A program made the position numbers and the translations under genes. From Tardiphaga robiniae (GTDB lineage Bacteria; Pseudomonadota; Alphaproteobacteria; Rhizobiales; Xanthobacteraceae), in assembly GCF_013359755.1 (NCBI RefSeq), contig NZ_JABMCJ010000063.1, positions 1-64,000 of the forward strand: DNA of 64,000 nt, written 5' to 3'. The notes beneath the pieces were generated by a model. The model did no database searches, was not told the DNA's origin, and worked only from the letters and a program-made list of their open reading frames with translations. Shown here one piece after another: positions 1 to 64,000 of this stretch (position 1 is its first letter; each line of letters opens with the position of its first letter).

Positions 1-2
1 AG

Positions 3-548
3 CTCATTTGCGGCGGCTTCACCGGAGGCGGCAGCCACAATGCGGCCTGGGCGATGTCATCGGGCTACTGGTCGGGCCAGGGCGCAGCACGTTACGTCAA
101 GGGCACGCGCCGTATCCGCCGGAATGCAACGGGCGCCGGCACCGTGGGCCTGCAGGAAAGCACGCGCCCGACATTGAACGGCGCGGCGCTTGCCACAGCC
201 GTGCAGAACGAGGTCTTCCCGTACGAGATCAACTATTTCCGCGAAGCTGGTCGCCTGACGGCATCGCTCGCGCGCCTGGACACACTCTGGCACGACGCCA
301 CCAAGGCAGGCGCCGTGTCGGGCATTGACGCGGTCCGTGCGCGCGAAAGCGCCGCGATGCTGGCAACGGCACGCTGGATGTATCGCAGCGCGCTGGCGCG
401 CAAGGAAACCCGTGGCATGCATCGCCGAGACGACTTTCCCGAGCAGGATCCGTCGCAGCGCCACTACATCACCACCGGCGGCCTCGACGAGGTCTGGACC
501 TCCGTTCGTCCGCACGCCGAAGCATCTCTTGCGGAGGCCGCAGAATGA
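3..548 (+). CDS. FAD-dependent oxidoreductase, AprA/fumarate-reductase-like, C-terminal part (5' end outside window)
   Basis: The reading frame is open from the window edge and ends at 548, so only the last ~181 residues are visible. The visible start (ICGGFTGGGSHNAAWAMSSG) fits the glycine-rich flavin-contacting segment near the end of the FAD domain in the fumarate reductase/succinate dehydrogenase/AprA flavoprotein family, followed by a helical C-terminal domain ending in GGLDEVWTSVRP. Its stop overlaps the start of a two-cluster ferredoxin by 4 nt (ATGA). The same flavoprotein-plus-ferredoxin pairing recurs at 16627-18609, which supports the call. An electron-transfer partnership with the ferredoxin is inferred; the substrate is unknown. 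The FAD-binding N-terminus cannot be checked here. Confidence 0.75.
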   Translation, partial: LICGGFTGGGSHNAAWAMSSGYWSGQGAARYVKGTRRIRRNATGAGTVGLQESTRPTLNGAALATAVQNEVFPYEINYFREAGRLTASLARLDTLWHDATKAGAVSGIDAVRARESAAMLATARWMYRSALARKETRGMHRRDDFPEQDPSQRHYITTGGLDEVWTSVRPHAEASLAEAAE

Positions 549-865
549 TCGAAGTTATCGATTCCGAAACTTGCACTTCCTGCAATATCTGCGTCCGTGT
601 CTGCCCGACAAATGTGTTCGACAAGACCGAAGGCGTGCCCGTCATCGCCCGGCAGGACGATTGCCAGACCTGCTTCATGTGCGAACTGTATTGCCCTGAG
701 GACTCGCTCTACGTCTCACCCTTCGCGGATGTATCAGTCAGCCTCGAAGCCGCGGAGCTCAAGCAGACCGACGCACTCGGCAGTTATCGACGCGCCATCG
801 GCTGGACCAAGGAAACACGGGATCAGCGCGGCATCGATCGCAGCTATCGGCTATTTGGCCACTGA
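545..865 (+). CDS. 4Fe-4S dicluster ferredoxin, AprB-like partner
   Basis: 106 residues with two complete CxxCxxCxxxCP motifs: Cys10, 13, 16, 20 and Cys40, 43, 46, 50, enough for two [4Fe-4S] clusters. There is no signal peptide, so it should be cytoplasmic. The ~55-residue tail after the second motif has no cysteine and may contact the flavoprotein encoded just upstream, whose stop overlaps this start (ATGA). In adenylylsulfate reductase the AprB ferredoxin feeds electrons to AprA in the same gene order, which is the basis of the comparison. The electron donor and the reaction are not known. Confidence 0.88.
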   Translation: MIEVIDSETCTSCNICVRVCPTNVFDKTEGVPVIARQDDCQTCFMCELYCPEDSLYVSPFADVSVSLEAAELKQTDALGSYRRAIGWTKETRDQRGIDRSYRLFGH

Positions 866-910
866 CAATACCCGATGGTGTCGGACGCATTGCGCGTCCC
901 GGAGCTTCGC

Positions 911-1738
911 ATGAACGTCAGATCCGTGGCCGTCGACCGTGTCGTCGATCGCTTTCCCGCCGTTCGCCGCATCTGGACGGCGCGCGCGGTCGGCCATCGG
1001 CTGCTGCCACTCGCGATTCCACTGATCGTCCTCATCGCATGGCAATGCGCGGCATCGCTGCGGCTTCTGCCGGTGCAGATCCTGCCGCCGCCGCTACTGG
1101 TGGCGACCACGGCCATCGACCTGATCCGCGGCGGCGAGATCGTCGACGGGCTTCGCGTCAGCCTGTGGCGGATCGGAATCGGTTTCGCCATCGGCGCCGG
1201 CAGCGGCCTCGTCCTCGGCGCGCTGCTCGGCCTATCGCGCACCGTCGAGGCCTATTGCGGACTGACCTTCAGACTGCTCGCGCAGATTCCGTCGCTCGGC
1301 TGGCTGCCGATCCTGCTGCTGATCTTTGGTCTCGATGAGACGCTCAAATTCGTTCTCATCGCCAAGGCCAGTTTCGTCCCGACCGTCATTGCCACGTCCG
1401 AAAGCGTCAAGCAGATCCCTGCCCCGTTTCGCGAGGTTGCGCGCGTGTTGCAGCTGCCAGCACGATCCTATCTGCGCCGCCTCGTCCTGCCCGCAACCAT
1501 TCCCGGCATTTTCAGCGGCCTGCGCACCGCATTGAGCCATGCATGGATCGCGCTCATCGTCGTCGAGATGCTCGCCGCCACCGAGGGCGTCGGATACACG
1601 ATGGTGTGGGGACGCACCCTGTTCCAGATCGACATCGTCATCGTCGGTATGGTGGTGATCGGCCTGATCGGCCTCGCCATGGATACCGGCCTTGCGCGGA
1701 TCGAGCAGCGACTGCAGCACTGGGAGGCGCGCCCATGA
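911..1738 (+). CDS. ABC transporter permease, SsuC/TauC-like (system A, first permease)
   Basis: About 275 residues of a BPD-type permease with several hydrophobic segments. The cytoplasmic loop (EVARVLQLPARSYLRRLVLP, then ATIPGIFSGLR) is the EAA motif that docks on the ATPase. An in-frame ATG also exists at 875, but GGAG at 901-904 sits correctly before the ATG at 911, which is preferred. The stop overlaps the next permease start (ATGA). Family members import sulfonates, taurine, nitrate or pyrimidine precursors; the substrate here is undetermined. Confidence 0.88.
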   Translation: MNVRSVAVDRVVDRFPAVRRIWTARAVGHRLLPLAIPLIVLIAWQCAASLRLLPVQILPPPLLVATTAIDLIRGGEIVDGLRVSLWRIGIGFAIGAGSGLVLGALLGLSRTVEAYCGLTFRLLAQIPSLGWLPILLLIFGLDETLKFVLIAKASFVPTVIATSESVKQIPAPFREVARVLQLPARSYLRRLVLPATIPGIFSGLRTALSHAWIALIVVEMLAATEGVGYTMVWGRTLFQIDIVIVGMVVIGLIGLAMDTGLARIEQRLQHWEARP

Positions 1739-2538
1739 GCGGCGCGACACTTTCCGAAGCTCTGCGAGCGGCGCGCGGCGGCGCAGTGCCGTGGTCACGC
1801 GGTCTGGTCTTGCCGTTCGCCCTCGCGCTCGTCTGGGTCTGGTCGATACATGTCGGCTGGCTGTCAAGTCCGCTCGCCATTCAGCCCGAGCGGATTCTGC
1901 TCGCTCCGTTCGACGATGCGGCCGGCCGCGAGATCTGGCGAGCCATCGCTGCCAGCGTGTTGCGTTACGCTGTCGGGACCGGCATCGGCATCCTGCTCGG
2001 CCTCGCGCTTGGCGCTGCGATGGGCCTCTCCTCCACTGTCGAGCGCGCCAGTGGCGGCTCTTTCCATGCGCTGCGCCAGATCACGCTGTTCGCCTGGATC
2101 CCGCTGCTCACCGCCTGGTTCGGCAACGGCGAGGCCAGCAAGATCGTCTATATCGCGCTGTCCGCCTTCTTCCCGGTCGCGCTGAACACCGCCACCGGCC
2201 TACGCAACGTGCCGACATCCTATCGCGAAGTGTCGCGCGTGCTCAGCCTGTCGCGTCGGCAGGAGATCCGCCGTGTGCTGCTTCCCGCGGCGCTTCCGGC
2301 CATCACCATCGGCATCGAGATCGCGCTGATTAGTGCGTGGATCGGCACCGTCGGCGCGGAATACGCGATCGGCAACGGGCGCGGCATCGGCACCTTCGTT
2401 TCCGAAGGGCGTGAACAGTTTCGCATGGACATTGTCATCATCGGCGTCATCGCGCTCGCGGCCACCGGCTATCTAGCGACACGTGTGTGTCGTCGGCTGT
2501 CGTCGCTGGCCTTGATGCGCGCTTCAGGCCTGACGTGA
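1735..2538 (+). CDS. ABC transporter permease, SsuC/TauC-like (system A, second permease)
   Basis: 267 residues of the same family, with an EAA-like loop (YREVSRVLSLSRRQEIRRVL, then LPAALPAITIGIE). It starts at an ATG overlapping the previous stop by 4 nt, so the two permeases are probably translationally coupled. System A is the only one of the five Ssu-like systems here with two permease genes, so its membrane channel is probably a heterodimer rather than the usual homodimer. An ATPase gene follows after 10 nt. Confidence 0.87.
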   Translation: MSGATLSEALRAARGGAVPWSRGLVLPFALALVWVWSIHVGWLSSPLAIQPERILLAPFDDAAGREIWRAIAASVLRYAVGTGIGILLGLALGAAMGLSSTVERASGGSFHALRQITLFAWIPLLTAWFGNGEASKIVYIALSAFFPVALNTATGLRNVPTSYREVSRVLSLSRRQEIRRVLLPAALPAITIGIEIALISAWIGTVGAEYAIGNGRGIGTFVSEGREQFRMDIVIIGVIALAATGYLATRVCRRLSSLALMRASGLT

Positions 2539-2548
2539 TGGAAACCGC

Positions 2549-3298
2549 ATGACAGAATTCACCGAACTTGCGATCCGGCATGTCACCAAGAGCTATGTGG
2601 TCGACGAGACTCCCCTGCCCGTGTTGCAGGATGTGTCGCTGTCCGTGCTGCCCGGCGAATTCGTCAGCATCGTCGGCGCCTCCGGCTGCGGCAAGTCCAC
2701 ACTGCTGCGCCTCATCGTCGGGCTCGACGACGTCTATCGCGGCGAGATCCTGCTCGGCGGCACGCAGGTGAGCGGCCCCGGCGCCGATCGCGGAATCGTG
2801 TTTCAGGATCATCGGCTGTTTCCGTGGCTGACGCTGACAGAGAATATCACGCTTGCGCTCGATGCCTTTCCGCTGCCGGCGGAAGAGAAGGCACAACGCG
2901 TCCGCGACGCCATTGCACTGGTCGGCCTGTCCGGCTTCGAGCGGGCACGCCCTGCGCAGTTATCTGGCGGAATGGCACAGCGCGCGGCGATTGCGCGTGC
3001 GCTGGTTCGGCGGCCTGCAATCTTGTTGCTGGACGAACCGCTCGGCGCTCTCGACTCGCTGAACCGCACGCGGCTTCAGGACGCGCTGCTGGACATCTGG
3101 GAGGCGCAGCGGACCACCGTGATCATGGTGACCCACGACGTCGAGGAAGCCGTCTATCTCTCCACCCGTATCGTGGTGATGGAGCCGCGCCCCGGCCGCA
3201 TCCGCAGCGTCATCCCGGTCGAACTGGCGGCGCGCGATCGCGCCGCGCCCGATTTCGTCGCGCTCAAACAGCGCGTTCTCGCCGATCTCCGACACTGA
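2549..3298 (+). CDS. ABC transporter ATPase, SsuB/TauB-like (system A)
   Basis: 249 residues, normal for the family. All nucleotide-binding motifs are present: Walker A GASGCGKST (about 43-51), Q-loop FQDHRLFPW, signature LSGGMAQR, Walker B ILLLDEPLGALDS and the switch histidine in MVTHDVEEA. It powers the two upstream permeases together with the binding protein encoded 17 nt downstream. Predicted peripheral to the inner membrane on the cytoplasmic side. Confidence 0.92.
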   Translation: MTEFTELAIRHVTKSYVVDETPLPVLQDVSLSVLPGEFVSIVGASGCGKSTLLRLIVGLDDVYRGEILLGGTQVSGPGADRGIVFQDHRLFPWLTLTENITLALDAFPLPAEEKAQRVRDAIALVGLSGFERARPAQLSGGMAQRAAIARALVRRPAILLLDEPLGALDSLNRTRLQDALLDIWEAQRTTVIMVTHDVEEAVYLSTRIVVMEPRPGRIRSVIPVELAARDRAAPDFVALKQRVLADLRH

Positions 3299-3315
3299 AA
3301 CCAAGAGCAACCATC

Positions 3316-4380
3316 ATGGATAAGATCACGCGACGCAGTTTCACCGCCGGCGCAGCCGCGCTGCTGGCAGCCGGCACAGTGGCCCCCGCCGCCACCGATA
3401 CTCCGGACACCATCCGCTTCGGCGCCTTCGGTGCCGGCTTCGGACAGCCTTACGGTGTGGCGACCTTCGGCGTCGCCCAGGCCAAAGACTTCATCGCCAA
3501 CGAATTCAAGGACACACCGGTCAAGCTGGAATGGACCTATCTCGCGGGCACCGGCCCCGCCGTCAATGAAGGCATCGCCAACGGACGGATCGATTTCGCT
3601 CAGTACGGCGCATTGCCGAACGTGATCGGCCGCGCCAACGGTCTGCCCACCCGCGTGCTCTTGAATTACGGTCCCACCACGATTTTCGGCGCCGCGCGCA
3701 AGGGACTGCCGATCCATTCGATCAAGGATCTCAAGGGGCGCAAGGTCACCTTCCAGAAGGGCACCATCCTGCATTGGGCGTTCCTGCGCGCGCTGCAGGC
3801 AAACGGTCTATCGGCCAAGGACCTGACCGTCGTCGATCTCAAGACTGCCGATCAACTCGCTGCGCTGGCCGCCGGCAGCGTCGATGCCAGCATCGGTTCG
3901 AGCTCGGTGCTGTCGCTGCGCGAGAAGGGCATCGTCGATATCTTCTATACGTCGAAGGACATCGGCTTGAAGGCCACCGGCTTCGGCGGCATTCTCGTCA
4001 CAGATCAGTTCCGCGAGAAATATCCCGACGCCACACGCCGCGTCGTCACCGGCCTTCTCAAGGCGGTCGCGTGGATCGGCGACGAAGCCAATCGCGACGA
4101 GGCGTTGCGTATCTGGTCGAAATCCGGCACGCCCTACGAGGCCCTGCAGGAGGAATTCCACGGCCAGTCGCTCAAGGAGGCGTTCAATCCGCTCGTTGAC
4201 GAATTCCTGCTGGCCCAATTCCAGGATGTCGTCGATTTCTCCAAGTCCGAAAAGCTGATCCGCAGCGATATCGACGTGAAAGAATGGGTGCTTGCGGCGC
4301 CAATCCACGAGGCACTTGCCAGTCTCAAGCTCGAGAAATTCTGGACGCCGCGACATGCCGATGGATCGCCGAAAGCATAA
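3316..4380 (+). CDS. ABC transporter substrate-binding protein, NMT1/SsuA family, Tat-exported (system A)
   Basis: 354 residues. The N-terminus MDKITRRSFTAGAAALLAAG has a twin-arginine (TRRSF) followed by a hydrophobic stretch, so export by Tat is likely. The mature part has the periplasmic-binding fold order of SsuA/NMT1 proteins: a segment such as NGRIDFAQYGALPNVIGRAN lining the site, then IHSIKDLKGRKVTFQKGT. It is the last clear component of transporter system A. The start is chosen at ATG 3316, 17 nt after the ATPase stop; the frame is open further upstream but that part lies inside the ATPase gene. Confidence 0.88.
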   Translation: MDKITRRSFTAGAAALLAAGTVAPAATDTPDTIRFGAFGAGFGQPYGVATFGVAQAKDFIANEFKDTPVKLEWTYLAGTGPAVNEGIANGRIDFAQYGALPNVIGRANGLPTRVLLNYGPTTIFGAARKGLPIHSIKDLKGRKVTFQKGTILHWAFLRALQANGLSAKDLTVVDLKTADQLAALAAGSVDASIGSSSVLSLREKGIVDIFYTSKDIGLKATGFGGILVTDQFREKYPDATRRVVTGLLKAVAWIGDEANRDEALRIWSKSGTPYEALQEEFHGQSLKEAFNPLVDEFLLAQFQDVVDFSKSEKLIRSDIDVKEWVLAAPIHEALASLKLEKFWTPRHADGSPKA

Positions 4381-4422
4381 GGCAACGATTCCGGTTGTTC
4401 GGATCGTACTGGGTGGGAGATT

Positions 4423-4698
4423 GTGATGATCGATTTTCCGCTCAAGCGACGCTATGAGCGCGATCCCGTCGATCTCGACGAAGCGGACACACGGGCGGCA
4501 TTCGCCGCCTGCGACGCCATTCCATTGGCGATGCGGGCGCGCACGCAGGTCTCGCGCTCGCTGGACCGCTGTGTCCGGCTGCGGCGAACGCTGCGGACAC
4601 AGCGCCCCGATCGTCCGCAACTGCGCTCCGCCCTCAAGGCCGAGCAACGCGTGCTGGCCCTGATCCGTCAATGGGCGGACGGCCAACGCGTGCGGTGA
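4423..4698 (+). CDS. Small hypothetical protein, Arg-rich
   Basis: 91 residues, highly charged (many Arg, Asp and Glu), with no membrane segment, signal peptide or recognised domain. A GGGAG sequence at about 4412-4416 precedes two adjacent ATG codons (4423 and 4426). It follows the system A binding protein after 42 nt on the same strand, so it could be co-transcribed. Coding status rests on the ribosome-binding site, strand and position; no family was recognised. Confidence 0.5.
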   Translation: MMIDFPLKRRYERDPVDLDEADTRAAFAACDAIPLAMRARTQVSRSLDRCVRLRRTLRTQRPDRPQLRSALKAEQRVLALIRQWADGQRVR

Positions 4699-4998
4699 AG
4701 TGAAAGGCCTCCGGCGCGCTACCCTAAGAGTAGGTCCGTTGTTCTCCCGACACGCTTTCGGACAGAAACTTCATCCAAGAAATGCTGCATATCCGAAATT
4801 GCCGCAGGCCGTCTGCGCAACGTATCTTCTGCGCGCTCGCACAGTCCGCTCACCATTGCGGCGAACGATGCGACCGCGGCTCGTGCAGCACAGGAGGCCG
4901 AACCGGCTCGCGGTGTACCGGCGGATGCGGCGCGCCGAAGCACGGATATTTGCGACCGACGACATCGACATTTTGCCAACCAACCCAGGATCCGATAC
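4699..4998. other. Intergenic region between systems A and B
   Basis: About 300 nt without a convincing gene. It should contain the promoter of system B. An AATTGC half-site near 4797-4802 recalls half of the palindrome described at 10673, but its partner half is absent. No terminator-like hairpin with a T-run was found. Confidence 0.5.
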
Positions 4999-6042
4999 GT
5001 GACAACTTCCCGCCGAGGCGTTCACCTTCCTTCGCTCAGCCGCCGCAATCTTCTGATCGGCGCAGGCGCTACGGCCGCCACCGGTCTTCTCGGCGCTCCG
5101 GCCATCGCGCAGACGCATAGCAAGGCCGTGCTCGCTTATGGCAGCACCGGCTACACTTGGGCCCTCCCCTATGTCGCCGAAGCAGCCGGCCTGTGGGAAA
5201 AAGCCGATGTCGACCTCACGACGTCATCCTTCGAGACCGGGCGCGATGCCATGCAGGCACTGCTGTCCGGCTCAGCCGATTTCTCCGCCTCCACCGACAC
5301 GCCGCTGATGTTCGCCGCCCTGACCGGACTGCGTCCCGTCGCCGTGATCAACTACAGCCGCTACTCGCGCGACATGAAGCTTGCAGTGCGCAAAGGTGGC
5401 GCTATCGATCCGAAGAATCCCGCAAGCCTGAAGGGTCGCAAGATTGCCACCCGCATCGGCACGTCGGGCCAATTCTTTCTCGCCAAATATCTCGAACTCG
5501 CCGGCCTTAAGCTGCAGGACGTCACCGTCGTCGATCTCGCGCCGAATAACATGACGACGGCGCTGGCGCGCGGCGATATCGATGGCTTTGCCTGGACCAG
5601 CCAGACCGTCGGCGTGGCACAGAAGCAGTCGAACGGCCAGGTCGATGAAATGACGCTCGACGGGATAGAGAAACACTTCCAGAGCCACCAACTCCTTCTT
5701 ACCACCGAGCGCGTGCTCAAGGAGAAGCCGGATTTGGTCAACACTGCGGTAAAGGTATTCCTGCAAGCCGAAGCTCGCATTGCCAGCGATAAAAACTGGC
5801 CGCAGATCATCGCCGACCGGATCAAGACGCCAGCCGGCGACATCACCGAGGCAACCTCGACTTTCACTTTCAAGCTCACCTTCGACGATCGCTTCGTCGA
5901 CGATCTCGTTAGCCAGGCCCAATGGGCGATCGATGCCGGACTTGCAAAGCCCCCGAAGGGCGAATTGCGTCCGCTGCTGCGCAGCCTTGTCGTCGACGCG
6001 CCGGTCAAGGCTGCGCAGCCAGACCGCGTGACCCTGACGTGA
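4999..6042 (+). CDS. ABC transporter substrate-binding protein, NMT1/TauA family, Tat-exported (system B)
   Basis: 347 residues starting at GTG 4999, with AGGA at 4987-4990 as ribosome-binding site. The N-terminus contains the twin-arginine motif SRRNLLIG followed by a hydrophobic stretch ending GAPAIAQT, a Tat signal with a plausible cleavage site. The mature region (LAYGSTGYTWALPYVAEAAG, later SGSADFSASTDTPLMFAALT) is typical of sulfonate/taurine/nitrate-type binding proteins. Its stop overlaps the ATPase start by 4 nt (GTGA). The ligand is not predictable. Confidence 0.88.
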   Translation: MTTSRRGVHLPSLSRRNLLIGAGATAATGLLGAPAIAQTHSKAVLAYGSTGYTWALPYVAEAAGLWEKADVDLTTSSFETGRDAMQALLSGSADFSASTDTPLMFAALTGLRPVAVINYSRYSRDMKLAVRKGGAIDPKNPASLKGRKIATRIGTSGQFFLAKYLELAGLKLQDVTVVDLAPNNMTTALARGDIDGFAWTSQTVGVAQKQSNGQVDEMTLDGIEKHFQSHQLLLTTERVLKEKPDLVNTAVKVFLQAEARIASDKNWPQIIADRIKTPAGDITEATSTFTFKLTFDDRFVDDLVSQAQWAIDAGLAKPPKGELRPLLRSLVVDAPVKAAQPDRVTLT

Positions 6043-6818
6043 GCCGAGGCACTGCATCGCTGATCGACGTCTCAGGCGTCTCGCAAATCTATGCTGGACG
6101 CGACGGCGCTCCCACCTGGGCGCTCCGCGACGTTTCGCTGCAGATCGGCGATGGCGAGTTCGTCTGTCTGATCGGGCCGTCGGGCTGCGGCAAGACCACG
6201 CTGCTGCACCTGATCGCCGGCTTCCTGCAGCCAAGCCGCGGCAGCGTCGCATTCCAGCAGCAGCCAATTCTGGGTCCGGGCCCCGACCGCGGCGTCGTAT
6301 TCCAGGAATATGCGTTGTTCGCCTGGATGACCGCGCGGCAGAATGTCGAATTCGGCCTGCGTGCCAAGCCGCTGTCGCGCGGCGCGCGCAGGCAACTGGC
6401 GCTTGATGCGCTCGGCCGCGTCGGTCTGCTCGCCGCCGCCGACAAATATCCGCATGAACTATCCGGCGGCATGCGCCAGCGCGTCGCCGTCGCGCGTGCG
6501 CTCGTGGTCGAACCGAAAGTCCTGCTGATGGACGAGCCGTTCGCTGCCGTCGATGCGATGACGCGGCAGACGCTGCAGGACGATCTGCTGCGGCTGTGGA
6601 AGGAAACCGGCGTCTCGGTCGTCTTCGTCACCCACAATATCGACGAGGCGATCTTCCTCGCCCAGCGCGTCGTCGTGATGGCGCCGCATCCCGGCGCCAT
6701 CGTCTCGGAGCGCATCATCGACGCCGACTATCCCCGCGACCGCGGCTCGGCAGCGTTCGGTGAACTCTACGGCTCGATCTCCGGCGAGCTGACCAATGGC
6801 ACGCGAAGGGCCGCATGA
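6039..6818 (+). CDS. ABC transporter ATPase, SsuB/TauB-like (system B)
   Basis: About 259 residues from a GTG at 6039 that overlaps the binding-protein stop. Walker A GPSGCGKTT, Q-loop FQEYALFAW, signature LSGGMRQR, Walker B VLLMDEPFAAVDA and switch VTHNIDEA are intact. The frame is open further upstream, but that stretch lies in the preceding gene. The stop overlaps the permease start (ATGA). Confidence 0.91.
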   Translation: MSRGTASLIDVSGVSQIYAGRDGAPTWALRDVSLQIGDGEFVCLIGPSGCGKTTLLHLIAGFLQPSRGSVAFQQQPILGPGPDRGVVFQEYALFAWMTARQNVEFGLRAKPLSRGARRQLALDALGRVGLLAAADKYPHELSGGMRQRVAVARALVVEPKVLLMDEPFAAVDAMTRQTLQDDLLRLWKETGVSVVFVTHNIDEAIFLAQRVVVMAPHPGAIVSERIIDADYPRDRGSAAFGELYGSISGELTNGTRRAA

Positions 6819-7675
6819 CGACGATTTCAGATATCGATCTGTCCGACAATACGCATCCGGCGTCGCCCTCCTTCGAGGCCCAATTCCGTGCCGCCAACGA
6901 ACACGCACGGCGGAAGGCCCAGCTCACGCGGCTGACCCTGAACATCCTCGGCCTCATGCTGTTCATCGCGATCTGGGAAGTGATCCCGCGCTATTCGGAC
7001 TGGGTCAACGAAGTCCTGTTCCCGCCGCCAAGCACCGTGTTGCAGGCCTTCATCCCGATGCTGACCTCGGGCGAGATCGGCCGCAACATCGCCATCAGCC
7101 TGCAGCGCGCCGGGCTCGGCTTCGCCATCGCGCTCGCTTCGGGCATCATGCTCGGCCTCGTCACCGCGCGTGTCCGCTGGCTGCAATATCTCACCGAGCC
7201 GCTGCTGCACGGCTTTCGCGCCATTCCGACTATCGCGCTGGTGCCGCTCTGCGTGCTGTGGTTCGGCATCGGTGAACCGTCGAAGGTGGTGCTGGTTGCA
7301 TGGGGCGCGTTCTTTCCGATCTGGATCACCACCTTCATCGGCGTGCGTGACATCAATCTGATCTATCTGCGCTCCGCCGCCTGTCTCGGCGCCAGCCGCC
7401 GGGACACGCTGCTGCTGGTGGTGTTGCCGGCCGCGCTTCCCTTCATCCTGTCGGGCATCCGCCAGTCCATCGCCGTGTCGTTGATCGTGCTGGTCGCCGC
7501 CGAACTGTCCGGCGCATCGGCCGGCGTCGCCTATATGATGTCGCAAGGGCATCAGTTGTTCCGCGTCGACATCATGTTTATCGGCCTCGCGCTGCTCGGC
7601 ACCTTCGGCTTTCTCGCCGACCGCGTTTTCGTCGCGCTGGCGCGCTGGCTGTTCCCCTGGTACGCGGCGTCATGA
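6815..7675 (+). CDS. ABC transporter permease, SsuC-like (system B)
   Basis: 286 residues. A ~45-residue hydrophilic N-terminus precedes the transmembrane region, which starts near LTLNILGLMLFIAIWEVIP. The EAA-loop region (YLRSAACLGASRRDTLLLVV) is present. It is a single permease, so a homodimer is expected. Both ends overlap neighbours by 4 nt: the ATPase upstream and the amidohydrolase downstream. This ties the hydrolase to the transported compound. Confidence 0.89.
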   Translation: MTTISDIDLSDNTHPASPSFEAQFRAANEHARRKAQLTRLTLNILGLMLFIAIWEVIPRYSDWVNEVLFPPPSTVLQAFIPMLTSGEIGRNIAISLQRAGLGFAIALASGIMLGLVTARVRWLQYLTEPLLHGFRAIPTIALVPLCVLWFGIGEPSKVVLVAWGAFFPIWITTFIGVRDINLIYLRSAACLGASRRDTLLLVVLPAALPFILSGIRQSIAVSLIVLVAAELSGASAGVAYMMSQGHQLFRVDIMFIGLALLGTFGFLADRVFVALARWLFPWYAAS

Positions 7676-9345
7676 CAACGCCTGCACTGCGACAGCGGAT
7701 CTTCGAGAATGCGAAGATCTGGACGTTCGACCGCGAACGGCCCACCGCGCAGGCTATCGCGATCGACGGCAACGTGATCGTGGCCGTGGGCGACCGCGAC
7801 GCCGTGCGCGCCGCCGCGCCGGATGCCAAACGGATCGACCTGCAGGGCACCTGTGTCATCCCGGGCTTCAACGACACTCATGCGCATATGGAGCGTGAGG
7901 GGCTGAAGACGCTGCGCCCCTCACTCGCTGGCGCCAAGTCTGTCGGAGACATCCTCGCCCGCATCCGCGAGGCTGCTGCGATCACACCACCGGGCGAATG
8001 GATCGTCACCATGCCGGCAGGCACGCCGCCCTTCTTTTTCGATGGCGTCTCCTCGCTCGCGGAACGACGCCTGCCGAACCGCCACGAACTCGACGCCGCA
8101 GCACCCGATCATCCCGTCTATATCCAGGGCGTGTTCGGCAACTGGGGCAAGCCGCCGGGCCACTCGGCCCTCAATTCGCGCGGGCTCGAACTCAACAATA
8201 TCGGACCGGACACACGCCCGCGCATCGGCGGCGTGGAGATCGAAGTCGATGCGCAGGGCGCACCGACCGGCATCATCGTGGAGCACAACAACCGCCCCAC
8301 GGTGGAATTCGACATCCTGCCCGCGGTGCCGCGCTTCGACTTCGCCGATCGCCTCGAAGGCGTTCGGCGATCGCAGCGCCTCTACAATGCCAAAGGCACC
8401 ACCAGCATCTATGAAGGCCACGGCTCCGCCGCCGAGACCATCTCGGTCTATCGCCGGCTGTGGGAACTGAACGAACTTACTATCCGCGCGGGCCTCGTGC
8501 TGAGTCCGAGCTGGAACGACCTGACCGAGACGCGCCGCATCATGCGCGACTGGCTCGCCACGGCACGCGGCAGCGGGCTCGGCGACCGCTGGCTGCGCGT
8601 CTCCGGCATCCACATCGCCTATGGTGGTGATCCCATCGTCGCCTGCTGCGCTCGCGCACATCTGCCCGACACCGGCTGGTCCGGCTTCGTCGAACAGGCG
8701 GTGTCGCCGTCCGACTTCCGCGAGGCGTGCTTCCTCGCCGCCGAATTCGACCTGCGCCTGCACACCATCGTCGGCGACCAGCTGCACGAGATCGTCCCGG
8801 TGCTGCGGGCGGTGAACGAGCGACATCCGATCGCTGAACGCCGCTGGGTCATCGAACATATCGGCCGTGCACGGCCTGAGGACATCCACGCGCTCAAGGA
8901 GCTCGGCATCTATGTGACGACGATCTCGACTTATTATCTCTGGAAGGGCGGCAGCAAATATCTGAACGAGGCCGATGGCGGCAATGGCGTCGTGCCGCAT
9001 CGCGCCATCCTCGATGCCGGTATTCCCCTGGCCATCGCCACCGACAATATTCCCTACGATCCGTTCTTCACGCTGTGGACCACCTGCGCCCGCGAGGAGC
9101 GCTCCACCGGCCGCGTGATCGGGCCTGATCAGCGCCTCGATGCCCATACGGCGCTCGAACTCTTCACCGCCGCCGGCGCTGCGCTCACTTTTGACGAAGG
9201 CTGGAAGGGCCGTCTGAAACCCGGCTTCGCTGCGGATCTCGCGGTGCTGTCCGATGACCCCACGACACTGCCACCGGCGGAGCTGAAGGATCTCTCCTGT
9301 CTGCTCACAATTGTCGACGGGCGCATCGTCCATGACGTACGTTGA
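7672..9345 (+). CDS. Amidohydrolase family 3 protein, YtcJ-like
   Basis: 557 residues, the usual length for YtcJ-type metal-dependent hydrolases. The N-terminal beta-sandwich (IFENAKIWTFDRERPTAQAI) leads to GFNDTHAHM, the HxH metal-binding motif after strand 1 of the TIM barrel. Downstream histidines occur in LHTIVGDQLHE and WVIEHIGR, the late metal/catalytic Asp in AIATDNIPYDP, and the C-terminal GRLKPGFAADLAVLSDDP is characteristic. Family members cleave amide or related C-N bonds. The start overlaps the system B permease stop, so it most likely acts on the imported substrate in the cytoplasm. Confidence 0.88.
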   Translation: MTTPALRQRIFENAKIWTFDRERPTAQAIAIDGNVIVAVGDRDAVRAAAPDAKRIDLQGTCVIPGFNDTHAHMEREGLKTLRPSLAGAKSVGDILARIREAAAITPPGEWIVTMPAGTPPFFFDGVSSLAERRLPNRHELDAAAPDHPVYIQGVFGNWGKPPGHSALNSRGLELNNIGPDTRPRIGGVEIEVDAQGAPTGIIVEHNNRPTVEFDILPAVPRFDFADRLEGVRRSQRLYNAKGTTSIYEGHGSAAETISVYRRLWELNELTIRAGLVLSPSWNDLTETRRIMRDWLATARGSGLGDRWLRVSGIHIAYGGDPIVACCARAHLPDTGWSGFVEQAVSPSDFREACFLAAEFDLRLHTIVGDQLHEIVPVLRAVNERHPIAERRWVIEHIGRARPEDIHALKELGIYVTTISTYYLWKGGSKYLNEADGGNGVVPHRAILDAGIPLAIATDNIPYDPFFTLWTTCAREERSTGRVIGPDQRLDAHTALELFTAAGAALTFDEGWKGRLKPGFAADLAVLSDDPTTLPPAELKDLSCLLTIVDGRIVHDVR

Positions 9346-9373
9346 ATCCGCAAAGCGCGTATAGTCCGCCACC

Positions 9374-10390
9374 ATGACCGATGCACCCCGCCCCATCATC
9401 CGCCTATCGCATAATGAGAGCCCGTTCGGCCCTTCGCCGCGCGCACTCCGTGCCATCGAGGAGAACGTTGCCCATCTCGACCGCTATGTCGGCGCCGAGC
9501 TGGACCAGCTGACTGCCGCCATCGCCGCGCATGAACGTATCGCGCCGGAGCAGATAGTGCTCGGCGAAATCCTCGACGTGCTCGGGCTGTATCTCTCCGC
9601 GCAATGCGGCCCCGGCGGCGAGTTCATTTATTCTGAGCCCGGCTATACGGCGCTGGTCGACGCCGTCGCGCCGGCCGGCGCCAAGATCATCGCCGTGCCG
9701 CTGAATGATCGGCTCGAAAACGACCTTCCGGCCATCGCCGGCGCAGTAAATGCGCGAACCCGTGCCGTCTATCTCGTCAACCCGCACAATCCGAGCGGCA
9801 CTGTGAGTCCGGCCGAGGAATTCATCGCATTCGTCCGCGATCTATCGAACCGCGTGCTGGTGATCGTCGACGAAGCCTATCTCGACTACACGCTCGATCA
9901 GGAACGGCGCACCGTGGCTGGCCTCGTGCGTGATGGCCATCAGATCGTCGTGTTCAGGACCTTCGCCAAGATCCACGGCCTCGCCGGTCTCGCCATCGGC
10001 TATGTGCTGGCGCCTGCCGAGCTTGCCCGATCGCTCAGGCAGATCGGCATTGGCGCGTTTCATGGCCTCAACCGCCTCGGCCTCGTCGCTGCTCAGGCAA
10101 GTCTGGCCGATCGCGAACATATCACCGCAGTGCGCACCGCGGTTGCCGCCGAGCGTGAGAGTTGGCATGCCTTCTTTCGCGCGAACGGCGTTTCCTTCTC
10201 CGCAGCGCAGGGCAACTTCGTATTCTTCGATGCCGGCCGGCGACACAGTGATGTGACTGCAGCCCTTGCGGCACGGGACATCGCGATCAAGCAATCTTAT
10301 CCCGCGCTGCCGACCTGGCTGCGGATATCGATCGGCCTGCCCGATGACAATGTACTGGCGCGCCATGTCGTCGCCGACAGCCTACGCTGA
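9374..10390 (+). CDS. PLP-dependent aminotransferase, HisC-like (fold type I)
   Basis: 338 residues. HisC/class II aminotransferase motifs are in order: SHNESPFGPSP near the N-terminus, VNPHNPSGT, VDEAYLDY, and RTFAKIHGLAGLAIGY, where the Lys of FAKIHG should form the PLP Schiff base. The C-terminal Arg in PTWLRISIG should bind the substrate carboxylate or phosphate. It sits 28 nt after the amidohydrolase, outside any histidine operon, so it is more likely a catabolic or biosynthetic aminotransferase of this cluster than true HisC. Confidence 0.86.
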   Translation: MTDAPRPIIRLSHNESPFGPSPRALRAIEENVAHLDRYVGAELDQLTAAIAAHERIAPEQIVLGEILDVLGLYLSAQCGPGGEFIYSEPGYTALVDAVAPAGAKIIAVPLNDRLENDLPAIAGAVNARTRAVYLVNPHNPSGTVSPAEEFIAFVRDLSNRVLVIVDEAYLDYTLDQERRTVAGLVRDGHQIVVFRTFAKIHGLAGLAIGYVLAPAELARSLRQIGIGAFHGLNRLGLVAAQASLADREHITAVRTAVAAERESWHAFFRANGVSFSAAQGNFVFFDAGRRHSDVTAALAARDIAIKQSYPALPTWLRISIGLPDDNVLARHVVADSLR

Positions 10391-10744
10391 TCACCCACGA
10401 TGGCACCGAACGCCGGTAGGAGTGATTTCAGACGAAAGTACGGCCACCAGCGCGCGCATCAAAGCGTGCGGAGGAAGGCGGCGACCGCCACGCTGCATCC
10501 GAATAAACGGATGCACCGCTTCCACGGCATTCCGCGCCCACACCTCACCGCCGCCAATCTGGCGAGCAGGCGTCGATCTGCTCTCTGAGAGAATGCTTTC
10601 GCAATATCTTTGTTCTCGAAAACTGCGCATGACAGTCGCCGCAGTTCGAATATCGCCTCGCAGCTCAATTCGGCAATTAATTGCTGCAAGGCGGATGTCG
10701 CGACGCCTACCCATTGTCTTGTCAAGCACACAAGGGGATGAGGC
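10391..10744 (+). other. Intergenic regulatory region before the amidase/system C operon
   Basis: 354 nt with no credible gene. It contains the perfect 12-bp palindrome at 10673-10684 and a -10-like CTACCC about 31 nt downstream of its centre. Small frames on both strands lack codon structure and ribosome-binding sites. Confidence 0.6.
10673..10684. promoter_or_regulatory. Palindromic operator candidate GCAATTAATTGC (copy 1)
   Basis: Perfect 12-bp inverted repeat, 60 nt before the start of the first amidase. Near-identical copies at 16261 and 20661 sit at matching positions before other units. A CTACCC (10707-10712) lies 31 nt from the palindrome centre, the spacing expected of a class II activator site at about -41.5. 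Confidence 0.6.
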
Positions 10745-12184
10745 ATGGCAATCCAGAGCACTGCTGGTCAGGCGAATGTATCGGGTGCAACGAGCGGCGC
10801 AGACGTCGCATTTCTTTCCGCTGTCGAACTTGTTGAGCTCTACCGTCAGCGACAACTGTCACCTGTCGAAGTCACGCGCGCAATTCTCGATCGCATTCAA
10901 CGGCTGGAGCCGAAAATCAATGCATTTGCCTTGCTTGATGCAGACTCTGCACTCGCATCCGCTGAAAAATCTGAACAACGTTGGCACCGCGGTGAACCGG
11001 CAGGTCTGATCGACGGTGTTCCGGTTGCGCTCAAGGACCTGATCCTGGCGAAGGGTTGGCCAACGCTGCGCGGCAGCCGCGCGGTCGATCCGAACCAGGA
11101 ATGGAACGAAGATTCGCCGGCGACCGCGCGCCTGCGCGAGCACGGCGCCGTCGTGCTCGGCAAGACCACCACTTCCGAATTCGGCTGGAAGGGGCTCGGC
11201 GACAGCCCGCTTACCGGCATTACCCGCAATCCCTGGAATACAGCGCACACACCGGGCGGCAGCAGCGGCGGCTCGGGCGCCGCGGCGGCGATCGGCTTCG
11301 GCCCGCTGCATGTAGCAACCGATGGCGGCGGCTCGACGCGGCTTCCCGCTGCACATAGCGGCGCCTTCGGCTTCAAGCAGACATTCGGCCGCGTGCCGGT
11401 CTATCCGCCGTCGCAGAACGGCACGTTGTTTCACGTCACCCCACTCACCCGCTCGGTGCGCGATGCCGCGCTGCTGCTCGACGTCATCGCGCGGTCCGAC
11501 CTGCGCGACTGGAATGCATTGCCGCCGCAGGACGTGGCGTGGCAGAGCGGGCTTGAGGACGGCGTCAAGGGTTTGCGCATCGCATATAGCCCGGCCCTCG
11601 GCTACGCAACGGTCGATCCCGAAGTCGCAACCATCGCCGAGAAAGCAGTCAAGGTTTTCGTCGATCTCGGCGCCATCGTCGAGCGCGTCGATCCCGGCAT
11701 CGAGGATCCGCTGCCCATCTTCCTGACTTTCTGGCAGGCCGGCGCCGCGAAACTGGTGGACAGCTTCGCCCCAGAACGGCGTAATCTCAGCGAGGCCGGC
11801 CTACTGGCCGCAGCCGAACAGGGCCGCGCGATCGACGTCGTGTCCTACGTGAAGGCCATCGATCAGCGAGAGGCGCTGGGTCGGCACTTCAGTCGCTTCC
11901 ATCAGTCCTGGGATCTGCTGATCACGCCCTCTACGGCATTTCCTGCTTCAGCCATCGATGCATCGCAGGCCGATCTTGCCACGCGGCCCATTCGCTCGCC
12001 CTTCACCTATCCGTTCAATCTGACGCAGCAGCCAGCGGCATCGATTCCGGCCGGACTGACCGCGGCGGGTCTGCCGGTCGGCCTGCAACTGATCGGTGCG
12101 AAATTTGATGATGCGAAGGTCCTGCGCGCAGCGCGGGCCTTCGAGATCGCGCGGCCCTTCGCAACACCGAAGGATCCCACGTGA
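10745..12184 (+). CDS. Amidase signature family protein (first of two)
   Basis: 479 residues of the Ser-cisSer-Lys amidase family. The catalytic Lys lies in GVPVALKDL, the Gly/Ser-rich signature is TPGGSSGGSGAAAAIG, and the nucleophile Ser is in DGGGSTRLPAA. No signal peptide, so cytoplasmic. First gene of the operon that continues into a second amidase and transporter system C; its stop overlaps the next start (GTGA). AGGGG shortly before the ATG supports the start. The family hydrolyses many carboxamides; the substrate cannot be told from sequence. Confidence 0.9.
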   Translation: MAIQSTAGQANVSGATSGADVAFLSAVELVELYRQRQLSPVEVTRAILDRIQRLEPKINAFALLDADSALASAEKSEQRWHRGEPAGLIDGVPVALKDLILAKGWPTLRGSRAVDPNQEWNEDSPATARLREHGAVVLGKTTTSEFGWKGLGDSPLTGITRNPWNTAHTPGGSSGGSGAAAAIGFGPLHVATDGGGSTRLPAAHSGAFGFKQTFGRVPVYPPSQNGTLFHVTPLTRSVRDAALLLDVIARSDLRDWNALPPQDVAWQSGLEDGVKGLRIAYSPALGYATVDPEVATIAEKAVKVFVDLGAIVERVDPGIEDPLPIFLTFWQAGAAKLVDSFAPERRNLSEAGLLAAAEQGRAIDVVSYVKAIDQREALGRHFSRFHQSWDLLITPSTAFPASAIDASQADLATRPIRSPFTYPFNLTQQPAASIPAGLTAAGLPVGLQLIGAKFDDAKVLRAARAFEIARPFATPKDPT

Positions 12185-13608
12185 GCTACCCTGCATCTGA
12201 AATCGAACTCGATCTGCCGAAGCTTTCGGCCGCCTATGCGGATGGATCGCTGACACCTTCGCGAGTGGTGGAGTCGATCCTCGACACGATCACAGCGCGC
12301 GGAGATGATGGCGTCTGGATCGGGCATGTCGGACGCGACGCGATCTTCGCCCGTGCGCGTGAACTCGAAGGACAGTCGACCTCCGATCGCGCGGCCGCGT
12401 CGCTCTGGGGCGTGCCTTTCAGCGTGAAGGACTGCATCGACGTCGCCGGGCTTCCTACGACATCGGCCTGCCCCGGCTATTCCTATGTCCCTACCCGGCA
12501 TAGTCCTGCGGTCGCGCGGCTGCTGGCGGCAGGGGCGATCTTGATCGGCAAGACCAATATGGATCAGTTCGCCACCGGGCTCGTGGGCGTCCGCTCGCCC
12601 TATGGCGTGGCACGCAACCCGTTCGATGCCGACTACATTCCGGGCGGATCGAGTTCGGGTGCCGCCGTCTCGGTCGCGGTCGGTCTCGTCAGCCTGGCGC
12701 TCGGCACCGACACCGGCGGTTCGGGCCGCGTGCCCGCCGCGCTCACCAACGTGGTCGGTCTCAAGCCGACGCGCGGCCTCATCAGCGGTGTCGGCACGGT
12801 GCCGGCTTGTCGCTCCATCGAAACGATCTCGGTGTTCGCGCTCACCGTCGCCGACGCGCAGGCTGGCTTCGACGTCATCCGCGCGCATGATCCGGAAGAC
12901 CCGTTCGCGCGGCCGCTGACGCTACGCGAAGCGGACGCATGGCCGTCGTTCCGCTTCGGCGTGCCCGCGGCGCCCTGGCTAGAGTTCTTCGGCGACACGG
13001 CGGCGGCCGCACTATTCGATGCCGCCGTCGCGCGCCTCACGGCGATCGGCGGCGTGCGCGTCGAGATCGACTTCGCGCCGTTTCGCGAAATCAACGACAT
13101 GCTGTTCCTCGGTCCATGGCTCGCTGATCGCTACGGCGCGCTGAAACCGTTCCTTGACCGCAACATCGACGCCGTGCTGCCAGTCACTCGCGACATTCTG
13201 CTGGGCGGTACGCAAATCACGGGCGCGCAGGTCTTTGCAGGTCAGCAGCGTCTCGCCGAACTGAAGCAGAAGATCGACGTCGGGTGGCGCGACATCGACG
13301 TTCTCTTCGTGCCGACGACGCCCTCCACCTACAGGATCGGCGAGATTGCAGCCGATCCCATCGCCCTCAATGCCCGTATCGGCACCTACACCACATTCGT
13401 CAATCTGGCCGATCTCGCCGCGGTCGCCGTGCCCTCGGGCTTCCTGCCGAACGGCCTACCGCAAGGCGTGACGCTGATCGGCCCAGCTCTGTCCGACCGC
13501 AGCCTCGCACGGCTGGCCGGCCGGTTTCACCAGCATTCCGGACTGCCGCTCGGTACGCGCGGTCTTGGCATCGCGCCCCCCATACTCAACAAGGAGCTTG
13601 TGACGTGA
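12181..13608 (+). CDS. Amidase resembling the amidase domain of allophanate hydrolase (AtzF-like)
   Basis: 475 residues from a GTG overlapping the previous stop. Motifs: catalytic Lys in GVPFSVKDCIDVAG, signature IPGGSSSGAAVSVAVG, and nucleophile Ser in GTDTGGSGRVPAA. The sequence GKTNMDQFATGLVGVRSPYG and the block VGLKPTRGLISGVGTVPACR are very like AtzF/DUR1 allophanate hydrolases. Full allophanate hydrolases carry an additional C-terminal domain after ~450 residues; this protein ends at 475 and lacks it. It may cleave allophanate-like N-carbamoyl amides or a different substrate linked to system C. Confidence 0.87.
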   Translation: MSYPASEIELDLPKLSAAYADGSLTPSRVVESILDTITARGDDGVWIGHVGRDAIFARARELEGQSTSDRAAASLWGVPFSVKDCIDVAGLPTTSACPGYSYVPTRHSPAVARLLAAGAILIGKTNMDQFATGLVGVRSPYGVARNPFDADYIPGGSSSGAAVSVAVGLVSLALGTDTGGSGRVPAALTNVVGLKPTRGLISGVGTVPACRSIETISVFALTVADAQAGFDVIRAHDPEDPFARPLTLREADAWPSFRFGVPAAPWLEFFGDTAAAALFDAAVARLTAIGGVRVEIDFAPFREINDMLFLGPWLADRYGALKPFLDRNIDAVLPVTRDILLGGTQITGAQVFAGQQRLAELKQKIDVGWRDIDVLFVPTTPSTYRIGEIAADPIALNARIGTYTTFVNLADLAAVAVPSGFLPNGLPQGVTLIGPALSDRSLARLAGRFHQHSGLPLGTRGLGIAPPILNKELVT

Positions 13609-14588
13609 CGAATTCAGAACGGTTTTTCGGCCATGCCAGGCGATTGGCCCGCACCGCGTTGGTGCTGGGCGCGGCATTCATCGCCTCGGCTGCGACGGCG
13701 CGCGCGGAGGATGTGACGATCGGCGCCGGCCTCTCCATGGGTTGGGGCCAGTTCTTCGTCGCCGATCAGGCCAAGACCTGGGACAAGCAGGGCCTCACGC
13801 CCAAGACCACGATCTTCGCCAGCGGCCGCCTCGCACTCGACGCTCTGGTCGGCGGCGGCGTGGTGGTGGCGACCGCAGCCGAAACGCCGGTACTGTTCGC
13901 GAATCTCAACGGCCTGCCGGTGCGCATCATCGCCACGCTGAATCGCCAGGAATCCTTCGACCTTGTCGCCGTCAAGGACATCAAGACGATCAAGGACATC
14001 AAGGGCCGCAAGATCGGCTATTCGCAAGGCACCAACGCACACTACTACCTGTCGAAGCTGCTGAAGGAAGCGAACCTGACTTTTGCGGACATCACCGCCG
14101 TTAGTCTCAATCCCGGCGATTTCGTCACCAGCCTGTCGAACGGGGCGGTCGACGGCTTCATCTGGACCGAGCCACATATCTCGCTCGCGCTCAGGCAGGG
14201 CGGCGACAAGTTCCATGCGATCCGCTCGCCCGGACTCTATGTCGGATTTTCCACCGTGATCGCGCTGCAATCGACCATCGACAAGAATCCCGACCTGCTC
14301 GTGAAGGTACTGAAGTCGCTGATCGATGCCAACGACCTCATCAAGAAGGATCCGAATGCCGCAGCAGCGCTGATCGCCGAGCGCATCAAGGTCGATCCGG
14401 AGATCGTCCGCAACTTCCTGCCGCGCACCCGCTTCAATATCGATCTCGAACGCGCGGATCTCGTCGCCGAACTGCAGACGCAGGCGAAATGGGCGATCGA
14501 CAACAAGCTGGTGCGGCCGGACGTCAAGGTGCCGGACTTTAACACCGTCGTAGTCGGCTCGTTGCTCGACAAGGCGCGTGAAAAATAG
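13605..14588 (+). CDS. ABC transporter substrate-binding protein, NMT1/SsuA family (system C)
   Basis: 327 residues from GTG 13605, which overlaps the amidase stop (GTGA). The N-terminus is a Sec-type signal (hydrophobic ALVLGAAFIASAATARA, then mature EDVTIGAG), unlike the Tat signals of systems A and B. The mature part has NMT1 features: WGQFFVADQAKTWDKQGL, GGGVVVATAAETPVLFANL and IKDIKGRKIGYSQGTNAHYY. It is followed after 24 nt by its ATPase. Confidence 0.89.
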   Translation: MTNSERFFGHARRLARTALVLGAAFIASAATARAEDVTIGAGLSMGWGQFFVADQAKTWDKQGLTPKTTIFASGRLALDALVGGGVVVATAAETPVLFANLNGLPVRIIATLNRQESFDLVAVKDIKTIKDIKGRKIGYSQGTNAHYYLSKLLKEANLTFADITAVSLNPGDFVTSLSNGAVDGFIWTEPHISLALRQGGDKFHAIRSPGLYVGFSTVIALQSTIDKNPDLLVKVLKSLIDANDLIKKDPNAAAALIAERIKVDPEIVRNFLPRTRFNIDLERADLVAELQTQAKWAIDNKLVRPDVKVPDFNTVVVGSLLDKAREK

Positions 14589-14612
14589 AAACGGCGTCAC
14601 CGGAGTCGTCGC

Positions 14613-15410
14613 ATGAATGTGAGAGTGGACGTTTCCACGGCATCCGCGGTCCAGCGGCCGCTGATCGCCTGTCACGATCTCGGACATGTCTATGACTCCG
14701 GTCGCGGCCGCACGGTCGCGCTTGACCGGGTGTCGCTGACCATCCAGCCCGGCGAATTCGTCTGCGTCCTCGGCCCGAGCGGTTGCGGCAAGACCACGCT
14801 GCTCAATATCCTCGCCGGGTTCGTGCAACCGTCGCATGGCGAGGTGCTGATCAACGACTATGCGATCGCCGGGCCGAGTCCCGAGCGCGGCGTCGTGTTC
14901 CAGGACTACTCGCTGTTTCCGTGGCTGACCGCGAAGGCCAATGTGGGTTTCGGCCTGCGCATGGCCGGGCGCCCGGCCGCGGAGCGCGATGCCGTCGCCA
15001 GCGATCTGCTCCGCCAGGTCGGACTGCCGGAGGCCGGCGACAAATATCCGTTCGAACTGTCCGGCGGCATGAAGCAGCGGATAGCGATCGCTCGCGCGCT
15101 GGCAACGCGGCCGGCACTGCTGCTGATGGACGAGCCCTTTGCCGCGCTGGATGCCATGACCAGGGCTTCACTGCAGACAAGGCTGATCGACCTGCAGCAG
15201 CGGAGCGCGCAGACGATCCTGTTCGTCACGCACAATATCGCCGAAGCGCTGGTGCTCGGCACCCGGCTGATCGTGATGTCACCGAATCCCGGCCGCGTGG
15301 TCGAGGATATCGCCGTCGATCTCGAACGGCCGCGGCGGCGCACCTCGCCGGCCTTCAACGAACTCTACGACCATGTGGCCCGCGCCATCGGTCTCGACAC
15401 GGCAGAATAG
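14613..15410 (+). CDS. ABC transporter ATPase, SsuB/TauB-like (system C)
   Basis: 265 residues. Walker A GPSGCGKTT, Q-loop FQDYSLFPW, signature LSGGMKQR, Walker B LLLMDEPFAALDA and switch VTHNIAEA are intact. It lies between the binding protein and the permease of system C with very short gaps, so the three genes form one unit with the two amidases upstream. Confidence 0.92.
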   Translation: MNVRVDVSTASAVQRPLIACHDLGHVYDSGRGRTVALDRVSLTIQPGEFVCVLGPSGCGKTTLLNILAGFVQPSHGEVLINDYAIAGPSPERGVVFQDYSLFPWLTAKANVGFGLRMAGRPAAERDAVASDLLRQVGLPEAGDKYPFELSGGMKQRIAIARALATRPALLLMDEPFAALDAMTRASLQTRLIDLQQRSAQTILFVTHNIAEALVLGTRLIVMSPNPGRVVEDIAVDLERPRRRTSPAFNELYDHVARAIGLDTAE

Positions 15411-15413
15411 GCG

Positions 15414-16238
15414 ATGGCATTCAAGCTGAAGCAAAACACCGTCGCAGGCGCGTTGGGCACCGTCGGCTTCTTTGCGGTCTGGGAGGCGATCAGCCGCAGC
15501 GGCCTCGTCAACAACATCATGCTGCCCGCGCCAACTACCATCGTGCTGTCGGGCTGGGAGCTGCTGGCATCCGGCGAATTGCTACGCCATCTCGGCGCCA
15601 GCCTGTGGCGCTCGCTGCTCGGTTTCGTTGTCGGCTCGGTCCTCGCTATTGCAGTCGGCGTCGCGATGGCGCAACTGCCGCTGCTGAACGCAACCATCAA
15701 TCCTCTCGTGCAGATGTTTCGCGCGATCCCTGCACTGGCCTTCGTGCCGCTCGCGATCTTCTGGTTTGGCATCGGCGAACTGTCCAAGGTGTTCCTGATC
15801 GCCTGGGGTGTGTTCTTCCCTGTCTGGGTCAATACCTATCTCGGGGTGCGCGACACCAATCCGTTGCTCGGCCGCGCCGCGGCGAGCCTCGGAGCGCGGG
15901 GCTGGCGCAAATTCGCCTTTGTCGTCATTCCCGGCGCCCTACCATTCATCATTGCCGGCCTGCGCGTCAGCCTGTCGGTCGCGCTGGTGCTGCTGGTCGC
16001 CTCCGAACTCGCGGGCGCTGCATTCGGCGTCGGCTATCTCATCCAGATGTCGCAGCAGGTGTTTCGCGTCGACTACATGTTCGTTGGCCTGATTGTGCTC
16101 GGCATCATGGGCGTGGTCGCCGATTTTCTGTTCGAAGGCGCCGTACGCCGCCTGCTGCCCTGGTATGGGGTTGAGAAGTCGCTGCGCGGAGCGGCCGGGA
16201 ACAAGAAAGAGCGCAAACTGGCGGAACCAGCTGCCTGA
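15414..16238 (+). CDS. ABC transporter permease, SsuC-like (system C)
   Basis: 274 residues with about six hydrophobic segments. The EAA-type loop includes LGRAAASLGARGWRKFAFVV. The C-terminal ~30 residues after LLPWYGVEKS are basic and hydrophilic. It closes the operon that started at the first amidase; a promoter region follows. Confidence 0.89.
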   Translation: MAFKLKQNTVAGALGTVGFFAVWEAISRSGLVNNIMLPAPTTIVLSGWELLASGELLRHLGASLWRSLLGFVVGSVLAIAVGVAMAQLPLLNATINPLVQMFRAIPALAFVPLAIFWFGIGELSKVFLIAWGVFFPVWVNTYLGVRDTNPLLGRAAASLGARGWRKFAFVVIPGALPFIIAGLRVSLSVALVLLVASELAGAAFGVGYLIQMSQQVFRVDYMFVGLIVLGIMGVVADFLFEGAVRRLLPWYGVEKSLRGAAGNKKERKLAEPAA

Positions 16239-16260
16239 TCTGCCCGACGCCGCGCAGAAA

Positions 16261-16272
16261 GCAATTTATTGC
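16261..16272. promoter_or_regulatory. Palindromic operator candidate GCAATTTATTGC (copy 2)
   Basis: Differs by one base from the perfect palindrome at 10673. It lies in the 87-nt gap before the DUF971/Apr-like operon, 53 nt before the start codon. A TTACAG at 16295-16300, in the context GGTTACAGAT, is 31 nt from the palindrome centre and resembles GGTTCAACAT at the same distance after copy 3. Confidence 0.6.
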
Positions 16273-16325
16273 GAGCCGTGTCCGCGACCGACGGTTACAG
16301 ATCGATGCGAAGCTGGAGATTGCAC

Positions 16326-16616
16326 ATGCAACCGACCGAAGTCGCATTGATCGAAGATGACACCATTCTCGCCGTCACCTGGGACGACGGCGAAACCAGT
16401 CGCCTGGATGCAGTGACCCTGCGCCAGGCCAGCCGGGCGGCGAGCGAGATCCGGCGCCATGCCGAGGGCGTGGAGCTGATACTGCCGCCGGCGTTTCGCA
16501 TGCAGAGTGTCGAGCCGATCGGCAACTATGCGCTGCGGCTATTCTTCTCCGACGGGCACGATCGCGGCATCTATCCGTGGGTGTATCTGCGCGAACTCGC
16601 CGGCCAGGCAGCGTAA
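16326..16616 (+). CDS. DUF971 domain protein (gamma-butyrobetaine-hydroxylase N-terminal-like)
   Basis: 96 residues matching the DUF971 layout: VTWDDGETSRLDAVTLRQAS, LPPAFRMQSVEPIGNYALRL, then FFSDGHDRGIYPWVYLREL. The GNYAL...F.SDGH..GIY.W..LR pattern is diagnostic. The cysteines often seen in the central part of this family are absent. GGAG precedes the ATG. Stand-alone DUF971 proteins commonly occur with iron-sulfur or Apc/Mrp-type proteins; here it opens the operon of an Apr-like flavoprotein, so a role in assembly or substrate handling of that complex is possible but unproven. Confidence 0.85.
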   Translation: MQPTEVALIEDDTILAVTWDDGETSRLDAVTLRQASRAASEIRRHAEGVELILPPAFRMQSVEPIGNYALRLFFSDGHDRGIYPWVYLRELAGQAA

Positions 16617-16626
16617 GGAACAGGCG

Positions 16627-18363
16627 ATGGACGAGATCAAGCAGGGCCTGTCGGAAATCGAATGCGACGTGCTGGTGATCGGCGGCGGCACCGCCGGCCC
16701 GATGGCTGCCTACAAGGCCAAACGCCGCAATCCCAAGGCGCGCGTGGTGCTGCTCGAAAAGGCCAATGTGAAGCGGTCGGGCGCCATTGCGATGGGAATG
16801 GACGGGCTCAACAATGCCGTCGTGCCGGGCTTTGCGACGCCGGAGCAGTACACCAAGGAAATTACCATCGCCAATGACGGCATCTGCGATCAGGCGCCCG
16901 TCTACAAATATGCTTCGCGTTGCTTCGACGTCATCCAGGAATTGGACAGTTTCGGCATCAAGTTTCAGAAGACCGAGAATGGCGATTTCGACGTCAAGAA
17001 GGTTCACCATCTCGGCTCCTATGTGCTGCCGATGCCGAACGGCGAGACGGTCAAGAAGGCGCTGTATCGCCAACTGCGCCGCGAGAAGGTGCTGATCTCC
17101 AACCGCTACATGGCGACGCGGCTGTTGACGGCGAAGGACGGCCGCATCGCCGGCGTCATCGCCGTCAATACGCGCAGCGCGGAATTCCTGGTGCTGCGCG
17201 CCAAGACCGTAATCTTGTGCACCGGCGCCGCCGGCCGTCTCGGCCTGCCGCAGTCCGGCTATCTCTGGGGCACCTACGAGAATGCGACCAATTCGGGCGA
17301 CGGCTATGCGATGGCCTATCATGCCGGCGCAGGGCTCGCGAATATCGAATGCTACCAGATCAATCCGCTGATCAAGGACTATAACGGCCCGGCCTGCGCC
17401 TATGTGGCCGGTCCGTTCGGCGCCTATACGGCGAACAGCGAGGGCAACCGCTTCATCGAATGCGACTACTGGTCAGGCCAGATGATGCAGGAGTTCTACA
17501 ACGAACTGCAGTCGGGCAAGGGCCCCGTGTTCCTCAAGCTCAATCATCTGCACAGCGACACCGTCGGCCAGATCGAGGCGGTGTTGCACAAGGTCGAGCG
17601 GCCGTCACGCGGCCGGTTCCATGAGAACCGCGGCACCAACTATCGCGAGAAGATGATCGAGATGCATATCTCGGAAATCGGCCTGTGTTCGGGCCATAGC
17701 GCCTCGGGCGTGTTCGTCGACGAATTTGCGCGTACCACCGTCACGGGTCTTTATTCGGCGGGCGACATGGCGAGCGTGCCGCACAACTACATGCTCGGCG
17801 CCTTCACCAATGGCGCGGTGGCCGGCGAACATGCGGTGGATTTCGCCGCCGAAGTCGACGTCCCCGATTATGACCGCGACGATGTCGTGCGCGAGCAGGA
17901 ACGCGTGCTGGCGCCGACGCAGCGTGACGACGGCATTCCGCCGAACCAGCTCGAATACAAGGCGCGGCGCCTCGTGAACGATTACCTGCAGCCGCCGAAA
18001 GTCACCGCCAAGATGCAGATCGGCCAGGCGCGTCTCGCCGAAGTGCGCGACGATCTCGACAATGCGATGGTGGTGCGCGACTCGCACGAGCTGATGCGCG
18101 CGCTGGAAGTGTCGTCGATCCTCGACTGCGCCGACATGGCAGCTTACGCCTCCTTGTTCCGCACCGAAAGTCGCTGGGGCCTCTATCACAACCGCGTCGA
18201 TTATCCCGAGAAGAACGAAGAAGACTGGTTCTGCCACAGCATCCTCAGCAAGCGCGACGGGCGCATGACTGCCGAGAAGCGTGCCGTCGAGCCCTATCTC
18301 GTCCCGATCGATGAGAGCGAACGCGACGCCTATGATCGCCAGCGCATACGCCAGCACGCCTGA
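16627..18363 (+). CDS. FAD-dependent oxidoreductase, adenylylsulfate reductase alpha (AprA)-like
   Basis: 578 residues starting at ATG 16627, with AAGGA at the preceding stop. The Rossmann FAD motif VIGGGTAGPMAA is at about 17-28, followed by LLEKANVKRSGAIAMGMDG, close to AprA. Further AprA-like blocks are ECYQINPLIKDYNGPACAYV, RFIECDYWSGQMMQEFY, EMHISEIGLCSGHSASGV and YSAGDMASVPHNYMLGAFTN. No Sec or Tat signal, so cytoplasmic. It is followed after 12 nt by a two-cluster ferredoxin, the AprAB order. There is no ATP sulfurylase or other dissimilatory sulfur gene in the window, so true APS reductase activity is doubtful; a reductive or oxidative step on an organosulfur or other imported compound is inferred. 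Confidence 0.88.
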   Translation: MDEIKQGLSEIECDVLVIGGGTAGPMAAYKAKRRNPKARVVLLEKANVKRSGAIAMGMDGLNNAVVPGFATPEQYTKEITIANDGICDQAPVYKYASRCFDVIQELDSFGIKFQKTENGDFDVKKVHHLGSYVLPMPNGETVKKALYRQLRREKVLISNRYMATRLLTAKDGRIAGVIAVNTRSAEFLVLRAKTVILCTGAAGRLGLPQSGYLWGTYENATNSGDGYAMAYHAGAGLANIECYQINPLIKDYNGPACAYVAGPFGAYTANSEGNRFIECDYWSGQMMQEFYNELQSGKGPVFLKLNHLHSDTVGQIEAVLHKVERPSRGRFHENRGTNYREKMIEMHISEIGLCSGHSASGVFVDEFARTTVTGLYSAGDMASVPHNYMLGAFTNGAVAGEHAVDFAAEVDVPDYDRDDVVREQERVLAPTQRDDGIPPNQLEYKARRLVNDYLQPPKVTAKMQIGQARLAEVRDDLDNAMVVRDSHELMRALEVSSILDCADMAAYASLFRTESRWGLYHNRVDYPEKNEEDWFCHSILSKRDGRMTAEKRAVEPYLVPIDESERDAYDRQRIRQHA

Positions 18364-18375
18364 GACGGAGCATCT

Positions 18376-18609
18376 ATGCCCATTGCCTATGCACCCACCA
18401 CCGTGCCCGTCGTCGTGGACGATGTCAAATGCATCGCCGATAAGGGCTGCACGGTCTGCGTCGATGTCTGTCCGCTGGACGTGCTGCGGATCAGCGACCT
18501 CACCGGCAAGGCCTATATGAAGTATGACGAGTGCTGGTACTGCATGCCATGCGAGACCGATTGCCCGACCGGCGCGGTGACCGTCAACATTCCCTATCTG
18601 TTGCGCTGA
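18376..18609 (+). CDS. 4Fe-4S dicluster ferredoxin, AprB-like partner
   Basis: 77 residues. Cluster ligands are Cys19, 25, 28, 32 (first motif with a longer CxxxxxC spacing) and Cys53, 56, 59, 63. The widened first spacing differs from the ferredoxin at 545, so the two are paralogues rather than copies. Cytoplasmic. Encoded 12 nt after the AprA-like flavoprotein and 1 nt before the HEAT-repeat gene, so all three are probably made together. Confidence 0.9.
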   Translation: MPIAYAPTTVPVVVDDVKCIADKGCTVCVDVCPLDVLRISDLTGKAYMKYDECWYCMPCETDCPTGAVTVNIPYLLR

Positions 18610-18610
18610 C

Positions 18611-19564
18611 ATGTCTGCATTCGAATCCTTCAGTGACGTCGCCGAGATCGCAGAAAATCTGCAGAGTCCTGATGCCTCGGTACGCCGCCTCACGGTGATC
18701 GAGATCGCCGAGACGGCGAGTGACGAGGCCGTGCCTCATCTGGTAGCGGCCATCAGCGACACGGCACCCGAGGTTAGGCTGCAGGCGGCGCGTGCGCTCG
18801 GCGAGTTTGATGGGCTTTCGGTCGCGCAGGCGCTGGTGCGCGGCGTGACGGATGCCGACCGTGACGTCGCATCGGCCGCCGCAGAGAGCCTCGCCGAACT
18901 GCGCGATACCGCGGCCGATGCAGCCCTGCTGCCGCTGGTGTCGCACCAGTCGGCCTTTGTTCGCGAAGCCATATTTAGAGCACTGAAGGAGCTGCGGAGT
19001 GCTATCGCCCTTGGCCCAGCTATCTCGGCGTTGCAGGACGCCGATGCTGCCGTGCGCGTGCAGGCAGTCGGCGTGATCGGCTATCTCAAGAGCAACGAGA
19101 CCCTGCCATCGCTGATCAGTGCGGCGCGCGATGCCGATGCGCAGGTGCGGCTCGCTGCGGTCAACGCGCTGTCCTTTGCCCGCAATGCGGTTGCTGCGCA
19201 GGCGGCTTCGGGCGCGCTCGCCGACGACGCCTGGCAGGTGCGCGCCGCTGCGGCCGAAACGCTCGGCCGGATCGGCGAGACTTCGGCTGCCGCGGCCGTG
19301 AAAGGCGCGCTCGGTGACACGTTCTGGCAGGTACGCCAGAAGGCGCTGCAATGCCTCGGCAAGCTAAAGGCGCGGGATGCCGTCCCGGCCATTCTCGGCA
19401 TTCTGGACGATCCCCTCCCCTCTCTGCGCAAGGAAGCTGCCGCAGCCCTGGGCGACATCGGCGATATCAGCGCGCAGGCGCCGCTCGCTGCGCATGCCGC
19501 CGATCCCGATCCAGACGTGCGCAAAACGGTGGCCTGGGCACTCAGTCGCCTTCCGACAGTCTGA
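18611..19564 (+). CDS. HEAT-repeat protein
   Basis: 317 residues built almost entirely of ~31-residue helical repeats of the PBS-lyase/HEAT type: VPHLVAAISDTAPEVRLQAA, then ALQDADAAVRVQAVGVIGYL, SAARDADAQVRLAAVNALSF, ALADDAWQVRAAAAETLGRI and similar, roughly nine to ten units. No signal peptide or catalytic motif. Such proteins usually act as scaffolds or chaperones. Tight coupling to the ferredoxin gene suggests it helps assemble or dock the Apr-like flavoprotein/ferredoxin complex. The gene ends 3 nt from the convergent Crp/Fnr gene. Confidence 0.85.
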   Translation: MSAFESFSDVAEIAENLQSPDASVRRLTVIEIAETASDEAVPHLVAAISDTAPEVRLQAARALGEFDGLSVAQALVRGVTDADRDVASAAAESLAELRDTAADAALLPLVSHQSAFVREAIFRALKELRSAIALGPAISALQDADAAVRVQAVGVIGYLKSNETLPSLISAARDADAQVRLAAVNALSFARNAVAAQAASGALADDAWQVRAAAAETLGRIGETSAAAAVKGALGDTFWQVRQKALQCLGKLKARDAVPAILGILDDPLPSLRKEAAAALGDIGDISAQAPLAAHAADPDPDVRKTVAWALSRLPTV

Positions 19565-19567
19565 TCG

Positions 19568-20260
19568 CTAATCCTTCAGCAAGATCTGTTCGAGCTGGTC
19601 GAGGCGGTGGATGCGGATAACGCCGCCATCGATGGAGACGATGCGCTTGGCGTGGAACCGCTTCAGCATCATCGTGACCCACTGCCGAGTCGAGCCCACC
19701 ATCGCCGCGATCTGGTCGTGCGTCACCTTGCGGTTGATGACGACCGCGTCGCCATCAGCCACGCCATAGAGCTCCGAGAGGTTGAGGATGTATTGCGCGA
19801 GGCGCTCGATCACCGAGCGCGTGCCCAGCATCTGCGCCATGGACGAATAGCATTTTCCCTTGGCGACCAGCCCGTCGATCAGCGCCAACGCGAAAGTGGG
19901 CATGCGCAGCAGCAGCGCCTGCAGTGTCGCGCTGGAGAGATGCGTGATATCGCAATCCTCAATGGCGACGCCGGACCACATATGGGTACCGCCGCCGGAA
20001 ATCGCTGGACCACCGATGAAGTGGCCGGGCGTCCAATAAGCCAGGGTGATCTCGCGTCCGGTCGGCGCGGTGTAGAACACACGCACCTGGCCGCGTTCGA
20101 TGATAAAAATTCCCTGATGATGCGCGCCCTGGCTGAAGATCGCCTCGCCTTGCCGCACCGTGAACTGGCGTCCGCTCTCGCGGATCTGCGCGCGCTCCTC
20201 CACCGTGAGGCGGTCGAGAAAATGGGCGCCATCGTTCAGGTCGTCGATCGTCTCGCTCAT
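19568..20260 (-). CDS. Crp/Fnr-family transcription regulator
   Basis: 230 residues from the ATG at 20260; the frame stays open to 20434, but the extra 58 residues match no domain and 230 is the family norm. Neither start has a strong ribosome-binding site. N-terminal cyclic-nucleotide-binding fold: FTVRQGEAIFSQGAHHQGIF and YWTPGHFIGGPA. C-terminal winged helix: HDQIAAMVGSTRQWVTMMLK. The recognition helix reads STRQWV where CRP and FNR have SRETV or SRETI, so it should not read the usual TGTGA or TTGAT half-sites. No FNR-type cysteine cluster is seen. It lies among units preceded by the GCAAT palindrome and is the best candidate to bind it. Confidence 0.85.
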   Translation of the reverse strand: MSETIDDLNDGAHFLDRLTVEERAQIRESGRQFTVRQGEAIFSQGAHHQGIFIIERGQVRVFYTAPTGREITLAYWTPGHFIGGPAISGGGTHMWSGVAIEDCDITHLSSATLQALLLRMPTFALALIDGLVAKGKCYSSMAQMLGTRSVIERLAQYILNLSELYGVADGDAVVINRKVTHDQIAAMVGSTRQWVTMMLKRFHAKRIVSIDGGVIRIHRLDQLEQILLKD

Positions 20261-20434
20261 GAACAGCGCCGACAGATCGCTCTGCCGCACAGCTGGCGCG
20301 GTTGTGATCGAGCGACCGGATGCAATGCCCGCGGAAGACGGTGATGTCCGGCATGCGTGCCTGCCACGCAAGGTCACGGCGGTTGCGGGAAGATACGCCT
20401 CACGAGAGTCCGAAAGCGCTTTCAGGCTGGTCAT

Positions 20435-20746
20435 CGCATTTTCACTTGTGCTGAAGGTCTTGAAGCAAGGCTAATGGTGCGGCGCAGAGGAAGTCCACTC
20501 TTTTGAGCATCTCCAGATCGACTTGAAACGCCTGATGCGCGGATCGACGAAGCACGAGAGGATTCGTCTGTAATGCATCGAACTCCTGCAAGATATTTTC
20601 GACGGCCCTCGCGGGCGCAACGCCGCGTCATGTTCGCTCGCCTGTGACGCCAGCACGCTCGCAACTAATTGCTTCAGTGGCATCGTGCACCGGTTCAACA
20701 TCCGGCCGGAGCGTATCCGACCACTCGGATAACAAGGGGACATGCC
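20435..20746. other. Divergent intergenic region between the Crp/Fnr gene and system D
   Basis: About 310 nt (nearly 490 if the regulator starts at 20260) with no convincing gene. It holds the third palindrome copy at 20661-20672 and a -10-like TTCAAC at 20694-20699. Confidence 0.55.
20661..20672. promoter_or_regulatory. Palindromic operator candidate GCAACTAATTGC (copy 3)
   Basis: One base different from the perfect palindrome at 10673. It lies 74 nt before the system D binding-protein start and 30 nt (centre to centre) before TTCAAC in the context GGTTCAACAT. Confidence 0.58.
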
Positions 20747-22156
20747 ATGAAACGATTTGGATTGGGGATTATCGCGGCCTTTGCGATGGCGTGGGCTGGA
20801 ACGGCGAGCGCCGAGACCATTCGCGTCGCACTCGGCACGCAGGATACGACAATCAATTGTGCCACCGGTGGGCTGATCGTGCGCGAGCTCAAGCTGCTCG
20901 AGAAGTATCTACCCCGCGACGGCAAGTACAAGGACGTCAGCTACGACATCCAGTGGAAGAACTTCACCAGCGGGGCGCCGCTCACCAACGAGATGGTGGC
21001 CGGCAAGCTCGATTTCGGCGCGATGGCGGATTTCCCGGGTTCGCTCAATGGCGTCGCATTCCAGAAGGCCGGCCGCCGCAGCCTCTTCATCACCACACTG
21101 TCCGGCAGCACCAAAGGGAGCGGCAATGGCATCGTCGTTCCGACGAGTTCGCCCGCGCAATCGATCGCCGACCTGAAGGGCAAGACCATCTCGGTGCCGT
21201 TTGCGTCGACGTCGCACGGCATGTTGCTACGGGCGATCAAGGCGCAGGGCTGGAATCCCGAGACCGACGTCAACATCATCACCCAGGCGCCGGAAGTCGC
21301 AGGCCCCGCGCTGCAAACCAACAAGATCGAGGCCCATGCCGATTTCGTGCCGTTCGCCGAGCTGTTCCCGTGGCGCGGCTTCGCCCGCAAGATCTTCGAC
21401 GGCTCGCAGGTGGATGCGCCGACCTTCCATGGCGCGCTGGTCGATGCCGAATATGCGGAGAAGTATCCGGAGATCGTGCAGGCCTATCTGAGCGCGAGCA
21501 TCGAGGCGGATCGCCTGTTCGCCGCCGAGCCGGAGAAATACAGCGAACTGATCGCCAAGGTGACGGGCATCGAGGCCGAGGTGAACTATCTGTTCCACGG
21601 CCCGCTCGGGCTGCAGACGCGCGGCCTGACCTGGAAGCCTGAATATCGCCAGGCGGTGCAAACCTCCATCGATACGCTGAAGCTGCTCAAGCGCGCCGAT
21701 GGCGATCTCGATATCGACAAGTTCGTCACGGACAAATATATCCGCGCGGCCTTCGTTAAGGCCGGGCGTGACTACGACACGGAGCTGAAAGATTACGCCC
21801 AGCTCGCGCTGAAGGCAAAGGACGCCCTGACCGGTGCCGAGATCACCGATGTCAGCCGGGTCGCGCAGATCTGGGTCAAGGACGAACCGTTGGTGCGGCA
21901 CTATGCATCGCCCGAGAACGCCCTGAAGGCGCTGGCGGCACTGGAAAAGGACGGCAAGAGCGCGCGGGTCCTCTACGCGCAGGACCGCGAAAGTGGCATC
22001 AAGCTGTTCGCGCAGCAGGCCTGGTTCGTGCGCGCGGCCAATGGCGAACTCGGCGCCTTCCTGTCGCGCGGCGCCGCCGAAAAATGGGCCGCGGCCAAGG
22101 GCAGCCGGGTGGTCGATTTCGCCGGCGCGCGTGAAGCCGTGGTGGTGAGCCGCTGA
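20747..22156 (+). CDS. ABC substrate-binding protein (NMT1 family) with C-terminal NosL-like domain (system D)
   Basis: 469 residues, over 100 more than the usual ~330 of this family. A Sec signal (MKRFGLGIIAAFAMAWAGTA, then SAETIRV) precedes a normal NMT1 binding domain (GKLDFGAMADFPGSLNGVAF; IADLKGKTISVPFAS) to about residue 350. The last ~100 residues (RVLYAQDRESGIKLFAQQAW, then FVRAANGELGAFLSRGAAEK, then SRVVDFAGAREAV) resemble the NosL family, small periplasmic proteins of which NosL binds Cu(I). ATG 20747 is the start; the frame is open upstream without a better signal. The gene overlaps the permease start (TGATG). The NosL assignment is by pattern and is moderately sure; the binding-protein call is firm. 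Confidence 0.82.
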   Translation: MKRFGLGIIAAFAMAWAGTASAETIRVALGTQDTTINCATGGLIVRELKLLEKYLPRDGKYKDVSYDIQWKNFTSGAPLTNEMVAGKLDFGAMADFPGSLNGVAFQKAGRRSLFITTLSGSTKGSGNGIVVPTSSPAQSIADLKGKTISVPFASTSHGMLLRAIKAQGWNPETDVNIITQAPEVAGPALQTNKIEAHADFVPFAELFPWRGFARKIFDGSQVDAPTFHGALVDAEYAEKYPEIVQAYLSASIEADRLFAAEPEKYSELIAKVTGIEAEVNYLFHGPLGLQTRGLTWKPEYRQAVQTSIDTLKLLKRADGDLDIDKFVTDKYIRAAFVKAGRDYDTELKDYAQLALKAKDALTGAEITDVSRVAQIWVKDEPLVRHYASPENALKALAALEKDGKSARVLYAQDRESGIKLFAQQAWFVRAANGELGAFLSRGAAEKWAAAKGSRVVDFAGAREAVVVSR

Positions 22157-22959
22157 TGGCAACGGCGACGGGATCAGGCGGCATGCATGTGGGCCGCCTG
22201 CTGGTGCAGGTGGGATCGATCCTGGCCTGCATTGCGTTCTGGCAGGTGGCGTCCACTCTGCGCCTCAATCTCGGGATCGTCACCTTTCGTAACGTACCGC
22301 CCCCGACCGAGGTCCTGCAGTCGCTGATCGTGCTGCTACAGTCACCCAAGCTGCTGGCGCATCTCGGCAGCAGCCTCGGACGCGTCTTTGCCGGCTACGG
22401 GGTCGCGGCACTCTTGGGGATTCTGCTTGGCTTTGCCATCGGCCGGTCGCGTGCAGCGAGCGACGTACTGCTGCCGCCACTGGAACTGCTGCGCCCGATT
22501 CCCGCGGTCGCCTGGATCCCGCTGTCGATCCTGATGTTTCCGTCCTCGGAACTGTCGATGATCTTTATTACCTTCATCGGCGCGCTGTTTCCCATCGTGC
22601 TCAATACCATTCACGGCGTTGCCAATGTGGATCGCCGCCTGGTCGCTTCGGCGCGCAGCCTCGGTGGCAGCCGCGCCGCTATTCTGTGGGAGATCGTACT
22701 CCCGGGCGCGGCGCCCAGCATCGTCACGGGCCTTGCGATCGGCATGGGAACATCGTGGTTCTGCCTGGTGACGGCGGAGATGATCTCCGGCCAGTTCGGC
22801 ATCGGCTATTACACGTGGGAATCTTACACCTTGCAGAATTACGCTGACATCATCGTCGGCATGCTGGTGATCGGCTTGTTCGGCATGGGCAGCAGCTGGC
22901 TGCTGACGACGCTCGGACATGTCCTGATGCCCTGGCGAAGCCCGATGGTGGCGCGATGA
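22156..22959 (+). CDS. ABC transporter permease, SsuC-like (system D)
   Basis: 267 residues with hydrophobic segments beginning LVQVGSILACIAFWQVAS and an EAA-type loop near VASARSLGGSRAAILWEIVL. Start and stop overlap the neighbouring binding protein and ATPase by 1 and 4 nt, so the three proteins of system D are translationally coupled. Confidence 0.89.
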   Translation: MATATGSGGMHVGRLLVQVGSILACIAFWQVASTLRLNLGIVTFRNVPPPTEVLQSLIVLLQSPKLLAHLGSSLGRVFAGYGVAALLGILLGFAIGRSRAASDVLLPPLELLRPIPAVAWIPLSILMFPSSELSMIFITFIGALFPIVLNTIHGVANVDRRLVASARSLGGSRAAILWEIVLPGAAPSIVTGLAIGMGTSWFCLVTAEMISGQFGIGYYTWESYTLQNYADIIVGMLVIGLFGMGSSWLLTTLGHVLMPWRSPMVAR

Positions 22960-23801
22960 AGGCACCGCGGGTTAACGGCCACGGCGTCGGCCTCGGACGA
23001 ATTGCGATCGAGGACGCATCGATATCGCTTGGTCATGGCGACGATGCCTCCGAGGCGGTCGCCGGTCTCGACATCTCTGTCGCGCCCGGCGAGTTCGTCT
23101 GCATCCTGGGGCCGTCGGGCTGCGGCAAGTCCACCCTGCTCGGCGCGCTGGCGGGGCACGTAGCAAACAGCGGCGGCAGCCTTACCGTGGACGGACAGGC
23201 GATTACCGGCCCGAGCCCGGATCGCGGCATCGTGTTCCAGCAGCACACCCTGTTCCCTTGGAAAAAGGTGCGTGAGAATGTCTGCTTCGGGCCGAAGATG
23301 CGCGGCATCGGCAAGGTTGTGCGGCGGCAGCTCGCGGACGAATTGCTCGCGCTGGTCGGGCTATCCGGCTTCGAGGAGTTTTATCCGTCACAATTGTCAG
23401 GTGGCATGCAGCAGCGTGTCGAAATTGCGCGCGTACTCATCAACCAGCCGCGCGTACTTTTGATGGATGAGCCGTTTAGCGCGCTCGATGCCCAAACCCG
23501 ATCGATGATGCACGAGTTGCTACTCGACATCTGGACCGAACGCCCCACCACGCTGATCTTCGTCACGCATGATATCGAGGAGGCGCTGTTTCTCGCCGAC
23601 CGCGTGATCGTGATGAGCCGGCGCCCTGGGCGGATCGTCGAGGATCTACGAGTGCCATTCTCGCGGCCGCGGCCGGCTGATATCGTCACCGAGATTGAAT
23701 TCGCGCGTCTGAAGCGGCGCCTGCTTCTGCTTCTCCGTCCGGATCAACAGTCTACCACGCTCCATGAATATCAGAGCGAACACGCATTGGCACCGAATTA
23801 G
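22956..23801 (+). CDS. ABC transporter ATPase, SsuB/TauB-like (system D)
   Basis: 281 residues. Walker A GPSGCGKST, Q-loop FQQHTLFPW, signature LSGGMQQR, Walker B VLLMDEPFSALDA and switch VTHDIEEA are intact. A ~25-residue C-terminal extension past the usual end (RPDQQSTTLHEYQSEHALAP) has no known motif. It ends the + strand cluster; no clear terminator hairpin follows. Confidence 0.91.
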   Translation: MKAPRVNGHGVGLGRIAIEDASISLGHGDDASEAVAGLDISVAPGEFVCILGPSGCGKSTLLGALAGHVANSGGSLTVDGQAITGPSPDRGIVFQQHTLFPWKKVRENVCFGPKMRGIGKVVRRQLADELLALVGLSGFEEFYPSQLSGGMQQRVEIARVLINQPRVLLMDEPFSALDAQTRSMMHELLLDIWTERPTTLIFVTHDIEEALFLADRVIVMSRRPGRIVEDLRVPFSRPRPADIVTEIEFARLKRRLLLLLRPDQQSTTLHEYQSEHALAPN

Positions 23802-24083
23802 TTGGCGAGCGGCTCTCGTCGCGCAAGGCCGCCCCCGCAGAATTCGACTATACCCTGCGGAGCGCGAGTTGGCCGCCGTACCGAGCCGCGCGGTCTCTGT
23901 GCCGAGACGTCGCCTCTAAGACTGCGCAAGGAAGGCGAATAAAACTGTCCGGAACCGGCAGCGCGGAGAATTCTGAACCGCTGACTGCACCACAGACAGA
24001 GCGCGTATCGCTATTTTCTCCGCCCGCTTGAACGCGGGAGCAACCTGCCTTGAAATAGACGGATGATCGATTGGAGAAAGACC
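23802..24083. other. Intergenic region after system D
   Basis: About 280 nt of non-coding sequence after the last gene of the first cluster. No terminator with a T-run, palindrome or credible gene was seen; it presumably carries the promoter of the small ORF at 24084. Confidence 0.45.
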
Positions 24084-24236
24084 GTGCGAGATCTATCAGC
24101 CGAAGCCCGCTTGCATCTTCGTGCCCGTTCGTCGTCGAACCGCGTCGCGGTAAGGTTTCACAACGTCGCCGTCTACAGCTCTCTCGCGTTGATCGCCGCC
24201 ATCGTATTCGGCGCGGTTCCGGTACGCCCGTTCTAG
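24084..24236 (+). CDS. Small membrane protein (50 residues), hypothetical
   Basis: A GTG-started frame of 50 codons preceded by GGAGAAA with good spacing. The N-terminal half is basic and polar (RDLSAEARLHLRARSSSNRV); the C-terminal half holds one clear hydrophobic helix (VYSSLALIAAIVFGAVPV), so a single-pass membrane peptide is predicted. No family recognised. A second small hydrophobic ORF follows 95 nt downstream. Confidence 0.5.
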   Translation: MRDLSAEARLHLRARSSSNRVAVRFHNVAVYSSLALIAAIVFGAVPVRPF

Positions 24237-24331
24237 TTCCGACGTCGCGTAACCCGGGATCTTACGTGCTTGGCTGCCAGGCAACATTCGGGGTCCGACG
24301 CTACTGCAGGTGATCCAGAGGAGCAATTGGG

Positions 24332-24478
24332 ATGAGCGACCACCCGCCGATTTTGCGGCAGTCATTCTCGGGCTGGACGGCTTTGTTGCCGGGCCTCATC
24401 CCTGCATTCCTGTTCGTGGCAGTTTACGGCATGCGGCGCGCATATGATCTCGTGGGCGCAATAGCGGCCTCATTTTGA
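24332..24478 (+). CDS. Small membrane protein (48 residues), hypothetical
   Basis: An ATG-started frame of 48 codons with a strong ribosome-binding site (AGAGGAGC, 7 nt before the ATG). It has a hydrophobic segment (WTALLPGLIPAFLFVAVYG) followed by Arg-Arg and a second weaker hydrophobic stretch. It is small and membrane-bound like its upstream neighbour; function unknown. The signal for translation is better than for most short frames in this window. Confidence 0.5.
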   Translation: MSDHPPILRQSFSGWTALLPGLIPAFLFVAVYGMRRAYDLVGAIAASF

Positions 24479-24635
24479 CGCGCAGCATCGTTGTCATCCG
24501 TCTTTGGCAGGATGAACACCAGGTCGGTGATAGTACCGTGGCAGCGCTGGCCCTTACCTTGCTGGCCACATAGGCGGCCCACAGCGTCTCCTCTGAGCTG
24601 CGCGCACCATCAACATTTCGAACGCTCATGACGTG

Positions 24636-25148
24636 TCAGCGTTGAGCCGGCTCGGGTGCGATGGGCAGCGAAGTCGACGACTTCAATGTCTTGACCACAT
24701 AATGCGGCCGCGTCGACTTGATCCGCACCAGTGCGTTAAGCTGACGATGGAATTCCTCGAATTCGGATGCATCGCTGACGACGATGCGAAGGCAGTAGTC
24801 CACGTCTCCCGCCATGCGATAGCAAGCGACCACTTCCGGCATATCCTTGACGACCGACGAGAATTTCCTGAGCCAAGCCTCCGAATGATCGTCGCTCTGG
24901 ACATCGAGAAATATTGTCATATCCAGACCGACCGAGGATGGATCGACCAGGGCAACCTTGCCGACGATGACTCCATCGCCCTCCAGCCGCTTGATCCGCT
25001 TCCAGCAGGGCGTCGCAGAGAGCCCCACGATATCTCCGATATCGGCAACCGACAGTGACGAGTTCTCCTGGATCAAGGTGAGAATCCTGCGATCGATGGC
25101 GTCGAGACGGCGACCGATCGGCGGCGTTGTTACATCAACATCAGTCAT
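24636..25148 (-). CDS. Lrp/AsnC-family transcription regulator
   Basis: 170 residues starting at the ATG at 25148, preceded by GGGAGG on the - strand; the frame is open upstream but has no comparable signal. The N-terminal HTH reads LDAIDRRILTLIQENSSLSV, then ADIGDIVGLSATPCWKRIKR, the AsnC signature. The rest is the RAM-type effector domain (ACYRMAGDVDYCLRIVV). It lies 218 nt downstream of the system E operon on the same strand. Such regulators respond to amino acids or related metabolites; control of system E is plausible but not shown. Confidence 0.9.
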   Translation of the reverse strand: MTDVDVTTPPIGRRLDAIDRRILTLIQENSSLSVADIGDIVGLSATPCWKRIKRLEGDGVIVGKVALVDPSSVGLDMTIFLDVQSDDHSEAWLRKFSSVVKDMPEVVACYRMAGDVDYCLRIVVSDASEFEEFHRQLNALVRIKSTRPHYVVKTLKSSTSLPIAPEPAQR

Positions 25149-25366
25149 GCGCGCCTCCCGCATGGCCGCAAGGATCGGAGCTAAGGGCCGGTGCGTCGGT
25201 ATGAAAGAAGGACAATCCATCTGGGTGACTGTCGTACAAGGGCGTTTCGACGACCCGCAAAATGGCTTTCGGATTCTGCGACATTTATAAACTCCTCGAT
25301 GGCTGCCCGGTTGCTTCCAAAAATGGGGGATCGAACCGTTCGACCCTTCGATCTCGTGTGATGCCG

Positions 25367-26242
25367 TCATGCCGGTACGCGCATGCGGCCGGGCGCGGCG
25401 AGCCGGATCAGCGCGCGCGCTGCCGCGTCGAGAAGAAAGCCAAGCAATCCGATCATGAGCACCATGGCCATCAACTCGGAGTAAGCGAGCCGATCGCGCG
25501 TATCGAGGATGAAATAACCCACTCCCGCCGACACCCCGAGCATTTCGCAGGGCACGAGCACGATCCACACGACGCCGATGGCGAGCCGCAATCCGGCCAG
25601 GATATGCCCCAGGACGCCCGGAATGATGACATGACGCAGCGTCTCCCAACGGGTCGCCGACAGGCTGCTGGCAAGGTGTAGCCAATTCGGTTCAAGCCGT
25701 CGCACGCCTTCCGCGGTGTTCAGCAGAATCGGCCAGACGGCTGCAAACGCGAGCAGGAAGTAGATGGGACGATCGCCGATCCCGAACACCATGACCGCAA
25801 TCGGCATCCAGGACAGTGGCGAGATCATCCGCAGAAACTGAAACGCCGGCGACGTCGCTGCATCGAGACGTTGCGAACGGCCCACCGCAAGGCCAATCGG
25901 CACACCGATCAATAGCGCGAGCCCGAGGCCGACCAGGACACGGCGCAAACTCACGAGCAGATGGATCGACAGGTCAGATTGCGTCAGCAGCATCAGCAGA
26001 CTGGCGAACGCTGTGCCCGGCGCGAAATGACGCACGAAACTCCCTTTCGGAGTCAGCAGATCCGTCCCGATCCACCACAGGACAATCAGGACAATCAACC
26101 CGCTAGTGCCCAGCAAGACTGTTGATAGCCGCACAGTCCAACGCGAACGCGCAGCGCGGATGGACCAGCGTCGCCTGCTCCCGTCACCGCTTTGCGCATC
26201 GTGTCGGACCGGCGCGATGCCGGCCTCCAGGCTGCTCGTCAC
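25367..26242 (-). CDS. ABC transporter permease, SsuC-like (system E)
   Basis: 291 residues with a ~35-residue hydrophilic, Arg-rich N-terminus before the first membrane segment (LSTVLLGTSGLIVLIVLWWI). The ATPase-docking loop is LHLASSLSATRWETLRHVII. The start overlaps the binding-protein stop by 4 nt. It is the last gene of a - strand operon whose ATPase gene carries an internal stop, so transport activity is in doubt. Confidence 0.88.
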   Translation of the reverse strand: MTSSLEAGIAPVRHDAQSGDGSRRRWSIRAARSRWTVRLSTVLLGTSGLIVLIVLWWIGTDLLTPKGSFVRHFAPGTAFASLLMLLTQSDLSIHLLVSLRRVLVGLGLALLIGVPIGLAVGRSQRLDAATSPAFQFLRMISPLSWMPIAVMVFGIGDRPIYFLLAFAAVWPILLNTAEGVRRLEPNWLHLASSLSATRWETLRHVIIPGVLGHILAGLRLAIGVVWIVLVPCEMLGVSAGVGYFILDTRDRLAYSELMAMVLMIGLLGFLLDAAARALIRLAAPGRMRVPA

Positions 26243-27426
26243 GCGACGACCACTTCCGTTCGCGTGAACGATTCCGGTAGCCCGAACGCGGCCATGCCGC
26301 CTGCTGCGGTCACCGCAGCCTTGACGAAGCGGTCATCCACAAGCTCCCGTGCCGCGGTTGCGGGATCGAGCCTGTCGAGGAACGCGCGGTCGCCTTCGAT
26401 CAGCGTATCCTTCAACCGGCGCACCAGCTCCTCGGTATAGCTCGGAAACGGATAGGGCTGGAAATCGATACGTCGCTCGCGCCACGCCGCGTTCCGGATC
26501 GCGCCGGATTTGAGATAGGCGGCATTATCCGCTTCGGGCGGCGAGAGAACCTTCTCCAGCACTGCCGTCGTATGCGGCGTGTACTTTTGGGCACCCTCCT
26601 TGGACAGCAGCGCCGCGGTCTCAGCGCGGTTCTCGCGGGTCCAGAGTTGCGCCTTGACCATCGCGTTGACGACCTTCTGCGACCATTCGGGCCGCTGCTG
26701 CAGATCGCGCTCATGCATGAAGACCACACAGCAGGCGTGATCCTTCCAGACGTCGCCGGTAAAACGCAGGATCTTGCCAACGCCGAGCGTCTCGGCCGTA
26801 GCATTGAAAGGCTCGGCAACGATAAAGCCGGCGATCTGATTGGACGCGAGCGCGGGCACCATATCCGCCGGCGCCATGACGACGAGATTGACCTCGTTGG
26901 CCTGCGGTTGACCCGTGCGCTTACTCACCGGGGTCAGACCGTTTTCCCGCAGCAGCGCCTGCAGAACCACATTATGGATCGAGTACCAGAACGGAATGGC
27001 GACAGTCTTGCCGCCGAGTTCCTTGACGCTGTTGATCTGTGGCCCGACGCTAAGGCCGGAGCCGCCGGTATGATTCCAGGCCACGACCTTGGCCGGCGCC
27101 TGGCTGCCGAAACGTGCCCACACCGTCATCGGCGACAGCAGGTGAACAACGTTCACCTGGCCGGAGATGAACGCTTCCAGCACCTGGGCCCAGCTGCGCA
27201 GCATCACCGGCTTCTCGGCCTTAAGGCCTTCGGCTTCGAAATAACCTTTACCGTGGGCAACCAGCAGCGGCGTGGCATCGGTGATCGGGAGATAGCCGAT
27301 GCGTACCGGCGCATCAGCCTCCTGCGCCCTCACCTCATAGGCACGCAGCAACGGAAGCGCCCCCGCCGCGGTGAACAGCGCCGACAGTTTGATGAGTTCG
27401 CGGCGCGAGAACTGATCCATGGACAT
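26239..27426 (-). CDS. ABC transporter substrate-binding protein, NMT1/SsuA-like, Tat-exported (system E)
   Basis: 395 residues. The N-terminus MSMDQFSRRELIKLSALFTA has the twin-arginine motif SRRELIKL and a cleavage-like site near RAQEAD. GAGG 7 nt before the first ATG fixes the start. Mature motifs: IGYLPITDATPLLVAHGKGY, FISGQVNVVHLLSPMTVW and VKELGGKTVAIPF, as in CmpA/NrtA/SsuA-type proteins. It lies 14 nt after the interrupted ATPase gene. Confidence 0.88.
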   Translation of the reverse strand: MSMDQFSRRELIKLSALFTAAGALPLLRAYEVRAQEADAPVRIGYLPITDATPLLVAHGKGYFEAEGLKAEKPVMLRSWAQVLEAFISGQVNVVHLLSPMTVWARFGSQAPAKVVAWNHTGGSGLSVGPQINSVKELGGKTVAIPFWYSIHNVVLQALLRENGLTPVSKRTGQPQANEVNLVVMAPADMVPALASNQIAGFIVAEPFNATAETLGVGKILRFTGDVWKDHACCVVFMHERDLQQRPEWSQKVVNAMVKAQLWTRENRAETAALLSKEGAQKYTPHTTAVLEKVLSPPEADNAAYLKSGAIRNAAWRERRIDFQPYPFPSYTEELVRRLKDTLIEGDRAFLDRLDPATAARELVDDRFVKAAVTAAGGMAAFGLPESFTRTEVVVA

Positions 27427-27440
27427 GCGGTTACCTCATT

Positions 27441-28208
27441 TCAGTTGCGGCGCGATGCACCTTTCAAGGCCTTAAGAATGTCGATCCGGATGGCGCCGAG
27501 TTCTGCGACATACTCGTCGCGCGGCTTCGGTAGCTCGATCACCCAGTCGCCGACCTGACGCGCGGGCGCGCCGCCGAGCAGGATGATCCGGTCGGACAGC
27601 AGCAGCGCTTCGTCGATGTCGTGTGTGATGAGGACGGCCGCCGTCTGGTGATCGCGCACGACTTTAAGCAGCAGATGCTGCATCTCCTCCCGCGTGACCT
27701 CGTCGAGCGCGCCGAATGGTTCGTCGAGCAGCAGGATTTCCGGCGTGCGCGCAAGGCAGCGGGCGAGCGCTGTACGTTACGCCATGCCGCCGGACAGTTG
27801 ATCCGGGTAAAGGCGGCGGGCATGGCCGAGACCAACCTCGTCGATGGCGGCATCCACACGCGCACGACGCTCGGACGCCGATATCTGAGGCTGATGTTTG
27901 AAGTCGAGACCGAAAGCGACGTTGCGCTCCAGCGAAAGCCACGGCAGCAGGCTCGGATCCTGAAACGCCATCGCGACGCGTGGATGCGCGCCGTTCAACG
28001 GCTTCCCGTGCACCTGTACCGTCCCGCCGGCCGGCTGCATCAGACCTGCGAGCACACGCAGCAGGCTGGATTTCCCCACCCCACTCGGCCCCAGAATGCT
28101 GACGGTCTCACCGGCGTGAAGCGACAGGCTGAAGTCATGCAGCACGTGTTCGCCCGCCAGCGAATAGCGGAGCGCGATATCCGCGGCTTGCAGCAAGGCC
28201 TGCGTCAT
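27441..28208 (-). pseudogene. ABC transporter ATPase, SsuB-like, interrupted by one in-frame stop (system E)
   Basis: A 256-codon frame that would encode a complete ATPase: Walker A GPSGVGKSS, Q-loop FQDPSLLPW, signature, Walker B ILLLDEPFGALDE and switch ITHDIDEA. TAA at 27777-27779 falls exactly where the signature LSGGMAQR needs Gln (LSGGMA-stop-R), which one C-to-T change of CAA explains. The rest of the frame is intact, so the lesion is recent or a sequencing error. A product ending here (143 residues) would lack Walker B and be inactive. The start overlaps the upstream flavoprotein stop by 4 nt. Confidence 0.88.
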
Positions 28209-29293
28209 GCGGTTTCGACGATCGCTTGACGCCGCTCGTGTTCGCGCAGCACCGTCTTGAGCTGCACCAGGCTCGGCGTGATGATCGGCACAAAGGCCGC
28301 CTCGCGCAGACGACGCTGGAACGACCGGCCGGGCTCCGACAGATAGGCCTGGCCGCCGGACGCGGCGAGCTCAAGCTGCACGGCCCCTGAGACAATGGCA
28401 GCGAGTTGCAGCCGAATCCGGAAAAGCGGGGCTGGCGCCGCGATGAAGCGTGCATCGAGCAATCCTGCCGCCAGTTGCCCTTCCGCGATATCGAGGTCGC
28501 GCGACAGCGCGTCGACGTCAGCTGCAAGTACGTCGCGATTCTTGTTGAGCCTAAGCTCAGTCTCCGCCAGCGAACGCTTCGCAAGACCGATGGACATGGC
28601 GCATTGCAGACCGAGAAATGCCGGACGGACCTGCGGCAGCCACACGCCGGCATCGGGATGGATAATGTCATCTTCGCTCACGCGAACGCCGTTGAGGTCG
28701 ACAGCGGCCGTGCTGCTGGCGCGCATTCCCATCAATGCCAGATCGGGCGAGCGCCTCACCCCCGCGCTGTCCGACGACAGGCTGGCGACGAACGGCGTCG
28801 ATCCGCCTTCGCCCTGCACTGCTGCCGCGACGTCGAAGCCCGCCGCACGCAGATTGGTCACCCAAGGCAGCTTTCCGGTGACGGTGCGCACGCCGTCCTG
28901 CACTGCTGCCTTGATCTGGAGCGCCTCCACGCCCGACAGGAACTTCATCGCGTTCGAGAGCCCGGTTGCGCCCGCGCGGCGCCCCGACAGCAGGTCCGGC
29001 AGCAGTCTGTCCCGCAGCCTTTCGTTGGGACTCTGCAGCAGATATTCGATGAATGTCCGATGCCCCCAGAACACGAAACCCGCTGCCAGAGAATGGCTGG
29101 ATACAGCGGCGATCGCTCCGACGGCATCGTTGATGTGTCCGCCCAGGCCGCCTTGCGCGCGCGGCACGCCGATGCGCAGCACATCCGCGTCCGCAAGCCG
29201 CGGCAGAATGCTCGCCGCGCCGTCCGCTCGCTCATCGAGATCATCGGCGTTGGACGCGATCCAGCTTTTCAGTTCGGTTGGAAGTTGCACCAT
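28205..29293 (-). CDS. Acyl-CoA-dehydrogenase-fold flavoprotein, SfnB/DszC-like
   Basis: 362 residues. The order of segments fits the acyl-CoA dehydrogenase fold: an N-terminal helical part (LADADVLRIGVPRAQGGLGG), a middle beta domain (TGLSNAMKFLSGVEALQIKA) and a C-terminal helical bundle. Lineages such as SfnB and DszC in this fold are FMN-dependent oxygenases for organosulfur compounds, and co-location with an Ssu-type transporter and a DszA/NtaA-type enzyme at 34517 favours such a role over fatty-acid oxidation. Substrate and flavin are inferred. Confidence 0.78.
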   Translation of the reverse strand: MVQLPTELKSWIASNADDLDERADGAASILPRLADADVLRIGVPRAQGGLGGHINDAVGAIAAVSSHSLAAGFVFWGHRTFIEYLLQSPNERLRDRLLPDLLSGRRAGATGLSNAMKFLSGVEALQIKAAVQDGVRTVTGKLPWVTNLRAAGFDVAAAVQGEGGSTPFVASLSSDSAGVRRSPDLALMGMRASSTAAVDLNGVRVSEDDIIHPDAGVWLPQVRPAFLGLQCAMSIGLAKRSLAETELRLNKNRDVLAADVDALSRDLDIAEGQLAAGLLDARFIAAPAPLFRIRLQLAAIVSGAVQLELAASGGQAYLSEPGRSFQRRLREAAFVPIITPSLVQLKTVLREHERRQAIVETA

Positions 29294-29311
29294 CGATACA
29301 GGCCCGGCGGA

Positions 29312-29884
29312 CTATTCGGCCGCAGCTGCCGACGCGTTCGTCCAGGCGTAGGGACGCAACTCGTCGTTAAGCGGTGGTTGTCCGAGATTATTGGCGAAAT
29401 TACACAGTGTCGCGAGGCTGACGCCAAGCACGACCTCCAGAGCATTGGCATCGGTGAAGCCGGCGGCGCGAAAAGCCTTTACCTCGGCGTCGGAAACCGC
29501 ACCGCGGCTCCGAATGACGGCGCGGGTGAAATCGGCGACGGCATTCAGCCGATCATCCAGAACCTTTCGGCCGTCGCGCAGCGCTTCGGCGACCGCTTCC
29601 GAAAGCCCCGCCTTTTTGTAGGCGATAGCCGTATGCCCGGCGACGCAGAATCCGCATCCATGCGTTACCGCCGCCGTGATCTGCACGACCTCGCGTTCGG
29701 CGAGGTTCAAACCGCTCCTCGCATTGATGGCAGACACGGTTTGATAGGTTTCCAGCGCGGCCGGCGCATTGGCGAGCAACCGCACAAGGTTGGGAAGAAA
29801 GCCGTTATTGATCTGAGCGGTCTGCAAGCCAGCCTTCGCAGCATCCGGGGCGTTCTCGATGGTAAGCAACGGAAGTCGGGACAT
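29312..29884 (-). CDS. AhpD/carboxymuconolactone-decarboxylase-like protein
   Basis: 190 residues with the AhpD core THGCGFCVAGHT (Cys77, Cys80, His84), the redox-active CxxC with downstream His. Two related helical halves are visible, as in peroxidase-related two-domain members. Such enzymes act as small disulfide-linked peroxidases. It is the first gene of the system E operon, 18 nt before the flavoprotein, and could deal with peroxide from the flavin enzyme; this is inferred. Confidence 0.87.
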   Translation of the reverse strand: MSRLPLLTIENAPDAAKAGLQTAQINNGFLPNLVRLLANAPAALETYQTVSAINARSGLNLAEREVVQITAAVTHGCGFCVAGHTAIAYKKAGLSEAVAEALRDGRKVLDDRLNAVADFTRAVIRSRGAVSDAEVKAFRAAGFTDANALEVVLGVSLATLCNFANNLGQPPLNDELRPYAWTNASAAAAE

Positions 29885-30410
29885 AGATGCAGCTCCGCTC
29901 GCATGATGCCGGGCAATGATGCCTCATCCATCATCATCAACTGGCGCCAGTTGTAGCGACTTCGCCTGCGATGCAAAGGCGCTGGCGAAAAAGAGGAAGT
30001 CTTGATCGCGTCAGCCAAATTTCTAAAAGAGACATGCCGTAATCCGGCGATTGACGCAGCATTCCGACTGCTCATCGAAGCGCATCGCATCGCGCTTGGT
30101 CGCGCGGGTACAGGCATCAATCCTGCACGCACAGACGCCGCCGCGTCGTCCCGATTTGCAGATCGAATCAACGGGGCGATCCAGTCGTCTTATCGCGCTG
30201 AAGGACCCGACTACAGTATACCGACGTCTGCTATAGCAATCGAATATCCAATATCACGGACACATTCGCCATTGGGATAGCCGTCCGGCCGTCTTCTTGG
30301 ATAAAAGCGCGACGGCAGGACATTCTCCAATTGAACCTAATGTCAGCACGTTTAGTCTCCCAACAGCAGGCAGGACAGATCGTTTCTGCCGAATGAATTG
30401 GAGACTGACA
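29885..30410. other. Intergenic region between the system E operon and the Met-rich gene
   Basis: 526 nt separating divergent genes. It includes the perfect 16-bp palindrome at 29938-29953. A 92-codon frame at 30002-30280 (+, TTG start after GAGGAAG) has no recognisable family and is only weakly protein-like, so it is not called as a gene. Confidence 0.5.
29938..29953. promoter_or_regulatory. Perfect 16-bp palindrome CAACTGGCGCCAGTTG, operator candidate
   Basis: Both halves are exact reverse complements with no spacer. It lies 53 nt before the start codon of the AhpD-like gene, a usual place for a repressor or activator site of the system E operon. The cognate regulator is not identified; the AsnC-type gene at 24636 is one candidate. 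Confidence 0.45.
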
Positions 30411-30743
30411 ATGAACGCAGCAATGCAAATGATGCCGATGCCTATGATGATGGGCGGCATGATGAATCCGATGATGTCGGGTAGTATGATGAACCCGATG
30501 ATGGCCGGTGGCATGATGAACCCGATGATGATGGGTGGCATGCCGATGATGGGCTGCCAGATGAAGTGCACCATGACTGCCAACGGCATGACCTGCGAAA
30601 TGATGCCGATGGATCCCGCCATGAAGGACATGTTCATGAAGTGCTGTGAGAACATGATGAGCATGATGCAGATGGGTATGCCGATGATGATGAACTGCGG
30701 CGGCATGATGATGATGTGCATGCCGATGAAGACCGCGGCCTGA
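30411..30743 (+). CDS. Methionine- and cysteine-rich small protein
   Basis: 110 residues, of which 48 are methionine and seven are cysteine. The first half is a degenerate repeat of the type GGMMNPMMxGxMMNPMM; the second half adds Cys-containing segments (GCQMKCTMTANGMTCEMM; MKCCENMMSMMQ). GGAG 7 nt before the ATG supports the start at 30411 over an in-frame ATG at 30393. No signal peptide in the usual sense. Met/Cys clusters are known to bind Cu(I); alternatively the protein may store sulfur amino acids, given the surrounding organosulfur genes. Both are inferences. A clear terminator follows. Confidence 0.82.
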   Translation: MNAAMQMMPMPMMMGGMMNPMMSGSMMNPMMAGGMMNPMMMGGMPMMGCQMKCTMTANGMTCEMMPMDPAMKDMFMKCCENMMSMMQMGMPMMMNCGGMMMMCMPMKTAA

Positions 30744-30763
30744 TCGCGACTTTTCACTGACAG

Positions 30764-30804
30764 AGATGGCGGGCTGGCTTTGTCAGCTCGCCATCTTCGT
30801 TTCT
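30764..30804 (+). terminator. Intrinsic terminator after the Met-rich gene
   Basis: A 13-bp stem (30764-30776 with 30784-30796, one G-T pair) with a 7-nt loop, followed by TCGTTTCT. It lies between convergent genes and could stop transcription from both sides. Confidence 0.75.
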
Positions 30805-30816
30805 GCGGTCAGGTTG

Positions 30817-31389
30817 CTACGACGCAATGTCCGCATAGGTCATGACGAGATAGAGCACGGCCTCGCTCGCAACGAGGTTTCGGTAGACATGCGGTACGTC
30901 CGCCTCGAACAGGACGGCGTCGCCTTCGGCCAAGGTCTGCGGCTTCTCCGCTCCTACGGTAAGTTCAACCACGCCCTTAACGACCACCAGATTCTCACGA
31001 GTTCCAGGCGCATGCGCCTCTGCCGACTCGCGATGCAGAGCTGCGATCTTGAGCTCGTAAAATTCGACCTCGTGATTTCCCTCGAAGGGAAACAAAGCAC
31101 GCGAACTGAACTGCCCCTGGCTCGATGTGAGCAGCTTCGCCTCCGAACGCCGCAACACCACCGATCCACGCGGCGCCTCGGAATGCAGCAGATTTGCGAA
31201 CGGGACATTCAACGCATTCGCGACTTTCCACAACAGCCCGATCGTCGGCACGCTCTTGCCGGTCTCGATCTGGCCGAGCATCGCGCGGCTTACGCCTGAC
31301 TGCTTCGCAAGCCGCTCCAGCGAATCTCCACGACGGGTTCGCAGGCGCCGCACATTGCGACCGACAATCGCCGGAAGATCCGTTGGCAT
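30817..31389 (-). CDS. XRE-family regulator with C-terminal cupin domain
   Basis: 190 residues from the ATG at 31389; the frame is open to 31524 but that would overlap the small gene at 31449. N-terminal HTH: VGRNVRRLRTRRGDSLERLA, then KQSGVSRAMLGQIETGKSVP. C-terminal cupin-2 barrel: APGTRENLVVVKGVVELTVG and EGDAVLFEADVPHVYRN. These regulators sense a small ligand in the cupin and often control adjacent catabolic or transport genes. It is encoded 59 nt after a small Trp-rich protein. Confidence 0.88.
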   Translation of the reverse strand: MPTDLPAIVGRNVRRLRTRRGDSLERLAKQSGVSRAMLGQIETGKSVPTIGLLWKVANALNVPFANLLHSEAPRGSVVLRRSEAKLLTSSQGQFSSRALFPFEGNHEVEFYELKIAALHRESAEAHAPGTRENLVVVKGVVELTVGAEKPQTLAEGDAVLFEADVPHVYRNLVASEAVLYLVMTYADIAS

Positions 31390-31448
31390 GTCGGGCACAG
31401 CTAGATGGTGAAGCTGGTCGTCAGCAACAGGGCTCAATCTGCCGTCGC

Positions 31449-31652
31449 TCACAAAGCGTCCCGATTTGTCAAAGCGGCTGCGTCCATCGGGACTGGCATC
31501 CAGACCATCATCGGCCAGAACCAATAGACCGCTCCCTGATAGAAATTGACTTGCCCCGACGGAGCGCTCGACTCGCGAATTGCAGTCTTGCGCGCCCGAT
31601 AGGCGCTGAAATCGATCACGTTTGCTGAACTATCTGCCACGCAATTTTCCAT
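31449..31652 (-). CDS. Small Trp/Met-rich hypothetical protein
   Basis: 67 residues. The N-terminal part contains NVIDFSAYRARK, a motif seen in small rhizobial hypothetical proteins, and the middle holds an aromatic/Met stretch (FYQGAVYWFWPMMVWMPVPM). The chosen ATG is at 31652; the frame is open to 31784 but the earlier part looks non-coding. No known function. It shares strand and probably transcript with the XRE-cupin gene downstream. Confidence 0.5.
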   Translation of the reverse strand: MENCVADSSANVIDFSAYRARKTAIRESSAPSGQVNFYQGAVYWFWPMMVWMPVPMDAAALTNRDAL

Positions 31653-31910
31653 ATCTTCAACAGCTTGAGCGATATGGTATTGATGTCGGGGCTCGAAACA
31701 AGCCGCCGGAGAATAAAACAACAGACGTGTCGGAGGACGCAGCTGCACAGCAAGGTATGCTAGGCGCGACGCGGCGTGGAGCATGCCTCGCTCGAGACGG
31801 CCGCATAGCCCGGTAACCTACAAAGCGCAGGCGATCGGTGTCTATGAGGTCAACAGCACGCCGCTGCCTGTGAAGGACTTCTTCTAGCAGCAACCAAAAG
31901 CTGCGGCGCA
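31653..31910. other. Intergenic region
   Basis: About 260 nt between the small Trp-rich gene and the end of the TsuA-like gene. It should carry the promoter for the regulator transcript; no strong hairpin or palindrome noticed. Confidence 0.4.
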
Positions 31911-33173
31911 TCAACCGCGCGGCAACAGGCCAAGCAGGCGACCGCTCCAGAGCGTGACCGTCGTGCCGGCGAACAGCGACGCACCAAACACCCAACCCGA
32001 CAACGCACCGGCGGTGATGCCGGAGAACAGCGTGCCGACGGTGCAGCCGAGGCCGGTCATCGCGCCCCATCCCAGCAAAATGCCACCCGTAAGACCACGC
32101 AGGACGTGGTCGATCCGCGGACGTTGCGGCTTGAACTGCCCGGCCACCAGTGCCGCGGCCAGCGATGCGGCGACCAGCCCCAGCACGAACGCGCCATTCG
32201 ACGACAGCAGCGGGTCGCGGATGACGGCGATGCAGCCGCGCAGACCATCGAGGCCTTGCAGCCGTGTCGGTGCAAGTTCCAATGCGCCTGCAAGCTGTCG
32301 CGCGCGGCTGCCGATCTCGGCCGTGACACCGAGTGGCGCGACGCGCAGATACGACATGGTCGCGAGCACGCCGATGATGGCGCCGCCAATCCATGCGGGC
32401 CAGCGATCAACGAAGATCGCGGTCGCCTGGTCGCGTGTGCGCGCATGCTCAGCCGGCTTCCGCGGAGCCGATCGCGTCACAGCATAGGCGATCAGGCCGA
32501 GCACCAAGCCAGCGACCAGCAGATGCCCGGCATAGCCGAGCGTCCGCGGCAGCCACACCACCGGCGCATCTGCAACGGCGGCAAGATAGATGGTGTTCCA
32601 GCTGACAAAGCCCAGCACGAAGCCGATAATTACGCCGATGAGTGCGAATGGCGCTGTGGCCGATCCCTCGCCAAGCCGATAGAGATGCGCGCTGACGCAG
32701 GAGCCGGAGATGGCCATGCCGGCGCCGAACGCCATGCCTGCAGCCACCAGCGCGAAGCTGACAGGCCCGATGAACGCATCCGGCGGCAGCCGCCCGGTGC
32801 CGGCATCCGGCAGCCATGCACCGAACACCAGCGTCGTCCCGATCAGGCCGATGCTCAGTGCCACGATGAGACCCAGCACGCCCTGCGGTGCGCGGTCATC
32901 GAACCATTCGCGAAACATGCAGAAGAAGCAGAACCTCGCGCGTTGCAGCACGATACCGAACGCCGCGCCAAACAGCAGCGAGATGGCGAGCGCCGGACTG
33001 CCCTGCCCGTGCAGCACATAGGCGGACACGCCGATTGCCAGCACGATAGCAAGAGCGACTGTGACAGAGACCTTGCGGTCAGCAAACGCAGCAAGCGCCG
33101 GGTCGATGCCCGGCGCCTGTTCGTCGCGATGTGAAGACCCTGTCAGGGCCTCCACGGATGTGCCGTCGGTCAC
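31911..33173 (-). CDS. tsuA: YeeE/YedE-family sulfur transporter, TsuA-like
   Basis: 420 residues from a GTG at 33173 that overlaps the sulfurtransferase stop (GTGA); the frame is open to 33326 but that part lies inside the upstream gene. Around nine to eleven hydrophobic helices. Diagnostic cysteine-bearing loops: LQRARFCFFCMFREWF, AGMAISGSCVSAHLYRLGEG and MTGLGCTVGTLFSGITAGAL, the repeated motifs of TsuA, which passes thiosulfate across the membrane by relay through cysteines. Coupling with a periplasmic thiosulfate sulfurtransferase strengthens a thiosulfate or sulfane-sulfur role. Confidence 0.87.
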   Translation of the reverse strand: MTDGTSVEALTGSSHRDEQAPGIDPALAAFADRKVSVTVALAIVLAIGVSAYVLHGQGSPALAISLLFGAAFGIVLQRARFCFFCMFREWFDDRAPQGVLGLIVALSIGLIGTTLVFGAWLPDAGTGRLPPDAFIGPVSFALVAAGMAFGAGMAISGSCVSAHLYRLGEGSATAPFALIGVIIGFVLGFVSWNTIYLAAVADAPVVWLPRTLGYAGHLLVAGLVLGLIAYAVTRSAPRKPAEHARTRDQATAIFVDRWPAWIGGAIIGVLATMSYLRVAPLGVTAEIGSRARQLAGALELAPTRLQGLDGLRGCIAVIRDPLLSSNGAFVLGLVAASLAAALVAGQFKPQRPRIDHVLRGLTGGILLGWGAMTGLGCTVGTLFSGITAGALSGWVFGASLFAGTTVTLWSGRLLGLLPRG

Positions 33174-34105
33174 TTCCCGCTCCAGACCGTACCCGCAACG
33201 TTGACGACGGGGACGCCAACCGAGTTGCCATATTCGGTCCACGAGCCGTCGTAGTTCTTGACGTCGTAGCCAAGGATCTTCGAGAGCAGAAACCAGGTGT
33301 GGCTCGAGCGCTCGCCGATCCGGCAATAGACGATGATCGGCTTGGATCCGTCGATACCGGCGGCGGCGTACAGCTTCTTCAGCTCTTCAGCCGCTTTAAA
33401 GGTGCCATCCTCGCTAACCGCACGGCCCCATGGCACGTTGAGCGCGCCGGGGACGTGGCCGGCCCGCACCGTCAGTTCCTGCGAACCGGGCGGCGCAAAG
33501 ATCTTGCCGGAATACTCATCGGCAGAGCGGATATCGACAATTGTCGCATTCTTGCTGTCGGATGCCGCGCGAATGTCGGCGAGGCGTGCACGCAGCTTCT
33601 GGTTCGGCTCGGAGACCGTCAGCTTGCCCGGCTGTACCGATGCATTGCGCGTATCCAGCGGACGCTTGTCGGCCTCCCACTTCTTGCGGCCGCCATCGAG
33701 TAGCTTGACGTTCTTGACGCCATAGACATCAAACACCCAGGCACCCCAGGCTGCGAACCAGTTGTTGTTGTCACCGTAGAGAACGACGGTGGTGTCCTGA
33801 TCGACACCAAGCTTGCGCGTCAGTTCCTGAAACTTCTCCTTCGAGGCGATGTCACGCTTCACCGTATCGACGAGGTCCGTGTGCCACACCACATTCTGGG
33901 CGCCAGGGATATGGCCGCGCTCATAGATGCCCGGCTCGACGCTGACTTCGACGACGCGAACCTTCGGATCGTTCAGATTCTTCTCGAGCCATTCACCGTT
34001 GACCAGCGGGCTGCTACCCTGCGCGAATGACGCTGTCGCCAGTGCGACGGCGCCAAGGCCTATAGCCAGCGTCGTTGCGATAATCGATTTCAGTTTCACA
34101 ATCAT
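33170..34105 (-). CDS. Periplasmic thiosulfate sulfurtransferase (two rhodanese domains)
   Basis: 311 residues. Signal peptide: basic MIVKLKS, hydrophobic core IIATTLAIGLGAVALATA, cleavage near SFAQG. Two rhodanese domains: the first lacks the active Cys (VVLYGDNNNWFAAWGAW), the second has it in IVYCRIGERSSHTW. CRIGERSS is a thiosulfate-sulfurtransferase-type loop. GGAG precedes the ATG. Translationally coupled to the TsuA-like transporter, so it probably delivers or processes sulfane sulfur in the periplasm. Confidence 0.9.
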   Translation of the reverse strand: MIVKLKSIIATTLAIGLGAVALATASFAQGSSPLVNGEWLEKNLNDPKVRVVEVSVEPGIYERGHIPGAQNVVWHTDLVDTVKRDIASKEKFQELTRKLGVDQDTTVVLYGDNNNWFAAWGAWVFDVYGVKNVKLLDGGRKKWEADKRPLDTRNASVQPGKLTVSEPNQKLRARLADIRAASDSKNATIVDIRSADEYSGKIFAPPGSQELTVRAGHVPGALNVPWGRAVSEDGTFKAAEELKKLYAAAGIDGSKPIIVYCRIGERSSHTWFLLSKILGYDVKNYDGSWTEYGNSVGVPVVNVAGTVWSGK

Positions 34106-34516
34106 TCTCCATTAATGGGCAGAGCACAGGGCTGAATATCAGTTGCCGAACGTCGCCCCCGGCCGACAAATTTCCCGAGTGCATCTCCTCACTGCACCAA
34201 CAGCGCGTCAATTGACCGTCTGACGCAGCCAAAAATGGCCTTCTCGCAAATGTCGGAATCGCCGAATGGATCGAATGTGCGAGCTCGCTCACCCGGAATG
34301 TCCTTTCGGTCGTGGCAACCTGTCGCAGGTGATATGCGCTCGTTACGAGCATTCGCAGCGACAAGCCCACCGTCTGAGGAGCACTGCAGGATAGCGCCAC
34401 CAGTGAGGTGGGAGCAGACCGCGACCCTCATTCCGATTGTATTTGACGGCTAGTCTTGCGATAGCGCCCCTCAAGCTCTACATCCGCGCGTCGCTTGCCT
34501 CCCAACCAGGACTCCC
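34106..34516. other. Divergent intergenic region, sulfurtransferase versus FMN monooxygenase
   Basis: 411 nt between two divergent genes, expected to hold both promoters. A 10-bp CCATTAATGG overlaps the ribosome-binding site of the sulfurtransferase. No gene supported. Confidence 0.5.
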
Positions 34517-35884
34517 ATGACCACCCGCCGACAGCTTCGCTTCAATGCCTTCAACATGACCGCGCCTAGCCATAACTGGGCCGGGCTCTGGTCTCATCCG
34601 CGCGATGCATCCATCGATTACAACAATCTGGATTACTGGATCGACTACGCGCGGATAGCCGAACGCGGGTTGTTCGACGGTATCTTTCTGGCTGACGTGT
34701 TCGGTGTCTATGACGTGTTCGGTGATAGCCCGGACACAGCCGTGTCGCACGGCGTGCAATTGCCGAATGCGGACCCCACGCTTCTGGTCTCGGCCATGGC
34801 GCTGGTCACCAAGCACCTCGGCTTCGGCATCACGTCCAATATGTCGCTGGAGCATCCCTACCAATTCGCGCGGCGATTTTCGACGCTAGACCACCTGACC
34901 CGCGGACGGATCGGCTGGAATATCGTCACCGGCTATCTCGACAGTGGCGCGCGCGGCATGGGCTTTGCGGCCGGCCGTGCCCATGACGACCGTTATGATG
35001 TCGCCGAGGACTTTCTGACAGCGGCCTACAAATTATGGGAGGGCAGCTGGGAGCACGACGCCGTGCGTCGCGATCGTGCCACCGGCAGGTTTACCGATCC
35101 AACGAAGGTTCACACCATCCGCCACGACGGTCCGCATTACCGCGTCGATGGCATTCACCTCTCCGAGCCCTCCCCGCAACGCACGCCATTGCTGTATCAG
35201 GCTGGCGCCTCGAAGCGCGGGCGCGCCTTCGCCGCCAGACATGCCGAGGCGATCTTTCTCAACGGCCAGACCAAGCCGATCGTCGCCAAGGCCGTGCGCG
35301 ACATCCGGACGGCCACAAAAGACTTTGGCCGCGATCCCTACGACATCCGGTTGTTCGCCGGCCTGACCGTGATCGTTGCGCCGACACGTGCCGAGGCGAA
35401 CGATCTTCATGCGGAATACAGCCGCTATGTCGACCAGCAAGGGCAGCTCGCGCTGCTCTCCGGCTGGACCGGCATCGATTTCTCGACCTACAGTCCGGAT
35501 CAGGCGCTGCAGTATGTCGAGAGCAACGCGATCCAGTCGATGGTCGAGAACCTCACGCTGCGCAGCGAAACGCCGCTGCGCGTCGGCGATCTCGCCAGCC
35601 TGAGCGCAATCGGTGCGCGGGCCCCCTTCGCCATCGGCTCGCCGCAGGACGTCGCGGACGAGCTCGCCGATTGGGCCGAACAGACCGATATCGATGGCTT
35701 CAATCTCGTCCGTCTGGTCGCGCCGGAATCGCTCGAGGCATTCGTCGATCTCGTGGTGCCGGAACTGCAGTCGCGCGGACTGTACAAGACCGAATACGGC
35801 GCGGGGACGTTGCGCGAGAAGCTGTTTCCGGGCCGAGGCGCGCTGCTTCATGGCACGCACCCCGGCGCGCAGTTTCGCCGCTGA
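34517..35884 (+). CDS. FMN-dependent monooxygenase, NtaA/SnaA/DszA family
   Basis: 455 residues, the usual length of the bacterial-luciferase-like NtaA/SnaA/DszA group. Diagnostic blocks: FNAFNMTAPSHNWAGLWSHP, YWIDYARIAERGLFDGIFLA, SLEHPYQFARRFSTLDHLTR, GRIGWNIVTGY and LLYQAGASKRGRAFAARHAE. These enzymes use FMNH2 from a separate reductase to oxygenate organosulfur (DszA, sulfonate or sulfone) or amino-polycarboxylate substrates. With the DszC/SfnB-like flavoprotein at 28205 and sulfur transporters nearby, a C-S cleaving role is likely. No flavin reductase gene is visible in the window. Confidence 0.88.
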   Translation: MTTRRQLRFNAFNMTAPSHNWAGLWSHPRDASIDYNNLDYWIDYARIAERGLFDGIFLADVFGVYDVFGDSPDTAVSHGVQLPNADPTLLVSAMALVTKHLGFGITSNMSLEHPYQFARRFSTLDHLTRGRIGWNIVTGYLDSGARGMGFAAGRAHDDRYDVAEDFLTAAYKLWEGSWEHDAVRRDRATGRFTDPTKVHTIRHDGPHYRVDGIHLSEPSPQRTPLLYQAGASKRGRAFAARHAEAIFLNGQTKPIVAKAVRDIRTATKDFGRDPYDIRLFAGLTVIVAPTRAEANDLHAEYSRYVDQQGQLALLSGWTGIDFSTYSPDQALQYVESNAIQSMVENLTLRSETPLRVGDLASLSAIGARAPFAIGSPQDVADELADWAEQTDIDGFNLVRLVAPESLEAFVDLVVPELQSRGLYKTEYGAGTLREKLFPGRGALLHGTHPGAQFRR

Positions 35885-35923
35885 GGGCCAGCTGGCCTAT
35901 CGCGCCTGAGCAAATTGTCGCGA

Positions 35924-35947
35924 AGCCGCCACCACGACGTGGCGGCT
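35924..35947. terminator. Bidirectional terminator-like hairpin
   Basis: Perfect 9-bp stem AGCCGCCAC/GTGGCGGCT with a 6-nt loop, in the 74-nt gap between convergent genes. No strong T-run on either side, so efficiency is uncertain. Confidence 0.5.
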
Positions 35948-35958
35948 CCGGACCTGCA

Positions 35959-36789
35959 TTACCACGACGGCAGATAAGCGCCCTTGAATCGCGTCAGGAT
36001 GAACTGCTTCACCGGCTCTGAGTGATAGGCATCGACCAGCTTCGCCACCCACGGCTTGCCTTTGTCCTCTTCCCGCACGGCGATGATATTGACCCACGGG
36101 CTTTCCAGCGGCTCCTTCATCAGGCTATCGCGCACGGGATCGAGGCCGGCCTGGACGGCATAGTTGTTGTTGATCGCCGCCACATCGACATCTGCCAGCG
36201 ACCGCGACAGCTGCGCGGCATCGAGCTCGACAAATTTGAGTTTTTTGGGATTCTCCGCGATATCGACGATCCCCGCGGTGACACTCGTGGGGTCACGCAG
36301 CTTGATCACGCCATTGGCTGCCAGAATCTGTAGCGAACGCGCGCCATTGGTCGGGTCGTTGGGAATCGCAACCGTCGCACCATTTGGGACATCGGCAACG
36401 CTCTTGTACTTCTTCGCGTAGAAGCCCATCGGAGAAACCGTGGTGTAGGCAACCTTCACGAGCTTCCAGCCGGTCTTGGAGATCTGGTTCTTCAGATAAG
36501 GCTCGTGCTGAAACGAATTGGCCTCAAGATCCTTGTTGGCCAGGGCCTGGTTCGGGAACACATAGTCCGTGAATTCGACGACCTTGATGTCAAGCCCGCG
36601 CTCCGCGGCCACTTTCTTGACTGCGTCGAGCACTTCCGCATGTGGGCCGGCCGTGACACCCACGCGAATGGTCGTTGGCTCTTGTGCATTTGCGACCGGT
36701 AGACCTGCTGCAATAGCGGCGAACAGGAATGCGGCCACCCCGCCGGTGCGAGCGAGCGTGGCCAGCCGCAACACGTGAGCCGATTTCAT
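35959..36789 (-). CDS. MetQ/NlpA-family substrate-binding protein
   Basis: 276 residues. Signal peptide MKSAHVLRLATLARTGGVAA, then FLFAAIAAGLPVANAQ; AGGGA precedes the ATG at 36789. Mature motifs: TIRVGVTAGPHAEVLDAVKK, VEFTDYVFPNQALANKDLEA, SFQHEPYLKNQ and VAIPNDPTNGARSLQ, all standard for MetQ. There is no lipobox cysteine, so it is likely a soluble periplasmic protein. No MetN or MetI gene is adjacent, so it must use a transporter encoded elsewhere or serve as a scavenger. Methionine or a related thioether is the likely ligand. Confidence 0.88.
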   Translation of the reverse strand: MKSAHVLRLATLARTGGVAAFLFAAIAAGLPVANAQEPTTIRVGVTAGPHAEVLDAVKKVAAERGLDIKVVEFTDYVFPNQALANKDLEANSFQHEPYLKNQISKTGWKLVKVAYTTVSPMGFYAKKYKSVADVPNGATVAIPNDPTNGARSLQILAANGVIKLRDPTSVTAGIVDIAENPKKLKFVELDAAQLSRSLADVDVAAINNNYAVQAGLDPVRDSLMKEPLESPWVNIIAVREEDKGKPWVAKLVDAYHSEPVKQFILTRFKGAYLPSW

Positions 36790-37058
36790 TGACGAGTCCC
36801 TTATGTGAGTGTGCGAGATGACGATGACGGCGGCCGGCAACTTTCGCTGCGCCGCCACGCCAATGATTATGAATTTCTCCCGAGCTGACGGAATTCTTTT
36901 GTTAGCCCGGTTTGGAAGAGACTTTGCTGCGATCAAGGGGAAACGCAGCACAAACACAGTGGCAGCGCCAGGATCGCATCGACGATCGCGACGGAGTTAT
37001 CGATGCACGCACAGATTTCGTTCGCACCAACAGCACCGACGGTGGCGCGCCCGCGCAT

Positions 37059-38051
37059 TCAAGCGAAATGGCACGCCGCTACGTGGCTGTCTGCCACGGT
37101 GCGAAGGATTGGGCTTTCCACAGCACAGAACTCTTCTGCGCGCGGACACCTGGTATGGAAGTGGCATCCTTCAGGCGGATTATAGGCACTCGGCAGATCG
37201 CCCTGCACCATATGCCGCCGCCGACCGAGATCGCCGGTATCAATGCGCGGGATCGAGTCAAACAGCGCTCGCGTGTAGGGATGCGCGGGGCTTGACCACA
37301 ATTTCTCCCGGGTCGATGTCTCCACGATACGTCCGAGATACATGACCGCGACGCGATCGCTGACATATTCGACCACGGACAGGTCGTGGCTAATGAAGAG
37401 ATACGCCACGCCGAGTTTGGACTGCAGATCGACCAGCAGGTTCAGGATCTGGGCCTGCACGGACACGTCGAGCGCAGAGACCGGTTCATCCAGGATGATT
37501 AGTCGTGGATCAAGCGCCAGCGCGCGGGCAATGCCGATCCGTTGCCGCTGTCCACCCGAGAACTGATGCGGGTAACGGTCGGCGGAATCCGCGGAAAGTC
37601 CCACTTTTGAAAGCAGATCGGCGATCCGGTCACGGCGCTGTCGCCGATCGCCGATGCCATGAATCCTCAGCGGTTCACCGATCAGCATTCCGACGGTACA
37701 GCGCGGATCGAGCGAGGCCAGCGGATCCTGGAATACGACCTGGATATCGCGTCTATAGGGCCGCATGCCGCTCCTTGTCAGGCGCGTCAGATCGACACCG
37801 CCCAGACGAACGCTGCCGCTTTGCGGCTCGACCAGCCGCGCAATCGCCCGGCCGAGCGTGGATTTCCCACAGCCGGATTCCCCAACGAGACCAAGCGTTT
37901 CACCGGGCTTGATCGACAACGAGACGCCGTCAACCGCGTGCACTGTTCCGCGCGAAGAATCAAAGCGCACGACGAGATCGTTCACCGTGAGCAGTGGCTC
38001 AATATGCGTCGCAACGAGCGGCTGCGTGTTCTGATGCACGGGCTTCCTCAA
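37059..38051 (-). CDS. Oligopeptide-type ABC transporter ATPase, OppF/DppF-like
   Basis: 330 residues. Walker [10 protein letters not shown], signature FSGGQRQR, Walker B LIILDEPVSALDV, switch ISHDLSVVEYV, and the C-terminal oligo_HPY zone (HPYTRALFDSI; EGCHFHTRCPRAEEFC) with cysteines. Its start lies 53 nt inside the end of the DppD-like gene, a longer overlap than usual, so a later start is possible. Confidence 0.9.
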   Translation of the reverse strand: MRKPVHQNTQPLVATHIEPLLTVNDLVVRFDSSRGTVHAVDGVSLSIKPGETLGLVGESGCGKSTLGRAIARLVEPQSGSVRLGGVDLTRLTRSGMRPYRRDIQVVFQDPLASLDPRCTVGMLIGEPLRIHGIGDRRQRRDRIADLLSKVGLSADSADRYPHQFSGGQRQRIGIARALALDPRLIILDEPVSALDVSVQAQILNLLVDLQSKLGVAYLFISHDLSVVEYVSDRVAVMYLGRIVETSTREKLWSSPAHPYTRALFDSIPRIDTGDLGRRRHMVQGDLPSAYNPPEGCHFHTRCPRAEEFCAVESPILRTVADSHVAACHFA

Positions 38052-39021
38052 TTCTCAGACAGGCTACGGCGCCATCTGCGCCAACGGGTATCAGCGGCGG
38101 CCGCGCGATCCGGCAGGCGTCGACCACAAACGAGCATCGCGCGGCAAAGCCGCATCCATGCGGCATCTCGGCCAGCGAAGGCACCATGCCCGGGATTTCG
38201 CTCAGTCGGGTACGAAGGCCGTTGACGTGATGGCGCCCCGGCCGCGCTGCGATCAATCCGCGCGTATAGGGATGCAGCGGCGACTTCAGAAGATCACGGG
38301 TGGTGCGCTCCTCGACCTTGCGGCCCGCATACATCACCAGCACGCGATCGGAATATTCCGAGACTACACCGAGATCGTGCGTGATCAACAGAATGGCGGT
38401 TCCGGACTCGCGCTTGATCTGATCCAGCAACTCCAGGATCTGCGATTGAATGGTGACGTCGAGCGCCGTGGTCGGCTCGTCGGCAACCAGCAGCGCCGGA
38501 TTGCAGGCGAGAGCGATGGCGATCATGACCCGCTGTCGCATGCCGCCGGAGAGATGGTGCGGATAGTCGTTCACGCGGCGACGTGGATCGGCAATCCGCA
38601 CCCGATCAAGCAATGAGACTGCGCGATCGCGGGCCTTCTGGTGTGAAATGTCCTCATGTGCCGTGATGGCCTCGATGATCTGCTCGCCGATGGTCAGCAC
38701 CGGATTGAGCGCCGTCATCGGTTCCTGGAAGATCATCGCGATCCGGTTGCCACGCAGCCGGCGCAGCGCCTCGCCTTCAAGGCCAAGAATGTCGCGCCCC
38801 TGTAGCTTCACAGAGCGACCCTCGATGCGGCCGGGCGCCGCCACGAGGCCGAGCAAGGCAAGAGCGGTGAGCGACTTTCCGCAGCCGGATTCGCCTACGA
38901 TGGCCAGCGTCTCTCCCGCAGAGATATCGAAGCTGAGACCGTCCACGGCGGTCAGCGCGCCGCCCTTGCGGTCGAACCTGACACTCAGCCCATCGACCGA
39001 CAGCACTGGCTCGCCCATCAC
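37999..39021 (-). CDS. Oligopeptide-type ABC transporter ATPase, OppD/DppD-like
   Basis: 340 residues. Walker [11 protein letters not shown]-loop [10 protein letters not shown], signature LSGGMRQR, Walker [14 protein letters not shown], switch [11 protein letters not shown], and oligo_HPY end ([32 protein letters not shown]). Works with the OppF-like partner as a heterodimeric ATPase. The start overlaps the permease stop by 4 nt. Confidence 0.91.
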
Positions 39022-39899
39022 CGGCGCTCCTGTTTCGGGTCGACGGCGTCATTGAGGCCATCCCCCAGCAGATTGAGCGCGAGCACCGCAACGACGATCG
39101 CCACGCCCGGCAGCGTTGCGATGTACCAGTCCGAACGCAAGACTTCGCGGCCGGCGCCGACCATGCCACCCCAGCTCACAACGTTCGGATCGCCGAGACC
39201 GAGAAACGCCAGACTAGATTCGGTCAGGATGGCCGTCGCGACCATGACTGATGCCGAGACGATGATAGGCGCCAGCGTGTTGGGCAGCAGATGGCGGAAG
39301 ATAATGCGCATATCGGACGCACCGAGCGCGATCTCCGCCTGCACCATGTCGCCGTGGCGCAGTTTGAGAAATTCGGCGCGCACCAGCCGTGCCAGGCTCG
39401 GCCACGCTGTGACGCCGATCGCTCCGACGATGGTCGCGATGGAGGGCTGCAGGATGGCGACGATGGTCAGGGCGAACAGAAACGGCGGAATCGTCTGGAA
39501 GAACTCCGTCAGCCGCATCAGCGACGCATCGATCTTGCCGCCGTAATATCCTGCGAAGGCGCCGACACCGACCCCAATCACCAGCGACATGGCGGTCGCC
39601 ACCGCGCCGATCAGAAGCGAGATGCGCGCACCGTGAAATATCCCCGACGCCAGATCGCGCCCCAGCATATCGGTGCCGAGCGGGAAGCTGGGATCCTCGC
39701 CGGGACGCTGGAATGGCTGACCGACAAAATCCAGGGGATCGCCAGGGAAAATCTGATTGGCGAGCAGTGCCATGGCCACGACGAACCCGAGCAGCAATAC
39801 GCCTACAACCGCCGACGGCTGTCTTGCGGTCCGGAAGAACGCGTTATCCTGCGCGATGCGCGCCGGCGGGATATGCGCAACGATATCGACGAGGGCCAT
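39018..39899 (-). CDS. Oligopeptide-type ABC transporter permease, DppC-like
   Basis: 293 residues from the ATG at 39899, 2 nt after the upstream permease stop. N-terminal hydrophobic helix (VVGVLLLGFVVAMALLANQI) followed by the family block DFVGQPFQRPGEDPSFPLGT, then DMLGRDLASGIFHGARISLL, diagnostic of OppC/DppC. EAA loop: VQAEIALGASDMRIIFRHLL. Confidence 0.9.
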   Translation of the reverse strand: MALVDIVAHIPPARIAQDNAFFRTARQPSAVVGVLLLGFVVAMALLANQIFPGDPLDFVGQPFQRPGEDPSFPLGTDMLGRDLASGIFHGARISLLIGAVATAMSLVIGVGVGAFAGYYGGKIDASLMRLTEFFQTIPPFLFALTIVAILQPSIATIVGAIGVTAWPSLARLVRAEFLKLRHGDMVQAEIALGASDMRIIFRHLLPNTLAPIIVSASVMVATAILTESSLAFLGLGDPNVVSWGGMVGAGREVLRSDWYIATLPGVAIVVAVLALNLLGDGLNDAVDPKQERR

Positions 39900-39901
39900 G
39901 G

Positions 39902-40882
39902 TCAGCTGAGCTCGATGCGCGGGTCGAGCACGGTATACAGGAAGTCGATCGCCGCATTCGCCAATACCACCACGACCGAACTGCACAGCAGTATGCCGAG
40001 AAGCAGATTGAGGTCGCGCTGAAACAGCGCTTCAAAAGCGAGCCGCCCCAGCCCGGGCCACGAAAACACGGTTTCAACCAGCACAGCGCCGCCAAGCACG
40101 GCGCCGACCTGCACGCCGAGCATGGTGAGAACAGGCAGCAACGCATTTCGCACAACATGACGATAGGCGATCCGTCCCGGACGAAGGCCCTTGGCGACGG
40201 CAGTCCTGACAAAATCTTGCTGCTGCACATCGATCATGGCCGCGCGCATCAACCGCGTATAGACGGCCAGAAAGAACAGCCCCAGCGTGGTTGCAGGAAT
40301 TACCAGATGTGCCGCGACATCTTTCAGATAGGCCAGGCCGGTATAGCCACGCTCGATGCTGGTCATGCCGCCGACCGGTAGCCAGTCGAGCCACACCGAG
40401 AAGACCACGATCAGCATGATCCCGGTCCAGAACACGGGCGTTGCATAGAACAACAGCGCGATGCTGGAGATCACGGTATCGGTCGCCCTGCCTGCACGGC
40501 GCGCGGCGGCTACCCCCATCGCCGAGCCGACCAGCAATGCGAACGTGATCGACGTTCCCATCAGCAACAGCGTTGCCGGGAGCCGCTGGGCGATCAGTTC
40601 CAGCACGGGCAAACCCTGACGGAACGAGAAGCCGAGGTTGAGTGACAGCAGGTTGCGCAGATAGAGCGCGAACTGCACCGGCAGCGGTTGATCGAGCCCG
40701 AACTGCTTGCGCAGTGCGGCCAGATATTCCGGCGTCGCCGAGCCCGCCTCGCCTGCGAGCACCTGCGCCGCATCGCCCGGCGCTAGTCGCAGCAGGAAGA
40801 AATTGGTGATGGCAATGCCCAGCACCACGATCACGAGTTGCAGGGCTCGCCGCCCGAAAAATCTGACCGATACAGGGATCAT
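39902..40882 (-). CDS. Oligopeptide-type ABC transporter permease, DppB-like
   Basis: 326 residues from the ATG at 40882, 10 nt after the binding-protein stop. OppB/DppB hallmarks: LVIVVLGIAITNFFLLRLAP, PGDAAQVLAGEAG, LAALRKQFGLDQPLPVQF, and the C-terminal EAA loop DFVRTAVAKGLRPGRIAYRH. Forms the channel with the DppC-like protein. Confidence 0.91.
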   Translation of the reverse strand: MIPVSVRFFGRRALQLVIVVLGIAITNFFLLRLAPGDAAQVLAGEAGSATPEYLAALRKQFGLDQPLPVQFALYLRNLLSLNLGFSFRQGLPVLELIAQRLPATLLLMGTSITFALLVGSAMGVAAARRAGRATDTVISSIALLFYATPVFWTGIMLIVVFSVWLDWLPVGGMTSIERGYTGLAYLKDVAAHLVIPATTLGLFFLAVYTRLMRAAMIDVQQQDFVRTAVAKGLRPGRIAYRHVVRNALLPVLTMLGVQVGAVLGGAVLVETVFSWPGLGRLAFEALFQRDLNLLLGILLCSSVVVVLANAAIDFLYTVLDPRIELS

Positions 40883-40892
40883 GCGCGGGCGC

Positions 40893-42527
40893 TCAATTCT
40901 GCGCCGGCGCCTGATCGAACCAGGCATTCTTCAGCGAGCCATAGGACTGGTCCGCCTGCAACACGACGTCCTTCAGAGCCGAAGAGTGCAGCGTGAAGAA
41001 GCGTAGTTCGAGCAGTGGCAAAGTCGGCAGATCGCGTTGAACGATCTGCTGGAAGCGATTGAAATCTTCAGTACGCTTTTTCGGATTGCCTTCGACCGCA
41101 GCGGCCTGGATCAGACCATCGACCTCGGCATTGCGGTAGCCCGACCCGTTCGTCCACGGCGTCTTGCTGCCGAGCCAGCCCGACCAGTATTCGCGAACCA
41201 CACCAATCTGCGGATCAGGGAAAGCGCCGTTGTAGGAGCTCGAAATGTCGAAGTCGCGGTCGGCATAGACGCGTTTGATGAAAGCTGCGGTGTCCTGGGC
41301 GCGGATGTTGATCTCGATACCCACACGTTTCAGCGCCTGTTTCAGATATTCGCCGGTTCGCTTGTAGTCGTCACCGTAAGGCAGGAAATCATGATGGAGC
41401 GTGAACCGCACCCCATCAGGCCCGCGCCTGAAGCCGGCTTCGTCGAGCAAGGCTTCGGCCTTTTTCAGGTCGAACGGATATTTGGGCACGCTGGCATCGT
41501 GAAACGCCGTCAGCGCCGTCGGAACCGGGCTGACAGCAGGCTTGCCGTAGCCATACCAGACGACCTTGCCCAGCGCTTCCTTGTCTAGAGCAAACGCGAT
41601 GGCCTGACGGACGCGGACGTCCTTGAGATACTGGTTCTCGACGTTGAAATCGAGATACAGCACGGGCGACAGCCAGTCATAGCCGCGTGTATCGACCTTT
41701 AGCGACGGCAGCTTGGCAAGGCGCTCGACCTCACGGAACGACACCGGATTGAATGTCGCATATTGCACCTCACCCTTCTCGATCGCCGCCGCGCGTGCCG
41801 CCGCGTCGGGAATGATCCTGAAGATGACTTTGTCGAGATAGGGTTTCGCGGGCTCCCAGTAATCCGGATTGCGTTCCAGCAGAATGTATTCGCCCTTCTT
41901 CCACTCCTTGAAGACGAATGCCCCCGTGCCGACCGGCTTGTTGTTGTACGCATTGTTCAGGATGTCGGTACCTTCATAAAGATGCTTCGGCAGAATCGGC
42001 GCACCGACGGCGTTGAGCACGCTCAGAATTGGCAGCGACGGCTTCGACAAATGAAGGATGATCGTATTATCGTCAGGCGTATCGACCGTAGCGACGTTCT
42101 CGAATATCGCCTTGTTGCGCGGATGGATGGTCTTCCAGACATTCTCCAGGCTCCATTTCACGTCCGCGGACGAGAACGGTTTGCCATCATGCCACTTGAC
42201 GCCCTTGCGCAGGTTGAAACTGATGGTGAGGCCATCCTCCGCAACTTTCCACTCCGTCGCGAGCGATGGCTGCGGCTTCAGCGCCGGGTCGTAATAGACC
42301 AGACCATCGAAGATATTTCCCGCAACGATCTGCGTCGGCGTTGCCGTATTGAATGCGGGCGTCAGGGTGACCGGCTCAGGCTGCACGATGGCTGTCAACG
42401 TTCCACCGCGCTTCGGACCGTCGGCTGCGCATGCCGGCGTCGCCGGCAGGACCGCCACAGCCGCCAGCAGGACCGACAGTCGTGCGACCAATGATGTTTG
42501 GAAAGAGATTGCCCGAAAGAGTTTCAT
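40893..42527 (-). CDS. Peptide/opine-type ABC substrate-binding protein, family 5 (second paralogue)
   Basis: 544 residues from the ATG at about 42527. Signal peptide with core LSVLLAAVAVLPATPACA. SBP family 5 blocks: RGGTLTAIVQPEPVTLTPAF, LRKGVKWHDGKPFSSADVKW, NNKPVGTGAFVFKEWKKGEY and RVRQAIAFALDKEALGKVVW. It is closely similar along its whole length to the protein at 42542-44197, including the same run of ~15 residues around DVKWSLENVWKTIHPRN, so the pair arose by tandem duplication. Lies directly before the DppB-like permease. Confidence 0.9.
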   Translation of the reverse strand: MKLFRAISFQTSLVARLSVLLAAVAVLPATPACAADGPKRGGTLTAIVQPEPVTLTPAFNTATPTQIVAGNIFDGLVYYDPALKPQPSLATEWKVAEDGLTISFNLRKGVKWHDGKPFSSADVKWSLENVWKTIHPRNKAIFENVATVDTPDDNTIILHLSKPSLPILSVLNAVGAPILPKHLYEGTDILNNAYNNKPVGTGAFVFKEWKKGEYILLERNPDYWEPAKPYLDKVIFRIIPDAAARAAAIEKGEVQYATFNPVSFREVERLAKLPSLKVDTRGYDWLSPVLYLDFNVENQYLKDVRVRQAIAFALDKEALGKVVWYGYGKPAVSPVPTALTAFHDASVPKYPFDLKKAEALLDEAGFRRGPDGVRFTLHHDFLPYGDDYKRTGEYLKQALKRVGIEINIRAQDTAAFIKRVYADRDFDISSSYNGAFPDPQIGVVREYWSGWLGSKTPWTNGSGYRNAEVDGLIQAAAVEGNPKKRTEDFNRFQQIVQRDLPTLPLLELRFFTLHSSALKDVVLQADQSYGSLKNAWFDQAPAQN

Positions 42528-42541
42528 GATGATTGCCCAGC

Positions 42542-44197
42542 TCAATTCTGCTTCGGAACGTCAAACCAGAAATCGCGGAAGCTGCCATAAACCTGATCGC
42601 CGCGAATGGCCGAGGTCTTCAGATTCGCCGCCTGGACAGTGAAGAACTTCAATTCCACGAGCGGCAGCGTCGGCAAGTCGGTCAGAACGATCTTCTGAAA
42701 GTCTTTGAACAGGGCGATGCGTTTCTCTGCACTGGCTTCGCCCTGCACCTTCGAGATGATGTCGTCGACTTCGGCATTTTTGTAGCCGGAGCCGTTGGTC
42801 CACGGGATGTTCTTCCCCACAGATGCCGACCAGTAAGCGCGGGTCACGCCGATCTGCGGATCGGAAAACGCTGCAAACCATGCGATCGAAAGATCGAAGT
42901 CACGGTCGCCATAGACCCGCTTGGTAAATGCCGCGGTATCCTGCGTCCTGATCGTGACGTCGACGCCGACACGCTTCAACGCCTGCTTGATGTATTCCGC
43001 GGTCCGCTTGAAGTCGTCACCATAAGGGATGTAGTCGATGAAAAGCGAGAAGCGCGTGCCGTCCGCGTTGCGCTTGAAACCGGCCTCATCCAACAGCGCA
43101 TCCGCCGATTTGACGTCGAACGCATCCTTGTCGGCGCTCGCATCGTGGAACGCCGCCAGCGTTGAGGGAACGGGGCTGGTCGCGGGCTTGGCAAAGCCGT
43201 ACCAGACCACGTTGGAAATCGCCTTGCGATCGGTCGCGCGTGCCAGCGCGTGTCGAACGCGTGCATCCTTCAGCGGTCCACGTTCGACATTGAAATCGAG
43301 AAACAGGAACGGCGACAACCATTCATACCCGCTGGTTTCAATCTTGAGGCCGGGCAGCTTGCCGAGCCGTTCGGCGTCCTTGAGCGGCACCGGACTGAGC
43401 GAACCATACTGGATTTCGCCCTTCTCGAAGCCGGCCGACCGGGCCGCTGCATCCGGAACGACCTTGTAGATCACCTTGTCGAGATACGGCTTTCCCTTGG
43501 CCCAGTAATTCGGATTTCGTTCCAGCACGATGTACTCACCGCGCTTCCATTCCTTGAACACGAACGGCCCCGTACCGACCGGCTTGTTGTTGTTCGGATT
43601 GTTGAGGATATCGGTGCCGTCATACAGGTGCTTGGGCAACACCTGCGCGCCGTTGCTGTTCAGCGAACTGAGGATCGCGGGGGAAGGTTCGCTCAGCCTC
43701 AGGACGACGGTGTTGTCGTCGGGGGTATCGACCTGCTTCACCTTGGCGAAGGTCGCCTGATTGCGCGGATGGATCGTCTTCCAGACATTTTCCAAGGTCC
43801 ACTTCACATCCGCCGATGTGAACGGCTTGCCATCATGCCAGAGCACGCCCTTGCGCAGGCGAAGGGTGAGCGACAATCCATCCGCCGCAGTCTCCCAGCT
43901 CTCCGCCAGCGCCGGCTGAGGGTTTAGGCTGGCGTCGTAGTCCACAAGTCCATCAAAAATATTGCCGCTGACCGTTCCGGTCGGCGCGGCGGTGTTGATG
44001 GCGGCCGTGAGGATGACCGGCTCGGGTTGAATGATCGCCGTTAGCGTTCCGCCGGGCTGCGGCGTTTGAGCAAAGCTCACTGCTGGCATCGCCGCACCAA
44101 CTGCGAAAAACAGACCGACTACTGCGCGACATGATCTATCGGCGATCAAGCGAGGGAGAGCCATCCAACGATCATTCTGTGGCGTAGCGGCAACCAT
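42542..44197 (-). CDS. Peptide/opine-type ABC substrate-binding protein, family 5 (first paralogue)
   Basis: 551 residues from the ATG at 44197, preceded by GGGGGAAG. Signal peptide core AVVGLFFAVGAAMPAVSFAQ. SBP family 5 motifs: GGTLTAIIQPEPVILTAAIN, LRKGVLWHDGKPFTSADVKW, NKPVGTGPFVFKEWKRGEY. First gene of the six-gene Opp/Dpp-type operon. Two paralogous binding proteins sharing one channel would widen the ligand range. Peptide, glutathione-like or other ligands are all possible. Confidence 0.9.
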   Translation of the reverse strand: MVAATPQNDRWMALPRLIADRSCRAVVGLFFAVGAAMPAVSFAQTPQPGGTLTAIIQPEPVILTAAINTAAPTGTVSGNIFDGLVDYDASLNPQPALAESWETAADGLSLTLRLRKGVLWHDGKPFTSADVKWTLENVWKTIHPRNQATFAKVKQVDTPDDNTVVLRLSEPSPAILSSLNSNGAQVLPKHLYDGTDILNNPNNNKPVGTGPFVFKEWKRGEYIVLERNPNYWAKGKPYLDKVIYKVVPDAAARSAGFEKGEIQYGSLSPVPLKDAERLGKLPGLKIETSGYEWLSPFLFLDFNVERGPLKDARVRHALARATDRKAISNVVWYGFAKPATSPVPSTLAAFHDASADKDAFDVKSADALLDEAGFKRNADGTRFSLFIDYIPYGDDFKRTAEYIKQALKRVGVDVTIRTQDTAAFTKRVYGDRDFDLSIAWFAAFSDPQIGVTRAYWSASVGKNIPWTNGSGYKNAEVDDIISKVQGEASAEKRIALFKDFQKIVLTDLPTLPLVELKFFTVQAANLKTSAIRGDQVYGSFRDFWFDVPKQN

Positions 44198-44668
44198 TCT
44201 TCCCCCTGCTTGATATCGATCGATCTGTATTGCCTGACGAACGGCGTTTTCTTTGGCATCGCGATATATCGACGCCACCGCGATCAATCGTCAATTTCGA
44301 ATTGCACACGATACCAAGGACAATCGCGCCGCCAACACGGCCGATTGCAGAAGCTTTCTACTTCGCAAGCAGGCCCGCCTTTTGGCAGGTCAACAGGCGC
44401 CGCATCCACGGCCGCCGACGATGTACCAGCCGTCGCCGAAATCTTCGGCTTCGCACCTTGGGAATACCATAGCCCCGCGTTTGAGATTGCTCAGCGCAGG
44501 CTTTCCTTCATCGAACTTGTATCGAGGAGAATGATTGAACTCTCGATCGTCGATCTTTGGACTTCAAAAATCTTATTCTCTGACCGAGAGTCGATGCTGG
44601 TCGTTACGCAAATGAGCGACTGAAGGCGCGGAGAAAAACGACGGCCTGAAAGTATTGGGAGCAGCTGC
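44198..44668. other. Intergenic region before the small HTH gene
   Basis: 471 nt without a well supported gene. A + strand frame ending at 44623 has a protein-like last ~50 residues (FEIAQRRLSFIELVSRRMIE) but no credible start, so it could be a gene remnant. It also carries the promoter of the Dpp-type operon. Confidence 0.4.
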
Positions 44669-44908
44669 TTGAGCATCGACGATGACAACATTCTAACCCA
44701 GCGGCGGCGCGGCCCGACTTCGGCCATCACGTTCAGTATGCGACAGATAGGCTATCGCGAATGGACGGCTGTGGAGAAACACAAGCTAAAGGGATTGGCC
44801 GAGCGAGGCTTGTCCGCTCAGAAGATCGCCAGATCGCTCAAACGATCCGTTTGCATTACCCAAGCAATGGCATCGAAATTGGGTATTCGCTTCGCGGATG
44901 AATTGTAA
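44669..44908 (+). CDS. Small HTH-like hypothetical protein
   Basis: 79 residues from a TTG start, with GGGAG at 44657-44661. The second half, WTAVEKHKLKGLAERGLSAQ, then KIARSLKRSVCITQAMASKL, looks like a GcrA/Myb-type helix-turn-helix. Predicted DNA-binding protein of unknown target; stand-alone and short. Confidence 0.58.
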   Translation: MSIDDDNILTQRRRGPTSAITFSMRQIGYREWTAVEKHKLKGLAERGLSAQKIARSLKRSVCITQAMASKLGIRFADEL

Positions 44909-45209
44909 CTGCGATCAAGTTAGGCATATGCGTTCCAGGATTCATCCATATGATTACCATTTCTCCGACAGCCTCAAGGAGACCATGTGCACCAATGTTG
45001 GCCACGATGAAATTGCGCCCGCGATGTGATTGGACGTCAGTCCGGCAACGCAGGTTGCGCAAACAACCATCCCGGGCGTGCAATTCGCGGAAGGCGCGCA
45101 GGGCGATCTCGCACCGTGTTGCCAAAGACCCAGTTACATGAATCGGCATTGCCACTGAAGCGCAGCGCTTTTACTTACTTTCCGAAGCGAAACGACAGAG
45201 AACAGAACA
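44909..45209. other. Intergenic region
   Basis: About 300 nt before the alpha/beta hydrolase. A - strand frame (44856-45155) contains NFIVANIGAHGLLEAVGEMV but has no ribosome-binding site and overlaps the HTH gene, so it is not called. Confidence 0.4.
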
Positions 45210-46100
45210 ATGGCTGTCTATCTGGATCATACCGGCCGCCCCCTTCAGCAGAAGCTGACGAAATCAGACGGTATTCGTTTTCATTATATCCGCGGTGGCA
45301 AGGGACCTGCCGTCGTTTTGATCGCCGGCTTTCCGCAAAGCGTCTACGCATGGCGGCGCGTCATTCCTCTGCTCACCGATGCCTATGACGTGATCGCGCT
45401 CGACCTTCCGGGCCAGGGCGATAGCGACAAGCCGCTGGATGGCTACGACACAGCGACAGCGGCGAAACGAATCAACAGCTTCCTCAAGACCATAGGTGTT
45501 GGACGCCATTATTTCGTCGGGCACGATATCGGATCCTGGATCGGATATCCTTATGCGCACGAATTTGCGAGCGAACTGGACGGCGTCGTGTATCTCGACG
45601 CCAACATTCCCGGCGTCACGTTGAAGCCTTCCATCGATGTCGCTGATCCGGACTACTGGAAGAGCTGGCACTTCCTCTTCAACATGGTCGACGACCTGCC
45701 CGAGGCGCTCTTGCGGGACCGCGAGCGTATTCTCATCGAATGGTTCTTCAACAAGAAAACCGCGAACGCGATCGCGACCTTCTCGAAGGATGACATCGAC
45801 GAATATGTTCGCGTCTATAGCTCGTTGGGTGGCCTGCGCGGAATGCTGGGCTATTATCGCGCCGTCATCCGCGACATGGATTACAATCGCGGCTTGTTTC
45901 AAAAGAAAATAGCTGTGCCTGTGCTGGCGCTGGGAGGCGATGCCGGTAGTGCGCCAGGAATTTTCGAAGCTATGCGACCCTTGGCTGAAAATATTCGAGG
46001 CGGCGTCATCCGGGATAGTGGTCACTATATCCCCGAGGAACAGCCCGCAGCTCTTGTCGCCGAGCTGAGGGCATTTTTCGAAATTACATCCGCTTCGTGA
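45210..46100 (+). CDS. Alpha/beta hydrolase, Asp-nucleophile type (epoxide hydrolase/dehalogenase-like)
   Basis: 296 residues. The nucleophile elbow GHDIGSW carries Asp instead of Ser, which places it with epoxide hydrolases and haloalkane dehalogenases. The catalytic His is in DSGHYIPEEQP. The oxyanion loop reads AGFPQS where the family usually has HGFP. A cap-like helical insert (SWHFLFNMVDDLPEALLRDR) follows the core. No signal peptide. Substrate unknown; stands alone. Confidence 0.85.
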   Translation: MAVYLDHTGRPLQQKLTKSDGIRFHYIRGGKGPAVVLIAGFPQSVYAWRRVIPLLTDAYDVIALDLPGQGDSDKPLDGYDTATAAKRINSFLKTIGVGRHYFVGHDIGSWIGYPYAHEFASELDGVVYLDANIPGVTLKPSIDVADPDYWKSWHFLFNMVDDLPEALLRDRERILIEWFFNKKTANAIATFSKDDIDEYVRVYSSLGGLRGMLGYYRAVIRDMDYNRGLFQKKIAVPVLALGGDAGSAPGIFEAMRPLAENIRGGVIRDSGHYIPEEQPAALVAELRAFFEITSAS

Positions 46101-46126
46101 AGGCGAAGCTCCAGCCAAGCTGCGCG

Positions 46127-46515
46127 TCAGTCGAGCAGGTCCGGCTCCGCCGCGGCGATCCAATCCCACAGTGGCTGGAAACTGAAATATCCGCCCTTAT
46201 AGGTGCCGACCTGTGTTGATGTCAGCTTGGCGACGTCATGCGGAATCGGCTTCGTGGTCCCAGCCGCTTCTGCCAGTAGCTGGGTTCGCGCGGCATTGTG
46301 CATCGCGATATACCACCACGCTACTGCGGATGGTCGATCTGTGATTGAGCGAACAGATCGCGGCTGGGTGTCGGTCCGATGTCTTGCGTGACTGGTGGCA
46401 ACTGCCCGGTGGTCGGGAAGGTTCTCGCGGTTTCGAAGAGGGCGACACGCCTGGCAATCTCAAGCCAACGCGATGCTTGGCCTCGCGCTCCAGCGACGTT
46501 CGCAACGACGGCCAA
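46127..46515 (-). pseudogene. Decayed gene fragment, at least one frameshift
   Basis: Two - strand frames together read like one protein end: DSDLAVVANVAGARGQASRW and on to PTPSRDLFAQSQIDHPQ in one frame, then after a shift near 46320 AVAWWYIAMHNAARTQLLAE and on to FSFQPLWDWIAAAEPDLLD with a stop at 46127-46129. The second part in particular has normal amino-acid composition and a natural C-terminus. The family was not recognised. It lies in a stretch that also holds a tRNA fragment, so it is probably a relic of an integrated element. Confidence 0.45.
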
Positions 46516-46529
46516 ATCGCTGTCTTCAA

Positions 46530-46835
46530 GATCTCAACACGTCGAGCGCTTTCAAGTTGGCTCGGCGCTGACGGGCACCGGCCTTATCGATTCCGCAACT
46601 CGGCCTGGTATGTCAGGCGCTTGTATCGTTGCTCGGCACTCTGGATACCTTAGCTTCGCTGGCCCGGCATCACCGGACGCGATCATTGGAACTGTCGAGA
46701 AATTTAGCGGCATCTATGCCGGACGCGCCGGCGACGACGCGCTTGGCTTCCAGCTGGGTAGATTTTGGGAAAAGTGAGGTCCTGGATGACATCCTGTCGG
46801 AAGCGACCAAAGGTCAACTTCCCACCCCGGGCTGA
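46530..46835 (+). pseudogene. Trypsin-like peptidase C-terminal fragment, frameshifted
   Basis: The + strand reads SATRPGMSGACIVARHSGYL, then IIGTVEKFSGIYAGRAGDDA and LGFQLGRFWEK to a stop at 46777. A shift of one base continues as SEVLDDILSEATKGQLPTPG. GMSGACIV looks like the serine-nucleophile loop and GIYAGR...LG..W the end of serine peptidases of the trypsin-like type. No start or His/Asp region is visible, so it is a remnant. It overlaps the - strand fragment only marginally. Confidence 0.4.
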
Positions 46836-46898
46836 GTGTCGGAAAAACTGCGGAAAACACCGCAAAACCAATATAACGCTTTGATTTTGCTCAGGTAG

Positions 46899-46951
46899 AT
46901 GTCGCCTTCACACGGGAGAGGTCCAAGGTTCGATCCCTTGTGCACCAACCA
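46899..46951 (+). other. 3' end of a tRNA-Val(CAC)-like gene, att-site remnant
   Basis: The sequence TTCACAC (anticodon loop with CAC), a following variable region, the T-arm with GGTTCGATCCC and a terminal ACCA are present, but the D-arm and acceptor 5' half are missing and the 5' anticodon stem does not pair. This is what an integrative element leaves when it recombines in a tRNA 3' half. Confidence 0.55.
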
Positions 46952-46996
46952 TTATTCCAGCATATTCAAGTATTTAGCGGCCTTACTCCCTCGAAG

Positions 46997-47032
46997 TGTG
47001 CCCCGGAAAAGCTGGGGCACAGCAGGGGCACA
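46997..47032. repeat. TGTGCCCC/GGGGCACA repeat hairpin next to the tRNA fragment
   Basis: TGTGCCCC at 46997-47004 pairs with GGGGCACA at 47014-47021, and a second GGGGCACA follows at 47025-47032. Placed 46 nt from the tRNA end it may be an integrase arm-binding site or a terminator; no T-run follows. Confidence 0.45.
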
Positions 47033-47089
47033 CTCGTTTCGGCGCGTGATCATCGTCATGGATTGGCCGGCGCAGCTCTAGCCGCCAAG

Positions 47090-47857
47090 TTAGACTTTCG
47101 TGAAATCGGGCTTTCGCTTCTCTGTAAAGGCAGAGAAGGCCTCGCGAGCTTCCGCGCTCTGAAGCCGCTCTTTGAAAAGAGCGCTTTCTTCAGCGATCCT
47201 TTCGACCATTTCCTGCTGCTCTCGCATCAAAAGCTTTGTATGGCGAAGTGCGCCCGTCGGACGCTGCGTCAAAGTCAGGGCGGCGGTCGCCGCCCTCGCA
47301 CGAACGTCGCCGATAGGGACAACGGCATTGGCAAGTCCGCATTGAAGTGCGGTTGCTGCATCCATCGGCTCTCCCAACGCGAACATGGCATACGCCCTCA
47401 CGTGCCCGATCCGCGAAGGGAGTAACCAACTCGAGGCGGCTTCGGGCACAAGCGCCAGATTGACGAAAGGCGTGATCAGGCGCGCATTCTCCGCCAAGTA
47501 GACCAGATCGCAATGCAGGAGCATCGTGGTTCCGACACCAACGGCGTTTCCCTGGACGGCCGCGACGAGCGGCTTGGTCGCCTTTGCTAAATTGCCGATA
47601 AAGCGAAACGCGGGACTGTCAGTGGTTTCGTTTGCCGTGGACTGGGCGGCAAAGTCCGCCAAGTCGTTGCCGGAGGTGAAGCTGTCGCCGTCGCCCTGAA
47701 ACAGAACGACCTTGACGGCGGGATCCCTTTCGGATCGTTCGAGGCCTTCCGACATCACGTCGTACATCGCGCCAGTCAGCGCGTTCTTCTTTTCGGGACG
47801 CGAGATCGTGAGCGTCATCACGCCATCGACGACATCCGTCTTCAAATGATCCGTCAT
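47090..47857 (-). CDS. Enoyl-CoA hydratase/isomerase family protein
   Basis: 255 residues. Crotonase fold: ISRPEKKNALTGAMYDVMSE, the first oxyanion segment FTSGNDLADFA and the second QGNAVGVGTTMLLHCDLVYL. Last gene of the - strand CoA operon, 10 nt after the nitronate-monooxygenase-like gene. The glutamates usual for hydratase catalysis are not certain, so an isomerase or hydrolase of the same fold is possible. Confidence 0.87.
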   Translation of the reverse strand: MTDHLKTDVVDGVMTLTISRPEKKNALTGAMYDVMSEGLERSERDPAVKVVLFQGDGDSFTSGNDLADFAAQSTANETTDSPAFRFIGNLAKATKPLVAAVQGNAVGVGTTMLLHCDLVYLAENARLITPFVNLALVPEAASSWLLPSRIGHVRAYAMFALGEPMDAATALQCGLANAVVPIGDVRARAATAALTLTQRPTGALRHTKLLMREQQEMVERIAEESALFKERLQSAEAREAFSAFTEKRKPDFTKV

Positions 47858-47867
47858 GCCATCGTCC

Positions 47868-48875
47868 TCAGCTTGCGGCGCGCAGGGGTTCGCGGGCAGA
47901 GGCGTCGAGAAAACCGGTCAAGCGCTGGCGGATGATGCTTTCGGCGTCCGCCATGATGCGATCGATCAGTTCCTTGACGGTCGGGATGTCGTTGATGAGG
48001 CCCGCAACCATGCCGCAGCTCCAGGCACCGGCGTCCATGTCACCGTCGACCATGACTTTCGGATATACGCCTGCCACTTCGTTAATGATGTCGCCGATGA
48101 CCAATGAGTCGCCCTTAGCGCGTTCGGTTGCGATCAACCGCTCGACGCCGGCGTTGTTGAGAACGCGCTCGGTGTTCCTCAACGAGCGCATCACTAGACG
48201 CGTATCGAGTTCCGACGCCTTCACAATCGCGTCCTTGACGTTCTGATGGACGGGCGCCTCTTTGGTTGCCACGAACCGGGTGCCCATGTTCATGCCCGCA
48301 GCGCCCATCGCGAGCGCCGCAACCAGGCTACGCGCGTCGGCCATCCCTCCCGATGCAACGAACGGGATCTTCAGCTCTTCGGCAGCGCGCGGCAGCAGAA
48401 TCATGTTTGGCATGTCGTCTTCGCCGGGATGGCCGCCGCATTCGAAGCCGTCGACGCTGACGGCATCGCAACCGATCTTCTCCGCCTTCAACGAATGGCG
48501 AACGGAAGTGCACTTGTGGATGACCTTGATCCCCGCCTCTTTCAGGGCTGGCATATATTGCTCAGGGCTTCGACCTGCGGTCTCCACCGCCTTGATGCCG
48601 CCTTCCTTAATGGCGGCGATGTATTCTGGATAGGGCGGCGCGTCGAACGTCGGCAGAAACGTGAGGTTCACGCCGAACGGTTTGTCGGTCATGTCGTGAC
48701 AGCGCGCGATTTCCTTCGCGAGGTTCTCGGGCGTTCTCTGCGTCAATCCGGTGATGATGCCCAGGCCACCGGCATTCGAGACGGCCGCGGCGAGTTCGGC
48801 AAAGCCTACATAGTGCATGCCGCCCTGAATGATGGGATGTTCGATCCCGAACAGGTCTGTGATCGCGGTTCTCAT
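47868..48875 (-). CDS. Nitronate monooxygenase / NPD-like FMN enzyme
   Basis: 335 residues from the ATG at about 48875 (MRTAITDLFGIEHPIIQGGM); the frame is open to 48956 but overlaps the thiolase gene. TIM-barrel blocks: GGLGIITGLTQRTPENLAKE, PFGVNLTFLP, DAVSVDGFECGGHPGEDD and VASGGMADARSLVAALAMGA, the FMN phosphate site. In CoA operons such proteins may act as flavin reductases or oxidases of CoA intermediates (the steroid enzyme IpdC is an example), rather than on nitroalkanes. Confidence 0.86.
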   Translation of the reverse strand: MRTAITDLFGIEHPIIQGGMHYVGFAELAAAVSNAGGLGIITGLTQRTPENLAKEIARCHDMTDKPFGVNLTFLPTFDAPPYPEYIAAIKEGGIKAVETAGRSPEQYMPALKEAGIKVIHKCTSVRHSLKAEKIGCDAVSVDGFECGGHPGEDDMPNMILLPRAAEELKIPFVASGGMADARSLVAALAMGAAGMNMGTRFVATKEAPVHQNVKDAIVKASELDTRLVMRSLRNTERVLNNAGVERLIATERAKGDSLVIGDIINEVAGVYPKVMVDGDMDAGAWSCGMVAGLINDIPTVKELIDRIMADAESIIRQRLTGFLDASAREPLRAAS

Positions 48876-48912
48876 GATCGTCTCCGAATCTCGCTGTTTA
48901 GGTTTCTTATTA

Positions 48913-50100
48913 TCAGTGAACGATTTCGAGCAAACCCGCTGCGCCCATCCCGCCACCGACGCACATCGTGACCACCGCGTACTTCGCCTTGCGACGACGC
49001 CCCTCGATCAATGCATGACCCGTCAGTCGCGCGCCGGTCATGCCATAGGGGTGACCGACCGCGATGGAGCCGCCGTTGACGTTGAGCTTCTCGGGATCAA
49101 TGCCGAGCTTGTCGCGGCAGTAGATGACCTGGACCGCGAATGCCTCGTTCAATTCCCAAAGGTCGATGTCGTCGATCGTGAGACCATGACGTTTGAGGAG
49201 ACGCGGAACGGCGAAGATCGGCCCTATGCCCATCTCGTCGGGCTCGCAACCCGCCGAGACGAATCCACGGAAGATTCCGAGCGGCTTTAGGCCCTTTTTG
49301 GCGGCGAGCTTGTCGCTCATGACCACGGTGGCGCTGGCACCGTCCGATAGCTGGCTCGCGTTGCCGCCGGTGATCGTGTAACCGGGGCCCTTCGCGGGCT
49401 TGACCTTGGCCAACCCCTCGGCGGTGGTGTCGGGACGCGGGCCCTCGTCCGCCAAGAGCGTGATCTCGTTGTAGGAGATGGCGCCGGTCTCCTTGTTAGT
49501 CACGGCCATCGTCGTCTTGATCGGCGCCAGTTCGTCATTGAAGCGGCCGGCCTGCTGCGCGGCCGCGGTGCGGCGCTGACTTTCGAGACTGTATTCGTCC
49601 TGCGCGTCCCGAGAGATGTCGTAGCGTTTTGCGACGTTTTCGGCCGTATCCAGCATGGCGATGTAAGCGTCGCCTTTGATCGCCAGAAGCTCCGGATCGA
49701 CCGCGTGCCACTGGTTCATGTGCTCGTTCTGGACCAAGCTGATGGATTCACCGCCTCCGCCGACCGCGACCTCCACGCCATCGAAGATCACCGACCGAGC
49801 GGCAAGCGCGATCGCCTGAAGCCCCGACGCGCACTGTCTGTCGATGGTGGTGCCGGCGACCGTGACGGGAAGACCGGCGCGAAGCAGAGCCTTACGCGCG
49901 ATGTTCGACCCCGTCGTACCCTGCTGCATGGCGCATCCCATCACGACGTCCTCGACTTCTCCGCCAACGATGTTCGCACGTGCGAGCGCAGCCGAAATGG
50001 CGTGTCCCATCATGGTCGCACCTTCGGTATTGTTGAGCGCGCCCTTATAGGCCTTTCCGATCGGGGTGCGGGCGGTCGATACGATTACGGCTTCGGTCAT
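48913..50100 (-). CDS. Thiolase (acetyl-CoA acetyltransferase family)
   Basis: 395 residues with the three catalytic elements: Cys in [11 protein letters not shown], His in [19 protein letters not shown], and Cys in [13 protein letters not shown]. Full family length. Cleaves a 3-ketoacyl-CoA in the operon. 41 nt separate it from the acyl-CoA dehydrogenase upstream. Confidence 0.92.
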
Positions 50101-50141
50101 TTATTATTTCCTTGGCTGGATGGGACGGGCGTGACCGCGCG

Positions 50142-51272
50142 TCATGCGGCGCGGGCGAATCGCATCAGATGGAAAGCGGGGTCGCCGAACTGGATGTCGA
50201 TGGCGCCGATACGCTTGAAATAGTGACCGACCTTGAGCTCGTCGCTCATGCCCATGCCACCGTGCAGTTGGATCGCCTGTTCGCCGATGAAGCGCGCAGC
50301 ATATCCGACCTTTGTCTTCGCGCCGGAGGCTAGCTTCGTGACATGGGCGTCGTTGGACGCCAGCGTCAGGGTTAGATGCTGCATCAACGAGACGGCTTCC
50401 TGCAGCGCGATAAACATGTCGACCATTCTGTGCTGCAGCACCTGAAACGATCCGAGGGTCACGCCGAATTGCTTGCGGGTCTTGCTGTAGTCTAGCGTCG
50501 CCGCATTCAGCTCGGTCATTGCGCCTATAGCCTCGGCACACAGTCCGCCGATGCCGCGGTCGCGACAGCTCTCGAGCGCGACGACTCCCTGGCCTTCGCG
50601 TCCGAGCAGGTTGACCGCCGGGATGCGAACATCCTTCAGCGTGACCTCGGCGGCGCGCCTGCCGTCGACCGTCCGGTAGCTTTGCATGTGTAGACCGGCC
50701 GCCCGGCTGTCGACGATGAACAGGGACACGCCGTCACGATCGCCATCTCGGCCGGACGTTCTCGCGGAGACGATCAGCCGGTCGGCCCACGGAGCACCGA
50801 TCACGGCGGCTTTCGTTCCCGACAGGACGTAGTCATCACCACTTCGGTCCGCAGACACCGATACCTTGTTGAGGTTGTACCGAGATCCCGGTTCGGCCCA
50901 GGCCAACGCCCACGTCGCCTCGCCCGCTGCGATCTCGGCGAGCAATTCCCCGCGTTGGTCGTCGGTCCCCAATGCCTCGATTAGCCCTCCCGCCAGCACG
51001 ACCGTCTCGAAATATGGCTCGACGACGAGGCTGCGGCCGAACTCCTGCATGACGATCATGGTCGTCAGCGGGCCGTTCCCGAGGCCGCCATATTCCTCCG
51101 CGAACGGTGCCGCCAGAAGACCGAGGTCGGCGAACTTTGCCCACACTGCGCGACTCCAACCATCTTCGCCCGCGACGATCTTCGCTCGGTCATCGAAGCC
51201 GTATTCATCCTTCAGGAACCGTTGCACGCTGTTGCGGAGCAATTCCTGGTCTTCGGTCAGTTCGATGTCCAT
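50142..51272 (-). CDS. Acyl-CoA dehydrogenase (second subunit type)
   Basis: 376 residues. N-terminal helical domain (MDIELTEDQELLRNSVQRFL), middle domain (WALAWAEPGSRYNLNKVSVS) and C-terminal QAIQLHGGMGMSDELKVGHY, then FKR, as in the paired FadE-like subunits of steroid and side-chain degradation. Adjacent to a second acyl-CoA dehydrogenase, so a heteromeric enzyme is likely. Confidence 0.89.
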   Translation of the reverse strand: MDIELTEDQELLRNSVQRFLKDEYGFDDRAKIVAGEDGWSRAVWAKFADLGLLAAPFAEEYGGLGNGPLTTMIVMQEFGRSLVVEPYFETVVLAGGLIEALGTDDQRGELLAEIAAGEATWALAWAEPGSRYNLNKVSVSADRSGDDYVLSGTKAAVIGAPWADRLIVSARTSGRDGDRDGVSLFIVDSRAAGLHMQSYRTVDGRRAAEVTLKDVRIPAVNLLGREGQGVVALESCRDRGIGGLCAEAIGAMTELNAATLDYSKTRKQFGVTLGSFQVLQHRMVDMFIALQEAVSLMQHLTLTLASNDAHVTKLASGAKTKVGYAARFIGEQAIQLHGGMGMSDELKVGHYFKRIGAIDIQFGDPAFHLMRFARAA

Positions 51273-51293
51273 GGACGCCTCTCCTGGTGCGGG

Positions 51294-52475
51294 TCAAAGA
51301 CCGAGCACGGCTTTCGCGATGATGTTGCGTTGAATCTCGTTGGATCCGCCGTAGATGCTGAGCTTGCGCGAGTTGAGGTATTTTTCCGCCGACGTATGCC
51401 CATAGTCAGGCCCGGGCATGAAACGGTTCCCGCTGACGGGATGCTCTCGAAGAGCAACGCCGTAATTGCCCATCGCGCGGTGCGTGAGGTCGGTAATGCG
51501 CTGGAAGATCTCGGTGCCTCTGATCTTGAAGAGCGATGCGGCCGGGCCGGGATCGATACCGCGCGACATCTGCGCGACAACCCTCAATTCCGTCGCTTCG
51601 AGGGCCAGCACATCCAATTCGACACGGGCGATCTCACGGATGAACTCCGCGAAACTCGGATCGTCCTCGGGAATTTCCGCCCTGACGATGTCCTTGAGCC
51701 GCCGCAGGTACCGCGTCGAACGACCGATACCCGCCATGCTGGTGCGTTCGTTGCCGAGGAGGAATTTTGCGTAGGTCCAGCCCTTGTTCTCCTCGCCGAT
51801 CAGATTCTCGATCGGCACCCGCACGTCCTCAAGGAAGACATCGTTGACCTCATGTGAGCCGTCGATCGTGATGATCGGCCGAACCGTCACACCCGGCGTT
51901 TTCATGTCGATCAGCAGGAACGAGATTCCTGCCTGGGGCTTCCCGGACGGATCGGTGCGGACGAGGCAGAAGATCCAGTCCGCGTGCTGCGCGAGAGTGG
52001 TCCATGTCTTGTGCCCGTTGACGACATAATGATCGCCATCACGAACCGCCTTGGTCCTGACCGAGGCTAGATCCGACCCCGAACCCGGCTCCGAGTAGCC
52101 TTGGCACCACCAGTCCTCGCCCGACAATATGCGTGGCAGGAACCTCGCCTTCTGCGCCTCCTTCCCGAACGTGTAGATGACCGGGCCGACCATCGTCACG
52201 CTGAAGGCGAGCGGAGGAAGCGTCCCCGCACGCGAGGTCTCCTGGTCCCAGATGAAGCGCTGGGTGAGAGACCAACCGGGTCCGCCATACTCCTTCGGCC
52301 AGAGCGGCGCGATCCAACCCTTCTTATGTAGGATCTTGTGCCAGAGAAGCGATTGCTCCTTGGTCAGGTCGGTCTCCGGGTTGGCGACGCGCATTTCCTT
52401 GGGGTAATGCTCCGCGATAAAGGAGCGAACCTCATCGCGGAAGGCTGCATCTTCGGCAGAGAGATTCAGCTCCAT
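51294..52475 (-). CDS. Acyl-CoA dehydrogenase (first subunit type)
   Basis: 393 residues. FAD-binding signature QGYSEPGSGSDLASVRTKAV and C-terminal LSIYGGSNEIQRNIIAKAVL. Encoded 21 nt before its partner. Such tandem pairs often form alpha2beta2 dehydrogenases acting on bulky or branched acyl-CoA. Confidence 0.9.
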   Translation of the reverse strand: MELNLSAEDAAFRDEVRSFIAEHYPKEMRVANPETDLTKEQSLLWHKILHKKGWIAPLWPKEYGGPGWSLTQRFIWDQETSRAGTLPPLAFSVTMVGPVIYTFGKEAQKARFLPRILSGEDWWCQGYSEPGSGSDLASVRTKAVRDGDHYVVNGHKTWTTLAQHADWIFCLVRTDPSGKPQAGISFLLIDMKTPGVTVRPIITIDGSHEVNDVFLEDVRVPIENLIGEENKGWTYAKFLLGNERTSMAGIGRSTRYLRRLKDIVRAEIPEDDPSFAEFIREIARVELDVLALEATELRVVAQMSRGIDPGPAASLFKIRGTEIFQRITDLTHRAMGNYGVALREHPVSGNRFMPGPDYGHTSAEKYLNSRKLSIYGGSNEIQRNIIAKAVLGL

Positions 52476-52481
52476 GGCAAG

Positions 52482-53225
52482 CTACCACTTCTCGCCAAAT
52501 GGCCGGATCTCGTGCTCGAACGTCCATGCGTCACGCGGCTGCTGGTAAAGTGCCCAGTAAGCCTCGGCGACAGCCGCCGGCCGCATCAAACGGTTCGGAT
52601 CGAGGTTTTCCATCGCCTTCGGCCCTTCGCGGCTGGTGATCAGCTGCCGCACCCATTCCGTATCCACGCTGGAGTCGATGATCAGGTGCGCGACATGAAT
52701 GTTCTTTGGCCCGAGTTCCCGGGCCATTGATTGCGCGACGGCTCGGAGACCGAACTTAGCGCTCGCGAAGGCTGCGAAACCGTTGCCGCCGCGCAGGCTT
52801 GCCGTCGCTCCGGTGAAGAAGATGTTCCCCTTGCCGCGTGCCAGCATTGCCCGCGCTGCCTCGCGTCCAGCGAGGAATCCCGAATAGCACGCCATCTCCC
52901 AGACTTTGCGAAACACGCGCTCCGTGGTCTCGACGATCGGAAAATTGACGTTGGCGCCGATATTGAAAACGCACACCTCCAAAGGGGCATGAGCGTCGGC
53001 ATCGGAGATGAATTTCACCATCTCGTCTTCCTTGCGCGCATCGAGAGCGCGTCCGAACACGGTCCCACCGGCAGCCTCAATCTCCTTGATCAGCGGCTCC
53101 AGCTTCTCACCCTGGCGCCGGCCTACGAACATCGTGAAGCCTTCGGCTGCGAATTTTTTGGCGATTTCACCGCCGATGAAATCGCCGGCGCCGATGACGG
53201 CGACCGTTGCATTGCGTTTTTCCAA
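52482..53225 (-). CDS. Short-chain dehydrogenase/reductase with Phe in place of the catalytic Tyr
   Basis: 247 residues. Rossmann start VAVIGAGDFIGGEIAKKFAA and VFNIGANVNF (the Asn of the NAG motif) are conserved. The usual YxxxK is FASAK (GFAAFASAKFGLRAVAQSMA), so Tyr is replaced by Phe, and the Ser before it reads within TGATASLRGG. A divergent SDR subgroup has this form; whether it is active is open. Cytoplasmic, 6 nt before the acyl-CoA dehydrogenase. Confidence 0.87.
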   Translation of the reverse strand: MEKRNATVAVIGAGDFIGGEIAKKFAAEGFTMFVGRRQGEKLEPLIKEIEAAGGTVFGRALDARKEDEMVKFISDADAHAPLEVCVFNIGANVNFPIVETTERVFRKVWEMACYSGFLAGREAARAMLARGKGNIFFTGATASLRGGNGFAAFASAKFGLRAVAQSMARELGPKNIHVAHLIIDSSVDTEWVRQLITSREGPKAMENLDPNRLMRPAAVAEAYWALYQQPRDAWTFEHEIRPFGEKW

Positions 53226-53276
53226 CTGAGTTCTCCCGGAAGCGAGTTTGGCGCGACGACAGCCGCCGCGATCTGA

Positions 53277-54830
53277 TTAGCTGCGCAGCGACTCCGCCAG
53301 CTTGTGTTTGAGGATCTTGCCAGTGGACGTGGCCGGCAGCGCCGGCAGCACGATGATCTCGGACGGGCGCTTGTAGGATGTCAGTTGAGGGCTGACATGC
53401 GCGATCAGGTCGTCGGCGGTCGTCTCGGTACCCTGAAGAAGCTGCACGAAGGCCACGACCTCCTCGTTGCCCTCGACGGGTCGGCCGACGACCGCGCATT
53501 GCACCACGGAGGGATGCGTGCTTAGCACCGCTTCGATTTCCGCCGGGTAGACATTGAAGCCGGACCGGATGATCATTTCTTTCGTGCGGCCTACGATATA
53601 GAGGCAGTCGCCTTCGAAGCGCGCCAAGTCGCCCGTGTTGAACCATCCGTCCGGATCGATCGCCTTTGCCGTGAGATCAGGCGCGCGGTAGTAGCCGCGC
53701 ATCACGTTGCGACCACGGACATGAAGCTCACCGACCTCACCCGCGGGCTTCGCCGCGCCATCCATTCCCAAGATCTTCGCTTCGATGCCAGGCAACAGTG
53801 GCCCCACAGCCTGGTCGTCGCGCGGGGCATCGATGCGCACCCCCGACAGTCCGGGCGAGCACTCGGTGATCCCGTAACCGTTAAGCAACGGAAGCCCAAG
53901 CTCCTGCTGCACTCGGGACTTGAGATCGAGATCAAGCGGCGCCCCAGCCACAGCAATGAGGCGCAGCGAACCTGGATCGAGCCTCTCCAGACTGTTGACA
54001 GCTTTGTGCTCCAATAGCCGCTGATAGGTGGCAGGAACGCCGTTGAGGATGGTAATGCCCTCTTCCGCGATCGCCTTCGCCAGTGCGGCCGGATCATACT
54101 TGGCGACCAGCCTGACAGTGGCGCCGGTCATCAACGTCATGACCAGCAACGATATCCCCACGATGTGCGAGATCGGCAGCACGATGTACTGCTTGTCCGC
54201 GGGTGTCATGCGACGAATTTCGGCCGTCGTCATCGCGCTGACGAGGAGATTCTCATGCGTCAGCATCACGCCCTTCGGCGTGCCGGTCGTACCGGACGTG
54301 TAGATCAGGACGGCGACTTGGTCCTTCGCGCGTTCCTCGACCGGTTCGGGAGACGTCTCCCTATTAAGTGCCGTGATCGCGATTTCGGAAAGAGGGCCAA
54401 TTGTCTGGACCTGAGCCTCGTACCGCGTGGCATGGGTGACCGCTTCCTTCGAAACGCCGACGGTAAGCAGCACGCGCCTGGCGCCGCTGTGATCCCTGAT
54501 CTGATCCAATTCGCGTGCGGACAGCCGCGGATTCACGACGATGGCCCAGACGTCGAGACGGCTTGCCGCCAGAAGAAGGCCAGCGAGAGCAATGCTGTTT
54601 TCGCTGACGATCATTAGTCGATCGCCCGGCCTCATGCCGATTTCCGTCAGATCCCGCGCGATGTCGGCGACCGCGTCGCGCAGGTGGCCGTAGGTCCAGG
54701 ATCCCCCATCTTCGACTAGCGCGACCCGGGTCGGCGTTTCCGCCGCATGTCGATCGATGACGCTATGGATGCGGCGAGGTAGCGAGGCAAGTATGCGGGT
54801 CGCGTCGTCCAGCTCTACCATCTTCAACAT
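53277..54830 (-). CDS. Acyl-CoA synthetase (AMP-forming)
   Basis: 517 residues from the ATG at 54830, preceded by GGGAGGA. AMP-binding motif YTSGTTGTPKGVMLTHEN, GYGITECSPGLSGVR, GWFNTGDLARFEGDCLYIVG and the C-terminal Lys in SYKRPSEIIVLPALPATSTG, then KILKHKL. It activates the substrate acid of the operon as its CoA ester. The acid is not identifiable from sequence. Confidence 0.92.
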   Translation of the reverse strand: MLKMVELDDATRILASLPRRIHSVIDRHAAETPTRVALVEDGGSWTYGHLRDAVADIARDLTEIGMRPGDRLMIVSENSIALAGLLLAASRLDVWAIVVNPRLSARELDQIRDHSGARRVLLTVGVSKEAVTHATRYEAQVQTIGPLSEIAITALNRETSPEPVEERAKDQVAVLIYTSGTTGTPKGVMLTHENLLVSAMTTAEIRRMTPADKQYIVLPISHIVGISLLVMTLMTGATVRLVAKYDPAALAKAIAEEGITILNGVPATYQRLLEHKAVNSLERLDPGSLRLIAVAGAPLDLDLKSRVQQELGLPLLNGYGITECSPGLSGVRIDAPRDDQAVGPLLPGIEAKILGMDGAAKPAGEVGELHVRGRNVMRGYYRAPDLTAKAIDPDGWFNTGDLARFEGDCLYIVGRTKEMIIRSGFNVYPAEIEAVLSTHPSVVQCAVVGRPVEGNEEVVAFVQLLQGTETTADDLIAHVSPQLTSYKRPSEIIVLPALPATSTGKILKHKLAESLRS

Positions 54831-54887
54831 TTTTGTCCTCCCTGGCAACAGCCGCTTTGGCGCGGCTTCTATCGATTATTGAATTAC

Positions 54888-55526
54888 CTAGGCTATTCTC
54901 GACCTGAGCGCGGACCTCTGCTCGACGATCGCTTCTTCGACGTCCCTGAGACTGTCCTTACCGAAGAAGATCTCGCTTCCGACAAAGAAGGTTGGCGACC
55001 CGAACGACCCGCGAGCAACCGCGTCATTCGTGTCCTTGATGAGTTTCTGCTTGACGTCGTCCTGCTGCGCCCGCGCGATCAACCTGTCGATGTCGATGCC
55101 GGAGGACCTGAAGGCCGCGGCGAAGACTTCGGGGTCGTCCATCTTCTTCGGCTCTTCCCACATGTGATGGTAGGCCGCGGTGAAATACGGCTCGAACACG
55201 CCTTCGAACCGGGCCGCGACCGCGCCGCGCATCAACATCAACGTGTTGACCGGGAAAAAAGGGTTGCTCTTGAATTTCACAATGCCGTGCCGCCGGATGA
55301 ACCGCTCCGCCTCAAGCTTCTGGTATTCAGGCTTGTTCTTGATACCGCGCAAGGATTCCGCGGGCGACATGTTGCCGGTGGCCTTGTAAATGCCGCCTAA
55401 CAGGACGGGAACGTACTCGAATTTAATGCCGGTACGACGCTCGATGTCAGGCAGGGCCGCTTCGGCAAGATACGCGTTCGGACTACCGAAATCGAAATGG
55501 AATTCTGGCTTCAGCCGGTCGGTCAC
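54888..55526 (-). CDS. DsbA-fold 2-hydroxychromene-2-carboxylate isomerase-like protein
   Basis: 212 residues. FHFDFGSPNAYLAEAALPDI carries a Ser where DsbA has the CxxC, the mark of HCCA isomerases and kappa-class GST. C-terminal GSPTFFVGSEIFFGKDSL is the cis-Pro strand. Such proteins use glutathione to isomerise ring-opened or unsaturated intermediates. First gene of the CoA operon, behind the promoter with the GTTCT-N5-AGAAC operator. Confidence 0.88.
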   Translation of the reverse strand: MTDRLKPEFHFDFGSPNAYLAEAALPDIERRTGIKFEYVPVLLGGIYKATGNMSPAESLRGIKNKPEYQKLEAERFIRRHGIVKFKSNPFFPVNTLMLMRGAVAARFEGVFEPYFTAAYHHMWEEPKKMDDPEVFAAAFRSSGIDIDRLIARAQQDDVKQKLIKDTNDAVARGSFGSPTFFVGSEIFFGKDSLRDVEEAIVEQRSALRSRIA

Positions 55527-55580
55527 ACGCGCCTCCTCTACGATCTTCGTGGGCGAGATCGAGCGTCCGCCCTTACATCA

Positions 55581-55609
55581 ACGATAGAGTTCTGTTTTAG
55601 AACTGTCAA
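55581..55609 (-). promoter_or_regulatory. Promoter with embedded operator before the CoA operon
   Basis: On the - strand TTGACA (55604-55609) and TATCGT (55581-55586) are 17 nt apart, an excellent sigma-70 pair. The spacer is filled by the inverted repeat GTTCT-N5-AGAAC (55589-55603). The same repeat lies in the promoter at 57550-57579. A repressor here would block RNA polymerase. The divergent HxlR gene is the likely source. Confidence 0.68.
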
Positions 55610-55658
55610 TCGACAAAATCATGCAGGACCCGCAAAAGCGATATCTCTATTGTTTTGA

Positions 55659-55668
55659 GGTACGTACC
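55659..55668. promoter_or_regulatory. Palindrome GGTACGTACC upstream of the HxlR gene
   Basis: Perfect 10-bp palindrome, 39 nt before the regulator start, flanked by TTTTGA and AAAAT. HxlR-type proteins bind short TAC/GTA palindromes in some bacteria, so self-regulation is plausible. Confidence 0.4.
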
Positions 55669-55707
55669 AAAATAGAATGCAGCGAACACGCCGTCCGGAG
55701 AGACTGA

Positions 55708-56205
55708 ATGAAATGGGATGCACTTGAGGAGGAGCCGTGCTCGCTGGCACGTACTGTCGCAGTCATCGGCGACCGCTGGAGTCTGATGATTTTGCGCGAG
55801 TGCTTCCTGCGCAAGCGTAGGTTCGACGCCTTCCAGGCGTCGCTCGGAATCACGCGACATCTGCTGGCCGACCGACTCAAGAAGCTCGTTCGCTTCGGCG
55901 TTCTACGGCGCATTCCTTATATGGAAGCGCCTAAGCGGTACGAATACATTCTGACGCAGAAGGGTCTCGACCTCTACCCGATCATCATGTCGATCGTCCA
56001 TTGGGGCAACATCCATATGGTCGACTCGCGTGGCAGGCCGATGCTTCATGAGCACAAAACATGCGGCAAGCATTTCGACCCGCTTATGATTTGCTCGGAG
56101 TGCGGTGAGCCGGTGCTCGCCAAGGAAGTCCAGGTCCATCCAGGTCCCGGAGCTCGCGAGGCCGTTGCATCCAAAGGAAGAAAGACTAAAGCAAGCCCCG
56201 CTTGA
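55708..56205 (+). CDS. HxlR-family winged-helix regulator
   Basis: 165 residues. HxlR domain: CSLARTVAVIGDRWSLMILR, ECFLRKRRFDAFQASLGITR, HLLADRLKKLVRFGVLRRIP, the standard block near residue 11-70, with Cys11 at the usual redox position. A C-terminal zone with CGKHFDPLMICSECGEPVLA holds three cysteines and may bind zinc. Divergent from the CoA operon, it probably represses it and the binding protein at 56256 through the shared GTTCT-N5-AGAAC site. The C-terminal tail is basic. Confidence 0.9.
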   Translation: MKWDALEEEPCSLARTVAVIGDRWSLMILRECFLRKRRFDAFQASLGITRHLLADRLKKLVRFGVLRRIPYMEAPKRYEYILTQKGLDLYPIIMSIVHWGNIHMVDSRGRPMLHEHKTCGKHFDPLMICSECGEPVLAKEVQVHPGPGAREAVASKGRKTKASPA

Positions 56206-56246
56206 TTCCTTGGCCCATCCGCCCGCTGTTGGGACGGACCAAGGAA
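56206..56246. terminator. Hairpin between convergent genes
   Basis: TTCCTTGG (56206-56213) pairs with CCAAGGAA (56239-56246), with an extra inner TCCG/CGGA pairing. No T-run; bidirectional termination is possible. Confidence 0.4.
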
Positions 56247-56255
56247 ATGTCCTGG

Positions 56256-57461
56256 TCACTCCGAGCTTGCGTCCAGCACCTCGCCAAACGGCTCCCAGCT
56301 CGTTCCGCTCCAGCGCTGCAACTGTAGCTGTGTCCAGACCATGTTATTGGTTGGACTGGTGTTGATCCGGATGCCGGGTGCGGCCACCGGCAACGCCATG
56401 TCGTGGATGGCCTTTGCCTGTATCACGATGTTCTTCCGCGACAGATCGTCCCCACATTGCTTGAGGATCTGCTCCAATATCATGCCCTGCATGTAGCCCG
56501 TCAGGTAACTGGTGTTGCTGTAATCCGAGCCGGGCAGATACTTTTCGAAAAAGACCTTGTAAGCCTTCACGCCATCGTCGTTCTCCCATCGCACGTCCGA
56601 AGGGTCTTTGCTGATGGTGCCGACGACGACGCCTACGGATTTGTCCAGTCCCGCCGGACGCAGCGTGCCTCCGACCGAACTGGACGGAAAGTTGATGACA
56701 ACCGTCGCCTTCCAGCCGATCTCGGAAGCCTTTCGGATGGCCTGTGCGGCGAACTTTGGCGTGCCGGCGATGAAGAGCGCTTCGGCACCTGAGCTCTTGA
56801 GATTGACGACCTGCGAGTCGACCGTCGGCTCCGACACTTCGTAGGCAGCAGTTACGACGCGCTTGTCGAAATCCGCCTTCATGAACGAGCGGAAAGCGTT
56901 CACGTAGTCCTTACCCAAGTCGTCGTTCTGGTAAAGGATCGCGTATTTCGCCGTCGGTAGCGCTTTGTTCAAGAACTTCGCATAGATCTTACCTTCGGTG
57001 TCGTAGCTGACCAGTCCGGTTGTGGTCAGCGGAAACTCCTTCCCATCGGTGAACTTGCTTGAACCGCTCACCACAGCAATGCTGGGTACGCCCTTTCCTT
57101 TAAGGTATTTGGCGACGGCAGTATTTCCCGCTGTCCCGAGCTGGCCGAAGATGAAGGACACTTCGTCGCTCTCGACGAGACGCCGGACATGCTCGACGGC
57201 TTTCGGTGGGCTGTAGGCATCATCCAGAGCAATGTAGTTGATCTTTCGGCCGTTGATGCCTCCGCGATCGTTGATGGATTGGACGTAGGCGGCCAAGCCT
57301 TTGCCCGTCAGCCCGATGGAGGAGGCCGGACCGCTAAATGGGTACACCCCTCCGATTTTTATCTCTCCGGACGTGACGCCGGGAGCGTCTGCCGCGCGGG
57401 CCTCCGAGCAGCCAACCAAGCAGGCAAGCGACATCGCTAACGCAGTCGATATTCGACGCAT
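56256..57461 (-). CDS. Branched-chain-amino-acid-type ABC substrate-binding protein (LivJ family)
   Basis: 401 residues. Signal peptide MRRISTALAMSLACLVGCSE contains LVGC, a lipobox-like site, so it may be a lipoprotein; cleavage near SEARAAD is an alternative. Periplasmic-binding type 1 fold: GVTSGEIKIGGVYPFSGPAS, DRGGINGRKINYIALDDAYS and FIFGQLGTAGNTAVAKYLKG. No permease or ATPase gene is adjacent. The shared operator links it to the CoA operon, so it may bind that pathway's substrate. Confidence 0.89.
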   Translation of the reverse strand: MRRISTALAMSLACLVGCSEARAADAPGVTSGEIKIGGVYPFSGPASSIGLTGKGLAAYVQSINDRGGINGRKINYIALDDAYSPPKAVEHVRRLVESDEVSFIFGQLGTAGNTAVAKYLKGKGVPSIAVVSGSSKFTDGKEFPLTTTGLVSYDTEGKIYAKFLNKALPTAKYAILYQNDDLGKDYVNAFRSFMKADFDKRVVTAAYEVSEPTVDSQVVNLKSSGAEALFIAGTPKFAAQAIRKASEIGWKATVVINFPSSSVGGTLRPAGLDKSVGVVVGTISKDPSDVRWENDDGVKAYKVFFEKYLPGSDYSNTSYLTGYMQGMILEQILKQCGDDLSRKNIVIQAKAIHDMALPVAAPGIRINTSPTNNMVWTQLQLQRWSGTSWEPFGEVLDASSE

Positions 57462-57549
57462 CGTAATCCTCCCCTGAAGCTCGCCGAGTAACAGGTACGG
57501 CGGCGTGCGATCATTCGATCGCGATTTTCGGCTGAACGCCGACGCCTGA

Positions 57550-57579
57550 ATTAGTCAGTTCTTTTTTAGAACCTGTCAA
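57550..57579 (-). promoter_or_regulatory. Promoter with embedded operator before the LivJ-like gene
   Basis: On the - strand TTGACA (57574-57579) and ACTAAT (57550-57555) are 18 nt apart, with GTTCT-N5-AGAAC at 57558-57572 between them. The flanking TGTCAAT and the repeat match the promoter at 55581-55609. Confidence 0.65.
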
Positions 57580-57877
57580 TGGTGATTTCGGACCGCCTCC
57601 CCCTCCGCCTACCGTGCGCGCAACATTTCAAAGTCGGCTTTGCGCCAGGAGCTGCCAATCGCCCAAGCTGAGCCGAAAAGCCCACTGCTTCACGATAGCT
57701 CGTAGCTGTCGTATCACCAGCCGCATAGCCGCCAATTAGAGGCACATGGGGGCACCAACCGACTGAGCCCCACCTTCCAGCCCGTTTCGTTTCCACGGTC
57801 GCAGTTTGGCGTTGGCGCCGGGTTGATGTCACTCATTGCAGAATGGCGAGATCACACCGAGTTAGCTGATCGCCGAT

Positions 57878-57911
57878 GACTGTATAGGAAATTGCAGTTT
57901 CCTATACAGTC
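57878..57911. repeat. 34-nt perfect inverted repeat
   Basis: GACTGTATAGGAAA and its exact complement TTTCCTATACAGTC enclose a 6-nt loop; the pairing extends by a few bases outward with one mismatch. No T-run follows, so it is more like an operator or a mobile-element end than a terminator. Confidence 0.6.
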
Positions 57912-58011
57912 GTCAGCGTGGATGAATTCTCATGTTTCTTAGTTCAGCAATGATCGTCGAACTATCCCGCTCCTCGAACTGATCGCGCCTCGTTTCGAAG
58001 CGGGTTCAGAG

Positions 58012-58767
58012 CTACACGGCCCTCGTCAGAGCACCGTCGATGATGAGGTTGGTACCCGAGATGCGGCTCGCGATAGGGCTAGCCACGAACACGACTCCGG
58101 CTGCCACTTCCTCCGCGGTTCCCATTCGACCGGTCGGATTCAAGCTCATGGCCGTCTTGTAAAGTTCGGGCGAGCCGTGTTCGATGCCCTGCCATATGCC
58201 GCCTTCGAAATAGGTGTTGCCGGGCGACACCGCGTTGACGCGGACGCCTTTGCCGGCGAGCTGATTGCTCAATCCCTTGGCATAGTGGATCAGTGCAGCC
58301 TTGAAGGCGCCGTAAGAGCCGGCGGCGAAATCGACCTCGAACCCGGAGACGCTGGAGACGATGACAATCGACGGCGTCTTCGATTTTTCCAGATAGGGAA
58401 GCGCGGCCGCCACCGCATTGACCGTGTGCATCATGTCGATGCGGAATGACTTTTCCCAGGTTTCCGCGGTATCGCCGACCGCCAGTGCGCTGACATTGCA
58501 TACGAGGATATCGACGCCGCCGAGCTCGGCGGCCGCGCCGTCAACCCATTGCTTGAGGGCGACGGGATCGGCGACATCGGTCGACTTGCCCCAGGCCTTG
58601 ACGCTCTTCGCCTGCAAGGCCGCAACGACGCTGTCGATCTGCACTTGCTGTCGCGCGCAAATGGCGACGTTGGCGCCCTCGCTAGCGAACATGTCCGCAA
58701 TCGCACGACCGATTCCCTTACTTCCGCCCGTCACCAGAGCGTTCGTGCCCTTCAATCCCAGATCCAT
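58012..58767 (-). CDS. Short-chain dehydrogenase/reductase
   Basis: 251 residues of a classical SDR: NALVTGGSKGIGRAIADMFA cofactor motif, VCNVSALA near the NAG site, Ser in VIVSSVSGFE, and the catalytic pair in SYGAFKAALIHYAKG (YxxxK). C-terminal RISGTNLIIDGALTRAV is typical. Upstream of it lies the two-domain nitrilase with 47 nt spacing on the same strand, so it may complete the pathway of amide or nitrile breakdown. Confidence 0.91.
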   Translation of the reverse strand: MDLGLKGTNALVTGGSKGIGRAIADMFASEGANVAICARQQVQIDSVVAALQAKSVKAWGKSTDVADPVALKQWVDGAAAELGGVDILVCNVSALAVGDTAETWEKSFRIDMMHTVNAVAAALPYLEKSKTPSIVIVSSVSGFEVDFAAGSYGAFKAALIHYAKGLSNQLAGKGVRVNAVSPGNTYFEGGIWQGIEHGSPELYKTAMSLNPTGRMGTAEEVAAGVVFVASPIASRISGTNLIIDGALTRAV

Positions 58768-58814
58768 GGTTCACTCCTCGGTTGAGATGCCTGACTGCTC
58801 GGCTTGCACGATTG

Positions 58815-60572
58815 TCATCGGTGCTCTCGCGCGTACCACCCCGCAGCCTTCGTGATCAACCCGCGGTAGCTGTGCGGCATCCGCATAGCAACCAGATCTT
58901 TCCGGCGCACAACGTTGGTCGGATAGACGGTGTCGAGATTCGTGGTGTCCACCACCGCCGTCGCCGTCCCTTCGGTATCCGCCGCGATGGCTTCCCGACG
59001 CGGAAACTCGAAGGTGTCGGGGCCGAACACGCCGCTGAGGCCTGGATATCCGTTGCCGGGATCGAACACATTCGAGAACGCAAAAAACACGTTGTTCTCG
59101 CCGGCGCGAACCCGGAAGTGATGCCAGTGATAGAGATCGGCGCCGGTCGGGATCGGATAGTTCTGCGACACAAGCGATCCCACATGCGGGGTGCTGAAAC
59201 GTTCCTTAATCGCTGCCGCGCAGACGATGAGATCACACCCCTTCAGCGCAAGGATGCGGCCGGCTTCAGGAAACGATGCATCGTGACCGATCAGAAGGCC
59301 GATGCGCCCGACCGACGTGTCGGCCACCACCCAGTCATCGCCGTGACGCGCCCAGGCACGCTCGGATTCCGTCAAGTGGGTCTTGCGGTAAACCGCGACA
59401 AGGCCTTCTGGCCCGATCAGGCACGCGCTGTTGTAGATCGCATCGCCGTTACGCTCGGCGATGCCGACGACAAGATACACCTTGAGCTGGGCGGCCAGAC
59501 GGCAGAGCTGATCGGTCTCCGGCCCCGGAACAGTCTGCGCTCGCGCGCCGGGATTGTTGAGGCCGCTCAGCGCGAGTTCCGGAAACACGACGAGGTCGGC
59601 CTTGCCCTCAAGCTCCGCCTGCCGCGCAAGCGAGGTGATGCGCGCGAGATTTGCTTCGACGTCATCACCGGGACTCATCTGCGCGACCGCAACCCGCGAC
59701 GTCCGCCCCGTCGGCCAGGGCTTGTGGCCGTACAACTTGAAGAAATCGCGAGGATTCCAGCTGAACGTATTGGACAGCAGCCCCGCATAGAGTTCGGGGC
59801 GGCGCTGAGAGAACACGGCTTCACCGCCAACACGCCGCGCGCGGGACGCGTCCAGATCCATGTCAGCTAGTGCGAAGCCGTCCCCGCCATCGATCAGGGC
59901 CGCAATTGTTCCGTCCGGCGCGATCACGCAACTGCCGCCGCTGAACTGGACGGTGCGTTCAAGTCCCCACCGATTGCTTTCGATCAGATAGCAACCGTTC
60001 TCGAACGCCCGGCTGATCCAATACGGAGCCGGTGTGCGCTCAGCGAGCCAGTTCGAGATATGGCAGATCACGTCGGCGCCCTGCAAGGCGACGAGACGCG
60101 CGGTCTCCACAAAGTGGATGTCCATGCAGATCAGCAGCGCGATGCGCCCGATCGGCGTGTCTAAGACCTGATGGCCGAGATCGCCTGCCGCCGACCATTT
60201 CGGCTCCGCAATATAGGGATGCGTCTTGCGATGCTGGCCAATCACACCTTCGGGTCCGATCAGCACCGCAGAGTTGAAATAGATGCTGTCGCTATCGACC
60301 TCCGGCATGCCGACAACAATGTAGCAGTCATGTTTCCGCGCGAGCGCTGCGAAGCGATCCGTGGTCGGCCCCGGGATCGTCTCGACGAACGGTGCGACCT
60401 CAGCCCGGTCGAACCAGCAATAGCCCGTGGTGCCCATCTCCGGCGTAACGATGAGCCGGGCGCCCGCTGTCGCCGCCGCTTCGCAGAGTTCGAGCAGCCG
60501 CGCGATATTGCGCTCCTTCTCGAACATGGTCGGTTCGAACTGAACCGTGGCAACCTTGTGCACGCGCGACAT
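58815..60572 (-). CDS. Fused double carbon-nitrogen hydrolase (nitrilase family), second domain without catalytic Cys
   Basis: 585 residues, twice the family size. Domain 1 (about 1-270) has the triad: Glu45 in TPEMGTTGY, Lys116 in HRKTHP and Cys149 in ALLICMDIHF. Domain 2 (about 292-585) keeps Glu332 (FPELALSG) and Lys397 (YRKTHL), but the Cys position reads Gly429 (GLLIGHDASFPE). So domain 1 is a probable amidase or nitrilase and domain 2 a structural or regulatory partner. Formamidase is encoded 15 nt upstream, and the Urt-type transporter beyond that, pointing to short amides or nitriles. Confidence 0.9.
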   Translation of the reverse strand: MSRVHKVATVQFEPTMFEKERNIARLLELCEAAATAGARLIVTPEMGTTGYCWFDRAEVAPFVETIPGPTTDRFAALARKHDCYIVVGMPEVDSDSIYFNSAVLIGPEGVIGQHRKTHPYIAEPKWSAAGDLGHQVLDTPIGRIALLICMDIHFVETARLVALQGADVICHISNWLAERTPAPYWISRAFENGCYLIESNRWGLERTVQFSGGSCVIAPDGTIAALIDGGDGFALADMDLDASRARRVGGEAVFSQRRPELYAGLLSNTFSWNPRDFFKLYGHKPWPTGRTSRVAVAQMSPGDDVEANLARITSLARQAELEGKADLVVFPELALSGLNNPGARAQTVPGPETDQLCRLAAQLKVYLVVGIAERNGDAIYNSACLIGPEGLVAVYRKTHLTESERAWARHGDDWVVADTSVGRIGLLIGHDASFPEAGRILALKGCDLIVCAAAIKERFSTPHVGSLVSQNYPIPTGADLYHWHHFRVRAGENNVFFAFSNVFDPGNGYPGLSGVFGPDTFEFPRREAIAADTEGTATAVVDTTNLDTVYPTNVVRRKDLVAMRMPHSYRGLITKAAGWYAREHR

Positions 60573-60587
60573 GATCGGCTTACCCTT

Positions 60588-61577
60588 TTAGACCAAAAAT
60601 GATTTCTTGATCGAAGCGCCGAGCGTATATTTCGGATCCACCATGTTGCCGAGCCGGACGCGGCCGGTCTGGGTCAGTAGCATGTAGGCATCGATCTCCT
60701 CAAAGCCGTAATCGGCCGTCATCCAACGGCAAAGCTCGCGATAGGCGATGCGCGCAGCATCTTCCATCGGCCGCGCCGAGCCGATCGTCATGATGAAGTC
60801 GTTGGTCTCCAGCCGCGGCCAAGCAATGCTCCAGCCCTTGATCAGATCAATCTGGACCGTGGTCACGGTCGGATGCTCGATCGCGACGCCGCAGAGTTCG
60901 CCGTCGCCCTGCGCCGCGTGGCAGTCACCGAGATAGAGCAACGCGCCCTTGGTATTGACCGGCAGATAGATCACCGCACCGACACCGACGTCGGGCAGGT
61001 CCATGTTGCCGCCGTAATAGTCCGGCACCAGCGACGAAATCGCCTCGATCTCCGGCGAAGTGCCGATGGTGCCGATGAACGGCTCATAGGGCAGCGTGAT
61101 CTTGTCGTTCCATTTGGTGCCGTTCTCGAGAGTGATCTCGAGCTTCTTGACGCGCTCGGGCAAAGCCGGATTGAGCAACGCGGTCTGGCCGGTGCCGACC
61201 AGCCCGCCGAATTCCGGCATGACGACAGTGGTGCCGCGCGGTTGCGGCCCACGCGGCACGATGCTCTCGATATAGACCGCGAGCGTATCGCCCTTCTCGG
61301 CTCCGTTGATCCAGATCGGCCCGTTCTGCGGGTTGAGAAAGGGAAAGTTGAGAATCTTCGAGGGGATGTCGGTCTCGTGCTTGATGGCGCCCTCGAACGC
61401 ATCATGGGTTTCGGCGGAGACCACAGCGCCGGGATCGACCGTCAGCACAGGCCCTACGTAAGGGCCATAGACATAGTGGTACTTGCCCTGATCCTGTTCG
61501 GTGATCATGTGATGGGTGCCGGGTTTTCCCTTGGCGACGCCCTTGCTCGCCATGATCGAATTTTCCTGCCAGGCCAT
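60588..61577 (-). CDS. fmdA: Acetamidase/formamidase
   Basis: 329 residues of the FmdA/AmdA family. Conserved blocks: VDPGAVVSAETHDAFEG, the Gly/Asp/His-rich LGDCHAAQGDGELCG at the metal site, and FIMTIGSARPMEDAARIAYR. AAGGAG 7 nt before the ATG confirms the start. It hydrolyses formamide or acetamide to ammonia and acid. With the Urt-type transporter just upstream it forms an amide-nitrogen scavenging unit. Confidence 0.92.
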   Translation of the reverse strand: MAWQENSIMASKGVAKGKPGTHHMITEQDQGKYHYVYGPYVGPVLTVDPGAVVSAETHDAFEGAIKHETDIPSKILNFPFLNPQNGPIWINGAEKGDTLAVYIESIVPRGPQPRGTTVVMPEFGGLVGTGQTALLNPALPERVKKLEITLENGTKWNDKITLPYEPFIGTIGTSPEIEAISSLVPDYYGGNMDLPDVGVGAVIYLPVNTKGALLYLGDCHAAQGDGELCGVAIEHPTVTTVQIDLIKGWSIAWPRLETNDFIMTIGSARPMEDAARIAYRELCRWMTADYGFEEIDAYMLLTQTGRVRLGNMVDPKYTLGASIKKSFLV

Positions 61578-61622
61578 CGATTCACTCCTTCGTCTCTGTG
61601 TTGTTATGGGCGTGGGTTGGTT

Positions 61623-62336
61623 TCAGACCGCGAGATGACGGCGCATTTCTGCCTGATCGTCGAGCGCGGCCCGATCGAGGCTTGCGACGATGCGCCCCTT
61701 GTCCATCACGTAGCAGCGCTGCGCCATGGCGCGGATCATGTCGAGATTCTGCTCGACCAGGATGATAGTGACGCCGGTGCTGCGGTTGAGTTCGACCATG
61801 TTGCGGGCAATGTCCTGAACGATATTCGGCTGAATGCCTTCGGATGGCTCATCGAGCAAAATGAGGTGGGGATCGGCAATCAGCACACGCCCGATGGCGA
61901 GTTGCTGCTGCTGGCCACCGGACATGGTGCCGGCACGCTGGCTCCAGCGCTCCGCGAGGATCGGAAAGGCTTCCACAATCCGCCGCCGTCCCTCCTCGGG
62001 GATATCGCCCTTGATCGCAGCGCCGACGGCGATGTTTTCGGCCACCGTCAGGCGCGGAAACACGTCGCGCCCCTGTGGCACATAACCCATGCCAAGCCGC
62101 GCCCGTTTGTGCGGCGGCAACAGTTCGACGGCCTCGCCGCGATAGACAATCGAACCGCTCATCGCCGGCACGAGGCCAATCAGGCTTTTCATCAGCGTCG
62201 ATTTGCCGACGCCGTTGCGGCCGATCACAGCGACGATCTCGCTCTCCCACACCTCGATTTCGAGGCCCTGCAACACCGGCTTGCCGCCGTAACCGGCGCG
62301 CAAGGCCTGCGTCGAGAGAATGACTTCCTTACGCAT
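61623..62336 (-). CDS. urtE: Urea/amide ABC transporter ATPase, UrtE/LivF-like
   Basis: 237 residues from the ATG at 62336, overlapping the UrtD-like stop by 8 nt. Walker A GRNGVGKST, signature MSGGQQQQ, Walker B LILLDEPSEGIQPNIV and switch VEQNLDMI. The RxRxGxGYVPQGRDVFPRLT block (ARLGMGYVPQGRDVFPRLTV) is of the LivF/UrtE class. Confidence 0.88.
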   Translation of the reverse strand: MRKEVILSTQALRAGYGGKPVLQGLEIEVWESEIVAVIGRNGVGKSTLMKSLIGLVPAMSGSIVYRGEAVELLPPHKRARLGMGYVPQGRDVFPRLTVAENIAVGAAIKGDIPEEGRRRIVEAFPILAERWSQRAGTMSGGQQQQLAIGRVLIADPHLILLDEPSEGIQPNIVQDIARNMVELNRSTGVTIILVEQNLDMIRAMAQRCYVMDKGRIVASLDRAALDDQAEMRRHLAV

Positions 62337-63045
62337 GGGCCTGCCCCAGATAGATAGCGGCGACGCGTTCGTCGGCGACGATCTCATCGATCGAGCCTTG
62401 CGCGAAGACCTGTCCAAGATGCAGCACCGTGACGCGCTGCGCGACCTGGCGCACGAAGGCCATGTCGTGCTCGATCGCCAACACTGTCATGCCGTCCGCA
62501 TTCAATCGCTGCACCATCTCGCCCGTCTGATGCGTTTCTTCCGGCGACATGCCCGCAGTCGGCTCGTCGAGCAGCAACAGTTGCGGCTTCAGGCTGATCG
62601 CCATGCCGATTTCGAGCCACTGCTTCTGGCCGTGGCTCAGATTCCCGGCGGTCTGCATCTGCTCGGCTTCAAGGTTGAGGAACGTCAGCAACCGATCGAT
62701 CCCGCGCGCGAGCTCAACGCTGCGATGCGTCCGCTGCAGGGCGATTTCGAGGTTTTGTCGGACGGACAATCCCTTGAATACGCCAGGCACCTGGAATTTG
62801 ACCGACAGCCCGCGGTGAATGCGCGCGAACGGTTTCAGCGCAGTGATGTTCTCGCCGGCGAACAGAATATCGCCGCTACCGGGATGGTGTTCGCCTAGGA
62901 TCAACCTGAACAGCGTACTCTTCCCCGCACCGTTCGGACCGATCAGGCAATGGATTTCACCGGCCTCAAGCACGAGATCGACCGAATTGGTGACATGCAA
63001 GCCGCCGAAATGTTTATTGAGTCCGCGAAGCTCGAGAAGCGCCAT
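62329..63045 (-). CDS. urtD: Urea/amide ABC transporter ATPase, UrtD/LivG-like
   Basis: 238 residues from the ATG at 63045 (MALLELRGLNKHFGGLHVTN), which shares one base with the permease stop. Walker A GPNGAGKST, signature LSHGQKQWLEIGM (the UrtD form, replacing LSGGQ), Walker B LLLLDEPTAGMSPEE and switch IEHDMAFV. Pairs with the UrtE-like protein. Confidence 0.89.
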   Translation of the reverse strand: MALLELRGLNKHFGGLHVTNSVDLVLEAGEIHCLIGPNGAGKSTLFRLILGEHHPGSGDILFAGENITALKPFARIHRGLSVKFQVPGVFKGLSVRQNLEIALQRTHRSVELARGIDRLLTFLNLEAEQMQTAGNLSHGQKQWLEIGMAISLKPQLLLLDEPTAGMSPEETHQTGEMVQRLNADGMTVLAIEHDMAFVRQVAQRVTVLHLGQVFAQGSIDEIVADERVAAIYLGQAHA

Positions 63046-64000
63046 CAGACGTCTCCCTTGCTGCGGCGCGCAACGAGCCGGGAAATCAGATTCATGGCAC
63101 CGAGCACGAGCCCGTTCGGCGCGATCAGCACGGTCAGGACCAGCAGCACACCCATGAACACCAGCGCGTATTGGCTGCCGTAAATGGTCAGGGCCTGGAA
63201 GGCCGCGAGCACCACCAGCGTGCCGATCACGGTCGACGTGAGATCGCTGCGGCCGCCGACCGCGACCCAGATCAACGGCAGCGCGGCCGCGGTCATGCCC
63301 ATGCTCGACGGCGTGATGTACTGTCCCCACGCCGTGTAAAGCACGCCGGAAATGCCCGCGAGCGCCGCTCCGATCACGAAGGTGATGAGCTGATATTTGC
63401 GCACGTCGTAGCCCAGCATCTCCGCGCGCTCCGGATTCTCGCGGATAGCAACGATGACATTGCCAAACGAGGAGTTCATCAGGATGCGCAGGCCGAGATA
63501 GACCAGCAGCAGCAATCCCAGCACGGCGTAATAGAGTCCGATATCGGCCAACAACACGATGTCGCCACCGGACCATGGGATCGTTAGCGGCGGCATCGCG
63601 CTCATGCCATTAAAGCCGTTGAGGCGCGCCGCGCCGATGCGCCACTCAGGGCCCGCGGTCTGGGCCATAAAGCGCTCCAGCATCAGCGTCACCGCCAGCG
63701 TGACAATACCGAGGAAGACGCCGGCGATACGGCCGAAGAACATGAAATAGCCGAGCAGCAACGCAAACAGCGCGGCGATCACGACCGCCAGCACCAGCGC
63801 GGCCAAGGTGAACCCATAAGCCGAGCCGAAATTGAGCGTGAGGATGCCGTAGCTATAACCGGCAATGCCAAAAAAAGCGGTCTGCCCGAACGAGAGCGAA
63901 CCGCCATAGCCCCAGATCACACACAGGCTGAGCGCGATGAACACCCAGACGAAGAAATACACGGTATTGCCGACCGTATAACCGTCGCTGAACAACGGAT
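63045..64000 (-). CDS. urtC: Urea/amide ABC transporter permease, UrtC/LivM-like (5' end outside window)
   Basis: About 318 residues visible; the frame runs off the right edge, and family members are longer (~350-380), so the start is missing. LivM/UrtC motifs: CVIWGYGGSLSFGQTAFFGI, then AGYSYG, and MNSSFGNVIVAIRENPERAE, then MLGYDVRKYQL, diagnostic of the branched-chain permease loop. Eight to nine hydrophobic helices. The partner permease and binding protein should lie beyond the edge. Confidence 0.88.
   Translation of the reverse strand, partial: PLFSDGYTVGNTVYFFVWVFIALSLCVIWGYGGSLSFGQTAFFGIAGYSYGILTLNFGSAYGFTLAALVLAVVIAALFALLLGYFMFFGRIAGVFLGIVTLAVTLMLERFMAQTAGPEWRIGAARLNGFNGMSAMPPLTIPWSGGDIVLLADIGLYYAVLGLLLLVYLGLRILMNSSFGNVIVAIRENPERAEMLGYDVRKYQLITFVIGAALAGISGVLYTAWGQYITPSSMGMTAAALPLIWVAVGGRSDLTSTVIGTLVVLAAFQALTIYGSQYALVFMGVLLVLTVLIAPNGLVLGAMNLISRLVARRSKGDV

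Follow-up and report, generated by a model that had tools for sequence, protein, structure and literature searches.

The window, the whole 64,000-nucleotide stretch analyzed here (Tardiphaga robiniae contig NZ_JABMCJ010000063.1), contains three gene units on the forward strand. Unit 1 (10745..16238, +), assigned by Pfam and NCBIfam, encodes two amidases, an SsuA-type binding protein, an ATPase and a permease. Unit 2 (16326..19564, +), for which annotated orthologues name both DUF971 and an identical gene order, is an operon for a DUF971 protein (16326-16616), an APS-reductase-like flavoprotein (16627-18363), a 4Fe-4S ferredoxin (18376-18609) and a HEAT protein (18611-19564), all encoded on the forward strand. 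Unit 3 (20747..23801, +), identified on the basis of NCBIfam among others, encodes ABC system D with a SsuA/taurine-type binding protein, a permease and an ATPase. The gene on the opposite strand between units 2 and 3 (19568..20434, −) encodes a regulator of the Crp/Fnr superfamily, with an N-terminal cNMP-binding-type domain and a C-terminal Crp-like HTH, both above the Pfam gathering scores (PF00027, 59.3 bits, cut-off 27.5; PF13545, 52.7 bits, cut-off 27).

The flavoprotein of unit 2 is related to the alpha subunits of AprAB, the APS/PAPS reductase (8a8o, E 2.5e-57), and, as in AprAB, a two-cluster ferredoxin adjoins it. Unlike AprA, however, it fits best to NF006131, “fumarate reductase/succinate dehydrogenase flavoprotein subunit” (1073.5 bits, cut-off 587), whereas its score of 150 bits against TIGR02061 (aprA) lies below the cut-off of 641.75.

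Each of the three units is preceded by a short palindrome, for which no strand is assigned: site 1 (GCAATTAATTGC, 10673..10684) lies ahead of the amidase/ABC unit 1, site 2 (GCAATTTATTGC, 16261..16272) ahead of the DUF971/APS-reductase-like operon, and site 3 (GCAACTAATTGC, 20661..20672) in the gap that separates ABC system D from the regulator gene. These sequences and coordinates, first listed in an earlier note on this DNA, match exactly. The note had also described the sites as differing by one base each, which holds for sites 1 and 2 and for sites 1 and 3, but sites 2 and 3 differ by two. All three are intergenic and fall within 10 kb, and the distances from the end of the site to the start codon (60, 53 and 74 nt for sites 1, 2 and 3) agree with the 53-74 nt given before.

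Exact matches to GCAAYTWATTGC occur at only three places in the whole 6.32 Mb genome, where 0.5-1.3 are expected from composition, and every one of them belongs to this cluster; no exact copy lies outside it, an outcome in favor of the regulon on one of the refuting tests set by the earlier note. For 10-kb stretches that contain three exact GCAAYTWATTGC words, the expectation is 6e-8 to 9e-7, a figure that overstates the case because the pattern was derived from these same three sites; the independent check is therefore conservation in other genera. Looser searches gave no excess, as would be expected if the palindromes were chance words in intergenic DNA: GCAAN4TTGC is found three times in the window (1.38 expected; 18 of 100 shuffles reach three), and GCAAYTWATTGC with two mismatches is found nine times in the window (9.13 expected) and 347+353 times in the genome, compared with 377+357 for the reversed pattern. 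What carries the signal is the exact form of the words and where they stand. We inspected 20 of the 21 listed one-mismatch places outside the window and found no clear additional target; 12 lie within ORFs of at least 900 nt with GC3 of at least 0.69, four in short or lower-GC3 ORFs and four outside any ORF. An Rfam scan of positions 9000-24600 returned nothing that reached the gathering threshold. In a template-free count of palindromic words over 80 loci, which are related and so do not count as independent, CAATTAATTG is the top 10-mer and AATTAATT takes second place among the 8-mers, while ACCAGGCCTGGT outranks GCAATTAATTGC among the 12-mers.

Identical or near-identical words stand at the same places in the orthologous clusters of Bradyrhizobium, Afipia, Nitrobacter, Mesorhizobium, Sinorhizobium and Rhizobium, and they do so despite diverged flanks, which makes a chance origin of the palindromes extremely improbable. 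The genes at these loci were searched with a ferredoxin query lacking the first residue and a DUF971 query extending past the stop. The site 2 word GCAATTTATTGC is identical ahead of the operon in 25 of 26 DUF971-holding near loci (L042-L087), so that the retention upstream of orthologous genes on which the earlier note had staked its claim is indeed found; scored against the consensus, this word has a mismatch at its T, which leaves the words themselves unaffected. For site 3, a word with at most one mismatch to GCAAYTARTTGC is present in 38 of 47 near loci (L042-L087, L115); beside the regulator gene of the other nine (L068-L070, L073-L075, L078, L080, L081) no such word occurs, and just two of 33 distant loci carry a site with at most one mismatch there. 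Site 1 is kept with at most one mismatch in seven of the nine named loci with an orthologous amidase, the misses being L072 and L074. With all three sites positionally conserved across genera, the proposal of a common small regulon gains comparative support. GCAATWAHTTGC is present in 249 of 391 family genomes, but we drew no statistic from these counts because they are low per genome and near the control.

Downstream of the palindromes, alignment of the orthologous promoters revealed weak –10-like elements. TACCCA (10708..10713, +) begins 29.5 nt from the center of site 1, with T(–12) and A(–11) in all nine aligned rows by weight and A at –7. At the same distance from the center of site 2 lies TACAGA (16296..16301, +), whose 44 rows show T(–12) in 48%, A(–11) in 54% and T(–7) in 48% by weight. 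The element of site 3, CAACAT (20696..20701, +), is in register with GATAGT and CATAAA of its orthologues; here position –12 is not conserved (C or G), while A(–11) reaches 87% and T(–7) 56% by weight in 42 rows, three of which (L038, L113, L114) are sites nearer DUF971 read from the opposite side. The hexamers originally proposed mark real elements, but their conserved register begins one base later at sites 1 and 2 and two bases later at site 3.

In all three promoter families, the A of the weak –10 element is kept 30.5 nt from the palindrome center. This would place the center at –41.5 relative to putative start sites at about 10720, 16308 and 20708, the class II activator position known from CRP and FNR, whose palindromes are centered at about –41.5 in such promoters; the class II spacing put forward earlier is thus backed by a conserved base at one distance. 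The position alone would also be compatible with repression, in which the same Crp/Fnr protein, bound at –41.5, would cover the –35 region and keep RNA polymerase out as long as no effector frees the DNA. We consider this unlikely, since a search for σ70 –35/–10 pairs found none at any of the three promoters, and since the –10 element stays at a constant spacing, as would be expected of a protein that has to contact the polymerase.

A PDB profile search with the regulator matched E. coli CRP as well as the GlxR-like regulators 4byy and 3r6s. It shares its cNMP-binding-type domain and Crp-like HTH with CRP, FNR and GlxR. Against the CRP and FNR families themselves, however, it scores only 51.5 and 58 bits (cut-offs 266 and 228). 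Its recognition helix reads TRQW in all 84 covered alignment rows; in the PDB profile alignment, R-Q-W faces R-E-T of GlxR, so that Q stands opposite the glutamate that follows the first arginine in CRP- and FNR-type DNA reading. CRP reads TGTGA-N6-TCACA and FNR TTGAT-N4-ATCAA, whereas the operator proposed here is GCAA-N4-TTGC. The regulator would thus be of a known kind but have a new DNA specificity. The putative effector pocket differs as well: GGP...HxWS replaces GEL...RTSS of GlxR, and the GE and R residues, which bind the phosphate of cAMP in CRP-type pockets, are missing (GGP in 85 of 85 rows, H in 84 of 85). The oxygen-sensing Fe-S protein FNR carries an N-terminal cysteine cluster, and none is present in the 85-row alignment; where more than five rows share a Cys column, the counts are 9, 7, 59, 35 and 76. 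Neither cAMP nor an N-terminal Fe-S cluster is a probable effector.

Site and regulator also occur together. The regulator is encoded in 99 of 100 family genomes bearing the Apr-like operon, compared with 26 of the 291 other family genomes; across the class, the Apr-like gene turned up in four of 385 genomes, too few for use. Among loci whose regulator belongs to this clade, 20 of 25 carry exact KCAANTARTTGC, as against none of 24 whose Crp/Fnr protein lies outside it. Of the 19 loci at which paralogues stand in other settings, nine have no site and eight only one-mismatch forms, possibly by chance. On plasmids carrying the Apr-like gene, all seven loci read that have the TRQW regulator show the site and none of the nine without it do, a contrast that is partly taxonomic because eight of these nine are not from Alphaproteobacteria. 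This co-presence lends comparative support to the Crp/Fnr protein suggested earlier as the binder. The sites might instead be read by a different DNA-binding protein, such as a MarR-family member, whose gene lies at another place in the genome, and CAATTAATTG may resemble the AT-rich palindromic core of MarR/OhrR operators. Yet the scan of cluster genes (part of the window, with ten ORFs added) turned up no MarR gene and no further regulator, no site was found ahead of the operon in plasmid loci without the Crp/Fnr gene, and 13 loci keep regulator and site with no Apr-like gene within the stretch examined. Such a foreign reader is hence quite improbable, and the cluster's own Crp/Fnr protein is very probably what binds the sites.

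Our preferred interpretation, to which we assign a probability of roughly 0.8, is that the palindromes are operators of this protein, acting as class II activator of one small local regulon. A dimer would bind GCAA-N4-TTGC-like DNA centered at –41.5 at three target promoters that are presumably weak and devoid of a proper –35 element, and would thereby turn on two ABC importers, the amidases and the DUF971/APS-reductase-like flavoprotein/ferredoxin/HEAT operon. What weighs against this interpretation are the nine near and 31 distant loci with no site of at most one mismatch beside the regulator, the paralogue loci, the partly taxonomic nature of the plasmid contrast, and the variation at –12 in the site 3 family and at –7 in the site 1 family. 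A broader proposal, which we favor only slightly, is that the regulator represents a subfamily found throughout the Alphaproteobacteria that has a separate DNA code (GCAA-N4-TTGC, recognized through the R-Q-W helix) and a separate effector pocket (GGP...HxWS). It would be dedicated as class II activator to an APS-reductase-like pathway that has not been studied and that receives its substrates from sulfonate-type importers and amidases; in Betaproteobacteria, a GntR regulator would replace it.

Within the literature covered by our search, we found no description of this Crp/Fnr clade and no paper on the DUF971/APS-reductase-like flavoprotein/ferredoxin/HEAT operon; the full 12-mer occurs in one paper (PMC10470537), the subject of which is unrelated, judging by its title. 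A widespread Crp/Fnr clade thus gains a predicted DNA code, target set and promoter geometry, and is tied to this operon. Reporters built on the three promoters could lead to the effector and, through it, to the substrate of the pathway. The palindromes may offer a starting point for studying this bacterial switch in a transport and sulfur-enzyme-like gene cluster.

Three near-identical palindromes precede three gene units of the window. Site 1 (GCAATTAATTGC, 10673-10684) lies 60 nt before the start codon at 10745 of unit 1 (10745-16238), which encodes two amidases, an SsuA-type binding protein, an ATPase and a permease. Site 2 (GCAATTTATTGC, 16261-16272) lies 53 nt before the start codon at 16326 of unit 2 (16326-19564), encoding a DUF971 protein, a flavoprotein related to the alpha subunits of APS/PAPS reductases, a 4Fe-4S ferredoxin and a HEAT-repeat protein. 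Site 3 (GCAACTAATTGC, 20661-20672) is found 74 nt before the start codon at 20747 of unit 3 (20747-23801), a second SsuA/taurine-type ABC importer. Units 2 and 3 are separated by a Crp/Fnr-family gene on the opposite strand (19568-20434). The sequences and coordinates described in the earlier note were confirmed for all three sites, as was their intergenic placement in a region (875-23801) that is only ∼6% intergenic by our own gene list.

The unit 2 flavoprotein matches 8a8o (APS/PAPS reductase alpha subunits; E 2.5e-57) and the NCBIfam model NF006131 (1073.5 bits, cut-off 587). The name DUF971 is taken from annotated orthologues, since the copy in the window has no NCBIfam match. The second amidase (12181-13608, 475 aa) is above threshold for two models of allophanate hydrolase (576.6 against 487 and 533.4 against 511.05) and covers just the first part of both profiles. 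Five binding proteins of NMT1/SsuA-type ABC importers are encoded within 25 kb (2824-4380, 4999-6042, 13284-14588, 20747-22156 and 26239-27426), and the palindrome is present at only two of these systems. A rhodanese-domain protein encoded close to the cluster (33170-34105, minus strand) fits the sulfur theme.

The loose form GCAAN4TTGC shows no notable excess in the window (3 against 1.38 expected; 18 of 100 shuffles reached 3). The exact word GCAAYTWATTGC occurs at three places in the whole genome (6,318,076 bases, 94 contigs), which are sites 1-3, with 0.5-1.3 expected from Markov models of the window. When up to two mismatches are allowed, the genome has no more copies of the word than of the reversed pattern (347+353 against 377+357), and the regulon therefore looks small and local.

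Genome contigs were searched with a profile of four aligned regulators, and the best 80 of 348 loci were named. Among these 80, the palindromic 10-mer with the largest excess is CAATTAATTG, seen 12 times in 11 loci against 0.4 expected, and RCAAYTARTTGY occurs within one mismatch anywhere in the stretch in 58. In the near group (L042-L087 and L115), the sites were found again at orthologous places: site 2 (GCAATTTATTGC) is identical in 25 of the 26 DUF971-bearing loci of L042-L087, the exception being L071 (GCAATTAGTTTC), so that the palindrome is indeed kept upstream of orthologous genes. Of the 47 near loci, 38 have site 3 (GCAAYTARTTGC, within one mismatch) upstream of the regulator and nine do not (L068, L069, L070, L073, L074, L075, L078, L080, L081). 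Nine named loci have an orthologous amidase (at least 55% identical), and site 1 recurs within one mismatch in seven of them, the exceptions being L072 and L074. Among the distant loci (L088-L121 except L115), 14 have DUF971 with sufficient DNA in front of it, and KCAAYTARTTGC precedes the gene within one mismatch in 10 of them; the word differs at two positions in L094, L106 and L117, and no site is present there in L116. Only 2 of 33 distant loci carry a one-mismatch site upstream of the regulator itself. Beyond the 12-mer and a few adjoining bases, the flanks have diverged. The site 3 orthologues of L042-L087 are lopsided, with base 5 free to vary and TAATTGC plus the next two T nearly fixed, as if the promoter-side half were more constrained.

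The Crp/Fnr protein, proposed earlier as the binder, remains the predicted one, based on co-occurrence of site and regulator across clade loci, plasmids and family genomes. Searching ∼1.5 kb on each side, we found exact KCAANTARTTGC in 20 of 25 loci of the regulator's clade in the family (L127-L151) vs none of 24 other Crp/Fnr loci of the genus (Fisher 2e-9); four of the remaining five have one-mismatch forms and L135 has none. Among the 391 family genomes, the regulator (E<=1e-30) is present in 99 of 100 with the Apr-like (APS-reductase-like) flavoprotein gene vs 26 of 291 without it, the sole exception with this gene being G233, whose assembly is in about 800 contigs. In thirteen loci (L053-L064, L115), the regulator is accompanied by the site (within one mismatch) and the stretch examined contains no Apr-like gene. 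An alignment of 85 regulators (window, the 80 named loci from the best 80 of 348, and four further genome stretches) shows the recognition helix TRQW in all 84 covering rows. In a PDB alignment, its R-Q-W faces R-E-T of GlxR, a known Crp/Fnr protein, which makes a change in DNA specificity plausible. The paralogue result is weaker: of 19 loci that hold a paralogue in another setting (L185-L203), two have exact sites (L190, L198), eight have one-mismatch forms that may be chance in 8.7 kb, and nine have neither. Helix TRQS replaces TRQW in L185, L191, L195 and L203, and likewise in L021; ACAATTAATTGC is present in L021 and L195.

Sixteen of the 51 plasmid records that carry the Apr-like gene were examined, and seven of these encode a TRQW regulator. 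Exact KCAANTWRTTGC precedes the DUF971/Apr operon in six of the seven (L205-L209, L220); in L211, the remaining one, it adjoins the regulator, ahead of an ABC-DUF971-Apr gene run. None of the nine loci without this regulator (L210, L212-L219) has exact KCAANTWRTTGC before the operon (Fisher 9e-5), a contrast that is partly taxonomic because eight of these nine are not alphaproteobacterial, L210 (Methylocystis) being the alphaproteobacterial case. L218 (Nostoc) has exact KCAANTWRTTGC inside another gene; L213, L214 and L219 have one-mismatch TCAACCAGTTGC at 5514-5529, in L214 within a GntR gene; and in L217 six-frame translation gives a TRQS string, with no Crp/Fnr gene annotated there. A GntR gene lies directly upstream of the flavoprotein gene in four of the nine (L212, L214, L215, L217), on plasmids of Betaproteobacteria and Acidithiobacillus; this is a putative regulator swap, GntR for Crp/Fnr, over the same enzyme. 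No regulator gene is annotated beside the operon in L210 and L218, and the records of L213, L216 and L219 lack gene annotation. In L205 (Mesorhizobium japonicum pMLa, 11804-13444), the regulator annotation spans only 405 nt and adjoins an IS110 transposase, with site 2 intact.

A second word, GCAAGGAATTGC, accompanies the main site before DUF971 in L038 (17923 and 17968), L130 (2800 and 2844) and L131 (844 and 888), lying 44-45 bp (roughly four turns of the helix) farther upstream and possibly forming tandem operators; in L211 (5523) it stands before DUF971 by itself. L036 (18019 and 18094) and L040 (15027 and 15102) carry paired sites, GCAATTAATTGC and ACAACTAATTGC, 75 bp apart in the gap beside the DUF971 and flavoprotein genes.

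For each site family, promoters were lined up on the palindrome and similar sequences given lower weight: 44 rows for site 2 (effective 33), 42 for site 3 (effective 23.3) and 9 for site 1 (effective 6), the site 1 alignment being small. The downstream feature common to all three is an A 30.5 nt from the palindrome centre (weighted share 100% for site 1, 87% for site 3, 54% for site 2), in agreement with the class II spacing suggested before; with the centre at –41.5, this A is –11. T at –12 is conserved in two families (100%, 48%), the site 3 family having C or G there; position –7 is A in the site 1 family and T in the other two (56%, 48%). No σ70 –35/–10 pair was found at any of the three promoters; the single match in 10390-20800 (1.7 expected by chance) sits within the second amidase gene. 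The conserved spacing and the lack of a σ70 match are consistent with activator-dependent class II promoters, with predicted transcription starts at about 10720, 16308 and 20708.

By domain content, the regulator belongs to the Crp/Fnr superfamily, but it scores far below the curated cut-offs of both CRP and FNR. Its GGP and W-S residues are invariant (85/85 regulators) and H occurs in 84/85, whereas GlxR has GEL...RTSS at these positions. A C-helix Cys is present in 76/85, and no N-terminal cysteine cluster is conserved in the 85 aligned regulators. This makes both cAMP and an N-terminal Fe-S cluster improbable as effector; our guess, from the SsuA/taurine-type binding proteins, the amidases and the APS-reductase-like enzyme, is an organosulfur or amide compound. 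No description of the 12-mer, its 10-base core, the cluster or the clade was found by title or abstract in literature that excludes most subscription papers, which is therefore weak evidence of novelty. The overall reading of the earlier note is supported: the palindromes and their regulator would represent a new DNA-specificity variant of Crp/Fnr regulators, with a local class II-type regulon.
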